Source of the DNA: Paraescarpia echinospica
Taxonomy: Eukaryota; Annelida; Polychaeta; Sabellida; Siboglinidae
Assembly (NCBI GenBank): GCA_020002185.1
Contig: CM034532.1
Location: forward strand, 51,878,702-51,942,701
Reading direction: 5' to 3'
Length of the DNA stretch: 64,000 nucleotides
The stretch's first letter is position 1; each line of letters opens with the position of its first letter. The notes beneath the pieces are model-generated. The model was not told the origin of the DNA and did not search any database. It was given only the letters and a program-made list of their open reading frames with translations. A program made the translations under genes and the position numbers. Of this stretch, positions 1-64,000 are shown in pieces.

Positions 1-1480
1 TCATCCATTACTTTTGTAAGTCCTCGTGGAGAACAAATATTATTTAATAGAAAAAGCGATCACGCGTGAGCTACCTATTGAACAAATCGTTTGCAGGACA
101 GAAAGAAGCACGAGGGACAAGATTGCAAACCTTACGTGGATTGGAGAGCAAGCCAAATAGTAGCGAGAGAAGGCATTCCTGTGTTTGCGTGGGAAGGTGG
201 ATGGGTGAGTGGATGAGTGGGTTAGGGTTTTTAGTCTACATAGGAGTTTCCCTTATCCAAGTTGTACATTTAATTACCCATTTTAAATTTCACCTTGCTA
301 TTGTTATGCCATAATGTATATTACTATTATTACTATTATTATTATTTTTGTTATTATTATTCCATATTGTACAATTGGATAAATAAACGTTTTTGTCTGT
401 CTGGGCTGAATTACCCCCATTGTTAGTCGGCACTACTGGTGGAAGATCAACAATATTCAATATGCTGACGACACAAGGCCGTTGGATTACAATAAGCAGA
501 AAGCCTGGCTAACTACTCAAAACAAAAGTGCTATGCAAAATGGCTGGTTTAATGTTTTAATATTTTTTAAAGCGATACGATGTGTTAATTGTGGTGGTAG
601 GCTACTATTCTTGTAGCCGACGATTGCTATTACTGGAAATTATGATAGAAAAATCCAAAGATTGGCTCTTTGCAGGTCAGCAATCGCAAACTTGTAAAAT
701 ATATGTAAGGATAAGTATATAACAATAGCAGCGAAGAAAATACACGTGAACACTTTGGTTCTCCCAGTAGTGATGCATGGGTGAATATCCTGGATAATTA
801 ATTAGAGCAGAGGGAAAACAATATGAAATCAATTTCGAAACGTGGTGCAGAAGGAAGTACTTTGAATTCCACAGACGGTGAAAGAACAAACATATTCGTC
901 CTTGAATAAGTCAGTCAGGTTATCTCACACCACATATGATCAATATAAAAATGTCAATGTTGCGTAGTCAGTAATTATAAGAATTCTACAATTAACATTG
1001 TATTCAGAAGAAAATATGATAATTGTATTAAATCCGTGTAATAACATGTTATCAAACTTAACATGTTTATTACTGTGATTGGAATATAACTTATGTATAA
1101 TACGGTTTAATTGCCCATCAACTAATGTTACACAGTAGTATTTCCGTGATAAACAAAGAACCTGCTACGAATTGAGTCAATTTAGAGTTATAGGCAATGA
1201 CCTGTTACACACCCTTGATAACAACTTCTCAGACATCGAAATTGAGCATAAAAGACAACTCTCATGACTAACAGCTAAATTGGCATAAATGGCACACACA
1301 CTCTGTTATTTGTCAATAACAAAGAATTTGCGACTGTCGCTTCTTTGAAATATCGGATTGGGTTCGAAACCCGAAATCCTTTCAATAATCGCATAAACGT
1401 CCACAGCGCTGGCAAAGCTGAACCCACCAAGAATATAGACAACTATCGGGGGTAATACAAAAACAGGATAGGAATGCTTT
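1..1480. other. non-coding, no gene recognised
   Basis: AT-rich sequence. It holds a short ATT-rich tract near 320-360, an AATAAA at about 380 and a perfect GGGTTCGAAACCC palindrome at 1360-1372 that resembles a lone Pol III B box. A stop-free stretch at about 93-200 reads a fragment ending GIPVFAWEGG, but I find no convincing splice context or family, so it is not called as an exon. Confidence 0.3.
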
Positions 1481-1960
1481 GGGTTCTGGTAACATTGATC
1501 CTTTTCTATACTAGCGAGACATGGCCCTTAACAGCACAGCTCAAGAGAATCATACAATAATGGAGATGAGATGCTACGCCGACATCTTATGCATCCCATA
1601 CGCGGACCATGTAGGAAACGTAGAAGTCAATAGAATCAAGCAATATTTCGGACGACATAACGACATATTTTATCATTACGAAGACAAGCTGAGATGGTAA
1701 GGTCATGTAACAAGTTCCACTGGCTTGGCCAAAACCACCATCCAAGATACTGCGACAGGCAGGAGAGTTAGAGGCAGACAGATAGAGAATTGGGCGGACA
1801 ACATTACATAATGAACAGGGCGCAATACCTACGAAACGGAAGTGGCAGAAAACAAGCGGCGAATGTGGTACGTGATTGTGCGATCATCATTAGAGTTGCC
1901 TCAACTACCAAACAAAGTACTGGATAAGGGATGATGAGGTAAATTAGTCATACACTAGCC
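1480..1960 (+). pseudogene. degraded LINE reverse-transcriptase 3' end
   Basis: Broken reading frames keep the order typical of the C-terminal part of a non-LTR retrotransposon polyprotein. A segment like 'LLY..E.W.LTA.LKRIIQ' is followed by a lysine/arginine-rich 'KLRW.GHV' piece, then a 'GRRVRGRQ..W.DN' piece, a Trp-rich tail, and a stop near 1938. Frames switch several times and there are many stops, so this is an old 5'-truncated insertion. The clade cannot be fixed from this fragment; RTE-like or a related lineage is likely. Confidence 0.5.
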
Positions 1961-1964
1961 TACA

Positions 1965-4510
1965 CCCATCGTACAACTCGGTAGATATTGAAGAATGTAA
2001 ATGAGTAGGTCCCCCTACATTGAATTTATAAAGGTTTCCAAGGTCATATTACAATTAACTTAGACAAAGACAGACAAGCTAATGCATTACCACGACAACA
2101 TCGTAATTAACCTATTGGCCAATCACGCCAGCAATACAGTAACCCTAGCTTCTAATGGAACTAAAATAAACAATGCCAGAATAATAAATGCAATTAAATT
2201 GGTTGTCGTCCGGCTACAATGCTTAGTCTAGGTTGAGAGGAACACGTGATTGTGGTAAAGGTATACTGTTGCACATAAATCAATACTCTCGCCACGTGAA
2301 CATTTGCCAACCGTGCATGCGAAACCCAGACAAAATTATTACACATTATAATTTAACAATAAACGCCAAGTGCCCAGGGTATTCTTTTCGACCCAGCTGA
2401 AAGATTATTGAAATTTAACATTAACAATGCATGTTATTGACGTGAATTCCACTTGACTGAACACTATTCGTAGTATGAACATAAAAACAAAACGTAATCG
2501 TAATTTGTAATTCCCAAATGTCCTCTTTTTGCGTGTTCTGTTTCTTGTATACCGTGAGGAACAAAAGAACAGAGAGAAATTCAAGGACATGGCCAACACC
2601 ACAAAGAACTAAGAAAAAACTATATAATTGATTCGGCCAAATGAATTAATGACAAAACCAACACAGTGGCTAGATGAACGGAGGCCTTCTGGCCAAGGAC
2701 AATAATGCATGTTATGAACCGGGACGAAGGGGGTATTATCGACTCTGCAAGTATAGAAAAGCCTTCTGATTGGGCCAAATTGATCGTAATAGCGATGTGA
2801 ACATTGTTATCAAGATTAATTTCATATACAGTGTTGTTATGAAAATAATTTCAGACTCATCTACAGTGACTTTGACTGGAAATGAGTTAACGAGTTAACC
2901 ACAAAGCGATGTCCGATTGTACAACGCTTTTATCCTTATCGAAACGTAAAGGCGATGGATACTGCTGCAAATTATAAATCTGCCAGATAAACTAAACGTC
3001 ACCTGGACACGGGTGCTCGTTGCATATCCTTGCCTCCGAGTCCCTTCCGTTACAGGTAGTAATTCCGCCATGTTCGACTCCAAAGCAGAAGCGAGTGCGG
3101 TTTGATTGGCCCGTGTCACAGGATCGAGAACAGTCGGTCCATTCTGTCCACGCCGACCACTCGCTGTCAACTACAATGTCATCGCGGTTATCATTAATTG
3201 AACGTATATGCGTAGCTTAGCCAATACAGAAAGGTAATATTTATTAATTCAAGTTGTGTGCCATATAGTATAATACAATATAAAATGATATAATATATGT
3301 ACATGTACATAATACTTCACATGCGCACATTGTCGGGCTGAGATTAATAGTACAATCCTTACTGACACAAATAACATATACAACAAACGACAACACACAC
3401 GTAGACCTACATAACAGAAGATGACATAAACATGTTATGTCCACTAATTGAACCACAGAAAATCATTCACCCTGCAACAAATACAAACACGCATAGCATT
3501 ATGGTTTCAAGCCGTGTGGTTGTGTTCTCGCTGTTCTTATAAGCACGTGTTTACATTAGCCATCTTGCACCAAAGCAAAATAGCTAAAATGGAAATTCGT
3601 GAATATGAACAATACAGTTGGAAAGAGTAACTGTGGAAATATTAATTTGAGGAAACCCGGATGTGCATCATCGATGATTATGATGATGTTTTATCACATG
3701 TAATTTACAAGCAACAGAACATATTTTAAGTAGCCCTCCAACGGAAGACAAGTCTCTCAAAGTCGTCTCTCGGGGAGACTCAACGTCTTTTCCAAATGAG
3801 GTCTCCTAAAAAACGATAAAGACAAAGATTAGGTAACTGCTGTTATAGTCGCTGCAATAAAAATTGAGTTGTCAAGTTATACGTCCTCGTATATGCTAAA
3901 GAAATGTTTTCACCTTGAAATAATGCGTTTTATCATAAATATCACAATTTTGGCAGTAATTGTGTATACACAAGATGCATTTTACGCTTGTGCATCAAAG
4001 TCAGTGAACACGAACAAGCTCTGACCGAGACGCGTGGTAGCGTACATAGAGTCAAAGTAAAACAAGGAACTTGTAAATAGTAGAGAGTGGTAAAAGATGA
4101 AGACGGAGAGCAGGAGACAGTGGATTGATTGTGTGACGCAATAAATGAAAAGGGATAACGTCTAGAAGCGCAGGCAGCAGAATGGTAAGATGGAGGGAGA
4201 GGAGCTGATACGGCAGCGTATTCTGTCAGTCATAGACAGGATAATCAAGAGTGATCAGTCACCAGTATCAGTGCACAACGCGTGTTGATTGTGCTGCCAA
4301 GCGGAACGAGTAATCAGTTTCATGGACCAGCGACTGTAGCAAGGCTGCATTGCAATGAATTCCAGTGTATCGTTTATACGACTACTCTACCAAACACGAC
4401 CCCATTTAGTCGGGCTTCCTTTTATATTTCAACTTCACCACTGGTAAACTGGGTCGTGTATAGGTCATGAACTCGCATTCACAACAAGCACGCATTGGAA
4501 CGCAGTATTA
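1965..4510. other. non-coding, no gene recognised
   Basis: No exon with both splice sites or a recognisable domain was found. The block at about 2990-3215 is richer in G+C and CpG than its surroundings and is open in short frames on both strands, so it might be a promoter or first exon, but nothing decides this. Confidence 0.3.
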
Positions 4511-4516
4511 TGTTCG

Positions 4517-4760
4517 TAACGTGTGTGCGTGTGTGTGCGTGTGTTTGCGTGTGCGTGCGTGCGTGTGTGTGTTTGCGTGTGCGTGCATGCGTGCGTGTGT
4601 GCGTGCGTGTGTGTGTGTGAGTGTGTGCGTGTGCGTGTGCGTGTGTGTGAACATACGTTCGTCCGTATATATGTGTGTGTATGATTTGTATGGTTTACAC
4701 ACGCACATGCACGCACGCACGCACACACACACACACACACGTGTACATATGTGGATACGT
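4517..4760. repeat. compound GT-rich then CA-rich microsatellite
   Basis: An interrupted (GT/GC)n tract from about 4517 to 4650 is followed after about 50 bases by a (CA/CG)n tract at about 4695-4740. The two tracts are near reverse complements, so they form an imperfect inverted repeat. Short open frames here are low-complexity artefacts. Confidence 0.85.
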
Positions 4761-5059
4761 GTGTTTGTGTATATGAATTAAAACGTGTTTTCTACAGTTT
4801 TCTCAAAACATTACATTATCCAGAAAACAAATTATTATTAACTTACTATAGTCATGGTTAATGACATTCCTGTTATGGATATGGTAACGTAACGAGAAAG
4901 GGTGGGTTTTATTTGGATACTGTGACCACAGTAAAATTGCTTCTCTAAAGTGAGGAGGAAAACACGATAAGAGCTTTGTGACAATACGGTTCTCTGCCTG
5001 TCTGTTATGTGTTTGTTTGGTTGTTTGTGGACCCATATTTCCTTTAGTTTTGCATGGAG

Positions 5060-5317
5060 ATGAAATGTTGTGTGCTATGTTAGGGGTCCACTGGGTTGGT
5101 TAGTAGATTTAGTTTTGTCGAAATTAGTCCGGGTGTGGGCAACTCACAATTTTAAAATGTCAGTTTTGTATGCATGTGTCTCATATTTTGTGTGCGATCC
5201 AACGGACCCACTGGGGTCGTTCGTAGATTTAGATTTTCGAAATTCGGTTGAGGCAGTTGGGATCTCGGGGATCATAAACTGCCTTTTTCCCCGGGCAACG
5301 CCGGGTAACTCGTCTAG
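5060..5317 (+). mobile_element. Helitron-like 3' terminus (non-autonomous)
   Basis: The segment ends in CTAG (5314-5317) followed by T. A GC-rich hairpin, CCCGG-GCAACG-CCGGG, sits about 9 bases upstream, which is the classic Helitron 3' arrangement. Upstream is an internal diverged duplication, about 5083-5125 against 5202-5243, both containing 'AGATTTAG' and 'TCGAAATT'. No Rep/helicase coding is visible and the 5' TC end was not located, so the start is approximate. Confidence 0.45.
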
Positions 5318-5329
5318 TTATTTATAATG

Positions 5330-7590
5330 ACTTCCCTCCTGTAATGTTGGTAATACAAAGAAATCGACGAAAACATGTGTATTCTTGGTAGCAAAATGGG
5401 GGTTAATTTGCTATGACCATAGAACAATAGTCCTCATGCCATACGACGGACAACACAAAGAAACAAAGACATTAGTAATGATCATATATGATGCCAAGCA
5501 GATTGAGCAACAAGGGATCATTTAGTACCCAATTACGTGCAACTTGTTCAGCAACAGTTATTATATATATAGTGCACCTGCTATTGGCCAAACTGGGTGT
5601 TGAGGGCCAACATACCACAGAGGGCACGATAGAGTAGTAGTATTCTGAAGTTTCGGTCACTGCCGCAAACCCCACAATTACATGTTAGCATCATGGCCGT
5701 CTTTGCGTCTAAACCAATTAGGTCAAAATACAGTACTAGTTACTCGCGAAGCTAAATGCACACTTGCTATCAGCTGAACGCATCAATACTTCATGAGACT
5801 CGGGCGTTTGAGGCGGACGGGCCGAGATGTACACATGTATCCACTGTGTGTTAACGGGAACATAGGACGTCTTAATGATCGTTACATCAGTACGGTTGGC
5901 ATTAGTTGGGTGGTGGCAACATGTCACATAATTTGTTTCGCCTTTTCGGCCAATGGTGTGTGTGTGTGCGTGTGCGTGTGCGTGGTGCGTGTGTGTGTGT
6001 GAGTGTGTGCGTTCCCTAGACCTTTGGAATGTGCCCCCGTTTTAGCGAGTCTCAAGGGAGATGCAATTGGAAGTGTTTGTTGGTGAGCTTAAACATTACA
6101 CCTTTTCCGCGGCGCATGCGTAGTGTGTGTGCGAGAACGGTTGCGGGTCCACTCAGCGGCTATTTCCAAGGTTTGCATTGATTCAGATTAGCCTCCAGTG
6201 GTCGTATTGATATCGTTTATGAAACCGGATTACATCAAGCTATGCAACTAGATCAGGATTTAGATGAAGTGTCACAGGTGGTATGTATATACATTTCACT
6301 CCTCTAGTACAAAAATAGCCACTTTATTCCAAACCTCTACGAACACATGGTGCCAGTCGCGGCATGGCACAGGGAGCATCCCGTTGCCTGTCTGGTCCAA
6401 TACATTGTGTGTAATAATTCTACATCAGATGTAATGTGTTTACTCAATACCTTGATAATATACATGTATATATGTAAATGATGTACTTATTTTTAGGTGT
6501 AATTAATAGTTATTTTAATTTCTTCCAGACATGGACAGAAAAGGACATCCATTGTATTATTGACCTCTCTCACTGCAAGCATTTGATAAAATGTTCAGTG
6601 ACACCATTTTCACAGTTCAACTAATGTAATAGTTTCCATTTCGTGTACTATTGGAACATGCCAAAGTCTAACAAATATAAGCAGAACTATGTGGTTAAGA
6701 AATGTGAATGAAGAAAAAATTGAGCCACAAAGCACAAACCAAATGGCAGAATGCCGGCGGAAAAGGTATATTGTGAAGGTAGTTGTGAACACTCTTCAAC
6801 AGCATCCCTCACCCTCTTAACCATCCCACCTGCCTTCCAATGTCATGACCGACAGCGCGACTCCGGGGTGTTGCTCAAGCTACAAAAAAATCAATACCAT
6901 GCCTTTTTCAACTTGGCATCGAAACAGGCTTGTGAAAAAATTTTATTACGACATCCGCATTTTGACGGATGTTAATACGGACCACGGGCCAACATTCTAA
7001 ATGTTTTTGACTATTATATTAGGAAAGTGTGTCTACCTCTTTCATGCATATTATGAAAAATAATAACCATGTTTCAACATGCACAACGCTTGCCCAATCT
7101 GTGTCGACACACTGTATGAAAGATGTTAGTGTTGGCAGCAAATCTGCCTGCAGCAGTTCCTGTTGTATACAACAACAGCGCTGTTGATTAAAAGTCAGAG
7201 TACCAAGTATAGTATTCCTTCGCATACAATAATAGTATTGATCATCGTGTTACGTTATCCAGCAATTGTCCCGTCATTACTCATTCAAACCATAAAGCGG
7301 TGACGCTATTTCGTATAAACGCCAACAAAGTATAACGCATCGCTTGCTTGCTCCTAGAAGCATGACAAGTACTCAAACGAAAACATTTACGTGTATCATA
7401 AAATTGAACTCATTAAAGTTTTATAGCAGCCTTCTATCGCCACCATTGATATACAACTGTGTAAACAGGCGTAAACTACATGGTAGTATCAAGAAAACAT
7501 GGACATGATGTTGGCGTGTTTTGGAATTTGCTAAAGTACCAAATAAACATAAACAGAAACCGAATTATGACGAGTAAGGAGGGTTTGTGG
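5330..7590. other. non-coding, no gene recognised
   Basis: Contains a short (TG)n tract at 5955-6008 and otherwise unique AT-rich sequence. Short frames lack domain similarity and splice context. Confidence 0.3.
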
Positions 7591-7599
7591 TTGTGTGTG

Positions 7600-7846
<247 letters not shown>

Positions 7847-7859
7847 ATTCAGCGAGTAA

Positions 7860-8995
7860 TTTAGTTAGTGATGCTACATAGTTGAAACAGTTGACATACG
7901 TTTTGTTGAACTTACCTTTAGTAGTATCGTCGACGTATAGAACAGCAGACCAGTTACATCCTCCCAAGCGCTCGCATATCGGCGCCACGAACCTTGACCG
8001 TCGTCATTTAGTAAGGTCATCGTGTAATTGAAGTCACGTATATTACAGCAAGCAACAGTTACTGTGTCGCCTTAAATTTTATTCGGTTACCTACGACGCA
8101 CTTTTCTCAATCGGTCTTCAACCGTGCGTGGCAGCGGAAGGAATCGAGTTTGAAATGTTCCAGTAATAAGAGATGCGTTTTACAACCTCTCGTGTCTGGT
8201 TTCAGTCAAGTGGCATTAACAATTTAGTACGTAGTTTGGCCTGGCAGCCACCGACTCTCCCCATTGGTTTATCTCTAGAGATCACTGCGGAGCATAGCAA
8301 CAGGCTCATGGGAAACGACACATATAAAAGTCCCTACATAGTAAGGCCTCGCGCAATTCGAACTAGGTTGTTTAGTAAACCTTGTGCTTTCGTCCACTGA
8401 ATTCATGGGTAAAGTGTATATCAACAGTCAGAATTATTTTCTTTCCCCAAGACGCTGTCTATCGTAGTGATAATTATTCTCTTTCGCCAAGACGCTGTCA
8501 TTATCGAAGTCGGATATCTGGGCGTTGGTCTTTACTTTAATCCGTTGTTGTGGCTACTAATAGTTGCATGACAGTGTTTCACGCGACTTAGTCATAATCA
8601 ACCTATTCTTAAATTGACGTCACGATCATAATGAAACGGGTCTATTGAACACGTCCACCACAAATCGGTTGTGTGCGGACGACGAAGAAGAAAACAAAAC
8701 CATGTTGACAATAATGTACGGAGATTATCTTTCGGATGCGCTATGCACAATTTTTGTCAAATGTCCCTAACTGGTCGGCGGCTCCGAAGAACCGCAAGAA
8801 ATACGCGCAACGTTATGAATAATCGACTTACATCCCTACTGCGTACGATACGAACCAAAAAAATGGTCAGAACTTTAACAAACTGTGAGTGTCGAAACCA
8901 AATGAAGGCGTTAATTCTTTTCTTCCGAATGTTCGTAGATTAATCCCTGAATGTTTTACGCCCGAGATGCAAATCATCTAGGATGAAAACGTTTT
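7860..8995. other. non-coding, no gene recognised
   Basis: A diverged tandem duplication of about 45 bp lies at about 8433-8515 (shared core 'CCAAGACGCTGTC'). A 90-codon frame at 8671-8943 is Arg/Asn-rich with no recognisable domain and no support from a promoter or splice sites. Confidence 0.3.
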
Positions 8996-9000
8996 AATTC

Positions 9001-9111
9001 CTACATACATACATACATACATACATACATACATACATACATACATACATACATACATACACACACATGCATGCACACACAAACACACACACAAACACAC
9101 ACACACACACG

Positions 9112-9159
<48 letters not shown>

Positions 9160-9160
9160 C
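9001..9160. repeat. (CATA)n and (CA)n microsatellites
   Basis: About 15 units of CATA (9003-9062) are followed by (CA)n with a few interruptions to about 9156. A shorter TG-rich stretch at about 9288-9330 is again complementary to the CA tract. Confidence 0.95.
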
Positions 9161-9339
9161 ATTACTTACTTATGTCATCCATTTAGCGTGGTTATATGAT
9201 GAGCTGTTTCTACAGAAAAAAACATAGGGTTTATATACATACTAACGTACATAGTATATGCATACATACATACACCCAACAGTGGATGTGTGCGTGTGTT
9301 TGCGTGCGTGCGTACGTGCATGTGTGCATTGCATGTTAG

Positions 9340-11110
9340 AAGCACCAACTCGCCACAAATGTCTTCAAAGGAAGTAGTTTCCACGATCCTAATAATGAAA
9401 GTTTCTTGAAAACCAGACGACCTGTGATGACAATGAAGTATTCACAATGTATACCACGTCTGTTGTTACACTGCAACTAATGCCTGCCGTGTTATCTGTT
9501 ATACGTCCACCGTTTTAGCGTGTACGTCAGCCGTGTTACTCAACCTATAATTGACGCCATGGTAATTAGCAACAGTTGGAATTTAGGTGATATGTAACAT
9601 CCTAACAATAGACAGGCTCGTTATAAGGTTTCGCCGAGGAGTTTTCGTGACTGACAAATTAGTCGTACATTTACGCATTCGGTAGTTCTTTTTTCATACA
9701 GGATCATGCATTGCACAAAATTCGTTGACTAATCTTCTTTTTCAACGGACAAGTACAATAAAGAATTAACTTGTCCGTACAGTAATTAATGAGTCCGTAC
9801 AGCAATTAGTCCAATTTGTACAATAGAAAACTAATTTATAAAACCTAGTTTACCATAATCAATGGAGTACACATTAGACTTATTAATGTTGTTTAATTTA
9901 TAAATCAAAATTCTAGAAATTGTTATCTATACTAAAATTCATTTGGATTGCAACAAACCTAATTATATAATGAAGTAGTTTATATGTTGAATATTTAAAT
10001 AGTTATATTATAAATGTGTTGAACAGTTAAATAGTCATCATAATAATAATAATATATTTATTCGTAAAGTAATATCAATGCTCTCTAACACATCTTTGAT
10101 TAACGACACTTTGATGAATACCGTCCAGTGAGGTCATCACTATAGTTTCATTATTTTATTAAAGATTTACCGGTACTGTAAAACAATACATTTCTACTAC
10201 CACAGGTGGTACCGCTATAAGCCCTTGCGAAATCACCCTAGTTGCACTACATTCCTATTTTATATATGTATTGCATTGCAATTCCTTAGGTTTGTTGTCC
10301 TAGCTGCATTACTGTTTTCAAAATGTCTTCGACACGTGTTAAAATAAACATGGATACAAATAAATAAATAATGTAATAAAAAGAAAGAACATACCACAGT
10401 TCGGCTATTTGGGGGTGTCTACACGTAAGTGACCGCGGGAATTAAAATTTGTAATTGCGTATGTGCGTGTATGCCCCTGTGTTCGTTATGGACGTGCGTT
10501 CATCTGTTCTCATAAGTCATAACGCACATATCTGGCCACAGCATGCACACATGAAACGACGGCCTAGGGCTAAAGTCTGATGAGATCGTGACACATTACT
10601 CATAAAGCCATCTGTCATTTATTTCTAATAAATGAAAAATAGTCTGGTTGGTAATACTTAATAGACCTATAGACCCTTGGGCTATTCAAAATATTGTCTT
10701 ATGATCGTATAAATATGGCATGAATGTGATATCAAAGCAAAGGAATTTCTGCATTGCATAATTCGGTGTTGTTTGGCTGATCGCTGTAGAATTCCTACAT
10801 TACACAATGGAATGCCAATAAAGTTGTGACTTGACATAAATTACACATTTATTTAATTCCTCCTTATGTAGCGATCGCCTTAGGATAAGTTTATAGCCTG
10901 TCATGGATATATGCCTGATTGCCGTAGTACGAACGTTGCTGTATTTAGCGCGGTTTAGTCATTGAAATAATGACTGAAACAAGTCGTTCTATGCTCGAGC
11001 TATGGCATATGGAAATCTTTGGTGGTTTTCTTCGTTGATCTTTCTGTTGTGTGCTCCACACATTTATATGCAAATAGTATCGTCACGTACAATGAATAAG
11101 TGAGGAAAGA
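9340..11110. other. AT-rich non-coding sequence
   Basis: No exon or mobile-element terminus recognised. Short local repeats occur (for example 'GTCCGTACAG' twice at about 9773-9800) and a short run of AAT units near 10042-10055. Confidence 0.3.
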
Positions 11111-11119
11111 CTTACAAAG

Positions 11120-11305
11120 AGAGTATAGAAAACAGAAGTGGGTTGCAGAAAAGAAGAAGACTAAAACGAAGATGGAAAGACAGCGTATAGCGAGATGAAG
11201 AAAGTGTATGGACGAACGGCCGAGCATGGAAGATCATTGCAGAAGACCAAGATAGATTGAGAGCTGTAGTAAACACGACAGAAGAGGCTACCAAGTGAAG
11301 TTTGC
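11120..11305 (+). pseudogene. short LINE 3' coding remnant
   Basis: One frame reads an Arg/Lys-rich 'RRLKRRWKDSV' piece, then an internal stop, then a segment like 'AEDQDRLRAVVNTTEEATK' and a stop. This layout (basic RRWKD motif, then a DR..W/R segment) is the usual C-terminal tail of RTE-like and related LINE polyproteins. It is too short to classify. Confidence 0.3.
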
Positions 11306-11468
11306 TAGCAAATGATGTTACCACTGATCCCTTTCGTCAAGTGTGTTTGTTCTCAGATAAGTAGTAACGCCCATCACTTCCGTCTTGTTTATACTTAATT
11401 CCTTGCATGCCACGACATGTTTTGTGTTTACAGCATGTTAGCTAATACTGCTGCGTGGTTGCAACAAC

Positions 11469-11831
11469 ATGTGTTTTATCGATATCCATTATTTATTGCA
11501 ACATCCACCATTGTTGATGGCCTGTTTGTGTAAACTTATAATTCACTGTCGTCCGAACGGAAATAATATTGACGGGGTTGAGCCGGAGTTTCAGCACTCC
11601 GCTGTCGGACATGACTTTAGAAAATGGAAGAGTTTTCGTGGTGACAAAATCTATGCAGTGGTCTCACTCACCACTATGACGCTGTCGGACATATCTGAAG
11701 ACGGAGGGACGGGTGAGTTGAATATTTTTGGAGATGACATTCATCATTTTTGCAGGAAAACAGACGGTGGGTGGGTGTTGTTGAAGATTTTCAAGGAACA
11801 ATTACGAAATTGTATTATGCAGTTATGCTAA
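11469..11831 (+). other. unassigned open frame, 120 codons
   Basis: This is one of the few frames over 100 codons that is not inside a repeat. It has a central Gly/Asp-rich part (GDKIYAVVSLTTMTLSDISE) and no motif I recognise. There is no evidence of splicing. It could be a decayed mobile-element fragment or chance. Confidence 0.15.
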
Positions 11832-13654
11832 TTCAACTCGGAAGTTGCAACTGAAATGGCGCTTACCAAAACATCTTCAAAACCAATAAGATATTGGTGG
11901 AACTAAGCACCCCCATTCTCGACATAGGGGGCTCAGCTTCCCAAGCTCCCGAGTTCCGAAGAAAAGATACAAATATTAATAACATATGCACTCAGAAACA
12001 GTATCATCTTCTAATAGCACAAATTGGAAGTGAAATATGTAGATTATCCATTTTGCTTTAACTTCTAGAAGAGCAAAATGTTGTAATAAACAAATTAGCT
12101 TTATTACGATATCAACATTTTAGCTAGGATTAACATTAGCAACAACGTATTTCTGGAAACAAATAAAAGAAACGACTACTAACTAACCTTTCTACAAGTC
12201 TCGAGTTGTCTGCTAGATATCCGAGTGTGTATAGGTAAATTTTGCAACAAGATAAAATGGAGTTATACCGCTTTTTCCTTAGTAAATATCGTAATAAATA
12301 TTTTGAAATGATGTCGTAGTCGTTATTTCTACGGATCGAAACAGCTAAAATATTTTTTTTTCAGTGATTTATTTTAAAACTGCATTACCATTTTAATATG
12401 ATGCAGTGGACATTGGTGGTTTGGCTACTTGGATGTGATCCTGGGTTTACATCTTAAGGTATACCCAAGAAATAAAGCTAATCATGCATGTTCGAACTCG
12501 GCGTAACAGTATCTATTCATATAACATATTCATGATAGAAATGTGATGATATGTGTTTCAGAGCGTCTGCAAAGACACCCTCACTTAACTTGTGCACATG
12601 TTGATATTTTGCCATTATCATCTGGATCGCAAGCGTGTTAAATCTTGTTAAATAACTTTTTAGTGCCCCCCAAAGTCTCAAATGCCTAGTCAAACAAATA
12701 CACTTTAAGACAGCATGATCCTTTATATACATTATATTGATACTGATGTTATGGCCAATTCATTCATCCACACCCTGTAAAGCTGAAAATGCCTTTGTTG
12801 TCAGAAATATATATCGGGGGAAATTGTATCCCCTTAGTCATATTGATGTGGATGTTTTTTCTTTAAAAACATATTCATATCAAAGTCTAACCAAACTGCA
12901 TCTGCTGCATGTCATAAATCCATTTTGAGCCATTTGGCGTGCCTCTATATTTGATTTCTTTTTTCAAACAATAATTGCAAATTCACCCTGTGAGATCGCG
13001 AGTGCAAAGCAAATAGATAATTTATAAAGGTAAAATTAGTGCAATGCCATCAGCCACGGGAAACCAGGCCACTTTAATTATGTATATATATTATGCTTTC
13101 CACCAAAGAATAATCCAAAATGCATTGTCAAGGGAAAACATAATATGCTGAATGTTGACAAGATTAAATGTTTTCGAGTGTGTGCCATCTGTCGGATTAA
13201 TTACTAGCATTGTGCCGGAAGTAGTAGCTTAATCTAGCTTGATCAAATGTCACGCGACAGAGGCAAGCGCATCTACTAGTACAGTGGCGAGGGGATATGA
13301 TTGTGCACTTTTTGCCAAATTCATGAAAATTGGCAAACACGTAGCTTAATATGATACAGATTCATATAAAGCCAAATATATATCGCCGTGGAAATGGTAT
13401 CTAGCCACCATCTTGATTTTTAAAATGCGCCACTGCGCTCCTTATAGTATGTCACGCATAGGGTCTCCGGATCGCAAGGGTCGCGAGGGTCAGCGTGACG
13501 AAGCGCTACATGTGGCGGGGGTCACCGGGCAAGCGTTACGTAAATAAATTAAACAAAAACGTGTTATCTCGTTTAGATGTTAAAATCTGACGGAGAGCAC
13601 GAATTATTAAGTTGTGTGATTTGCAATCAGTCGTGTGTGTCTTTTAGTGTTTTA
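11832..13654. other. non-coding flank of the hAT insertion
   Basis: Nothing recognisable was found. About 13440-13530 is markedly richer in CpG than the surrounding AT-rich sequence. Short frames at 12517-12928 have no supporting features. Confidence 0.3.
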
Positions 13655-13662
13655 AGCTTACC
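13655..13662. repeat. hAT target-site duplication, left copy (AGCTTACC)
   Basis: AGCTTACC lies immediately left of the CAGAGGTG terminus and is repeated exactly at 15259-15266, immediately right of the other terminus. Eight-base duplications are diagnostic of hAT insertion. Confidence 0.9.
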
Positions 13663-15258
13663 CAGAGGTGTCAAGTCTCACGGATTTTTTAGATTTACAC
13701 AGGCTCACGGCCGCGAGAGACGATGCTCACGGATTTCTGTAATTTTATTATTTTCTTTTGTTTTCAATCCTCGTTAACTTACAACGCGTATTCGGATATA
13801 GCGCAGTCGGCCGTGGATCCCGAATTTCTGCCAAGTTATCGCTACGCTGTCCATCACCAATATTTCTATTACGCTAAATGCGACTCATAGAACGCACCGT
13901 GCTTCACATGTCATTCCCCGCAGCGTTCTTGGCGCTGCGGTGCGGGCTTGATGATTATTAGTATGGTGGCGGCGCCCCTGGTGGCATATTTTGAAACACC
14001 GTAAGGCACCTCGTTTACGTCTCATTTCTTGGAACCTGACCACATACATTCCACTGCGCTAGAAAATTATGGATGCTCCACAAGCAAAGAAGTGGGAAAA
14101 TTATGCGGCTGTATTCCGGCCAGAATAGGTCCAGCTATTCAACGGCATAATAATCAAGTCGAAGGCGAAGCCTGTCAAGCTTCACGCCTGGTGCGCAGAC
14201 GCCGCAGTGTGTTTGCGTGACGTAAAGGTCGTCTGGCGTACATGATGTTCGCGAGCATAATTTTATCAAGTAAAAAATGCATGACAGGCAACTGAAGTCA
14301 GCTCGACAAGACGCACCGATGACTTCTTTTTTCAAGACGAGGGCGGTCGATCACTCCTGATTCGACCACAAAATATATGGTGATGTTCTCATATTTTGTG
14401 GCGTAGCTCAACCTCCCAGCAGCCGTCGCCGACCATTTCACCGAACTGTTGCCCGGACAATGCGATCGCGAAGTCCTTTATTCTTTAAGAGCAAACGGAC
14501 GAAGACCACGCACATTATCAAGCGAGATGAAGCGGACCGTCGTCCTGGTCCGATTCTTCAGCGACGGGGCGGCACGCGCACGGTTGCTGGACATGCCAGT
14601 GTGCGACGGCGGCACAAGCGAGGAAATCTTTGGTGTTTTGGATGGAGTTTTTAGGTAACTGTTTACATTTATTATATATGCTGTTTTATTTACTGCTCAA
14701 AAACCATTTTAAAATTGACAAAAATCATATCGACGGAGAGACCCTTAATGATGAATTCGAAGACCTCCAGCTGATGTAGGACGACGGAGGTCGGGGGTCA
14801 AGCACGTCGTCTCGACTCCATCTGGGCTGATGTGATGGCGTTGAAGACTGCTCTACAGCAACGGCTCTTTCCCTGCCTGGCTCGCTTGTTGCAGGCCCTG
14901 CTCCATCTGCCACACAGCAACGCAGACTCCGAGAGAGCGTTCTCGGTGGTTCGCAAGATCCACACTGAGGCACGCAAGAGCTTGCACCGAACACGATTAC
15001 TGCTTTCATGTAATGCAAGATGAATTGTGACAGTACTTGCTCTGCGAGGCCAAGTGGGCATCCCACCAGTACAACCTGGAGCGCCCCACACTGCCCCCAG
15101 TCGCCCAGTAAAGTGGCCAATGTAGTGCACACTCACTTTACTTGTTTTGTACTGTTTTATGTGTGCTTTTGTGCTACATTTGTAAGGATTTTCTGCTTAT
15201 CTCAAGGCTATCTGACTCAGATCTCACTGGTAACATACACTCAGGGTTGACACCTCTG
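13663..15258 (+). mobile_element. hAT transposon, internally deleted, 1596 bp
   Basis: The left end begins CAGAGGTGTCAA and the right end is its exact reverse complement, TTGACACCTCTG, with perfect 8-bp duplications AGCTTACC outside. Subterminal copies of TCACGG lie at about 13678, 13706 and 13728, the kind of motif hAT transposases bind. Inside are remnants of the two ends of a hAT transposase (14390-14560 and 14829-15030), while the middle that would carry the catalytic core is missing. The element is therefore a deletion derivative needing transposase in trans. The body is GC- and CpG-richer than its flanks. The insertion sits directly beside a LINE remnant, which begins just after the right duplication. 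Confidence 0.85.
14390..15060 (+). pseudogene. hAT transposase remnant (N-terminal piece plus hATC dimerisation domain)
   Basis: Around 14400-14540, two frames give pieces like 'AADHFTEL' and 'KRTKTTHIIK', resembling the segment ahead of the catalytic core in hAT transposases. At 14829-15020 a frame encodes 'LLHLPHSNADSERAFSVVRK', the conserved hATC dimerisation signature, followed by 'HTEARKSL'. A frame slip near 15005 moves the continuation (MNCDST...) into another frame. The RNase-H-like catalytic region expected between them is absent, since only about 270 bases separate the two pieces. This is clearly non-functional. Confidence 0.75.
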
Positions 15259-15266
15259 AGCTTACC

Positions 15267-16010
15267 AACACAAAAGAACAATGCAACGAATGGCAGAGGC
15301 AAATCTATGTCAATTTCGTAGATTTTGAAAAGAAAAAAAGCATTCGACAGTGTATACAGGAAGAGGCTTTGGAAACTCTGAGGCACTATGGAATCCCAGA
15401 AAAGCCGGCGAACCTCATCCATATATTCTACACTACTGGAACTTCTCGTGCAGCGTCGGAAACTCAACAACCAAATTCACTGGGACATCCGGCGTCCGAC
15501 AAAGGTGTGTCATGTTATCATTTCTATTCACCATAACCATCAATTGGGCAACACAAACATGATCATTCAACAGCGGTCTGGCATCAGATGGAACCTCTGC
15601 TCTTCACTTGAAGATGATCTAATATATGCAGATGACATCACTCTGTCTATTCACTCTCGAGACCAAGTACAAAGGAAAATAAGCAACATAGAGCAACAAG
15701 TCAGTTCCATTGGCATTGGTCTTTCAATTAATGCAAAAAGACAAAGGTATTGACAAATAGCAACCTGACACAACAACCTATCGTGATTAATAATCATCCA
15801 CTCGATAAGTGAACAAGCTCACCTACCTGGGCAGCCAATAGACTCTATTCACGCTAGCGCCATTGCGTAGCGAAAACGAGGCTTGAATGACAATTTTGCT
15901 TTCCAAACTTTGGAATGCAAACCTGATATGCAGATGGGTGGCAGATAGCATCCTCAGTTCAAAACAAGAAGAGGAATACAACTGGCTAGAAGTATTTCTA
16001 CATGACATCG
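15267..16010 (+). pseudogene. LINE reverse-transcriptase remnant
   Basis: Frames together show RT landmarks in order. They are 'YVNFVDFEKK.AFDSVY' with the catalytic aspartate region (about 15310-15360), 'LRHYGIP' (about 15383), 'VRQRCVM' (about 15503, the PQG-type motif), 'YADDITL' (about 15627-15650), and 'GLSINAKR' (about 15718). Several frameshifts and stops interrupt it and the 3' part fades by about 16000. It belongs to a different LINE group from the copy that follows. The similarly organised RT tail at 24290-24965 may derive from a related family. Confidence 0.65.
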
Positions 16011-16540
16011 AAGCATTGTGTTAGAACCGCTCCACTATCGCCCATGCTGATAAATATAAATTACCCCGTAATTCACGTCTTTACTATGATATAAATGTAA
16101 ACATAGTGGCATGCTTTATTGTGTCAGACTGGCATGTTTTGTAATTTGTCAGTATCTTTGATTTATACCACATAGTAAACATGTAACATCAGAACGATCC
16201 TTAATGGCAGAAGACCTGAATGAGTAGTTTAGTTCAGTGTTTACCAGAGAAGACATTAGTTCACTGCCAGTACCAGAGGCTAAGTTCAAGGAAGCAGAAT
16301 CAGACTATTTAAGACAGTTAATTGTAACCCCAGAAATGGTAGCTAAGAAAATTAGGGCTATGAAAGATAATAAATCACATGGAGTGGATGGTATTCCACT
16401 CAAACTACTATTGGAAATTGTAGAACAAATTAGCATACCGCTTGCAACAGTTTTCAACTTGTCATTAGAAGAGGGAGTGGTTCCTTTAGAATGGAAAGAA
16501 GCAAACATTATACCGTTATTTAAAAAAAGGTTCGAGAAAC

Positions 16541-16545
16541 AAGTC
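16541..16545. repeat. Gypsy target-site duplication, left copy (AAGTC)
   Basis: AAGTC precedes the 5' LTR and recurs at 20923-20927 directly after the 3' LTR. Removing one copy and the element restores the reading register of the interrupted LINE. Confidence 0.92.
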
Positions 16546-16725
16546 TGTTATAATCGGACTTTCTGTAGTCGTTACATCGGGTATAATCTATTCTGTGTAT
16601 ACGGCGCGCTGTTGCGCGCTTTGTGTGTGTAGTTGGTTTCCGCCGCAGGCGTGGTTCTTCGTTCATAATAAAAGGTTATAATACTTACTACTCTCTAGTT
16701 ATACATTAATAGTCAAGTTACGACA
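16546..16725 (+). repeat. Gypsy 5' LTR
   Basis: 180 bp, TG...CA ends. It contains AATAAA at 16667-16672, a likely poly(A) signal. It carries a 10-bp segment (near CGCGCTGTTGCGCGC) absent from the 3' LTR. Confidence 0.95.
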
Positions 16726-16727
16726 GC

Positions 16728-16740
16728 TGGTGACGAGGAT
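16728..16740 (+). promoter_or_regulatory. candidate tRNA primer-binding site
   Basis: TGGTGACGAGGAT begins two bases after the 5' LTR, the expected place for a PBS, and starts with TGG, the complement of a tRNA CCA end. I could not assign the tRNA. Confidence 0.55.
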
Positions 16741-16741
16741 A

Positions 16742-17455
16742 ATGGCAGGCTACATCGGTCAGCTAGGAGAGTTCAATGAGGCTAAAGAGGACTTTGAGAG
16801 TTACGTAGAGAGGCTGGATCAGTGGTCTGAATTGAACGGAATCGATTCGACGAAGAAAGCAAACGTGCTTCTTTCTGTGATCGGGCCTACGTCATATAAA
16901 CTACTCAAAGATATCCTGACGCCGGAGAAACCGAAGGATAAGTCCTACGTTGAACTATGTGATGCCTTAAAGGGGCATTATTCGCCAAACCCTCTGGTTA
17001 TTGCTGAGAGATTCCGATTTTACAAGAGAGGACAGAAGGAGGGAGAGTCGGTGGCAGACTACGTGATCACCTTGAAGCAGCGGAGTGGTACGTGCGGGTT
17101 TGGAGAGTTCCTACCGCACGCCCTGAGAGACCGTCTGGTGTGTGGTCTTCGGGATGAGAACATTCAGAGGCGATTGCTAACCACCAAAGAGCTCACCTTC
17201 CAATCAGCAAAAGAAGTAGCGATTGCAATGGAGCTGGCGACCAGAAGTGAGGTCTGTCTACGGGCCACTGGTGAATCCGTAAATAAAGTCACTTACTCGC
17301 TGCGTCAAAGAAGTGGTCGTGCTGCACGCAAGCCTGAGAAGTCGAGACGGAATGAGTGTTATCGATGTGGCGAGGACCATAATCCTGAAAGATGTCACTT
17401 CAGGACGGCAGTGTGTTATGTCTGTAACAAAGTGGGACATTTGGCACGCAAATGA
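16742..17455 (+). CDS. gag: Gypsy Gag (capsid/nucleocapsid)
   Basis: Encodes a retrotransposon Gag that would assemble cytoplasmic particles and bind element RNA. The ATG at 16742 is the first after the primer-binding site. Residues about 1-150 look like the Gag capsid-type domain (FESYVERLDQW near the start, then a 'GLRDENIQRRLL' segment typical of Mag-like elements). The C-terminus is basic and has two zinc knuckles, CYRCGEDHNPERC and CYVCNKVGHLARK followed by TGA. The TGA occupies exactly the place of the last zinc-binding Cys of knuckle two. The reading frame continues without shift into protease, so Gag and Pol share a frame and are separated only by this TGA. It may be a point mutation of a Cys codon, or less likely a recoding stop. 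Confidence 0.88.
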   Translation: MAGYIGQLGEFNEAKEDFESYVERLDQWSELNGIDSTKKANVLLSVIGPTSYKLLKDILTPEKPKDKSYVELCDALKGHYSPNPLVIAERFRFYKRGQKEGESVADYVITLKQRSGTCGFGEFLPHALRDRLVCGLRDENIQRRLLTTKELTFQSAKEVAIAMELATRSEVCLRATGESVNKVTYSLRQRSGRAARKPEKSRRNECYRCGEDHNPERCHFRTAVCYVCNKVGHLARK

Positions 17456-18757
17456 AGAGGAAATAACCGCAGAAACACGTCTCAGAGTCAGATGACCAAG
17501 AGTCAATCCCAGAATGTTCGCTACGTCGGTGTGGTCGCTGATGAGTCGGACATTGGAATCTACACGTGTAACGTTGGAGGGGCCGGGGCGCAGCCAATCT
17601 TCGCTGAAGTGGATATTGGAGGCAACGCCGTGAGAATGCAGGTGGACACAGATGCAGCTAAGTCGCTCATTCCAGAGACACTGTACTTGAGACATTTTGC
17701 ACATCTCGCTCTACAACCCACCAACCTCACTCTACGCACCTATACTCAAGAGGTCATCGAGCACATCGGAGTGGTCACTCTGGGTGTGAGGCATGGAGAC
17801 CAACGAGCTGAGTTATCCGCAGTGGTCGTCAAGGGCGACAAAACACCTCTACTAGGAAGAGACTGGCTGGCAAAATTGAAGTTAGACTGGTCGAGTATCC
17901 TGGCAGTCACCGCAATTGCAAGGCATTCGGTGGAGGAAGTGCTGAAAGGGCATTCAGAGGTATTCCAAGAAGGAACGGGCACAATAAAGGGCTACACAGC
18001 GCACATCTACATGAAGGAAGACGTGCAGCCTCGCTTTCATAAGGCTAGGCCGGTGCCCTACGCACTGCGAGATAAAGTTGAACACGAACTGGACCGGTTG
18101 GAGAAGGAGCGCATCATCCAGAAGGTGGACCACAGCGATTGGTCGGCTCCGATTGTGGTAGTGCCGAAGGCGAACAAGACGGTGAGGATCTGTGGTGACT
18201 TCAAAGTCACGATCAATCCGAATGCGGAACGTGAGCACTACCCACTTCCAAACGTGGAGGATCTCTTCGCGTCACTAGCCGGTGGCAAGGTGTTCAGCAA
18301 GCTGGACCTATCCCATGCGTACCAACAACTCGAGTTGGACGCCGAGTCGCAACACTACGTCACAGTGAATACCCACAAGGGCACGTATCGCTACCTGCGT
18401 ATGCCGTACGGTGTGAGCAGCGCACCGAGTATCTTCCAGTCGGTGATGGATCAGATCCTGCAGGGCATGGATCATGTGATGTGCTTCCTAGACGACATCC
18501 TCATCACGGCTGAGTCGGAGCAGGAACATCTGAAACTTCTAGACGAAGTACTCACTCGTCTGGAGAAGTGTGGCGTCCGAGTGAATCTGGCGAAATGTGA
18601 GTTTGCCAAGAAATCAGTTGACTACTTGGGTCATCTGATAGATGCGGAAGGCATCCATCCCACATCTGAGAAATGTGTACGCAATCACCAATTATCAGAA
18701 GCCGAAGGACGTGAAGGAGTTGCGTTCGTACTTGGGGTTGATCAACTACTACGCTAA
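17456..18757 (+). pseudogene. pol: Gypsy Pol, part 1: protease and reverse transcriptase (ends at frameshift)
   Basis: Same frame as gag, downstream of its TGA. An aspartic protease domain is centred on 'VDTDAAKSLI' (17642-17671), where the usual D-T/S-G triad reads D-T-D. The Gly to Asp change at 17651-17653 should harm proteolysis. 'LLGRDWL' follows at about 17850, the second conserved protease segment. RT follows, with 'RICGDFKVTINP', 'FSKLDLSHAYQQ', 'RMPYGVSSAPSIFQ' and the catalytic 'FLDDIL' (GACGAC at 18491-18496). After 'YLGHLIDAEG' the frame is lost near 18672 (one extra base fits) and the out-of-frame tail stops at 18757. Confidence 0.9.
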
Positions 18758-20681
18758 GTTTATACCCCGCATGTCTACCGTGTTACGTCCACTACACCTA
18801 CTGCTCATGAAGGATCGTGAGTGGAGATGGACTCCCGAGTGTGATGACGCAATGCAGAAGTGCACAGATCTGCTGACGTCACAGCAGGTGCTGGTGCACT
18901 ACGACTGTCGTAAGCCACTGCGACTGGCTACGGATGCGTCTCCGACAGGCGTCGGGGCCGTGCTGTCACATGTCATGGAAAACGGAGATGAGAAGCCGAT
19001 AGCGTTCGCGTCACGGACCCTTTCGTCGAGTGAGTGCAACTACGCACAGATCGAGAAGGAGGCGTTATCGATCATCTTTGGAGTCAAGAAGTTCCATAAG
19101 TATCTCTATGGACGCTCTTTCACATTTATCACGGATCATAAGCCGTTGGTCACAATCTTCGGTCCCAAAACGGCTGTGCCAACGTTGGCAGCGTTACGAA
19201 TGCAGCGTTGGGCACTCATCCTGCAAGCGTACCACTACGGTATCGAGTACCGTAAGTCCGAGGATCACGCCAACGCTGACGCATTGTCGAGACTACCTCT
19301 ACCGACTACAACGACAGAGGAGCCGGCAATATTCGAAGTATCAGTGATTGACGATCTCCCGGTCAAGGCCAGGGACATCGCCGTGGAAACCCGCAGCGAT
19401 CCTTTGTTATCACGAGTACTCGAGTATGTACTCACAGGTTGGCCCAACCACACAGACAAGGAACTACAAGTGTTCTTCGCGAAGCGAGACGAGCTGTCAA
19501 CTGAACAGGGTTGTCTGCTGTGGGGATCACGCTTTCTGGTTCCGTCAGCCTATCACCAGGCGATGCTAGATGAGCTCCACTCGGAGCATAGTGGAGTCAA
19601 CCAGACCAAAGCATTCGCGCGCAGCTACATATGGTGGCCAGGTATGGACAATGATATCGAGACGATGGTGCAGGCTTGTGCAGTGTGTCAGTCAGTGAAG
19701 AATCAGCCAGCCGTAGCACCACTGCATCCATGGCCTTGGCCCACACGCATATGGCAGAGAATTCACATTGACTTTGCTGAGAAGGACGGTGTGAACTATC
19801 TGATTGTGGTTGACAGCCATTCGAAATGGTTGGAAGCTGTGGCGATGAGGTCCACTACATCCGCTAAGACCATTGAGGTACTCAGAGGAATGTTCGCATC
19901 TCATGGTCTACCGGAGAAGGTCGTGTCAGATAACGGGCCTCAATTTATCGCACACGAGTTCAAGACGTTCATGGACAAGAACGGCATCAAGCATACGAGG
20001 GTGGCTCCATACCATCCAGCGTCGAACGGTGCTGCTGAACGCTGTGTGCAGACTGTGAAGCAGAGTCTTCGGAAGTACTCTGTTGGAACTCAACTGACGA
20101 AGGAGAGTTGGCTCGCTAATTTCCTCCTGCGTTATCGGTGCACTCCGCATACCGTGACCGGTGTGTCTCCTGCGGAACTCTTCCTCAAGCGTCGACTGAG
20201 GAATCGCTTCAGTCTTCTCAAACCGCACATGGAGGAGAAACAGACGCAACAAAAAGAGCAACACGATCGGAGTAGAGTGAAGCTTCGAGAGCTGGTCAGC
20301 GGTGATCCAGTACACGTTCGCAATCATTGTGGCAGCGGTCCTCCGAAATGGGTCGCGGGCAAGATCATCAGACGACTGGGTCCGCTCACCTACTTAGTGC
20401 AAGTACGTGCACAGCGTCGCTATGTGCACGTAGACCATCTACGGCTGACGGCTGAAGGTGAGGTGACTGTACCTATGGTTCCGGAGATTCCAGAGTTGGT
20501 GTGTGTTACCCTTCCTTCTTCTTCTACGGAGCCGTGTGTTCAAGCAGAGTCACTTCCGTCTGAGGCAGATGAAACTGTTCGAGCACCAAGTGATGTGACT
20601 GTGGTTCCTGATGAATCATCGTCTCCTGTGCTACGCCGATCAAACCGGTGTGTCAAACAACGGAAAATACTGGACCTTTAA
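18670..20681 (+). pseudogene. pol: Gypsy Pol, part 2: RT thumb, RNase H and integrase
   Basis: Continues Pol in the +1 frame after the break. It has the RT connection 'KELRSYLGLINYYAKFIP' and RNase H with catalytic D/E/D landmarks ('LATDASPTG' at about 18924, 'IEKEALSI', 'TDHKPL'). Integrase follows with an HHCC zinc domain ('ELHSEHSG' and 'CAVC') and a DDE core ('IHIDF', 'SDNGPQF', 'NGAAERC'). After it comes a 'GPLTYLV' segment of the GPY/F type and an acidic, Ser/Thr-rich tail with no chromodomain. The stop is TAA at 20679-20681. All visible catalytic residues of this half are intact. It has no start of its own and depends on fusion to part 1. Confidence 0.9.
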
Positions 20682-20740
20682 TTGATTCAGTATTCTGACA
20701 CTGTTCCATGTTATTACATTAGTTAGTGACTTAAAAACTT

Positions 20741-20752
20741 AAGAGGAAGGAG
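20741..20752 (+). promoter_or_regulatory. Gypsy polypurine tract
   Basis: AAGAGGAAGGAG, a pure purine run, abuts the 3' LTR start and would prime plus-strand DNA synthesis. Confidence 0.85.
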
Positions 20753-20922
20753 TGTTATAATCGGACATTCTGTAGTCGTTACATCGGGTATAATCTATTC
20801 TGTGTATACGGCGCGCTTTGTGTGTGTAGTTGGTTTCCGCCGCAGGCGTGGTTCTTCGTTCATAATAAAAGGTTATAATACTTACTACTCTCTAGTTATA
20901 CATTAATAGTCAAGTTACGACA
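20753..20922 (+). repeat. Gypsy 3' LTR
   Basis: 170 bp, identical to the 5' LTR except for A for T at position 15 and lack of 10 bases. AATAAA at 20864-20869. Followed by AAGTC (20923-20927). Confidence 0.95.
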
Positions 20923-21010
20923 AAGTCAAATAATTATAGACCAGTTAGTTTAACATCGGTGATTTGTAAATTATTAGAAAGAAAAATTAAAGATCACATG
21001 GTGGATTTTC

Positions 21011-22051
21011 TTGTTAAACAACTTGATAAACCCATCTCAACATGGGTTTCTAAAAGCGAGGTCATGCTTAATAAATGTTATGTTTTTGGAAGATATCATT
21101 AAGTGGGTAGATGATGGATCACCAGTAGATAACATCTACTTAGATTTTCAAAAAGCTTTCGACAAAGTGCCACATCAAAGATTGCTGCTTAAACTAAAGA
21201 CACATGGCATAGGAAATGGTATAATTAACTGGATAGAAAAATGGCTGATTGACAGACGACAACGGGTAGTTGTTGATGGGGAGGCTTCAAACTGGAAATC
21301 AGTTTTGAGTGGGGTTCCACAGGAATCAGTACTGGGACCTATATTATTCTTAATATATATAAACGATTTGGACGATGATATAGCTAGCAAGGTGATGAAA
21401 TTTGCAGATGATACAAAAGTGTTTAGAAGGATTAAAAGTGATGGAGATAGACAGCATTTACAAGATGATCTTGACAGGTTGATCAAATGGTATGAAAAGT
21501 GGCAAATGTTCAATTTTGGGAAATGTAAATGCCTTCACACAGGACATGGGAACGAATATGTAGAATATACAATGGAGGGAACTGTACTAAGTACTACTAT
21601 AAAAGAAAAAGACTTAGGGCTGACAATTAGTGCTGACATGAAGGTTTCAGAGCAGTGTGGAATTGCAGCTTCAAAAGGAAATCAAATCATTGGATTGATT
21701 AGGCGAAATATAGCATATAAAGAAAAAGAACTAATAATACCGCTGTACAAAACAATAGTTAGGCCTCATTTAGAATATTGTATACAAGCATGGAGGCCAT
21801 ACCGCAAGAAGGACATAGATATGCTAGAAAGAGTACAGAGGAGAGCGACTAAAATGATACAAAAACTGAGGGATCTTAGTTATGAAAAACGCCTAAAAGA
21901 ATGTTGTTTAACAACACTAGAGACCAGGAAATTGAGAGGAGATCAGATAGAAGTGTTTAAAATATTGAATGGTTATGAAAATATTGATAGAAATATGGGT
22001 TTTTTTCAGTTAAGAGAGATAGAAAGACTAGAGGACATGAAGTTACATTAG
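21011..22051 (+). pseudogene. LINE reverse transcriptase, main open segment of copy 1
   Basis: 346 open codons covering RT from 'SQHGFLKARSC' to past the thumb ('HLEYCIQAWRPYRKKD', 'ERVQRRATKM'). The catalytic box is 'FADDTKVF' (about 21401-21424). The conserved PQG motif reads PQE, and in-frame continuity with the upstream part (before 21025) and downstream C-terminal part (to about 22173) is lost by indels. On its own it is not a functional polymerase. Confidence 0.85.
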
Positions 22052-22305
22052 TAAAGGAGCAGTGTAGATTAGACGTAAGAAAGTTCTCATTTTCACAAAG
22101 GCTGTGAATGAATGAAACAGATTATCTGATGATTGTGTGGGTGCTAGTAGTGTGAATATGTTTAAAAATAAAATCGACACATACCTCAGAAGGGCTGGAT
22201 ATATGTAGATAAAAGGGTTGGACTCTCAATAAGCCGAAAGGCTTCCTTGTCCACCTGCCATCTAGAGTTAATTATCTGGATGGCAATCTTGTTAAATCTT
22301 GTAAT

Positions 22306-24285
22306 TGCTCGTTCCAACTTCATGCATCGCCCAATTCCGGGGTCCTTGTGTTTTGTGGTATTATTATTTTACTGTATTTGCATATGTTGTATCTCATTAG
22401 TTTAATGGACAAAGCCGAAATGACAGCTTCAAGTGTTTATAAAACTGGTTGGCATTTATAGATTTATAAATTAGCTTAAATGCCTTAATACCATCTGGAA
22501 TATACACTTGTAGGATAACTATATACAGGATATACCCTGTAGGATATATCCTACAGAAAATAGCCTATAGAATATTTCCTATAGGAAATATTCCATAGGA
22601 TATTTCCTATAGGAAATATTATATAGAAAGCGCAAACATCCTATAGAATATTCTATAGAAAATACTATAGAATATCTCCTATAGGAAATATTCTATAGAA
22701 AGCACAAACATCCTTTAGAACATACTATAGAAAATGCTACTCCCCCTATCGGTCATTACACCTATTAGAATACATATGTCTAAACATGGGCAGGTGGCGC
22801 ATTATTACTAGTTATACGAATTACAAATCTAAACAGATATGCAATGAGTGAAAACATATATGTGTCCATAATAAAATAGGGGGGTTTATGAAAACGAACG
22901 TACTTTTAGGGGATGTACACATCCGCGTTACGAAGCGTTACAAGCAGGTGGGAGTATCAAAACACCACGGTTTAGCGTGACTTACTACAGTGTACTAGTC
23001 TACAGTATATATGAATGACCCCTACGCTGACGTTACACATAGTGCAACACTTTCGCAGTCAAGTGCGCGAAGCGGAAAAGCAGCAGAGAAGAAAGGAAAA
23101 GGAGAGGATTCAACACATGCACATCTTTCTTCCACCCGGGACCTCCCTACTGCAATAAGACCTGGAAATCACGAAACGAGTTCCTGATTCATCTCAGGAA
23201 ATGTCTTATACCACATTACTAGTTATACGAATTAGTCCAGTCAGTCTATGGTTCAACCTCAAACAAATTGCAATAGAAAGTTTTGTGGCATTTTTAGATT
23301 CTACTGTATGTTTACGTTACCAGAAAACATTGTCGTTGTCATATATTGCCAAATGGTCTCACTGAAATTTAGGGGGGTACACGTAATTCATGTTGTATAA
23401 CTTATTTTCTGTGAGAATGCTATAAAGCTGATGTATACCATTGGAAAGGCAATGCATTTAGCTGTGTAATGGTACTTAACAAGTGTCATTTCAATTAATA
23501 TTAAGGTCGGAATCGTATTCTAAACACATTTGCAAATTATCGCAATTTACATGTACCCCGATTTTCGGCCCAGTCCAGTCAATCTATAGTTTAGCCTCAA
23601 ACAAATTATAATAGCAATTATTATGGCATTTTTAGTTAGCACTAAATGTCTGCATTATTAGATTAGATAAAAAGTCAACAGAAATTCACGTGGTGGAATA
23701 TTTTTATTTCTGACGATACTGACAAGTGATCGAAAGTCGCTGCTGTCATAGTAAATTTTAGGAAAAGGTGTTATTTAAGCTGAGTATTCTTTATTCTTTG
23801 CGCAATTTATACACATGATGTACACAGCTTGAAGGGGTATGGATAGATTAATACAACGATACACATCAAGTTTAATTCCATTTAGTAATAACATGAAAAT
23901 CATTTTCTAAAACACAGTGAAACCCGAATTTTAGCCGCCATGGAGCGATCAACCGAATTTTGCTTACATATGTAGTCATAAACTTGTTTACTTCAGCACA
24001 GTTTATGTCCTTAGCTACTGTTCCTAAATAGTAACACCGTTTTCATGAATATGTTAGTATGCTTTGTATTTGGTTGATATTTTAACAATATCCAAATCAT
24101 ACGCTATAAACAAAACTGCAGTGAGGTGTGTACGTACATCTTTATTATTGCTTAATATGTAGTGTTATTTACTGGTACATGACACGTTCAAACACTGCTG
24201 TCGTTGAGAGCTTCCACGGATAGCAGAATCACTCGCTGCATTTGTTAACAAAGATACAAGTACACAAGGCTGTCGTTGTCACTAC
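22306..24285. other. non-coding block with palindromes and dispersed duplications
   Basis: No exon recognised. 22500-22740 is a cluster of AT-rich palindromes (listed separately). A diverged direct repeat of about 80 bp occurs at about 23227-23310 and 23572-23650 (shared 'CCTCAAACAAATT' and 'TGGCATTTTTAG'). 'TTACTAGTTATACGAATTA' occurs near 22806 and 23216. These suggest an unclassified mobile element, but no termini were found. Confidence 0.4.
22500..22740. repeat. cluster of CCTATAGG-type palindromes
   Basis: Several inverted motifs are built on TATTTCCTATAGGAAATA (an 18-base perfect palindrome) and shorter relatives such as ATTCTATAGAA, interspersed with two copies of 'GAAAGCRCAAACATCC'. 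It could be the foldback part of a small transposon or a hairpin-prone repeat. Confidence 0.7.
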
Positions 24286-24289
24286 CCTT

Positions 24290-24965
24290 TTGTATTGGGC
24301 AGAGGCGTGGCTCCTCTACGGAAAGCAAGTACCATTGCTTGAACGGTTCCACTAGCGATGTCGGCGCTCCATCAAGGGACTGCATTGGCAGGACTATGTG
24401 TCCAACTAAGAGGTCCTAGAAAAGGCAAACCTCGAAACCATGTTGATGCTCAGACAGCTCCGCTGGGCAGGCGACATCTCGCGCTTGGATGACATCACAA
24501 TGCCATTTATATAAGTTGTATTTTATGATGAGCTTCGTCAGGGCAACCGAGAAAGTAAGCTCCTCACAGGCTAGAAGGATCAGCTGAAGCGCAACTCACC
24601 TTGGCAAAACCAAAAAGGTTGGGAACAGCTAGCAGCAGACAAAAACAACTACAGAGCGACTACCATGAGAGCTGCTCAGGACTTGAGTATTCCAGAAGAG
24701 AAGCAGACGGTGAGAAGCGTAGGCGAAAAAAGGATCTGGGTCTCAGGCACCTTCAGGCGAAGTAAACCTTTGCACAACCTGCTTAAGAGCCTGCAAATCC
24801 AGGATAGGCCTCTGCAACCACCAGAATGCGTGCCGCCGCCCCCCCCCCAGGGACGGGGATCTTCCCACTGATCTTCACAAGCGAACAATCTGCCCCACAC
24901 AACGGATGACCGACAGCAAATGGGCTGGTGCTGCTGGGAGGTCAGTCATCTTTGGAATATGATAC
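24290..24965 (+). pseudogene. LINE reverse-transcriptase C-terminal remnant
   Basis: Degraded frames show the RT tail order: 'TLLYWAEAWLLYGKQ', 'LLERFH.RCRRSIKGLHW', 'EVLEKANLETM', 'LRQLRWAGDISRLDD', 'YDELRQGNRE', 'KDQLKRN', 'WEQLAADKNNYRATT'. Frame changes and stops (near 24342, 24392, 24520) show it is inactive. A run of ten C residues at 24839-24848 breaks the downstream frame. The polyprotein 5' part is absent here. Confidence 0.65.
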
Positions 24966-24969
24966 TTGT

Positions 24970-25461
24970 CTTTGCAAATCCAGCTCTAGTCCGTGGCTTT
25001 TAGAGTTGTGTTGGATCCTTTACACTGTCGGTTCTGGGAGTTCATTTTCAATGAAGTGCTTGTACAGCAAACGTTCAAGATTTTTGCCAACGTTGCCACA
25101 TTGGAAGCACACAATAGCCTGGTTTTCTGCAGTAACCAATTCTTCAACTGTTGCTATGGTTTGACATTTTAGCCCACAGCTGGGCCCAGAAGTTCTGTGA
25201 GAGCTCTGATGGCCAGATCGTTATTTACTTGTTGCTATGCGTTGCTTAGGCTCTGGCATGAGGATACATCAAAGGGCTCTTGCTGAAAGTAGTAATACAA
25301 CAGCACTAGCAAATCGGTGTCTTCACCAATGAGGATAATGTCGATTTTGTCTGATGAGTTCAATGTTGTCTAACGACCATTAGCTTAGCGTCCGCTGCAT
25401 GAAAACAACAGCACCCAGCTTTCTCAAGCTCATTGCTCAGTAAGTTTATGAATATGTGCAT
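24970..25461 (-). pseudogene. remnant of a GEDTD-type uncharacterised protein
   Basis: Minus-strand frames contain 'ILIGEDTDLLVLLYYY' (about 25295-25345) and further on 'TAENQAIVCFQCGNVGKNLE' with 'RLLYKHF' (about 25055-25150). These match the layout of a family of uncharacterised, often multi-copy invertebrate proteins: an acidic nuclease-like GEDTD segment, later an 'LRYKRF'-like segment, later a CXC cysteine domain. Stops and frameshifts separate the pieces. The C-terminal pieces of the same kind of protein occur at 26150-26640, out of order. Family recognition is from memory of the pattern. Confidence 0.5.
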
Positions 25462-26149
25462 AGCTGCGTCTACACGGACGGCGATTTAACCCGGGTTAAA
25501 GTTAACCCGGGTTAAAGTTAACCCGGGTTAAAGTTAACCCGGGCTATTTTAGCCCGGGTTAAACCTGTATAGCGTCTACACGAAGCGTAATTTAACCCGG
25601 GTTAAATCTGTAGCGTCTACACGAAGCATCTCGGTGCAGTGGGGTCAGTACGACGTGAGTAGTGCTTTGTAATGCCCCTATAGGGTGCGTTACGTATTCT
25701 ACTTGCGGATACAAATTGTCTAACAACAAACCCGCGAATAAACTGATCAAATTGACTAATATCGAAAGTATACGTCAACCTCATCGCAATCATTAGGCTG
25801 CTCATTCAGATGATGAACTGTAGACTTTTTTGTTTCTTATCTGAGTTGGGATTCTGACGTATCCGTCTCCAGGACCTAGCTGCGACAATTCATGGCTCAT
25901 CCTGACGTATATTTTGGCGTCTCTGACGCTTCCATCGAAACAAGCCTGGATATCCGACCACTGCGACATCTATAGCGGAGCCAAGACACTACGAGATAAC
26001 CCGGGTTATCCATCTACATGAGCGCTGCCTAACCCGCGCCTGGCCCGCCTACAATTACGGGGCTAACTTAGCCCGGGGTAACTTTTAGCGCGGCATTTTG
26101 TCACCGTGTAGACGCGTATCCCGGGTTAAAAACGTCGTGTAGACGGGGC
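25462..26149. mobile_element. MITE-like element with CGTCTACACG termini and TTAACCCGGGTTAA palindromes
   Basis: Left end GCTGCGTCTACACGGACG and right end (reverse complement GCCCCGTCTACACGACG) form imperfect terminal inverted repeats. CGTCTACACG recurs at 25573 and 25614, and inverted at about 26105. Perfect palindromes TTAACCCGGGTTAA occupy 25486-25499, 25502-25515 and 25518-25531 at a 16-bp period. They are followed by a longer palindrome centred at about 25548 and more CCCGGG sites near both ends. No coding capacity and no clear target duplication. Superfamily unassigned. It sits inside the remnant of the GEDTD/CXC gene. Confidence 0.6.
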
Positions 26150-26640
26150 TTTTGTTTTCTCCGTTGGCCAAAAAACTCCTCCTTTAGGAGGACGCTGTTG
26201 ATTAGCCCTTCCACAGCACCACCAAAATGTGCCCTCTGCACATAATCTGTGGGAGGCAACGCCATGATGCGCACTGGCTTCCCATTCTTTCTCTCACACT
26301 CATCTTCTGCCTGTGGAAGGCGGCTGATCAGCAAGGTCCACCTCATTTGGACATCACGCAGTTTATGTGGGAGGTGAAGGACGGTATCCCGTCACCCAGC
26401 TTTGACATTGGACCCTCGGATCCTCCAAGTCTGACTGATGTCATAAGCTGTGATTGCAAAGCAGAGAGCAAGGCATGTAGCACTGACGGTTGCAATAATA
26501 TGCCATGTACTATCTATTGCACATGTACAGCTGGCGATGGGTGTTGTAACCCTCTCACGATTGGGGACGATGCGTATGTAATATATTTGAAATCATCGCA
26601 CCTGAAAACCTATCTTTTGGCATCAACATTACGGCTCTAG
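26150..26640 (+). pseudogene. scrambled C-terminal part of a GEDTD/CXC protein
   Basis: On the minus strand, 26150-26335 reads 'LLISRLPQAEDECERK', then 'IMALPPTDYVQRAHF', the segment expected before the CXC domain. From about 26340 the plus strand instead carries the following part: 'FMWEVKDGIPSP', 'PPSLTDVISCDCK', 'ACSTDGC', 'PCTIYCTCTAGDGCCNP'. That is a Cys-rich CXC-like (tesmin/TSO1-type) zinc-binding layout. Two adjacent protein segments are thus on opposite strands, implying an inversion breakpoint near 26337. The plus-strand 137-codon frame mixes both halves and is not a real protein. Confidence 0.5.
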
Positions 26641-28080
26641 GTGATGTAGGTCTTTAGTTATAGCGATAATTGGTTTTGATGGGCGCCATCTTTAAAAATG
26701 GCGGATATATGAATGTTAACAAAGGTCATGTGTGACAAATGTGAAACTGCTGACCACAATTCTACACATTAACATAGTCATGATGACTTTGTGTGACATA
26801 ATTGGTAAGATGTGGTGAAATTTGTTTTGACGATCGTTAAAAATGACTGCCCTAGAGCGACCTTAAATGTGCGGTGGCTGTAATGCCGAGGTGACCATAA
26901 AATAAGGTTTGATTGAACAACAAATGATTCATGTTTTATTTCGATCTGACATGTCGCATTACATGAGAAAATGTAAGCATTGTAGCATACACAGTAGAAG
27001 CATAATGCAAGGTGTCACCTACAGGTTTAACTGGCAAATGTAGTGAAAGTGTAACAGCGCTGTCATACAACTAGTTGCTCGATCTCAACTACACTAAGCC
27101 AGAATCAGTATTTCAATGACTTATTTTAATAATTAATAGCTTAACGCTTGTTTAACATTTGCAATATAACATATACACACCTGTACACAAAATGTGTGTT
27201 TATCCAATGTGTGCTTTTCAGATCAAGTGATCATCAACCAAATTTGGCCCTCACCACTATCAACTAGATGGCAGCACAAATTTTGTGTTAGTTCGTTTAC
27301 AAGATTTAGGGGTGTAAACCCATCTTATGGATAAATCCATCACAGTGTGCATGCTTGCATATACGTGCCTACTGCAACAATGTGCTATGATATTCAATGA
27401 GAAATCACTATAATTTTAACTATACAGATATATTGCTTTCATTAGTTATCATCCAATATCACATGACAGGGTTTCACAAAATATCCCAAGTCTCTTGTCA
27501 ATACCCCCAGTAACATATATATCATAAAAACAATATCACAAGCATGACGTACATTTAAATGGCTAATCTTGGCCCCAATAAGGTTGTTCAAAAGCATCAA
27601 TGTGTCTAGGCAGTGTGGGTGTACATTGAAAAGATGCTGACGGCATGCAATAGATTATGTTGCACTACACACGTGTTTAACCCATTAGCACCCAATCACC
27701 CTCAAATGTCCAATCCATCCTCTTCCAAATACGTACGACAACTTTCACACCAACGTTGGTGGTGTCATCTTCTGGATAATTACATAATACGTGTCACTGG
27801 ATTTAGTGTGTCTGCTAGGGGCTAGGTGTTTTTCACATGGCTCTGAATCAAAGTTTTTGTTTGAAGTTTTTGAATGTGTGCAGTTTAGAAATATCAAGTG
27901 AAAAAGTTTTCATAGACGTGCATAGCATTCTAAGCAAACCTGTTCAAACACAACATATAATGTTTTGCACATTTACTTTAAAAATAATTACTATTCATAT
28001 AACCATCTTGTGTGGAATTTAAGTATCTTTACTACAGTAAACACAACCTGTAATGTTAAGAAGCGAAGTATAAAAAGTTA
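26641..28080. other. non-coding, no gene recognised
   Basis: Begins with a short hairpin (GCCATCTTTAAAAATGGC, about 26682-26701). The rest is unique AT-rich sequence leading to the minisatellite. Confidence 0.3.
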
Positions 28081-29567
28081 CTTGCACAAAACTAGGTGCA
28101 CCCATATCTTGGTGAGTTTGTGCACAAAACTAGGTGCACTAATTTCTTGGTGACTTTGTGCACAAAAGCTAGGTGCACCCATAACTTGGTGACTTTGTGC
28201 ACAAAAACTAGATGCACCCATATATTGGTGACTTTGTGCACAAAACTAGGTGTACCCATATCTTGGTGACTTTGTGCACAAAACTAGATGCACCCATATC
28301 TTGGTGACTTTGTGCACAAAACTAGATGCACCCATATCTTGGTGATTTTGTGCGCAAAAACTAGGTGCACTCATATATAGGTGACTTTGTGCACAAAACA
28401 AGGTGCACCCATATCTTGGTGACTTTGTGCACAAAACAAGGTGCATATCTTGGTGACTTTGTGCACAGACCTAGGTGCACCCATATCTTGGTGACTTTGT
28501 GCACAAACTTAGGTTCACCCATATCTTGGTGACTTTGTGCACAAAACAAAGTACACCCATATCTTGGTGACTTTGTGCACAAAACAAGGTGCACCCATAT
28601 CTTGGTGACTTTGTGCACAAACCTAGGTGCACCCATATCTTGGTGACTTTGAGCACAAAACAAAGTACACCCATATCTGGGTGACTTTGTGCACAAACCT
28701 AGGTGCACCCATATCTTGGTGACTTTGTGCACAAAACAAAGTACACCCATATCTTGGTGACTTTGTGCACAAAACAGGGTGCACCTATATCTTGGTGACT
28801 TTGTGCACAAAACTAGGTGCAACCATATCTTAGTGACTTTGTGCACAAAACAAGGTGCACCTATATCTTAGTGACTTTGTGCACAAAACAAGGTGCACCT
28901 ATATCTTGGTGAGTTTGTGCACAAAACAAGGTGCACCTATATCTTGGTGACTTTGAGCACAAAACAAGGTGCACCTATATCTTGGTGACTTTGTGCACAA
29001 AACAAGGTGCACCTATATATTGGTGACTTTGTGCACAAAACAAGGTGCACCTCTATCTTGGTGACTTTGTGCACAAAACAAGGTGCATCTATATCTTGGT
29101 GACTTTGTGCACAAAACAAGGTGCACCTATATCTTGGTGACTTTGTGCACAAACCTAGGTGCACCTACATCTTGGTGACTTTGTGCACAAAACAAGGTGC
29201 ACCCATATCTTGGTGACTTTGTGCACAAAACAAAGTACATCCATATCTTTGTGACTTTGTGCACAAAACAAAGTACACCCATATCTTGGTGACTTTGTGC
29301 ACAAAACAAGGTGCACCCATATCTTAGTGACTTTGTGCACAAAACAAGGTGCACCTTTATCTTGGTGACTTTGTGCACAAAACAAGGTGCACCCATATCT
29401 TGGTGACTTTGTGCACAAAACAAAGTACACCCATATCTTGATGACTTTGTGCACAAAACAAAGTACACCCATATCTTGGTGACTTTGTGCACAAAACAAG
29501 GTGCACCCATATCTTAGTGACTTTGTGCACAAAACAAGGTGCACCTATATCTTGGTGACTTTGTGCA
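28081..29567. repeat. 38-bp minisatellite, about 39 copies, with TTTGTGCACAAA palindrome
   Basis: The unit is about 38 bp with core GGTGACTTTGTGCACAAAAC followed by a variable AAGGTGCACCCATATCTT-like half. Each unit contains the 12-base palindrome TTTGTGCACAAA and often a second GGTGCACC palindrome. Variants (TACACCC, CTATATC, CCTAGG) are clustered, showing local spread of subtypes. The unit lacks stops in one strand, creating spurious minus-strand frames of up to 161 codons. It lies just downstream of the 3' end of the hydrolase-like gene. Confidence 0.97.
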
Positions 29568-29904
29568 TCATCATGTTGCATCGACTCGGAGCATGTTTCA
29601 TTAAAATAATGTGTGTTATAGGCCGAATATGTCATTTTTAGAAATGCTGGTAATAAGAAATATCAATAGATAGAAATAGTTGTACACATTTCTGTAGTTG
29701 AAAAACATTCAGGTAATTTCACTGAGTGTCATTCCAAAGTAGCTGCTCAAAATATGTATTAGAGTCTTTATTTTATATTAAGTGACAATGACTGATTTAA
29801 GTTTAAGAACTTCACATAGTCAATGCATGTAGTGTGACAGTCTCATTTCCCAATAAGTCGTAAAGTACACAGTTGCCATGGAGACACAAACTGACCACAC
29901 ATGG
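29568..29904. other. 3' flank of hydrolase-like gene
   Basis: Presumed 3' untranslated and downstream sequence on the minus strand, ending at the 38-bp array. A minus-strand AATATAAAAT-like AT stretch near 29770 could hold a poly(A) signal, but no clean AATAAA was confirmed. Confidence 0.3.
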
Positions 29905-30136
29905 TCACTGACAGGACTGGTCAGTCACACTTAGTGTTGCAGTGCCGTAGTTTGACATGACGCATTTGAACCACCAGATTTCCGTGGAAACAGAAACTGC
30001 AAAGTTGACTCGTTCACCTGGGGAGCCTTTCAAAGTGACACGTATGTCACTGGAACTGACAGTGATGTCACTGACTCGCTGGGGGGAGATTGGCACTAGT
30101 TTTGACACCTCCCCTAGGAGGGAAACGTTCCACGAC
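29905..30136 (-). CDS. hydrolase-like gene, terminal exon p
   Basis: 232 bp including the TGA at 29905-29907. Acceptor CTTCTGTTGCAG|GTCG. Encodes 'SWNVSLLGEVSKLVPISPQR', 'VSDITVSSSDIRVTLKGSPG' and a final 'SVTDQSCQ'. The LLGE.SK.VP.S segment and short Ig-like beta strands form the C-terminal domain. Confidence 0.85.
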
Positions 30137-33100
30137 CTGCAACAGAAGAGTTATTTTTACAAGACATGACAGATACCTGACCTGTCTACACACATGACTA
30201 TATCTACAAGACATGACAGATACCTGACATGTCTACACACGATTATATCTACAAGACATGACAGATACCTGACCTGTCTATACACATGACTATATTTACA
30301 AGACATGACAGATACCTGACCTGTCTACAAACATGACTATATCTACAAGACATGACAGATACCTGACCTGTCTACATACATGATTATATCTACAAGACAT
30401 GACATATACCTGACATGACTACACACATGATTATATCTACAAGACATGACAGATACCTGACCTGTCTATACACATGACTATATTTACAAGACATGACAGG
30501 TACCTGACCTGTCTACACACATGATTATATCTACAAGACATGACAGATATCTGACCTGTCTATACACATGACTATATCTACAAGACATGACAGATACCTG
30601 ACCTGTCTATACACATGACTATATGTACAAGACATGACAGATACCTGACCTGTCTACACACATGACTATATCTACAAGACATCATCCTCACAAGCCAGGG
30701 GTTTGACTACATACACTAGCCCTGGCAGATCTCCTACACATTGTACGCAAGTTAGTTGAATCAAACTCATAATTGATTTCTCTGTACCACCCGTGAGAAC
30801 AGTGCAGACACTCATCCGACTCACGTCCCAGTTCAGGAATCCCAATATAATTACCCATTTGACCATTCTCACGAGCCGCCGAGCGGTATTGCATATTCAA
30901 ATAATTATGTCTTCTGCCCAAACAGTCCATGAAGACCACTCAGAAGACTACCAGAATTTGCCGGCAAGCAATATCATTGGCTGAGCTTATATTCTGAGTT
31001 TCAGCAAGCGATCTGCCAGGGGAGACTGAGACTGATGTAATCAGTAGCAACACCTGGCACGCGAAGATGCAAAACATGACATATATCTGACCAGTCTACA
31101 CATACACACGATTATTTCTACAAAACATGACATACCTGACTATTCTACACACGATTACTTCTACAAGACATTACATATACCTGACTTGTCTAAATATGTG
31201 ATTATTTCTACAAAACATGACCTGTAGTGATATACTTGGCCTGGTTTGATAGCTTCATACATGATTATGATACAAGATGAGAATGTGAGTAACATGAACC
31301 TCCAGTTGTAAACAGGAGCCGTGTAGTGAAGACAGAAGTCTGTGTAGGAGCAGCCATGGAGCAGGAGCTTCTGCTTCTCACTGAATCTTGCTATAGACAT
31401 CTCGTTGTTGTACACCACACTCGTACCAAACTGAAAGTAACAACATCATCTACACAGCAAGTCCTACCTACAGCTGTATGCATCACAACGTTGCAGCAGA
31501 AAGTATTTTATTAGTCATTCTGTGCATACATGCTTTAAAATACAAAACACATAAATACATTATTGTATACATTGACTATTCAAGAGAGTTATTTATAAGA
31601 GACTAATAAGATAAACATTAAAACGGAAAAGTACAAATAATAACAGTAACGTTTATCAAATATTTACATCATTATACAGATAAACTGCACAACCGCGGGC
31701 TGCTTACACCTACACAACTTAAATGTTATCCAAATACCTGTTCACTTTGACAGACATTTACTGGTATGCTTTATTTTATGTAGAAAACAATGATATACCA
31801 CAACTGTACACAAATAAAACAAAAACTAGTATTATGCTCATGCATAAATTTGTATTCATTTAGATACTTTATTTTATCAGATAACCTTTATAGAAGTTTA
31901 GGAATATGGAACGTGGCAAACTAGGTATCCAAATCCAGCGTCGTCTGGGCCAATGTAGTAGTCATGACTCAGCTCAAATGAAAAGATGATGCCAAAGCGC
32001 CACCTTCCGATGTCTGAGTAGGTGGTCCATACTTCTCCTGTAGGACCAACACTGCCACCAAACGCCTCCTGAAAGATCACATCAAACATGTACATCTTTA
32101 TCTTCCTCTCTACGTCACTGTCTCTGCATGGTTCTGTCTTTGTGTGTCAGTCTGTCAATGCCATTTAGTTTGCATGCATGTGTGCATATGTGTGAGTGTA
32201 CGTGTATATCTGTGATTGTGTGTGTCTGTCTGTGTCCTTGTGTCTATTCAGTCTTCCTTTCCCTGTCTGCCTGTTCCAGCCTCCACCTATTCGGTGTTCC
32301 TTTCCCTATCTGCCTGTTCTAACCTCCAACTATTCTGTCTTCCTTTCCCTATCTCCATGTTCCCGCCTTCACCTATTCTGTCTTTCTTTCCCTATCTCCC
32401 TGTTCCCGCCTCCACCTATTCTGTCTTTCTTTCCCTATCTCCCTGTTCCAGCCTCCACCTATTATGTCTTCCTTTCCCTCCCTGTTCCAACCTCCACCTA
32501 TTCTGTCTTCCTTTCCCTATATCTTTGTTAAGTCTACCTATTCTGTCTTCCTTTCCCTATCTCCCTGTTCCAACATCCACCTATTCTGTCTTCCTTTCCC
32601 TATCTGCCTGTTCTAACCTCCACCTATTCTGTCTTTCGTTCCCTATCTCCCTGTTCCAGCCTCCACCTATACTGTCTTCCATTCCCTATCTCCCTGTTCC
32701 AGCCTCCACCTATTCTGTTTCTGTTTTCCTTTCCTTATCTCCCTGTTCCAGCCTCCACCTATCTCCCTGTTCCAGCCTCTGCCTAATGTGTCTGCCTTTC
32801 CCCATCTCTTTTTTCAGTCTACCTATTCTGTCTTCCTTTCCATATCTGCCTTTTCCAACCTCCACCTATTATGTCTTCCTTTTCCCTATTTACTTGTTCC
32901 AGCCTCCACCTATTCTCTCTTCCTTTCCCTATCTCCCTGTTCCAGCCGCCACCTATTATGTCTTCCTTTCCCTATCTCCCTGTTCCAACATCCACCTATT
33001 CTGTCTTCCTTTTCTTATCTGCCTGTTTCAACCTCCATCTATTATGTTTTCCTTTCCATATCTGCCTGTTCCAACCTCCACCTATTCTGTCTTCCTTTCC

Positions 33101-36100
33101 CTATCTGCCTGTTCCAACCTTCACCTATTCTGTCTTCCTTTCCTGATCTCCCTGTTCCAACATCAACCTATCCCATTCTCTCTTCTTTTCCCTATCTCTG
33201 TTCAACCTCCACCTATTCTGTCGTCTTCCTTTTCATATCTCTTTGTTCAGTCTACCTATTCTGTCTTCCTTTCCCTATCTCCCTGTTCCAACATCCACCT
33301 ATTCTGTCTTCCTTTTCCTATCTGCCTGTTTCAACCTCCATCTATTATGTTTTCCTTTCCATATCTGCCTGTTCCAACCTCCACCTATTCTGTCTTCCTT
33401 TCCCTATCTGCCTGTTCCAACCTCCACCTATTCTGTCTTCCTTTTCCTATCTGCCTGTTCAACCTCCACCTATTCTGTCTTCCTTTCCATATCTCTTTGT
33501 TCAGTCTACCTATTCTGTCTTCCTTTCCCTATCTACCTGTTCCAACCTCCACCTATTCTGTCTGGTGGAGGTTAGAACTGGCAACTCAGATCACTCTATG
33601 CTGCAGTTGCTTCCCTTGTATCAACAAAAACTAATGGGATGCCGAATCTGTAGACATGTTGAAAGCCTGTATGGACTGGATGGACTAGCATGTTTTTCTA
33701 GATTCAAGTGCAGTACAGAGAGTTCCTTCATATTCCTAACTAGGCATCAAAATCTCCAACCAGCTCGAGTGGACTCTCAACACCAAGCGCAGCCAGAACA
33801 AGTGCTGCCAAAGGAACTATTTTGTGAGGAAGCTAAGAAAATTCAATGTGTGTAGGACAATTAGTCATCTGTTCTACCAGTGCATTGTCCAGTCAGTCCT
33901 GTGCTACTGTTTAGTTTGCTGGGGTGGAAGTGCTGCTCAATCGCGTTATCAGGTCAGCCAGTAGACTATTGGGGTGACGCTACCAACTGTGGATGAACTG
34001 TATGAAACATGTGACTAAGAAGACAGCAGAAATAATAAAAGACCCATCCCACCCACTGCACGAGTTCCATTATGTTGCTCAATCTGGCTCTATTGGAAAG
34101 GGCACGAACCAACCGGTATCGAAACACCTTCCTGCCAACCTCCATCCAACTGCTGAATGCGAGGTCTAGGAGAGGGAGGTGAACGGGGATGGTGGAGCGA
34201 TTTCAATGATTACAATGGTGGAAACTTGGATTCAGAAGTTCGCGTTGTCCGGTCAGTCAGTAAAACCATTGGGTGACACTACCAAGTATGGATGAACTCT
34301 ATGAAGCATCTGTGATGACAAACTTATATTATGATTTAGTAACAACGTGATAGTAATGTCATGATTGGCCAATAAGTACATCACTAAACTTAATCAGCTT
34401 TAAATGTACTAATATTTTTGAGTTAAAGTGTGAGTTTTTACCACATGAATTTCCATTTGTGGACAAATAAAGGTTATTGTATTGTATTGTATCTGCTTCA
34501 TCTCCCTGTACCTGTAGAATCTGCTTGTCAATGGGCATCGCAGGCTTTGATGGTTTCAATAACCGTCCATCTGCAGTGATCAGTCTGGAAAAATTAAACT
34601 AAAATATGAACGAACACATTTGAAATAAAGAATTATATAATTACTGATTTTTAATCTAACCAAAATTCTCACTACGAAACAATGGTTTCATCAGAATTGA
34701 ACATTTCGTCTAACAAAGGTAACTACAGCAACACGTTAAATGATTTCTGTTAATACCTTGCATCAATGTTGGCAATGACACAGAGAAACACATCTGAACA
34801 ATGTTTTTCATCTTACATAACTGCAATGGTGGCTGTTGGCTGGTATGAGAACCCCAGTTGTCCAGTGTATACCTGCCAACTATACTGGAATTTCTGGGAG
34901 TTTCCTTGATTTTGGGTGTACCTCCCGGTCTCCCAGGCAAATTTCCTGGACTTTCGCTTCAAATCTCCAATAGCACCCCCACCATCACTGTGTTTGACAC
35001 AGCGCGACATGACGGAACATGTGGTGAACTGCTGAATTTCTGGTGAAAAATCTCCAACAGCACCCCCCCATCTTCCGATGTCAAGATCCATGACAGCGTG
35101 AAGAAACAGCGCTATACGGGAAGCAAGCTGAACCGCTTATCAATCTCCAAGATTTCCAAAAAAATGTTGGCCAGTATATGATTCCATCAGTGAAATAAGA
35201 AAGGAGGCATAAGTGTAACAGATTACTCGAGCCTCTGAGGATACTAGAGACTGACCGGTGGATGAGTGAGACATTGCTGAGACCGATGCGGTCACCCACT
35301 CCGACTGGACCGGTGCTCAGTAGGGTGATCACAGCCTGCACCTGGGGGTTCAACTCTGTCGAATCTACAAGCAACAACATGTCACGTCGACACATTGTCT
35401 GCAGTTAATTATCCTAACACCGATATTTGTTACCTTGTTCAGACACCGATGTGTGTCATCCTATGCTAGCATGTCAGCTTATCATGGTACTAATGTTTGT
35501 CAGCCTATCCAGACACTTGAGTCTGTCAGCCTATCTGGACACGTGTGTCTGTCAGCCTATCTGGACACCTGTGTCTGTCAGCCTATCTGGACACTTGTGT
35601 CTGTCAGCCTATCTGGACACTTGTGTCTGTCAGCCTATCTGGACACGTGTGTCTGTCAGCCTATCTGGACACGTGTGTCTGTCAGCCTATCTGGACACTT
35701 GTGTCTGTCAGCCTATCTGGACACTTGTGTCTGTCAGCCTATCTGGACACCTGTGTCTGTCAGCCTATCTGGACACCTGTGTCTGTCAGCCTATCTGGAC
35801 ACTTGTGTCTGTCAGCCTATCTGGACACGTGTGTCTGTCAGCCTATCTGGACACCTGTGTCTGTCAGCCTATCTGGACACTTGTGTCTGTCAGCCTATCT
35901 GGACACCTGTGTCTGTCAGCCTGACACTTGCTGGTATGGTGCATCATATGAACCTGCATGTGTATGTGTGTGCATGCATGCATGCATATATGTGTAGTTG
36001 TAGGTAAAGTGTTTCACTCACTTCCAGGGTTGCCCGGCTGTTTGCCGGTCGTCCAGAAGTTGTCTTTGAATGGAGCCAACCCCAGAGCATCGGCAAACAT

Positions 36101-39100
36101 GGATGTGTGTCCAATCTTGTACTGCTGGTGGCTGGACAGGTAGTCACCACTCACACGCACCTACAACACACCTGACAGGTGAACAGGTAGTCGCCACTCA
36201 CATGCACCTACAACACACCTGACAGGTGAACAGGTAGTCACCACTCACACGCACCTACAACAAACCTGACAGGTGAACAGGCAGTCATCACTCACACGCA
36301 CCTACAACACACCTGACAGGTGAACAGGTAGTCACCATTCACACACACCTACAACACATCTGATAGGAGAATAGGTAGTCACCACTCACACGCACCTACA
36401 ACACACCTGACAGGTGAACAGGTAGTCACCATTCACATGCACCTACAACACATCTGATAGGAGAACAGGTAGTAACCACTCACACGTGCCTACAACACAC
36501 CTGACAGGGAAACAGGTAGTCACCAGTCACACGCACCTACAACACACCTGACAGAAGAACAGGTAATCACCACTCACCCACACCTACAACCAGACTTACC
36601 TGGGAGACTGCAGGAACTTGTAAACTGGCCAGCAGGTGTCGAGGGAGGGCCATGCAGTACTGTAGCTGTATGCCATAGCGGGAGGCAGCTTCCCCCATCT
36701 GCTGCAGCCACTGATTCCCCATTGACAGGTCTGTGTAGAGGGGGCGGATCTTCTCAGACTGGTAGTTGAGGAAGTCCTGTTAACACAAACTTTGATTGCT
36801 GTAGCTATCTGACATCGCATGGCTGTCAAGTTTAATATCACTTAGAAAATGGAAGGCTATGTTTAAAGATGATAAACAAATGTAGCAGAGAAACTATTCT
36901 AACTGTGAAATACTAAAACCTTTACATATATACCTTGTGAAGTGTAAAGCACTTTGAGCAGTCCTAAGGACTGGATACTGCACTACGTAAGGACTTACCT
37001 TTACTTTTCTCCTTTAATGTAGACACTATTCTAAATCCGATGACTATCTAGAGCATTTTACATAATATCACATGGACTGTGATATGCTAGAAAATATCCA
37101 ATTACACCTTCAACATTTTACAGTTTTTCACAACAGAGCTGGGGTGTAGAGAAACACTGACCTGCTCATAGACAACCATGCCCCACTGGAGAGCTGAGGA
37201 GAACAGGTAGTCCCAGAAACTCTGAAACAAACACCTCACTGTGACACACAAACACCTCATTGCGAAACACAAACACCTCACTGTGATGCACAAACACCTC
37301 ACTGTAAGACACAAACACCTCACTGTGGTACACAAACACCTCACTGCGAAACACAAACACCTCACTGTGAAACACAAACACCTCACTGTGAAACACAAAC
37401 ACCTCAATGTGACATACAAACACCTCACTGCAACACATAAACACCTCACTGTGACACACAAACACCTCACCATGAAACACAAACACCTCACTGCAACACA
37501 CAAACACCTCACTGCGACATACAAACACTTCACTGCAAAACACAAACACTTAACTGTGACACACAAACACCTCACTGTGAAACACAAACACCTCACTGTG
37601 ACATACAAACACTTCACTGCAACACACAAACACTTAACTGTGACACACAAACACCTCACTGTGATACACAAACACCTCATTGTGAAACATAAACACCTCA
37701 CTGCGAAACACAAACACCTCACCACGACACACAATCACCTCACTGCGACACACAAACCACAAACACCTCACTGCGACACACAAACACCTCACTGCGACAC
37801 ACAAACACCTCACTGCACAAACACCATCAGTGGGTGTTGTCTTACTTGGTCATTGGGAATGGAGTTTCCGCCGTCCATCAGGAATGTAAACTTGCCACCA
37901 TTCTCCTTGGCATAAACAACTTGATGAGACCTGTCAACACATTTCGTTCAACAATACATCTGGATTCTAATGAAATGTGAGGTGTCTTTAAATGCAATGG
38001 GTGAAATTTTATATTCTGTTGCCAAATTGTAGTTCTGTTTAATCTGCAAAAAGGGACCATTTCTCATTTATAATGAGCGCATAAGGAAAATTAATCATTA
38101 AATAGAATTCATTATTAAAATTAAGGAGCTCTTTCAAAATGCAAAAAGCCACCGCCACCGAGGTCAATTACGTGACAGTTTATAGTATACAAGATGTACA
38201 ATCATTGTTAATTATAAAGAGCAAAATTCATTGTAAAGAGAAAAATCGGGTGTACGAGCTCATGAGAATGATAGTGAAATAGTTGCTTGGGATCTTACTG
38301 TCCGGTATCAATGTGATACATTTATCAACTGACCAGTATCTGCTGTGGGCAACCACTGGCAACTGTGTCCGGTTGTAGATGTACCTAAAAATGACCAACA
38401 CACAAATGGTCAAACCAACCCGCAAACAGACATTATCAACTCGCTTCTAGAAACACAATAACACAGATTGGAAACAGTACACAAGACATAGCATTACCAT
38501 TCAGCTAGAATATCTAAGCAGTTTCGACAACATATACCGGTAAGTATGTCTATTTTTGTCTACTGCTATTAATGTTTGACTAAGTTATAGGTGGGACATT
38601 TTCAAATGATTCATATTTTTAAAGATTTCAGGAGATATGTTGCAAATGTTTCAATGCAAATTAATTATACGTATGACAGTAAGTGGTTAGTTAGTTCTCA
38701 TGGTTATTTCATGAAGAAAAAGTAGTTATTTCAAAAAGAAAAAGTAGTTATTTCAAAAAGAAAAAAGTAGTTGGATGTATAAATTGGTGCACTGTGCCAA
38801 ATACATCTGATGGCTTTCATCACACATGAAAGCAAGTATCATCTCACCAAGATAATCAATAGGACATACTCAGACAAGGAGCATGACAACGTCTAGGTCT
38901 ACACATAATACAAGCAGATACTGAGTTCTCATGCATTATATATTACTTCATTATGTGAACAGGCACAAAAGCAGCCACTCAAAGACAATTTAATACTGAC
39001 ACTGTACATTATTCATGCGTTCTGAGACAGCACCAAGACTCCAGGACCTGCCAGTTACAGACAAACCTCATCAGCCACAGCCACATTCGGCCAGTACCAC

Positions 39101-42100
39101 ATCATTATGTAGCCATAACCAGGTGTAGCCACAAATACTTTTAATGCCACAAACACCAACCACATATAGCCACAACCACATATAGCCACAACCACATATA
39201 GCCACAACCACATATAGCCACAACCACATATAGCCACAACCACATATAGCCACAACCACATATAGCCACAACCACATATAGCTGCTACCACATACAACCA
39301 CAAGCACATATAGCCACAACCACATATAGCTGTTACCACATACAACCACAAGCACATATAGCCACAACCACATATAGCTGTTACCACATACAACCACAAG
39401 CACACATAGCCACAACCACATATATCTGCTACCACATACAACCACAAGCACATATAGCCACAACCACATATAGCTGTTACCACATACAACCACAAGCACA
39501 TATAGCCACAACCACATATAGCTGTTACCACATACAACCACAACCACATATAGCCACAACCACATATAGCTGCTACCACATACAACCACAAGCACATATA
39601 GCCACAAGCACATATAGCTGTTACCACATACAACCACAAGCACATATAGCCACAAGCACATATAGCTGTTACCACATACAACCACAACCACATATAGCCA
39701 CAACCACATATAGCTGCTACCACATACAACCACAAGCACATATAGCCACAACCACATATAGCTGCTACCACATACAACCACAAGCACATATAGCCGCTAC
39801 CACATACAACCACAAGCACATATAGCCACAACCACATATAGCTGCTACCACATACAACCACAAGCACATATAGCCACAAGCACATATAGCCACAAGCACA
39901 TATAGCTGCTACCACATACAACCACAAGCACATATAGCCACAACCACATATAGCTGCTACCACATACAACCACAACCACATATAGCTGCTACCACATACA
40001 ACCACAAGCACATATAGCCACAACCACATATAGCTGCTACCACACACAACCACAAGCACATATAGCCACAACCACATATAGCTGCTACCACATACAACCA
40101 CAAGCACATATAGCCACAACCACATATAGCTGCTACCACATACAACCACAAGCACATATAGCCACAACCACATATAGCTGCTACCACATACAACCACAAG
40201 CACATATAGCCACAACCACTTACACCCACAACCACATATAGCTGCTACCACATACAACCACAAATATACCTGTATGATATGGTATTTGATGACCAACAAT
40301 TGTGGACAAACAGCCTAGCCAGAGAGGTCAGAAGGGGACAAAGTTCGACAAACACACCTCAGATCACGACACTGCCACTTACCTCAGTCCATGTGGGAAC
40401 ACGGATGGCATAGGTTCCCAGGCTATAGTAGCACCATAGCCAACACCATCCTCATAATACCACCAGTCATCATACTGGAGATATCTACAAGTACAACATC
40501 ACTAGTAGCACTGTTGTCAACATTAAACAAGATTTAACAACATTGCCACCCAAGGCTACAAGCTCCAGATGGCTTGCACACAAGAAAGCCTTTGGCTTAT
40601 CATAGTCCAACAATTTTCCACCTACCGGTATGTATAACCCTCATCCGATAATTGTCAATTTTATTTTTGAACATATTCACACTGCTAGCATTAACACAAT
40701 CATTAGATAATTTGTTCTGGTCATTATTGTCCTCTGTGACAATGCAAACTTTCTCATATCCAAAATACACTGTTCCCTAACTAATGCTGTATTGTGCCCT
40801 CTGGTTCTACTGCCTTCTTGATGTTTGAAGAAAATATTTCTATTAGTATCTTCATAACCATCCAATATTTTTAAAATGTCTATTTGGTCTTAAATAGAAT
40901 ACTGTCAATGTAATATCATCAATCATAATACTGGAGATATCTACAAAGATTACAAATACACCATCACCAGTACCCATGTAATCAATACAGTCAATGTAAT
41001 ACCATTGGTCAACATAATACAGATATCCATAAGTACACTAGGAGCAGTGTAGCTGTCAGCTGCAATTAGTATCATATCAGTAAAATGTAGGTAACATAGA
41101 TTTCTGACATAGAATATGATTTGACAAGTACTACATTGAACATTGACGTTGTATGCATCATACATGATACCCGTCCCAGGCAGTCAGGTAACTGTCAGTG
41201 ACAAGCTTTGCTTTCTACAGCAAACATCTTGTTATAAATCTCCTCTGACGTTCCACAGTGTCATCTAACTAAAGGTGGAACTGCACCTACTTGTAGGGTA
41301 TTCCAAACTCTGTGGCATACTTGTGCACGCCAAGTAACGTCTCTTCATAGTTCATACCAGGCTCGGTATGGTGATAATAGTAGCTACCTACCAACAGTAA
41401 ACAGTTCATACCAGGCTCGGTATGGTGATAATAGTAGCTACCTACCAACAGTAAACAGTTCATGCCAGGCTCGGTATGGTGATAATAGTAGCTACCTGCT
41501 AAAAGTAAACAGTTCATACCAGGCTCGGTATGGTGATAATAGTAGCTACCTACCAACAGTAAACAGTTCATGCCAGGCTCGGTATGGTGATAATAGTAGC
41601 TACCTGCTAAAAGTAAACAGTTCATACCAGGCTCGGTATGGTGATAATAGTAGCTACCTACCAACAGTAAACAGTTCATGCCAGGCTCGGTATGGTGATA
41701 ATAGTAGCTACCTGCTAAAAGTAAACAGTTCATACCAGGCTCGGTATGGTGATAATAGTAGCTACCTACCAACAGTAAACAGTTCATACCAGGCTCGGTA
41801 TGATGATAATAGTAGCTACCTACCAATAGAAACTGTTCATACCAGGCCCAGTATAATAAAAATAGACACTAACCCACCTGCCCCTCCATTAATCAGACCA
41901 TATTAGTCAATAATTTGACAAATTATCTTTCAGAGCCATGTTCCCACAGTTAGACCTGTTTATAAACAACATCGTCACTGACACTGTAACAGACAGTATG
42001 TCAACAATAGTGTTACTGACAGTGTCACAGGACTCTCTGTCAACAATATTTGTCAACAACTGTGTCACCAATGCTGTCAATGTTGTGTCACTGTCAGCAG

Positions 42101-45100
42101 TGCTCACCGTGGTCTGTGTAGTAGCCTATGTAGTTGACACTGAGGTCTTGGTCCCTGGCCGCTGTATCACGTCTGTTCCACTTCCGCATCAGTTGACCCC
42201 ATGCTGACATTGCCTACAAGAACCACAATGGGTCATTAAAGCGAGTTCATTAGTTGACCCCATGCTGACATCGCCTGCAAGAACCACAGTGGTCATTCCA
42301 ATGAGTTCATTAGTTGACCCCATGCTGACATCACCTGCAAGAACCACGGTGGGTCATTAAAGTGAGTTCATTAGTTGACCCCATGCTGACATTGCCTGCA
42401 AGAACCACGGTGGGTCATTAAAGCGAGTTCATTAGTTGACCCCATGCTGACATTGCCTACAAGAACCACAATGGGTCAATAAAGCGAGTTCATTAGTTGA
42501 CCCCATGCTGACATTGCCTGCAAGAACCATGGTGGGTCATTAAAGCGAGTTCATTAGTTGACCCCATGCTGACATCGCCTGCAAGAACCACAGTGGTCAT
42601 TCCAATGAGTTCATTAGTTGACCCCATGCTGACATCACCTGCAAGAACCATCGTGGTTGTTGCAGTGAGTTCGTTAGTTGACCCCATGCTGATATCGCCT
42701 GCAAGAACTACAGTGGTCATTATAGTGAATTCATTAGTGGACCCCATGCTGATGTCGCCTGCAAGAACTAGTGGTCGTTACAGTGAATTCATTAGTTGAC
42801 CCCATGCTGACATCGCCTGCAAGAACCACAGTGGTCATTACAGTGAGTTCATTAGTTGACCCCATGCTAACATCGCCTGCAAGAACCACAGTGGTCAATG
42901 CAGTGAGCTCATTAGTTGACCCCATGCTGACATTGCCTGCTAGATCCACAGTGGTCGTTACAGTGAGTTCAACATCAGGACACTTAACAAATGAAATAGT
43001 TAAACAGCGATCTCATTGTGCTTTTGAGACAAGACACAAACCTCAAAATGGGCCACTGAGGTATCAAGACTGACAGGATCAACTGGCTGTGACAGGGCTG
43101 TGACCGTCTACCTTCTAGTATCAACTAGCTTACACCCATCAATGTAAAGCCAGAGTGGCGCCCTCTGGACAGTGCCTCACCACATGGTTCGACCAGTAAC
43201 AAGAGTGAGCATTAAGCACAAAAGTCAATAACTTTAAATAAGTACATTTGTGTTTTTAAATGTAAATCAGAGGCCAATGGTGAAAGGAAGTGGATGAACA
43301 TAGCCAGAGCCAAATGAATGTCAGCCCACAGGAGGATGTACTGTTAGACTGCCCTAAGGTTAGCATATTATTATTAACGTATAAAAGCAAACTAAAATGA
43401 TGAAGACTTACCTGATTGATTCCCATGTCGCTGTACATTAGTATCGTGTCATACTGGAAGCCTGCTGGGATCTCCTGGACGTCTCCCATGATGCCCCAGG
43501 AGACCGCCTTATCCTTCTTGTTGAACCACAGAGAAGCGGCCATGAACTGACTGAAGGCTGATATGATGATGACGTTACCAGTTTTGTCAAAGAGCAGCAG
43601 AGGTCCTGACAACATGCCATCAGCCAGCACCATGCCCGCACTCCACCTGCAATACAGAAGTCCCAGGGACCATTTCACTAAGATAATGAGATCATAACTT
43701 CCAAAATTCATCATTAAACATAATCCTTTGTTACATTAGAGGGGCATTTTCGAAAAGCAGAACGCCACCGCTGTATCACTGAAGAAACCATTTGTGTGAC
43801 ACACTGGTGATTCGCTGCAAAAGTGTTCACAGTTGTGTCCAGGCCCCCTGTGTTGACAGTTTTCAGTATACAAGATCACTGTTAAAGGAAATAAAAATAA
43901 GGCATTAGCAAAAATCCTTTTTCCATGTGTACACAAAGTGTTGACAGTTTTCAGTATACAAGATCACTGTTAAAGGAAATAAAAATAAGGCATTAGCAAA
44001 AATCCTTTTTCCATGTGTACACAAAGTGTTGACAGTTTTCAGTATACAAGATCACTGTTAAAGGAAATAAAAATAAGGCATTAGCAAAAATCCTTTTTCC
44101 ATGTGTACACAAAGTGTTGACAGTTTTCAGTATACAAGATCACTGTTAAAGGAAATAAAAATAAGGCATTAGCAAAAATCCTTTTTCCATGTGTACACAA
44201 AGTGTTGACAGTTTTCAGTATACAAGATCACTGTTAAAGGAAATAAAAATAAGGCATTAGCAAAAATCATTTTTCCATGTGTACACAAAGTGTTGACAGT
44301 TTTCAGTATACAAGATCACTGTTAAAGGAAATAAAAATAAGGCATTAGCAAAAATCCTTTTTCCATGTGTACACAAAGTGTTGACAGTTTTCAGTATACA
44401 AGATCACTGTTAAAGGAAATAAAAATAAGGCATTAGCAAAAATCCTTTTTCCATGTGTACACAAAGTGTTGACAGTTTTCAGTATACAAGATCACTGTTA
44501 AAGGAAATAAAAATAAGGCATTAGCAAAAATCCTTTTTCCATGTGTACACAAAGTGTTGACAGTTTTCAGTATACAAGATCACTGTTAAAGGAAATAAAA
44601 ATAAGGCATTAGCAAAAATCCTTTTTCCATGTGTACACAAAGTGTTGACAGTTTTCAGTATACAAGATCACTGTTAAAGGAAATAAAAATAAGGCATTAG
44701 CAAAAATCCTTTTTCCATGTGTACACAAAGTGTTGACAGTTTTCAGTATACAAGATCACTGTTAAAGGAAATAAAAAAAGGTGTACACAAAGTGTTGACA
44801 GTTTTCAGTATACAAGATCACTGTTAAAGGCATTAGCAAAAATCCTTTTTCCATGTGTACACAAAGTGTTGACAGTTTTCAGTATACAAGATCACTGTTA
44901 AAGGAAATAAAAATAAGGCATTAGCAAAAATCCTTTTTCCATGTGTACACAAAGTGTTGACAGTTTTCAGTATACAAGATCACTGTTAAAGGAAATAAAA
45001 ATAAGGCATTAGCAAAAATCCTTTTTCCATGTGTACACAAAGTGTTGACAGTTTTCAGTATACAAGATCACTGTTAAAGGAAATAAAAATAAGGCATTAG

Positions 45101-48100
45101 CAAAAATCCTTTTTCCATGTGTACACAAAGTGTTGACAGTTTTCAGTATACAAGATCACTGTTAAAGGAAATAAAAATAAGGCATTAGCAAAAATCCTTT
45201 TTCCATGTGTACACAAAGTGTTGACAGTTTTCAGTATACAAGATCACTGTTAAAGGAAATAAAAATAAGGCATTAGCAAAAATCCTTTTTCCATGTGTAC
45301 ACAAAGTGTTGACAGTTTTCAGTATACAAGATCACTGTTAAAGGAAATAAAAATAAGGCATTAGCAAAAATCCTTTTTCCATGTGTACACAAAGTGTTGA
45401 CAGTTTTCAGTATACAAGATCACTGTTAAAGGAAATAAAAATAAGGCATTAGCAAAAATCCTTTTTCCATGTGTACACAAAGTGTTGACAGTTTTCAGTA
45501 TACAAGATCACTGTTAAAGGAAATAAAAATAAGGCATTAGCAAAAATCCTTTTTCCATGTGTACACAAAGTGTTGACAGTTTTCAGTATACAAGATCACT
45601 GTTAAAGGAAATAAAAATAAGGCATTAGCAAAAATCCTTTTTCCATGTGTACACAAAGTGTTGACAGTTTTCAGTATACAAGATCACTGTTAAAGGAAAT
45701 AAAAATAAGGCATTAGCAAAAATCCTTTTTCCATGTGTACACAAAGTGTTGACAGTTTTCAGTATACAAGATCACTGTTAAAGGAAATAAAAATAAGGCA
45801 TTAGCAAAAATCCTTTTTCCATGTGTACACAAAGTGTTGACAGTTTTCAGTATACAAGATCACTGTTAAAGGAAATAAAAATAAGGCATTAGCAAAAATC
45901 CTTTTTCCATGTGTACACAAAGTTTAACATTGTACGTAACATTTGACAACATTAAACAAATACAGAAAAATACATTTGTAGCATAAATTCGATTTTAAGC
46001 CCGTCTGTGAAGTGATTCCCGCGGAAATTAAATTTTAATGAGCTAGGCAATCACGTGGTATCGTGACGTCACTTATGACCCACACTCGCATCAGGCCGAC
46101 CTTTTCCATGCATTCAGAGCATGTTTACAAGGATAGCTTTTGGGTCGAAACGAGCGTCAGAATGAGTTATTGTGCAATATTCCGACGTAATCAAATTTTA
46201 TTCAAAACAACGAATGCGAATGGGCCTACAAGTCAACTAAGTTTCGCCGAGCTTGGGCTCGTTTTCAGAATAATTATATCGAATGCAACCAACAGGAGAT
46301 AATCTACACCAATAAACATACATAGCAAACAGATATTGTATCCAGCTAATTATTTATTCACCACAAAATGAAAATATGGTCATTATATATAACGATGTTT
46401 CTAAATTTTATTTATCCAGACAGATCACAATCTGTTTTCACATATATAATTACAATATATTACTGTACAATATATTTACAATTAATAAATTATATATCCA
46501 TTACATTATATTTGTTTGGATAAATACAATTTAGAAACATCGTTATATAATGACCATATTTTCATTTTTGTGGCGAATAAATAAGTACTACAAAAATAAA
46601 AATTATTTACAAACAGTGCATTATAGTATAAAATGATTTGGTTTATATTACTTCGTGAAAACATAAAAAAGTATAAAGAAAATCAATGGTTTGCATGCTG
46701 TCAGGATTGAACCTGCGTCGCCCGATTGTAAAATAAATGACAAGAAACCAACGCGCCTACCCACTGAGCTAGCGGCACCAGCGGAAACTCTCTGACTGAT
46801 TTAAATTGTTATGATAAATTGTACAACTCCTTCATATATCGATACTCTAGTGATATTATGAGATTATACACATTATTTTCTGTAGATGAATACAATATCT
46901 GTTTGCTATATATGTTTATTGGTGTAGATTATCTCCCGTTGGTTGCATTCGATGTAATTATTCTGAAAACGAGCACAAGCTCGGCGAAACCTAGTCGACT
47001 TGTAGGCCCATTCGCATTCGTTGTTTTGAATAAAATTTGATTCACGTGGAACCATAAGATAACTGCTTGTTCCTCTATGATAACTAGTGTTTGTATTACG
47101 TCGGAATATTGTACAATAACTCATTCTGACGCTCGTTTCGACCCAAAAGCTATACTTGTAAACATGCTCTGAATGCATGGAAAGGGTCGGCCTGATGCGA
47201 GTTTGAGTCATAAGTGACGTCACATCTCGGCATCCCGAAAAGCGCGCCAAAAATATGCATATTCGAAAATGTCCGGATGCACAGCATAAAATGTGGAATT
47301 TCTAATTCATTGAATTTTTTTGATTTTTTTTGGCTTGGTGGACGTGGAAATAGATAGCAGGATGTAATATAACATGAATTCAAGCAATAGGTGTTTTTAT
47401 TCCCTTTAAGGAACAACATTTATAATAAATAGCAAAATTAAGCTTATGAGCGGATAAGAATGTTAGTGAAGCTGTCCCCTGGAGAGTTAACCTATCCACC
47501 AGGTCTGATTTCAAGGTAATCCCCAAAAGGACATCTTTTTATTAAAAAGCAATCTATTTATCAACAAGACATTAAAAAATCACATACACATATATGCAAA
47601 AAAGTGGCTGGAACATGTCACTTGTGGAAACAGAATCCACAACATACAGGTCAGATCCCCCATTCCTTCAAAAGCAATAGATACTTTTGAAAGACTCCCA
47701 AACCCTACGTAAGCACAGAGAGAGAGTTCTCTGAGTGTTACCAATGAAGTGCTTCATCTCTATGGTGCTATCACACAGGGCATGTGTTTGTGCCACAGTG
47801 CAGGCATTAACCCACCTGCCTGCATGAAGTCCCGACCAGCCAGAGAACACATCACCATAGGACAGGTAGCCAAGGTCAACACTGATGTTCTGGGTTTGTA
47901 AAGTGGGGAAGCCAGATACAACACCATTTTCTGAGCCAACCGATGTACCTGACAGACCTCCCTTGAAGTGCTGAAACATAAACACAAAAAAAGGAATTAA
48001 TACATGTATTGTGTGTGTGTGTGTGTGCGTGTGTGTGCATATGTAATATATGTAATGTATATGTATATTACTTATTACTCCAGACACAAACTGCATGATC

Positions 48101-51100
48101 AAAGAATGAACTACTTATACACAATTAACCATAAGAACGACGTTCAAATCATAATAACTGTCGCATATATTGAGATTAGTGAGAGATGTTTAATCCATGT
48201 TTTATACATAGGCTAAGGAACATGGAAAATCAGTCAAATCTTTATAGGCTTACTTTGCAATTCCTACACAATCACCCCAAATCTCGCGTAACCATACGAA
48301 AACATAACCATACGATGATTTCTGGCGGGGCAAGAAAACAATTGGACCACCCAATTATTACAGCATGCACTACAGAATGAGCCGATACACACAGGTGGAT
48401 CAGACAGGACATGCTGATAAGAACATTACTTTTCTTTCTTTACTATTGACGTTATTGCTTAGATATATGTTCGCAAAAAAACAAGATTGCCACCCAGAGA
48501 ATTAACTCTAGATGACAGGTGGACAAGGAAGCCCTTTGGCTTATCGAGAGTCCGACCCTTTCATCTATGTGTATCCCGCCATTCTGAGGTATGTGTCGAT
48601 TTTATTTTTAACCATATTCACGCTACTAGCACCCACACAATCAGCAGATAATCTGTTCCATTCATTTACCGTCCTTTGTGAAAATGAAAACTTTCTCATA
48701 TCTAATCTACACTGCTCCTTTACTAATGTAACTTCATGTCCTCTAGTCCTTCTATCTTTATTAACTGAGAAAAAAATATTTATATCAATATTTTCATAAC
48801 CATTTAATATTTAAAAAAACTTATATCTGATCTCCTCTCAATCTCCTCATCTCTAATGTTGTTAAACCCCATTTTTTAGGCATATTTCATATCTAAGATC
48901 CCTCAGTTTCCTTATATATGCTATATTTTGCCTAATTAATCCAAGGATTTTATTTCCCTTTGAAGCTGCAATTCCGCACTGCTCTGAAACCTTCATATCA
49001 GCACTAATAGTTAACCCTAAGTCTTTTTCTTTTATGGTAGTACTTAGTATGGTACCCCCATTGTATATTCTACATCTTTGTTTCCATGTCCTCTGTGGAG
49101 GCATTTACATTTCTCAAAATTGAACAACATTTGCCATTTTTCAGACCATTTGATCAACATGTCAAGAATCCTCACCAAAGATCATCTTGTAAATGCTGTC
49201 TATCTCCATCACTTTTAATCCTTCTAAACACTTTTGTATCATCTATAAATTTCAACATCTTGCTTGTTATATCATCATCCAAATCATTGATATATATTAA
49301 GAATAATATAGGTCCCAGTACTGATCCCTGTGGTACCCCACTCAAAACTGATTTCCAGTTTGAAGCCTCCCCATCAACTACTACCTGTTGTCTCCTGTCA
49401 ATCAACCATTTTTCTATCCAGTTAATTATACCATTTCCTATGCCATGGGCCTTTAATTTAAGCAGTAACCTTTGATGTGGCACTTTGTCGAATGCTTTCT
49501 GAAAATCTAAGTAGATGATATCTACTGGTGATCCATCATCTACCCACTTAGTGATATCTTCCAAAAAACATAACATATTTGTTAAGCATGACCTCGCTTT
49601 TAGAAATCCATGTTGAGATGGGTTTATCAAGTTATGTTTAACAAGAAAATCCACCATGTGATCTTTAGTTAGTCTTTCCAATAATTTGCAAATCACTGAT
49701 GTTAAACTCACTGGTCTATAGTTCTCTGACTTGTTTCTTAAACATTTTTTACACAACTGTATAATGTTTGCTATTTTCCATTCTAAAGGAACCACTCCCT
49801 CTTCTAATGTCAAATTGAAAACTGTTGCAAGGGTATGCTAATTTGTTCTACAATTTCTAACAGTAGTTTGGGCGGAATCCCATCCAATCCAGGTGATTTA
49901 TTATCCTTCATAGCCCTTATTTTCTTAGCTACCATTTCCGGGGTTACAATTAACTTCTAAATAGTCTGATTTTGCCCCCTTGAACTTAGCCTCTGGTACT
50001 GGCAGTGCATGAACTAATATGTTTCCTGGTAAACACCAAACTAAAATATTCATTAGGGTCTTCTGCCATTAATAATCCCTCTGATATTATATTTCTAGCA
50101 CTAAGATATGTGCCTTTGCATGGTTATTTTGGAATTATCACTTCCAACTTTGACCCACTGCTATTACCACATAAGTAGGATTTAAGGTGGCCAATTTCTT
50201 GGTAGGGTTCCCCAACATGTCTATTTTATTATAACAAAAGCTGGGAACAATGCAAGGAAGTCAGTGGTTTTACAAAGTGCTGCGCTTCTGTGAGAATCGA
50301 CCATATGATATATATATATAGCATATAGTATTCAATAATTATTAATATTATAAAACAGTTACATAATCATAATAAACAACTAAATCAAATGAATCAACAA
50401 GTTTTGTTCATGCAATGATCACCTCAATTCATCTGTCTCTGGACTGTAACGGTGTAACCACAAAATTAATTAGTTTTTATTAAATTTATAATAGTGATAA
50501 TTGCTTTTAAAATACATTTTTACAGGATCATTATTTTATGAAAAAAGTGTATGTGTTAATTAGGCTCACCATGCTTCTCCATTATGCAGTAACACAATCA
50601 TGTATTTAAATTAGAATCATTACTTGTATTTCCTTAATACCAACTTTAGTTCTCATAAACAACTATTTGTGCATGAAACAAAGCAAATAAGACATACCAC
50701 TGATACAATGTTGTTTTGTTAATTGGTGCACAGAAAAAGATTTTTATTTTGGTGTAGATTGAAACATTGAAGTGACTTATACAGTCTCATTAATTAACAC
50801 TTGCATGTTACCTGAGAGAAGATGGCCACAGGTAGATGGGTGTATGTCTTCACACACATGTCAACCTGACTACCTGTCACCGAGTAGGAGTAATTGAGCA
50901 TGCTCCATGACCCCAGCAGGTCAGATCCCTTGTTACTAATTGGCTTGCCAGTCAGTCGAAGCGTGCCATCGCCCGTTGAATGATGTTTGCCCCCAGCCTG
51001 CACAGTGGTGGCACCACTGTGCAGCCACACATCGCCACCAACCACAACTTTGTATGAACCATCTAGAGCAGTCTTCACAACAAATCCACCGTCTGACTTT

Positions 51101-51110
51101 GTCCCAGTCA
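29905..51110 (-). CDS. multi-exon raffinose-synthase/Sip1-like glycoside hydrolase (5' end not found)
   Basis: Sixteen exons with matching intron phases give about 732 codons: 50812-51110, 47816-47970, 43412-43646, 42108-42213, 41291-41387, 40383-40484, 38334-38384, 37846-37930, 37162-37221, 36600-36776, 36022-36160, 35256-35364, 34512-34584, 31922-32068, 31300-31430, 29905-30136. The order resembles GH36-related raffinose-synthase/Sip1 proteins. An N-terminal beta-rich domain (GGDVWLHSG) comes first, then the barrel ('YIGYYTDHG', 'YLQYDDWWY', 'WGMVVYEQDFL', 'QYCMALPRH', 'VRVSGDYL'). A 'LLSTGPVGVGDRIG' loop and a C-terminal beta domain ('LLGEVSKLVPIS') follow. A glycan-acting hydrolase or transferase is inferred. 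Catalytic acids are likely in YEQD and SGDY but unproven. The first exon(s), including any signal peptide, must lie upstream of 51110; the last upstream codon is split after its first base. Introns are loaded with minisatellites. Confidence 0.85.
30142..30684. repeat. 47-bp minisatellite in the last intron
   Basis: About 11.5 copies of a unit containing CTACAAGACATGACAGATAC then CTGACCTGTCTACACACATG. On the gene's strand each unit carries CTTGTAG, an acceptor-like sequence. The array starts only about six bases from the true acceptor of the terminal exon. Degenerate copies resume at 31064-31225. Confidence 0.95.
30685..31063. mobile_element. insertion splitting the 47-bp array, with CCCTGGCAGATC inverted ends
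   Basis: CCCTGGCAGATC at 30720-30731 has its exact reverse complement at 31010-31021, about 302 bp outer span. The block interrupts the minisatellite, which continues at 31064. A minus-strand frame of 83 codons inside has no recognised family. A small MITE-type insertion is likely, but no target duplication was identified. Confidence 0.4.
31064..31225. repeat. degenerate continuation of the 47-bp minisatellite
   Basis: Three to four diverged copies of the same unit (AAAACATGACATA, CTGACNNGTCTACACA) beyond the insertion. Confidence 0.8.
31300..31430 (-). CDS. hydrolase-like gene, exon o
   Basis: 131 bp. Acceptor TTACTTTCAG|TTTGG, donor TGGAG|GTTCAT (weak). Encodes 'FGTSVVYNNEMSIARFSEK', 'LLLHGCSYTDFCLHYTAPVY' and 'NW'. 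The frame continues correctly into exon p only with this donor. Confidence 0.7.
31922..32068 (-). CDS. hydrolase-like gene, exon n
   Basis: 147 bp, 49 codons. Acceptor TGATCTTTCAG|GAG. Encodes 'EAFGGSVGPTGEVWTTYSDI', 'RWRFGIIFSFEL' and 'IGPDDAGFGYL'. The donor CCTA|GTTTGC is weak; without it the frame runs into a stop at 31898, which would truncate the protein before the C-terminal domain. Confidence 0.7.
32233..33566. repeat. pyrimidine-rich 43-bp minisatellite, about 30 copies
   Basis: Unit of about 43 bp with core TTTCCCTATCTCCCTGTTCC and CCACCTATTCTGTCTTCC, in the intron between exons m and n. It is almost pure C/T on the plus strand, so the pre-mRNA strand is purine-rich. Stop-free in several frames, creating a spurious 472-codon plus-strand frame. 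Confidence 0.96.
33567..34511. other. intron sequence, possible decayed element
   Basis: Between the 43-bp array and exon m. The motif TTGGGGTGAC/TTGGGTGAC plus GGATGAACTNTATGAA recurs at about 33969-34005 and 34271-34305, a short diverged duplication. No coding assigned. Confidence 0.35.
34512..34584 (-). CDS. hydrolase-like gene, exon m
   Basis: 73 bp. Acceptor AATTTTTCCAG|ACTG, donor CTACAG|GTACAG. Encodes 'LITADGRLLKPSKPAMPIDK' and 'QILQ'; DGRLLKP..PA.P matches the segment after the GPV loop in the family. Confidence 0.85.
35256..35364 (-). CDS. hydrolase-like gene, exon l
   Basis: 109 bp. Acceptor TTGCTTGTAG|ATTCG, donor CACCG|GTCAGT. Encodes 'STELNPQVQAVITLLSTGPV' then 'GVGDRIGLSNVSLIH'. 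This compares with the GGPIYVSDxVG loop of raffinose synthases. Confidence 0.88.
35505..35925. repeat. 26-bp minisatellite, about 16 copies
   Basis: Unit CTGTCAGCCTATCTGGACAC plus NTGTGT, in the intron between exons k and l. The final base positions (C/T/G at GACAC[C/T/G]TGTG) vary. Spurious open frames result. Confidence 0.97.
36022..36160 (-). CDS. hydrolase-like gene, exon k (acceptor inside a 47-bp array)
   Basis: 139 bp. Acceptor GTGTTGTAG|GTGCGT, donor TGGAA|GTGAGT. Encodes 'VRVSGDYLSSHQQYKIGHTS', 'FADALGLAPFKDNFWTT' and 'KQPGNPG'. VRVSGDY parallels the VRASDDF segment of Sip1-type proteins, whose Asp is a candidate acid/base. The first ~25 bases are also the exon-like part of every unit of the array at 36127-36590. 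Confidence 0.9.
36127..36590. repeat. 47-bp acceptor-spanning minisatellite at exon k, about 10 copies
   Basis: On the gene's strand the unit reads GTGTGTTGTAG|GTGCGTGTG followed by AGTGGTGACTACCTGTTCACC. It includes a 3' splice site and about 25 bases matching the start of exon k. The last (36160) is the functional one. Because 47 is not a multiple of three, use of an upstream acceptor shifts frame and meets TGA quickly. Confidence 0.93.
36600..36776 (-). CDS. hydrolase-like gene, exon j
   Basis: 177 bp, 59 codons, phase 0 at both ends. Acceptor GTGTTAACAG|GAC, donor CCCAG|GTAAGT. Encodes 'DFLNYQSEKIRPLY', 'LSMGNQWLQQMGEAASRYGI' and 'QYCMALPRHLLASLQVPAVS'. The QYCM segment parallels the CCMSH-type strand of Sip1 proteins. 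Confidence 0.9.
36842..37161. other. intron between exons i and j
   Basis: AT-rich, with a partial internal repeat; nothing recognised. Confidence 0.4.
37162..37221 (-). CDS. hydrolase-like gene, exon i
   Basis: 60 bp, phase 0 at both ends. Acceptor TTTGTTTCAG|AG, donor GAGCAG|GTCAGT. Encodes 'SFWDYLFSSALQWGMVVYEQ'. The VYEQ end joins DFLN of exon j to form a likely active-site strand. Confidence 0.85.
37228..37815. repeat. 21-bp minisatellite filling the intron between exons h and i, about 27 copies
   Basis: Unit AAACACCTCACTGTGACACAC with variants in the TGTGA part. On the gene's strand every unit ends YACAG or CGCAG before TGAGG, giving many AG dinucleotides in acceptor-like context. The array touches the true acceptor of exon i (TTTGTTTCAG). 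Confidence 0.96.
37846..37930 (-). CDS. hydrolase-like gene, exon h
   Basis: 85 bp. Acceptor TGTTGACAG|GTCTC, donor GACCAA|GTAAGA. Encodes 'SHQVVYAKENGGKFTFLMDG' and 'NSIPNDQ', ending in phase 0 next to the 21-bp array. Confidence 0.85.
38334..38384 (-). CDS. hydrolase-like gene, exon g
   Basis: 51 bp. Acceptor TCATTTTTAG|GTACAT, donor TACTG|GTCAGT. Encodes 'RYIYNRTQLPVVAHSRYW'. A later GT (38298) would give a longer exon but breaks the reading frame into exon h, so GTCAGT is chosen; the same donor form is used by exons i and l. Confidence 0.75.
39131..40262. repeat. 16/48-bp higher-order minisatellite, intron f-g
   Basis: A 16-bp base unit (CACATATAGCCACAAC, with CACATATAGCTGCTAC and CACATACAACCACAAG variants) is organised mostly as 48-bp trimers. 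As 48 is a multiple of three and the unit lacks minus-strand stops, a spurious 414-codon frame spans it. Confidence 0.96.
40383..40484 (-). CDS. hydrolase-like gene, exon f
   Basis: 102 bp. Acceptor TACTTGTAG|ATATC, donor CTGAG|GTAAGT. Encodes 'YLQYDDWWYYEDGVGYG' and 'WEPMPSVFPHGL'. The LQ.DDWWY strand followed by FP.GL is characteristic of the barrel in GH36/raffinose-synthase-like proteins. Confidence 0.9.
40511..40885 (-). mobile_element. LINE copy 3, 3' end fragment
   Basis: Minus-strand fragment of the same LINE family as copies 1 and 2. It encodes 'MDGYEDTNRNIFFK', 'GSRTRGHNT' and 'LDMRKFALSQRT' and then the 3' UTR ending with AACAAGATTTAAC near 40525. 5'-truncated, as typical for LINEs, and inserted in the intron between exons e and f. 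Confidence 0.8.
41291..41387 (-). CDS. hydrolase-like gene, exon e (acceptor inside an in-frame 60-bp array)
   Basis: 97 bp for the shortest form. Acceptor CTGTTGGTAG|GTAGC, donor TACAA|GTAGGT. Encodes 'GSYYYHHTEPGMN' then 'YEETLLGVHKYATEFGIPYK'. Phase (two bases in, two out) fits neighbours exactly. At least seven further acceptor copies lie upstream in the array, each giving an in-frame longer exon. Confidence 0.85.
41345..41845. repeat. 60-bp in-frame acceptor-spanning array at exon e, about 8 copies
   Basis: On the gene's strand the unit reads TTGGTAG|GTAGCTACTATTA (or TAGCAG|GTAGC) followed by TCACCATACCGAGCCTGGTA and TGAACTGTTTACTG. Two unit types (CTACCAACAG and CTGCTAAAAG) alternate over the central part, so the higher-order period is 120 bp. 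All units are open in the exon's frame, encoding GSYYYHHTEPGMNCLLLV/A. Confidence 0.95.
42108..42213 (-). CDS. hydrolase-like gene, exon d (acceptor inside a minisatellite)
   Basis: 106 bp. Acceptor TTCTTGTAG|GCAATG, donor CCACG|GTGAGC. Encodes 'AMSAWGQLMRKWNRRD' and 'LSVNYIGYYTDHG', the latter the start of the catalytic barrel. The acceptor and first ~27 exon bases are the last unit of the 60-bp array at 42190-42975. Confidence 0.88.
42190..42975. repeat. 60-61-bp acceptor-spanning array at exon d, about 13 copies
   Basis: On the gene's strand the unit reads GGTTCTTGCAG|GCGATGTC followed by AGCATGGGGTCAACTAATG and a variable ~30-bp intron-like part. Each unit repeats the acceptor plus about 27 bases of exon d. 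In most units the exon frame meets TAA soon after the exon-like part; the unit length also drifts between 60 and 61 bp. Confidence 0.95.
43412..43646 (-). CDS. hydrolase-like gene, exon c
   Basis: 235 bp. Acceptor TTCTGTATTGCAG|G, donor ATCAG|GTAAGT. Encodes 'WSAGMVLADGMLSGPLLLFD', 'NVIIISAFSQFMAASL', 'WGIMGDVQEIPAGF' and 'MYSDMGINQ'. The 'GPLLLFD..GNVIIIS' and 'IPAGFQYDTI' segments fit the N-terminal domain of raffinose-synthase-like proteins. Ends in phase 0. Confidence 0.9.
43736..43880 (-). other. candidate alternative Cys-rich exon downstream of the 88-bp array
   Basis: The last 88-bp unit supplies a strong acceptor (TTTATTTCCTTTAACAG). The sequence after it stays open for about 45 codons, with 'ENCQHRGPGHNCEHFCSES' and 'VCHTNGFFSD', until a TAA at 43736-43738. 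It lies inside the intron between exons b and c. There is no donor and no homology that I recognise; chance is possible. Confidence 0.2.
43850..45923. repeat. 88-bp satellite-like array, about 23.6 near-identical copies
   Basis: Unit starts GTGTTGACAGTTTTCAGTAT and ends CCATGTGTACACAAA. Copies are almost identical, with rare variants (one ATCATTTTTCC at about 44269 and one rearranged, shortened pair at about 44764-44845), implying very recent expansion or homogenisation. On the gene's strand each unit contains TTTTTATTTCCTTTAACAG, a good 3' splice-site sequence. Confidence 0.98.
46347..46592. mobile_element. inner palindromic MITE-like element
   Basis: Arms of about 80 bp ending in ATTTATTCACCACAAAATG and its complement, with cores GGTCATTATATAACGATGTT. 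The central part is AT-rich. It would form a long hairpin. Confidence 0.65.
46690..46790 (-). ncRNA. tRNA-like Pol III segment (decayed tRNA or SINE head)
   Basis: The minus strand reads TAGCTCAGTGGGTAGGCGCG (A-box-like) and, about 45 bases later, GCAGGTTCAATCCTGAC (B-box-like). The region between is too long and AT-rich for a normal anticodon arm and the acceptor stem does not pair, so this is not a functional tRNA gene. Confidence 0.5.
47816..47970 (-). CDS. hydrolase-like gene, exon b
   Basis: 155 bp. Acceptor TTATGTTTCAG|CAC, donor GGCAG|GTGGGT. Phase 0 in, two bases left over. Encodes 'HFKGGLSGTSVGSENG', 'LGYLSYGDVFSGW', continuing the beta domain. The leftover AG joins G from exon c to make Arg. 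Confidence 0.85.
48480..50160 (-). mobile_element. LINE copy 2 (same family as copy 1), intron a-b
   Basis: Minus-strand copy of the CR1/L2/Jockey-like LINE. The 3' tail near 48480 is AACAAGATTGCC (complement) and the 3' UTR matches copy 1. RT reads 'NKSENYRPVSLTSVICKLLE', 'YLDFQKAFDKVPHQ', 'GVPQGSVLGP' (intact here) and 'FIDDTKVF', where Ile replaces the usual Ala of FADD. A deletion near 49170 removes part of the post-catalytic region and the C-terminus is frame-broken. The 5' part extends to the EN-RT linker ('LMAEDPNEYFS') near 50070. Confidence 0.85.
49172..49813 (-). pseudogene. LINE copy 2 reverse transcriptase segment
   Basis: 213 open codons from 'TLEEGVVPLEWK' to just past the catalytic box. 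It keeps the PQG motif but carries FIDD instead of FADD, and is cut off from the rest by frameshifts on both sides. Confidence 0.85.
50812..51110 (-). CDS. hydrolase-like gene, exon a (N-terminal beta domain)
   Basis: 299 bp. Acceptor ATATTTTCAG|TG and donor CTCTCAG|GTAACA. Begins with the last two bases of a split codon, ends in phase 0. Encodes 'TGTKSDGGFVV', 'VVVGGDVWLHSG', 'DLLGSWSMLNYSY' and 'LPVAIFSQ', a Gly/Ser-rich beta-type domain typical of the N-terminus of this kind of hydrolase. Confidence 0.85.
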
Positions 51111-52960
51111 CTGAAAATATTTTACACATGAATTGGTTTAGCCATATAGGATAAGGATTTAACTGTTTTTAACAAATTGTATGTATAACATGAACAATAT
51201 TTACTTACAATATAAATTATAGATACATGTACAAGACACATACAAATAAAATATACAGTAACATTCAATAAACAATCAACAAAACAATACATTAACAAAA
51301 AATGTTTGTGCACTGTGAAACTGGATACTCATCATACTCCAACTAAGACCACAAATGGTCACTATCGTAGGAGGCATTCAAGCAGCTGTGATACAGTCAT
51401 ACCTGTTGTTACATTGATTGAATCCTAGTTGTAACAATAGTTAAACATGACAGAATAGTCAACATCATTTAGAATTACAACATGTTCTAAAAGAGGCCAA
51501 GAAGCATAATACTTAGACAATTATATGAAATCTTGCCTTATTACAAACAAAACTAAGCATTGTCTGAGGTCATTCTAGTGGCATAGTCCCTGCATACACC
51601 ACCCTGTCTCATTGTAGCTGGTCATACACTCGAGAGTGTCACTGTAGTTTAATGTACATCCAGGGGTGTCACTGTTGGTTGATTGTCTCTCTCAAAGGAT
51701 GTTGACTGTTTCTGAATGCAGGGGTGACAGTGCTGGTTGATTATCCCTCTATAGGGGTGTCACTGTTGCTTGGTTGTATGTCTCTCCAGAAATGTCATTG
51801 TTGCTTGATAGTATGTCTCTGCAGGGGTGTTGTTGTTTAGTTGTAGGTGTGTCACTGAGGTTGTACGTTACTCCAGGGGCTGAGGGGTGTCACTGTTGCT
51901 TGACTGAATGTCACTACAGGGGTGTCACTGTTGCTTGATTGTATGTTACTCCAGGGGTGTTAGTGTCGGCTGGTTGTCCCAACATCCTGCATGCTATCAT
52001 TGTTGCAATGTTGTAGTAGTCCCTACTCTGTTGAAAATGTTGGCAGATAGCCCTTGCATTGTCAATATAAAGATCTGTCAAATCCTAACACCATTTGGAA
52101 CATATTGTTGTAAGAGACATCAAATTTTCTAATAGCATATATTTATATGAAAGCTCCATCATAAAGTAGTCAACAAAGTTTTCTTTATATCATTTGAACA
52201 CATAAAATGTTCTTATGATCATGTTGCATCATGTAAATAACTAACGGCATTACCTAGGTAATTATAGGTCTAGACCACTGTCATTTAGTGTTTACTGTTT
52301 GAGATTATTTTGAGCCAAATAGTTTACAGATTCTGCTTCAATTAATTAGTTATTTCAAAACAGATTTATAATTGTTTAAAAACATATTCAAACTACATGC
52401 TATTAGAGCTAATTTAGTAAGCAGTACAATATGCAATGAGTATGAGACAAAAGGAGAACTGAAAACGGGATCAGTCAGCTTGAAGGCGCACTCCCGGTAT
52501 ATACCAGATGTTTACCAGAAATGCACTATTAGTGCAGCCCATTTCTGGAATGTACCAGAATTGACAATTCCATTTCTGGAGTGTACCAGAATTGTATAAT
52601 TCTGGTACAGATTTGTACAACTGTAGAATGTACAAGAAATTGTTGTTAACTTCTAACATATTATAATATAGGCCTATTCTTTTAAAATAGCACGTACTTG
52701 GGTCTTGTGTAGAATCCGGACCCTAACTATATTTTTGCCCACATTTGATTCATCAGTGCATTAATTCCATCATTCCACATCATCCTACAATAACACCAGG
52801 TGGCGCTGTCGGACATACAGGTTCATTGTTATTTCGACCATTGTTGACCTGTTCGGAGACTGGTTCATTTCGTTTTTTTGCAAAGAATCCTGGATAAAAT
52901 TGTATTCCTCTGCATAGGGCAAAATTCAATTTAAATAAACGAAAATTGGTGATTTCCTAA
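51111..52960. other. upstream flank or first intron of the hydrolase-like gene
   Basis: The missing first exon(s) should lie somewhere upstream of 51110; I found no convincing signal-peptide exon here. A diverged ~40-bp repeat (GGGGTGTCACTGTTGCTTGA) occupies about 51620-51990. Around 52495-52620 are scattered TACCAGAA/TTCTGG motifs that look like ancestors of the array at 52975. Confidence 0.4.
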
Positions 52961-52974
52961 AAGGTCAGTTTGCC

Positions 52975-53512
52975 AGTCCTGGTATACCAGAATTGCACCA
53001 TTCGTCAGTTCTGGTATACCAGAATTGCACCATTCGTCAGTTCTGGTATACCAGAATTGCACCACTCGCCAGTTCTAGTATACCAGAATTGCACCACTCG
53101 TCAGTTCTGGTATACCAGAATTGCACCATTCGTCAGTTCTGGTATACCAGAATTGCACCACTCGCCAGTTCTGGTATACCAGAATTGCACCATTCGTCAG
53201 TTCTGGTATATCAGAATTGCACCATTCGTCAGTTTTGGTATACCAGAATTGCACCATTCGTCAGTTCTGGTATACCAGAATTGCACCATTCGTCAGTTCT
53301 GGTATACCAGAATTGCACCACTCGCCAGTTCTGTTATACCAGAATTGCACCATTCGTCAGTTCTGGTATACCAGAATTGCACCATTCGTCAGTTCTGGTA
53401 TACCAGAATTGCACCACTCGCCAGTTCTGGTATACCAGAATTGCACCATTCGCCAGTTCTGGTATACCAGAATTGCACCATTCGTCAGTTCTGGTATACC
53501 AGAATTGCACCA
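52975..53512. repeat. 32-bp minisatellite, about 17 copies, with TTCTGGTATACCAGAA palindrome
   Basis: Each unit is a perfect 16-base palindrome TTCTGGTATACCAGAA plus TTGCACCATTCGTCAG. Variants are mainly CCACTCGCC for CCATTCGTC. Three overlapping open frames with no stops result from the unit sequence. Confidence 0.97.
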
Positions 53513-53827
53513 CAACGTCCTTTATTAAGTTTTTTTTTGTTAGCAGGCATCTCGTTTTGACACGATTCAGGTAGACTTACTTAGACTTAGTTCCTCCTGT
53601 TCCTTTTGGGACATCAGGCGACGAGCTTTCTCCATCTATTAAGGTCTTTCGCAATTTCTTTGGACTTATTCCAGGTAATTTCCATTTCTGCCAGATCTTC
53701 TTTAAATGTCTTATATAATATTATATATATATATATATATTGACGGGTAGTAGTACTGTCAAACCATGTTCATTTTCACAAATAATCTGACTCATTCCAT
53801 ATTCCAATTCATGACTTTGTTTGACAG

Positions 53828-53988
53828 CTTCAACACAAAAGCGCGAACTACCTCAACACCACTGCAGCCATCACATATGACAAGATCTGTGGTGGTTCTA
53901 TCGAGCATCAGTGGTCGTAGCAAAGGCAGCTCAGGTGTCCAGTCACTTCCTGAGGCTGGATGCAGCTCAGGACAGTTAGAACAAACGT
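53828..53988 (+). other. candidate internal exon of unknown gene
   Basis: Bounded by a good acceptor (TTTGTTTGACAG|CTTC) and donor (CAAAC|GTAAGTATT), 161 bp, with one frame fully open ('SSISGRSKGSSGVQSL' within a Ser/Thr-rich stretch). On the opposite strand an open frame carries two CxxC pairs ('CSNCPEL' and 'VICDGCSG') with weaker splice sites, which could be a zinc ribbon. Only one, or neither, is real. Confidence 0.3.
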
Positions 53989-53999
53989 AAGTATTAATT

Positions 54000-56900
54000 G
54001 ATGTTGCTAGGCAAACGTGATATATATATACATATAAATCATAGCATAATAATTGGAAGATATCCAAACATATGTGATTGGTTTTAACAATTGTTTTATT
54101 CTGACCAATCTTATATGGGTACATTTACACCATCTTTGGTTGATAGGGCTTTTGTGAAACTTTCAATCATTTGCAGTTTACTTTTTGAATTTACTGTTCT
54201 ATTTATAAAAAAATTAATTTGGAATATTTCTGTTGCACACATAAATTCGTATATACAGTGCAAGTAAACACACGTGAAACAATATAGCCAAACCTCAGAG
54301 TGATTGTACTTTCATAATAATCATGCCTATGCAGTGGCGGAAGTTATAGTTATGGCAACTCGGTAGCAACAAAATTTAGAGTACACCATTTGGTTCGGCT
54401 GCCAGTGGAGGTTTTTGTGCGATTTCTGGATCCAACCTTGTATGTGATAGTTTTGTTTGTCTGCATTTTGCAGTAATGGGTGTCCTCGTTAAATTGCATA
54501 TTGTTGTTATGCATGTAAATTAAGGTAAAGACAATGTAAAGTAGACATTTTATTGAAACTATTTGATGAGATTGACTACAAAATTAAAAGCACAATACAA
54601 CTACAGGTACAATCACTGCACTTGATATGAATAACGTAATAATTGTTAATATCACATACACATCACATGCACATAAAATGCAAAGCAACAAATAGAACAA
54701 AAAATTGGGAAGAGGTTGAACAAATGTCAGGTACATATAAAACAACAAACAGTTACTTTTATCATGATTCTTTGTTGCAAAAAACAACACTAGTACATGT
54801 GATATCAAATGCTAGTTGCAGTTTATACCTGCCTTATATGTTTACAACTCACAAAATTAGTGACTAAACAATTTTGTGTATTTAACATCAATTTTTAATA
54901 TTTAATGCCTTTAAAATGTAAACCAATGAAAAAAAATGACTTAGAAAGATGTTTAGTTGAACAAAAGTAATATTAAATAAAAATAATTATATTACGATTC
55001 TTTGTTAAAAAAAAACATCAATATGATGTCAAGTTCGAAAATTGTGCAATGCTTGGTGTGTTTACAACTCGCAAAAAATAGTGACGAGACTAGACAGGGT
55101 CATCGCCATGTGACTAAGAATTACATATACAATCACTACATGCTACATTGCTCCAATTTACTCAGCTGTATGAAGAGTACCTGCTACAGACAGTGGTGGA
55201 TAGTCTTTGCATAGTAATTTCAGTGTGGCTGAATGCTTCCCACATAAGTCAAGCTGGTGTTTTCGATTTAACAAATGTTGTTTAATTATCATGAGAAATG
55301 AAAATGTAACGTAAATTATTTGTGAAAATATAAAACAGTGATAAAAAAGAATAATTTATAAAAATGATATGTGGCATGAAAAATATATAACAGTCCTCAT
55401 GATACATAATTTAAACAAGTAAAATGCTGCTGTCAGTGTATCAACAGATTGTTGTTGAAAACTGTGAAAAGGCTTTCAATATCATTACTTCATCACACAC
55501 TTGTGTTGTACATAACAAGTACCTGGTGTATGTTGCAAGAACTCAGCTGGCTGCCACTGACTATTAGCAACACAAAGACAATGAAATCCTACCACTGCAA
55601 CAATGCTGGATAATTAATGTATTTTTTTTATGGACACTGCTAAATGTTATAGTTGAATTGAATACAAATACCTTGTATTATTGACTTTTGATAAATGTGT
55701 TGTCACGTATAAAAATATTATACATGTCAGAGCTAATTGTCACTTTTTCTCCGGTATAGGTAGATGCAGATGTACAACAAAAAGTCAGGTAGCTGGTATG
55801 CAGTACCATCAAAGACAGCGAAAACATACAGTGATGTCATCGATATCTAAACTGATGTAGTTCACCGAAGAATGCTCGACACTGAACTTCTCTCACAGCG
55901 TTGAAAGTTGTCCGAAGACTCATGCAATATCTGCCAGACCCTGACACCCACCGTTCCATCACCAACTGCAGAGCTAGTCAGGCGTCACCACATTGTTATG
56001 TCGAGCAACCTGCATTCTACATTGGTTTCCAGTCAGTCAAGCTAACTGACTGATCTGGAAGCCAGTGTACACCCCATCGGCACTGGGGAATCTGTCACGG
56101 ATGCAACACATGACACAATTGGGATCACTCGGTGGACATTCACATGACAAACTGATAATATGCTGCATATTGCATGGCTGTAGAATCTTGTCCGAGATCC
56201 TGGACATACAACTGCCCAGTATGCCATATTAACTTGGAGAGCTAGTAGTATTAAGCACACTAGTTCAATCTCCTGTAAAGAAAAGCATATATTCAGTAAA
56301 CAAAAACAGGCATCATAGTAGTGTTGGGAGTAAATAATTATGGAGTTGTTCATAATGTTTCATGTATGATATGCAGCATTTCACAAGAAAAGAGGCAGCA
56401 AGAAATGTTCTACTACAGCTGCATCTATACATGTTGATATCTTAGGAACAGTCAGTGTTTACCAGGGTTGTTCCGGGTGGAGGAAGGGGGTGGGTTGATA
56501 CAGCATGCAGAAATTAGTGGAATATGCTATTTTTCAAAATGGTGAATTTTTTTATAATTTTTCTTTACTAGGTGTTCATTGTCATTATATGAATTAAAAA
56601 ATTTTCAATTTCATTACAGTGATGCTTGACCGTAGTCAATATTATAGACTGATTTGAATTCTGTTAATCAGTAAAACATCAGTAAAGTGCATTTATATTT
56701 TTTGTTTTGTTTTCAGTATACAAATTAATGTCAGTGTCTGTTATGTGTGACTACTACACATATTCATGTTTGACATTTTAAGCCTGAGGTTTAATGGTCA
56801 AGGTGAATGTTGGAAATGTCAAAATGACGTGTTATTGTGATGCTAACACTGTATTTTCCTCGTCAAGTATTCATAGGTTCATAATATGTATGTCTACCTT

Positions 56901-57140
56901 CTTTAAGAATGAATAATTTATGTTATCAATTTATTTCAGAGTCATCGCCATATGCTAAATACTTTTAAAGGTGTATTAATACGTCTGTGTTGATACACTG
57001 GGTATAATATACAAGTGCAGAAGTCAACCTAGTTTTTCATGTCTAAGATGTTATTATTAAAATGTGTATGAAAATAAATGTATATTTAAATGTGCACATT
57101 AAAATTTGTTGATAACTTATACGTGATTGTTATAAATTTG
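54000..57140. other. AT-rich intergenic sequence
   Basis: No exon recognised. At about 55905-56050 a plus-strand stretch reads 'VVRRLMQYLPDPDTH' and 'HCYVEQPAFYIGFQ' before a stop; it is more complex than its surroundings, but I know no family for it and see no splice sites. Confidence 0.3.
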
Positions 57141-57143
57141 AAA

Positions 57144-57245
57144 TTACCTGGATTGATCAAATGTGGCCCTCCCGCAGACTATGTATCCTCCCTGTGTCTG
57201 CTTGGCCCGGGTGACCGCCTCTAGCCCCTCCTCTGCCTCCTCTCA
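57144..57245 (-). other. possible coding remnant
   Basis: The minus strand reads 'EEAEEGLEAVTRAKQTQGG' and 'YIVCGRATFDQS' up to a donor-like AATCCAG|GTAATT. The upstream boundary is unclear (a stop lies about 15 codons before). G+C is far above the surroundings. It could be an exon of a minus-strand gene or a decayed copy of one. Confidence 0.25.
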
Positions 57246-57303
57246 GTCTCATTCATGGGTTGCAGTGTGGCATCTAGTAATATAATTATTCAAGTGACGT
57301 ATT

Positions 57304-57980
57304 ATGTATTTATATATTGCTGTGGTGAGAATATATACGTATATTGGTAAATACAGAATAATAGCTGGCATATGTCAGTTGAAAGATATCACAGGATATC
57401 AATTAATGCATTACATACACTATAGCCAGGCATCAAGGACCACAATGAAAATAAGTGCATGCATTTTCTTGTGTAATCCTTATATATACATATGGTGTAC
57501 TCTAGCTGTATTGATATTTTATGTATTTATATGTTTACATTTATTTATTGAAGAAAATCACCATCATGATTGTCATATAAAAATCTTAATTATTTTGTAT
57601 AAAATACAATGCAAATCAACAATATTCTGCAGTAATAATATCAAAATATGAGTCACAAAATAATATTTTAATAATTACGATCACCAATATAATACTCCCC
57701 TGTTTGACGTTCTGTTGCACGAAATTACGGATGCTCCCTGACTAAGTTACTTGCACGATCAACAGGGGCCTGCTGCCAAAGCAATGTTTCTTGTCATTAC
57801 GCACCTCACGCCATCTACTCTCTATATGTATTGTCAGAATAACATAGCTTAGTAACAAGATCCTGCGTTACCAAGTACAATACATATCAAATATTATGCT
57901 CATTGACGTTGTCACTCTTTCAATCTCAGACTCAGTCTCTGACTGAATCTCTGGCTGATATCATATGGTTACTGTCTGAG
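57304..57980. other. non-coding, no gene recognised
   Basis: A 115-codon frame at 57304-57651 is AT-rich with no motif. Short CTGACTC/TCTCTGACTGA repeats occur at about 57930-57985. Confidence 0.3.
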
Positions 57981-57987
57981 AGTCAGC

Positions 57988-58275
57988 CTCGAGTCGATAG
58001 TGTAGTGGTTAGCACATCCGCCTGACATGCCGGCGACCCGAGTTCAATACCCGGACCGGGCAGGTATGGTATATTTGGTGTAAAAACCTGGCTCTCAATA
58101 TTGGGGACTGTGTATCCCTCGTGACTCGGAGATCACGTTAATGTCGGTCCCGTCTCAATTTGGGACGTAAAAGAACCACTGAGGACGACAAGCACCCTGG
58201 CAGTGACCACCCTCAGTGCCAGCATAGAAAGGTCGGCTTGGCAATAATGTTCTGAAAAAGGCTGACTAGTTGAAT
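57988..58275 (+). mobile_element. tRNA-derived SINE
   Basis: Head with A box TAGTGTAGTGGTTAGCAC and B box CGAGTTCAATACCCGG at the spacing of a tRNA, followed by about 200 bases of unrelated body that includes GGGACGTAAAAGAACCACT. The acceptor stem does not pair, so this is a SINE and not a tRNA gene. Confidence 0.75.
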
Positions 58276-58279
58276 GAGA

Positions 58280-59180
58280 CCTCATAAGACCATAACATTG
58301 TAACCACACAATATAAGACTAGTCAGTTAATAGAACGTTGCCGAGTGCTGGAAACAACTAGAACTAGAGAACTAGAGTCGAGTGTAGACTTTCGCAAGTT
58401 GTAATTCTCGTTGAATTAATACACGGCTACGCGTTCTTGTTGCTAACTGCGATAGTGTAATACGTACCTTCGTACAACTTTTTTGGAATCTTCATCTTGA
58501 TACGCCAAAGCACGTGTGTGTTGTTATTGTTTTCGCATGCGTGGGATGCCGATATCGCGTAAAGCACGTGACCGAAATAGCGCAGTAGGTCGACAGCGCA
58601 ATTGGCTTTCGCCAGCTATACCCGGTGTAACGACAAATCTTTTTTTAGGATTAAAAAACAAGTACGCATTTTTTATTAAACCGACTGTGAGCACTAGTTA
58701 AACTATTCACACAATACACATCTGGACATAAAAGAACAGGATTGGCGATGGGCAAACGAACTGATTGTGCACCTTTAAAGTTTAAGTCAATTCAGGTAGA
58801 ATGATCCATTTTTTAATTCAACAAGTCATTATTTATATGATTATTGCATACTGGTTGAATGGGTAATTTGGAACTGTGGCGTAATAAACAACATAAATGA
58901 GAACAACATGACTAGTATGCCTGTAGGGTAGATTGATAAATTAACTCTGCCCGCCCGTTCCTCCTGACACTGTCTCACTGTGTCTGTGAATGTGACTGAC
59001 AGTGACATGCCAGGCCCAGCCCCAGGGCCCAGGCGGAACGCGAACGGGTCAGTTTTTTAGGTTCTCTGCTTCAATGTATGCATTGTGTACATACACACCC
59101 AAATCGGTAGTTGGCAAAACTAAACCACACAAATACTAACCTCCAAAAATTACGACGGCATATAACCAAATTAACGACAT
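58280..59180. other. upstream region of the TMEM38-like gene
   Basis: No exon recognised. G+C rises from about 58970 onwards toward the first exon, as expected for a promoter region. Confidence 0.35.
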
Positions 59181-59189
59181 TACAAAACT

Positions 59190-59426
59190 TCCTTGTCCGT
59201 CAGACCACCGCTAGATTTAATCTCGAGTACGCAGCCTCCGCGGTGTGGCACCACTGTTTGTTTAATTAGTGGCGCCCCGTGTGGACAACATCTACAACGA
59301 CCACGATGGATTTGGCGATATCCGAGTCGACCTACACGCGCACGCGCACACAGGAACGGTAAACCCCCGAAGGCAGACAGTGAGAGGAGGGTTCGGTCGG
59401 TGAAAACTTCACAAAAATTCGCCAAC
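59190..59426 (+). promoter_or_regulatory. presumed promoter and 5' UTR of TMEM38-like gene
   Basis: GC- and CpG-rich block directly before the ATG. Contains no obvious TATA box. Extent is inferred from base composition only. Confidence 0.4.
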
Positions 59427-59556
59427 ATGGATTCACAAACCTTTATCGAATTCGCCAAGACCCTTACACGGTTAAAGATGTATCCATATTTCGACGTGGC
59501 AAATTACATTCTCATGTGCTGGGCGGTTCGGGAAGACAACCATCCTCAAGCGACAG
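59427..59556 (+). CDS. TMEM38: TMEM38/TRIC trimeric intracellular cation channel, first coding exon
   Basis: ATG in good context (CCAACATGG), 43 codons plus one base, ending ACAG|GTAAGG. Encodes MDSQTFIEFAKTLTRLKMYP, then YFDVANYILMCWAVRED and NHPQAT. 'KMYPYFD.A' followed by a hydrophobic helix and 'REDxxxQA' is the N-terminus of TRIC channels, which carry counter-ion K+ across ER/SR membranes during Ca2+ release. The exon break falls where exon 1 ends in animal TMEM38 genes as far as I recall. No further TRIC exon ('SCW..SML.CFAG'-type) was found to 64000, so intron 1 exceeds 4.4 kb. That intron carries a 3-kb hAT insertion. Confidence 0.72.
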
Positions 59557-60038
59557 GTAAGGGGAGGAATGCGGAGCTCCCGTCTATTTATTCCTAGAAG
59601 TTGCGCGACCCCTCGGTTCACTATACTGCCAGGCATCGACGCAATCCGATCTGCTGTAAATGGAGTCGCTAATCGGCATGGGCAAAGAAAGGTCAAGTCC
59701 TAATCGTCGCTTTCATCTCAACTGTTTACCAGTACTGGGGTCTGTGCACTATATCACTATCAGTATCAGTGACAGTGTATTGGCCTTTTGGACTGGTTTA
59801 AATCATTACCCCCACTCTCCGAACTGTCTATATACTCACAGCCGAAGGGCATGGCTGTAAGTATGTGATACGTATGGGGTTAATAATTTCGACTAATTAA
59901 GTCAAAGAGAAAGCTACCGTGATGAACAATATGTAAGCTTTTGTCACATGAACCCGAGGATGAAAATCTGTTCTTAGTTGTCTTACATGTAACAGAGATA
60001 ATTTATATTCATAACGTTACTTCAAATGTAACTACAGA

Positions 60039-60046
60039 CTTTGTAA
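60039..60046. repeat. outer hAT target-site duplication, left copy (CTTTGTAA)
   Basis: CTTTGTAA is repeated exactly at 63092-63099 on the other side of the element. Confidence 0.9.
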
Positions 60047-63000
60047 CAGGGCCTCACCCAGAGACCCGTCCACCCGTCATTTGGACGGGTAAAATTCGAA
60101 AATCGCGATTTTGGACGGGGTGAAATTGATTGTGGACGGGTCCGCCAGGCTGGCGCTTCCATATCCGTCCATGCCGTATTTTTGCGCTGGACAGCCCGCT
60201 CATGCCATTTTTACGGCGTCATTGAAACTGCCGCGAAGCCAGTTACAAAATCTACTGAGATTGGTTTTAAAAATCGACCACTCAGATCGCCTGGCCATCT
60301 GCCCGACACACGCCAGAAACCAATTAAAGCCTCGATTTGCTAGGGTAATTGTCACCTAACCGCTAGCGGTGGTTGTTTGAAAAGCAGGCAACACTTGCGT
60401 AGACCAAATAATCAGGGCGGGTAGTTCCAATAAGCACTCGTCGATTGGACAGTTTAGTGAACTGATTGGGTGGTGTTACGCAGGCACCAATTGAATATAT
60501 TGCTGTAATTATTAGTGCCTGGGAAGAACCCGCTCTTTCCGTTCCCAAACGATTTCCTAGACGTAATTGTAACCGCATCAAAGGCACCGGCGACCGCTAA
60601 CAGACAACAGTGACTATCACAGTAACTAACTAGCATTACCACATCGGCCGCTGCGGCTGTTGGATCTGGCCAGATCTGGTGCAAAACTATGACAAACCAC
60701 CGGTCACGCAGTCCTTACATCGTTCAATCCGCATTAAATGATACCTATTTAATATCACTGGAACGACAACATAACATTCTTTACAATGGTATAAAGGTTT
60801 TAGAATAATTCCTTTATTTTATGAACTTGTCGTCAGTGATTTAGCGAAGATGCGCGCTAAGAATTTCATGCCGACGGCGCGTCGCGAAGGTACGGTTTTC
60901 GCAAAAACACAGGTCGCGGCAAATCGAAAACCCACACTTGTAATCATATTTGGATCGTATGGTTTTTAATCAACCAACGAGGAGATGTGTTGGTGTTCAC
61001 TGTTGCAGGGCTGCCTACCATTACGGATTCTTCGTATTCATTACGGAAATTCACCCCAGATTACGGCGTTACGGAAACTGCCGCCATATTACGGGAATAC
61101 AAAATATCCGACTACAGAAAATGATATACATTAAAGAATTGCTAAATCTATAAATACTGCTGCTCGAGATGCCCTGAAGAAACTGTCTCATTCACTTGTT
61201 ACAATTTATCAACACATATTTAATCCACTACAAGTTCTACAAAGTCAGTACGGTGACGTCATCCGTTGCTGTGCCTGTGTACAATGTTACAACTTTGACT
61301 GCCACCAGCCTGCTGATGACTGCTTGGCACGTGGCACGTGAGCATATTATTATTATTATCAGTGTCATTAATGCGCGTTTAGACATTAATAAAATGTACA
61401 GGTGTAGAATTATATAGTGAAAAAAATAAATGAAGATGACTTTCGGTAGAACCATTAAATTACATTAAATAGTTATGGTTTTCTGAAAGTTATGGATATA
61501 ATTATAACATTTCTTAGAATAATATAAAATGAGTATTATAATTGTTGTAATTGCAATGTAAAACTATCAATTTTGTATTGAAAGGTTTTTATTTGAATAG
61601 AACAATTTAACTTTGTCATTGATTGTTAGTAATAATTATAATGTTCCTGCAGTGTGTTGTAAATTTAGAAGCTCGTTGGATGATTATTGGCTATTCACTG
61701 GTGCTGTCTTTCTCACGGTGATGCTCTACAGACGTAAACACTTGGACATGTCTGGCCATGCAGGCACTTTGACAGCTGTAATTAACACAATGTAACTTAT
61801 TGGATGTTGCTAAACAAGCATCCCTTTGAAGTGCTAACGAAGACGTTAACTGCCGATAGAAGTTACAGTGTAGCCCACAATAATTATGTTGAAACAAAGT
61901 ATATTTACTTTTGATGATTAAATGAGCAACTTCCTGGATTCCCAGGCACCGTCAACATGCTGGACTTGTCACTGTATCTACTTCAGAGAAAGGTTTGATT
62001 GGCAACCTTGTGGACCAGGGAGCGGGGCGGGGTGTGACGGGGGTCATTGTGGAAATTGTTTTGTCAGGTAGGCAGCCCTGACTGTTGATGTTACACGAAA
62101 TTGATGCCGTCCGTCAGAGAAACAAAAGTTACGATAAGTTGAAGTGTAAACATGTCGGTTTACCTATGTTATCGCCCGATATACAACTTCGTGCATCACC
62201 GATGCCATTTGTCAGTTTTCCACTATTCAAATTATGTATGTTGTGTGATAATTAAACATGATTTACAAGTGCGGAAACTAGATTTTGTTTGACGATGTCG
62301 CGTCATTTTTGAACAGGATTGCGATAATCAGCCTGCAGTGGAGCATTCAGGCTGAACGTATGGCGACTTTGCTAGATTTAGTTACGTCTGCGCAATTTTT
62401 AGGGCATTGCCGTGGTGTGTCCCGTTCATAGAGTTACATCATTATATCTATGGTCCCGTTCGACGCGCGTTGTTTGGTCGCGTGTTGGGTGGTCCAAGGC
62501 ATGGAGCTACGCGTCGCTTGCTAATTAAATTAATTAATGTCTTGACTGATTTATAGTTTAACAATTGAAACATTCACAGCAACATGAATACACAATGTTT
62601 TAATTAATAACTGTAACTGATTACGGCCATTGCATGGCGACTTATTAAAAACAATATTTGTCAATCTAATATTTTGTTTTAGAAATTAAACAAAATCGAA
62701 TGTAGTATTTCTAATATTCTTATATGATACTTGTACAACAACAAATCGAATGCTTTAAAATTCCAAATTCCAAGCTTCCATAGTCTATCACATTTTAATT
62801 GTATATAAAAATTGGCATTCCACATTAAATATGTTTGCTAATTTCTTATAGTATTGTTAATAATTTTGAAAATTGTGGCAATTAAATGTGTTCTAATGAA
62901 ACAACTTATATGTGCTATATTGTAAGTGGCATTAAAATTGTGGATCACATGCTTTGAAAAAAAATATACATACAAATTAGGAATTCTCATTCAATACATT

Positions 63001-63091
63001 CGATCGCGCGTCCGATCGCATGCCCGACTGTGCTTTGTAGCATGTCGGGAAAAATTTGGACTGGCAAAAATTTGATCCTGGTGAGGCCCTG
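60047..63091. mobile_element. hAT element, 3045 bp, no intact transposase
   Basis: Termini CAGGGCCTCACC (left) and GGTGAGGCCCTG (right) are exact inverted repeats flanked by a perfect 8-bp duplication CTTTGTAA, diagnostic of hAT. The left subterminal part repeats GGACGGG/CCCGTCC five times or more (60067-60140) and includes the palindrome-like CGAAAATCGCGATTTTGG. No hAT transposase signature was found in any frame, so it is non-autonomous or too decayed. A second hAT is nested inside (61006-62080). It lies in the first intron of the TMEM38-like gene. Confidence 0.85.
61006..62080. mobile_element. nested hAT-like element, 1075 bp
   Basis: Termini CAGGGCTGCCTACC and GGTAGGCAGCCCTG form a perfect 14-bp inverted repeat. 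ACTGTTG directly flanks both sides (60999-61005 and 62081-62087), a 7-bp duplication. The left subterminal region has five TTACGG copies (about 61019-61095), a likely transposase-binding array. No transposase coding. Because it interrupts the outer hAT element, it inserted later. Confidence 0.82.
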
Positions 63092-63268
63092 CTTTGTAAG
63101 CAGCTTTACCCTCTAGGTGACAATCTGTGAAGTCGTGGTTAGGTGCCAGAAGGTGCTGCATAATACATGTACTGAAAGGTGCAGCCTTGGAGGAAGTGCA
63201 GTAGTCCCCCTCTAAGTGTTGGGCAACCACCCTTTCTGCAAAGGTCCTTTGACAGTAACAGTAATGTA

Positions 63269-63520
63269 GGGTGCAGTGGTCGAGCGGTTAGAGTGCATTC
63301 AGAGGAATCAGGGTTCAAATCCTGCTGATGGCCGGTGGTGGTTCAGTACTGGTTCAGCCACTGTGTCAAAACTCGGGCAATTTTGTTTGGAAGAAGAGAC
63401 GGTATAAGCCGTTGGTTCCTTCTATCTGGTGTCTATGTGAGGGGAAGTAAAAGATCCCACACAGGGACATGGAAAAAACCTGTCATGGGCTCACTGAGCT
63501 GAGATCGTATTCTCTAAACT
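63269..63520 (+). mobile_element. tRNA-derived SINE
   Basis: A box GCAGTGGTCGAGCGGTTAGA and B box GGGTTCAAATCCTGCTG lie at tRNA-like spacing, followed by a body containing GGGAAGTAAAAGATCCCACA. The body shares the GGGANGTAAAAGANCC core with the SINE at 57988, suggesting a common central domain. Confidence 0.75.
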
Positions 63521-64000
63521 TCCAAAAACAGAGTAATCAACTTAATGATTGTGGACATTTAGAAGAAGAGGACATAATATACAAAATGCATTAATTTGTT
63601 TATATGGATGTATGCACCTGCAAACCCTCTCAGACATACAAAAACTTTTAATGTACACCATAGTCGAAAGCTAATTATTTGTAATGACCACGTTCATTAT
63701 GTCAGCATGGCTCAATGCAGGAAAAACACCATGGGAAATCAAGTTGCCTTGACAGCAGGTTTCAACCATCAAGTGGCCATTGTAGAGGGATAAAATGGCC
63801 TGAAAAAAGCTGATTGTTTTAATGATATTTAATGTGATGGAAATATGGTAATTTTCTGTGCTTAAAAAAGCTACATAAACCATCCACTGATCAATCAGGT
63901 TTATAACTTGAAATGATCATAATTTGATTGTTCATAGAAAGGGTAACAGCACTTGGTGAATTTAATAATAAATAGTTACTGTACTCCAGAATATCCTTCA
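63521..64000. other. non-coding, presumed TMEM38 intron
   Basis: AT-rich, no exon recognised up to the end of the window. Confidence 0.3.

What the first reader, a model, noticed from the sequence alone, without database searches (positions are those of the whole stretch)
36127..42975. Minisatellites that amplify splice acceptors together with the exon start in one gene
Exons d (42213), e (41387) and k (36160) of the hydrolase-like gene each begin inside a tandem array. The array unit contains the intron's 3' end, the AG, and about 25 bases of that exon. The three arrays are unrelated in sequence (60, 60 and 47 bp) but have the same architecture, so one mechanism acting repeatedly at acceptors in this gene is more likely than chance. 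Each intron ends in about 8-13 near-identical acceptors. I recall a related idea, minisatellites touching exon-intron junctions in amphioxus genes, but have not verified it and it may concern donors.
Basis: partly seen in the sequence, partly recalled or inferred. Interest (0 to 1): 0.88.

Follow-up and report, generated by a model that had tools for sequence, protein, structure and literature searches.

The report
Tandem-repeated splice acceptors in worm gene
In one gene of what is probably an annelid worm, short repeats have copied the start of several exons together with the splice signal before them, an oddity previously described in lancelets, so each of these introns ends in a row of look-alike splice sites of which the last gives the normal protein.

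Summary
Exons d, e and k of a minus-strand gene (16 exons mapped, a-p) each begin inside a tandem array whose unit carries intron 3' end, AG and 27, 39 and 25 nt of exon start. Periods are 60 (58-61), 54 (not 60) and 47 bp; counting the real junction there are 13, 9 and 10 copies. I add a decayed acceptor-f duplication (two degenerate upstream copies) and a 21-bp array reaching acceptor i without exon sequence. Of 15 acceptors tested, 5 show such repeats; of 15 donors, none independently. The named protein most alike is from the tubeworm Lamellibrachia satsuma (84% over 59%), so the window is probably annelid. The architecture is that of lancelet 'mirages' (PMC3087553, PMC3902484). All 12 and 9 upstream acceptors of d and k give premature stops; all 8 of e stay in frame, adding 18 aa each. 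Most likely these are junction-spanning minisatellites tolerated because the exon-proximal acceptor is used. An acceptor-specific mechanism is suggested, not shown (post hoc placement null p 0.0004-0.019; acceptor-over-donor excess not significant). There is no cDNA and no genome scan: the genome search tool did not complete.

The parts
42187..42971 (-). Array d: ~60-bp unit = ~33 nt intron end with AG + 27 nt of exon d; 12 upstream copies + real junction
42108..42213 (-). Exon d; first 27 nt lie in array d
   Evidence: (aligns to homologs)
41349..41854 (-). Array e: 54-bp unit = 15 nt intron end with AG + 39 nt of exon e; 8 upstream copies + real junction; open in frame throughout
41291..41387 (-). 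Exon e; first 39 nt lie in array e
36136..36590 (-). Array k: 47-bp unit = 22 nt (or 11 nt, see report) intron end with AG + 25 nt (possibly 36) of exon k; 9 upstream copies + real junction; fills intron j-k
36022..36160 (-). Exon k; first 25 nt lie in array k
40911..41050 (-). Decayed copies of the acceptor f junction (exon-like start at about 40940, and a further one at about 41026 that lacks the AG)
   Evidence: 68-72% identity, BLAST E 2.4e-9 and 6.6e-6
40383..40484 (-). Exon f, whose acceptor region is the parent of the decayed duplication
37222..37815 (-). 21-bp array filling most of intron h-i up to acceptor i (TRF 37227-37815, a shortened last unit runs to the AG); no exon sequence in the unit
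29905..51110 (-). Host gene, exons a-p (exon(s) upstream of a not sought), 731 aa; distant similarity to raffinose synthase/Sip1 far below Pfam's cut-off

Best explanation
These are junction-spanning minisatellites ('mirages') in an annelid gene. A segment covering the end of an intron and the start of the next exon was duplicated, probably by slippage or recombination between short similar sequences, and then expanded by unequal exchange. Copies upstream of the last one fall into the intron and are removed as long as splicing uses the exon-proximal (last) acceptor; the protein is then unchanged and the array is nearly neutral. Exchange between units includes the functional junction, so the real acceptor and exon start take part in the turnover. 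Shown here: the architecture, that at d and k only the last acceptor keeps the product open, unit variants shared with the real junction, and repeats of different divergence. Inferred: use of the last acceptor (by exon definition), the duplication mechanism, and near-neutrality.
For: Units carry AG plus exon start in register. Only the last copy leads into the conserved coding sequence; 12 of 12 upstream acceptors at d give a stop after 36-99 nt and 9 of 9 at k after 54 nt. The real junction d matches unit 42456 over 22 nt upstream and 23 nt downstream, while the other 11 upstream units match only 2 nt upstream; the junctions of e and k share up to 37 and 32 nt upstream and up to 39 and 25 nt downstream with internal units. 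Units are unrelated between arrays, so this is not one mobile sequence. The duplication at f is 28-32% diverged, against mean pairwise differences of about 2-15% within d, e and k, so events look separate in time. Exon d at its break and the intron flank upstream of array d share CTGATG (sequence). Globin (RT-PCR), Adh3 and TnC mirages of lancelets are described as not disturbing the mRNA (passages).
Against: No cDNA was seen, so last-acceptor use is inferred. By a small acceptor matrix (13 acceptors of this gene) 38 of 112 AGs in the three array introns score at least as high as the used one, against 54 of 1027 in the 12 other introns (35 of these in intron b-c); local site strength alone would not pick the last copy. 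The shared CTGATG at d is short, and the outermost unit of e is too decayed to show breakpoints. Less variation in exonic than intronic parts of units (mean pairwise difference 0.068 against 0.155 at d, 0.019 against 0.154 at e, 0.121 against 0.151 at k) could point to some constraint rather than neutrality; the site counts support this only at e.
Confidence: 0.8

Rival explanations
1. The arrays are functional alternative-acceptor cassettes. At e, upstream acceptors add 1 to 8 in-frame 18-aa repeats to the protein; at d and k, upstream acceptors trigger nonsense-mediated decay and tune expression.
For: 8 of 8 upstream acceptors at e keep an open frame to the normal stop; exonic parts of e vary at 2 of 39 sites against 6 of 15 intronic sites (Fisher p 0.004; 0.06 without the outermost unit) and all 4 codon differences are synonymous; at d 18 codon differences are synonymous and 7 not. 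Many upstream sites score above the used one.
Against: None of the 7 homologs that cover the start of exon e has an insertion there. A search with the array e frame found no database protein, but only 7999 candidates of limited length were scored, so a full-length protein with the repeats would have been missed. Numbers of variable sites do not differ between exonic and intronic parts at d (only the 16 intronic columns next to the junction used) and k (p 0.21 and 1.0), and k shows 11 nonsynonymous to 3 synonymous codon differences. An open 54-nt unit is not rare by chance (my estimate).
Confidence: 0.12
2. Chance placement (compatible with the best explanation): intronic minisatellites are very common in this gene and some simply happen to cross an exon edge; no acceptor preference exists.
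For: 9 of 15 introns hold a larger array; the sign test of acceptors against donors is not significant; if junctions of both kinds count, the placement null reaches p 0.11 in its most permissive setting. The pattern was chosen after it was seen.
Against: In 16 of 18 settings the either-junction p is below 0.07, and the acceptor-only p is 0.019 or less in all 18; the acceptor f duplication and array i are further cases not counted in that test.
Confidence: 0.35
3. Multiple acceptors act together (avidity) to rescue weak acceptors.
For: Used acceptors of d, e and k score low (5.5, 4.3, 2.6) against the gene's matrix.
Against: With leave-one-out scoring of the other 13 acceptors the three are not significantly weaker (Mann-Whitney p 0.18), nor poorer in pyrimidines (p 0.39).
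Confidence: 0.04
4. Assembly artefact.
For: Tandem arrays are error-prone in assembly (general knowledge); raw reads were not available.
Against: Units within each array differ at many sites and carry structured variants (alternating e units, d unit groups), which a stutter error would not create; the f duplication is 28-32% diverged.
Confidence: 0.03

Closest known systems
Lancelet (amphioxus) 'mirages' (globins BflGb6/BflGb9, Adh3, TnC, PGBD5)
   Same: Minisatellite-like tandem copies of an exon-intron boundary with splice signals in many units; [quoted passage not shown] unit sizes reported 10-160 bp (PMC3087553 passages; PMC3902484 passages).
   Different: Probably annelid, not lancelet. 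Three full arrays plus one decayed duplication in one gene, with no independent donor case. Here the copy at the real junction shares unit variants, whereas the BflGb6 paper reports cluster boundaries as excluded from homogenisation.
Human 6-16 (IFI6) minisatellite that supplies multiple splice donors (recalled, not seen: one search did not return the paper)
   Same: Minisatellite at an exon-intron junction that multiplies splice signals.
   Different: Donors, not acceptors; from memory only.
Introners or other intron-generating mobile elements (recalled)
   Same: Repeated sequence carrying splice signals.
   Different: Units of d, e and k are unrelated and each derives from its own host exon; no shared mobile sequence among them.

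Membership tests
Mirage (junction-spanning minisatellite) | Tandem units span an exon-intron boundary | tested here: met
   d, e, k: arrays overlap exons by 27, 39, 25 nt; f as a decayed duplication
Mirage (junction-spanning minisatellite) | Units carry copies of the splice signal | tested here: met
   AG in each listed unit of d (13), e (9), k (10)
Mirage (junction-spanning minisatellite) | Normal mRNA despite the copies | not testable with these tools
   no cDNA; only the inferred open product
Mirage (junction-spanning minisatellite) | Copy-number polymorphism and somatic instability | not testable with these tools
   one haplotype only
Mirage (junction-spanning minisatellite) | NOT a defining feature, listed for completeness: the host group so far reported to me (lancelets) | tested here: not met
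Minisatellite multiplying donors (6-16 type, recalled) | Array spans a donor with exon end | tested here: not met
   0 of 15 donors beat all 200 shuffles; donor j 1/200 through likeness to unit k
Intron-generating mobile element | Same sequence at several sites | tested here: not met
   pairwise unit scores of d, e, k reached by 101-235 of 500 shuffles

The most novel reading that the evidence does not exclude
This annelid genome has an acceptor-biased generator of junction-spanning minisatellites that has acted at least four times on one gene over a long period, leaving both young arrays and a decayed one; the functional acceptor and exon start are themselves renewed by exchange with their intronic copies, and at exon e the in-frame array can add 18-aa repeats to the protein.
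Probability: 0.15. Interest if true: 0.75.

Novelty: new member of a known kind. Interest (0 to 1): 0.5.

Why it matters
Mirages were described in lancelets and proposed there as a source of new introns. A probable annelid case with several repeats of different age in one gene suggests that the process is not peculiar to lancelets, gives a natural series for studying how the spliceosome picks one of about ten near-identical acceptors, and warns that gene predictors may fail at such sites. It remains one gene in one window.

Tried and rejected
Avidity for weak acceptors: rejected after leave-one-out scoring, although the first, resubstituted scores seemed to support it. Selection on exonic parts of units: site counts are significant only at e with the outermost unit included; mean pairwise differences are lower in the exonic part at all three arrays, or at two of three when the outermost unit is dropped (k: 0.109 exonic, 0.095 intronic), so I leave this open. 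Looking for proteins that include the array e repeat: none among the 7999 candidates scored. Looking for siboglinid proteins covering exons a-f: 2 hits, P0001 (unnamed) and a Candidula (snail) protein. A possible sixth case at acceptor p (1 of 200 shuffles, next to the 47-bp array) is left open: with 30 tests it is not significant. Exon g was first ended at the wrong donor and corrected. The 88-bp array in intron b-c has an acceptor-like AG in its units but no exon; it lies near a stretch found again in intron g-h, so I do not count it. The placement null used nine larger arrays; smaller TRF rows were left out.

Literature: 10 searches (one search was rejected for its wording). Searches returned nothing. 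Judged by titles and abstract starts in the listings, the only papers on this phenomenon were the lancelet papers PMC3087553 and PMC3902484; one search listed 25 of 311. I saw passages of both lancelet papers, not the whole texts. Of PMC9921365 (tubeworm genome) I saw passages only. Canestro 2002 and Zhuo 2007 are not held: known to me only through PMC3087553's text and reference list and recall. I do not claim that nothing is in print for annelids: one search was the only search naming them, one on tubeworm genomes.
Full report
What is there. The window holds an animal gene on the minus strand. I mapped exons a-p (51110 down to 29905); joined, they give a single open product of 731 aa from within exon a to the stop. 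At least one exon upstream of a is likely, as a begins behind an acceptor without a start, but was not sought. A search with the exon c-m product gave 143 proteins (120 listed). By identity the most similar named one is from the tubeworm Lamellibrachia satsuma (84% over 59% of the query). By E-value it comes second among named hits, after the mollusc Haliotis rubra (49% over 99%), and behind two unnamed entries (60% and 58%). Other named animals (several molluscs, Styela, Apostichopus, Glandiceps) lie at 43-52%. L. satsuma is an annelid of the family Siboglinidae. So the window is most likely annelid, probably siboglinid; this rests on one gene. The c-m product has no Pfam family at E 0.001; at E up to 1, 3 of 9 aligned members match raffinose synthase/Sip1 (best E 0.039), beside other families at chance level. 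Among solved structures a plant galactinol-sucrose galactosyltransferase appears at E 0.83, behind two chance-like hits to ribosomal protein S18. 'Hydrolase-like' is a fair but weak label.

The three arrays. Exon d begins at 42213, e at 41387, k at 36160. In each, the tandem unit holds the end of the intron, the AG and the first 27, 39 or 25 nt of the exon. Counting the real junction there are 13 copies at d (spacings 58-61), 9 at e (all 54) and 10 at k (all 47). The exon starts (AMSAWGQLMRKW, SYYYHHTEPGMNYEET, VRVSGDY) align to homologs, so the intronic copies derive from coding sequence and not the reverse.

Further cases. Testing 15 acceptors (b-p) and 15 donors (a-o) against the rest of their introns, acceptors d, e, f, i and k beat 200 of 200 shuffles; acceptor p is borderline (1/200 as high); no donor beats all, donor j (1/200) by likeness to the k unit and donor h (3/200). 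At f, two degenerate copies of the junction lie near 40940 and 41026, 68-72% identical to the real one; the one at 41026 lacks the AG (sequence). At i, a 21-bp array of about 28 units nearly fills the intron and reaches the AG but carries no exon. Controls: 0 of 73 interior exon windows and 0 of 420 mismatched pairs scored 16 or more, although one mismatched pair (exon i start against intron j-k) reached 15.

Is it acceptor-specific? Nine introns hold larger arrays. Placing one seed per array at random, three or more crossings of an acceptor by 15-25 nt of exon have p 0.0004-0.019, and of either junction 0.003-0.11, over 18 settings of exon tolerance, ancestral intron length and overlap. This was done after seeing the pattern and in one gene. 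In 7 of 9 array-bearing introns the array crosses the acceptor or lies nearer to it than to the donor (my reading of the distances; f-g and k-l are the exceptions), which is not significant. I take a bias as plausible and unproven.

What would splicing do? Using any of the 12 upstream acceptors of d gives a stop after 36-99 nt; any of the 9 of k gives one after 54 nt; any of the 8 of e keeps the frame and adds 18 aa per unit. The last acceptor is the only one that gives the conserved protein at d and k, and none of the 7 homologs covering the start of exon e has an insertion there. By a small matrix the used acceptors of the arrays are not the best in their introns: 38 of 112 AGs score as high or higher, against 54 of 1027 elsewhere (35 of these in intron b-c). 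Choice of the last acceptor, presumably by exon definition from the downstream donor, is therefore an inference.

Turnover. The real junction shares variants with particular internal units: at d with unit 42456 (22 nt upstream and 23 nt downstream identical; the other 11 upstream units only 2 nt upstream), at e and k with several. Exchange thus includes the functional junction. Numbers of variable sites do not differ between exonic and intronic parts at d (16 nearest intronic columns only) and k; at e the exonic part varies less, which rests on few sites. Mean pairwise differences, however, are lower in the exonic part at all three (0.068 against 0.155, 0.019 against 0.154, 0.121 against 0.151; k reverses without its outermost unit). 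The f duplication is 28-32% diverged, so the events look separate in time. At d the exon break and the upstream intron flank share CTGATG, which fits an origin at short similar sequences, but one such match is weak evidence.

A detail at k. The unit continues after the 25 matching nt with codons for FTCQ, where the Lamellibrachia protein has FTHQ and the window's own exon SSHQ. The unit may therefore hold 36 nt of an older exon k, keeping a state that the exon itself has lost. The Lamellibrachia protein also has an extra VR at this junction. Both are leads only.

Comparison. Lancelet mirages are the same kind of structure. [quoted passage not shown] BflGb9 duplicates the 3' boundary of an exon; Adh3, TnC and PGBD5 are further cases. 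Splicing is described as undisturbed for globins, Adh3 and TnC, and as probably so for PGBD5, whose protein is largely predicted (passages of PMC3087553, and PMC3902484). The structural features that I could test are met; normal mRNA and polymorphism could not be tested. I file this as a new member of that kind, in a probable annelid.

Verdict. Real, already described in kind, and notable for host group and for the number of cases in one gene.

Noticed in passing
43850-45923: 88-bp array of roughly 23 near-identical units (TRF rows) in intron b-c, with a pyrimidine-rich stretch ending in an acceptor-like AG in the unit, but no exon sequence; nearby sequence (about 43700-43770) recurs in intron g-h (about 38090-38155).
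   Followed up: partly
30158-30682 and 31103-31221: 47/43-bp arrays in intron o-p; the first ends 21 bases from acceptor p, which resembles its unit: a possible very diverged junction repeat (1 of 200 shuffles as high).
   Followed up: partly
36160 and P0004: Lamellibrachia satsuma protein has an extra VR at the start of exon k and FTHQ where the repeat unit reads FTCQ.
   Followed up: partly
P0004: The only siboglinid protein named in the listings begins near exon g and lacks the part from exons d-f; gene prediction may have failed at arrays there.
   Followed up: no
40680-40889 and 48568-48810: Reading frames alike to each other by eye that look like the end of a LINE-type reverse transcriptase (label recalled, no family search run); the first lies between the decayed f copies and exon f.
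   Followed up: no
16682-20678: Long plus-strand open frames of up to 679 aa that look like Gypsy-type retrotransposon gag/pol (label recalled, no family search run).
   Followed up: no
36136-36599: 7 of the 10 k copies (real exon included) have GTGAGT six bases after the AG, and 6 of 10 have CAG/GTGTGT before it, so array k also multiplies donor-like motifs (counted by eye).
   Followed up: no
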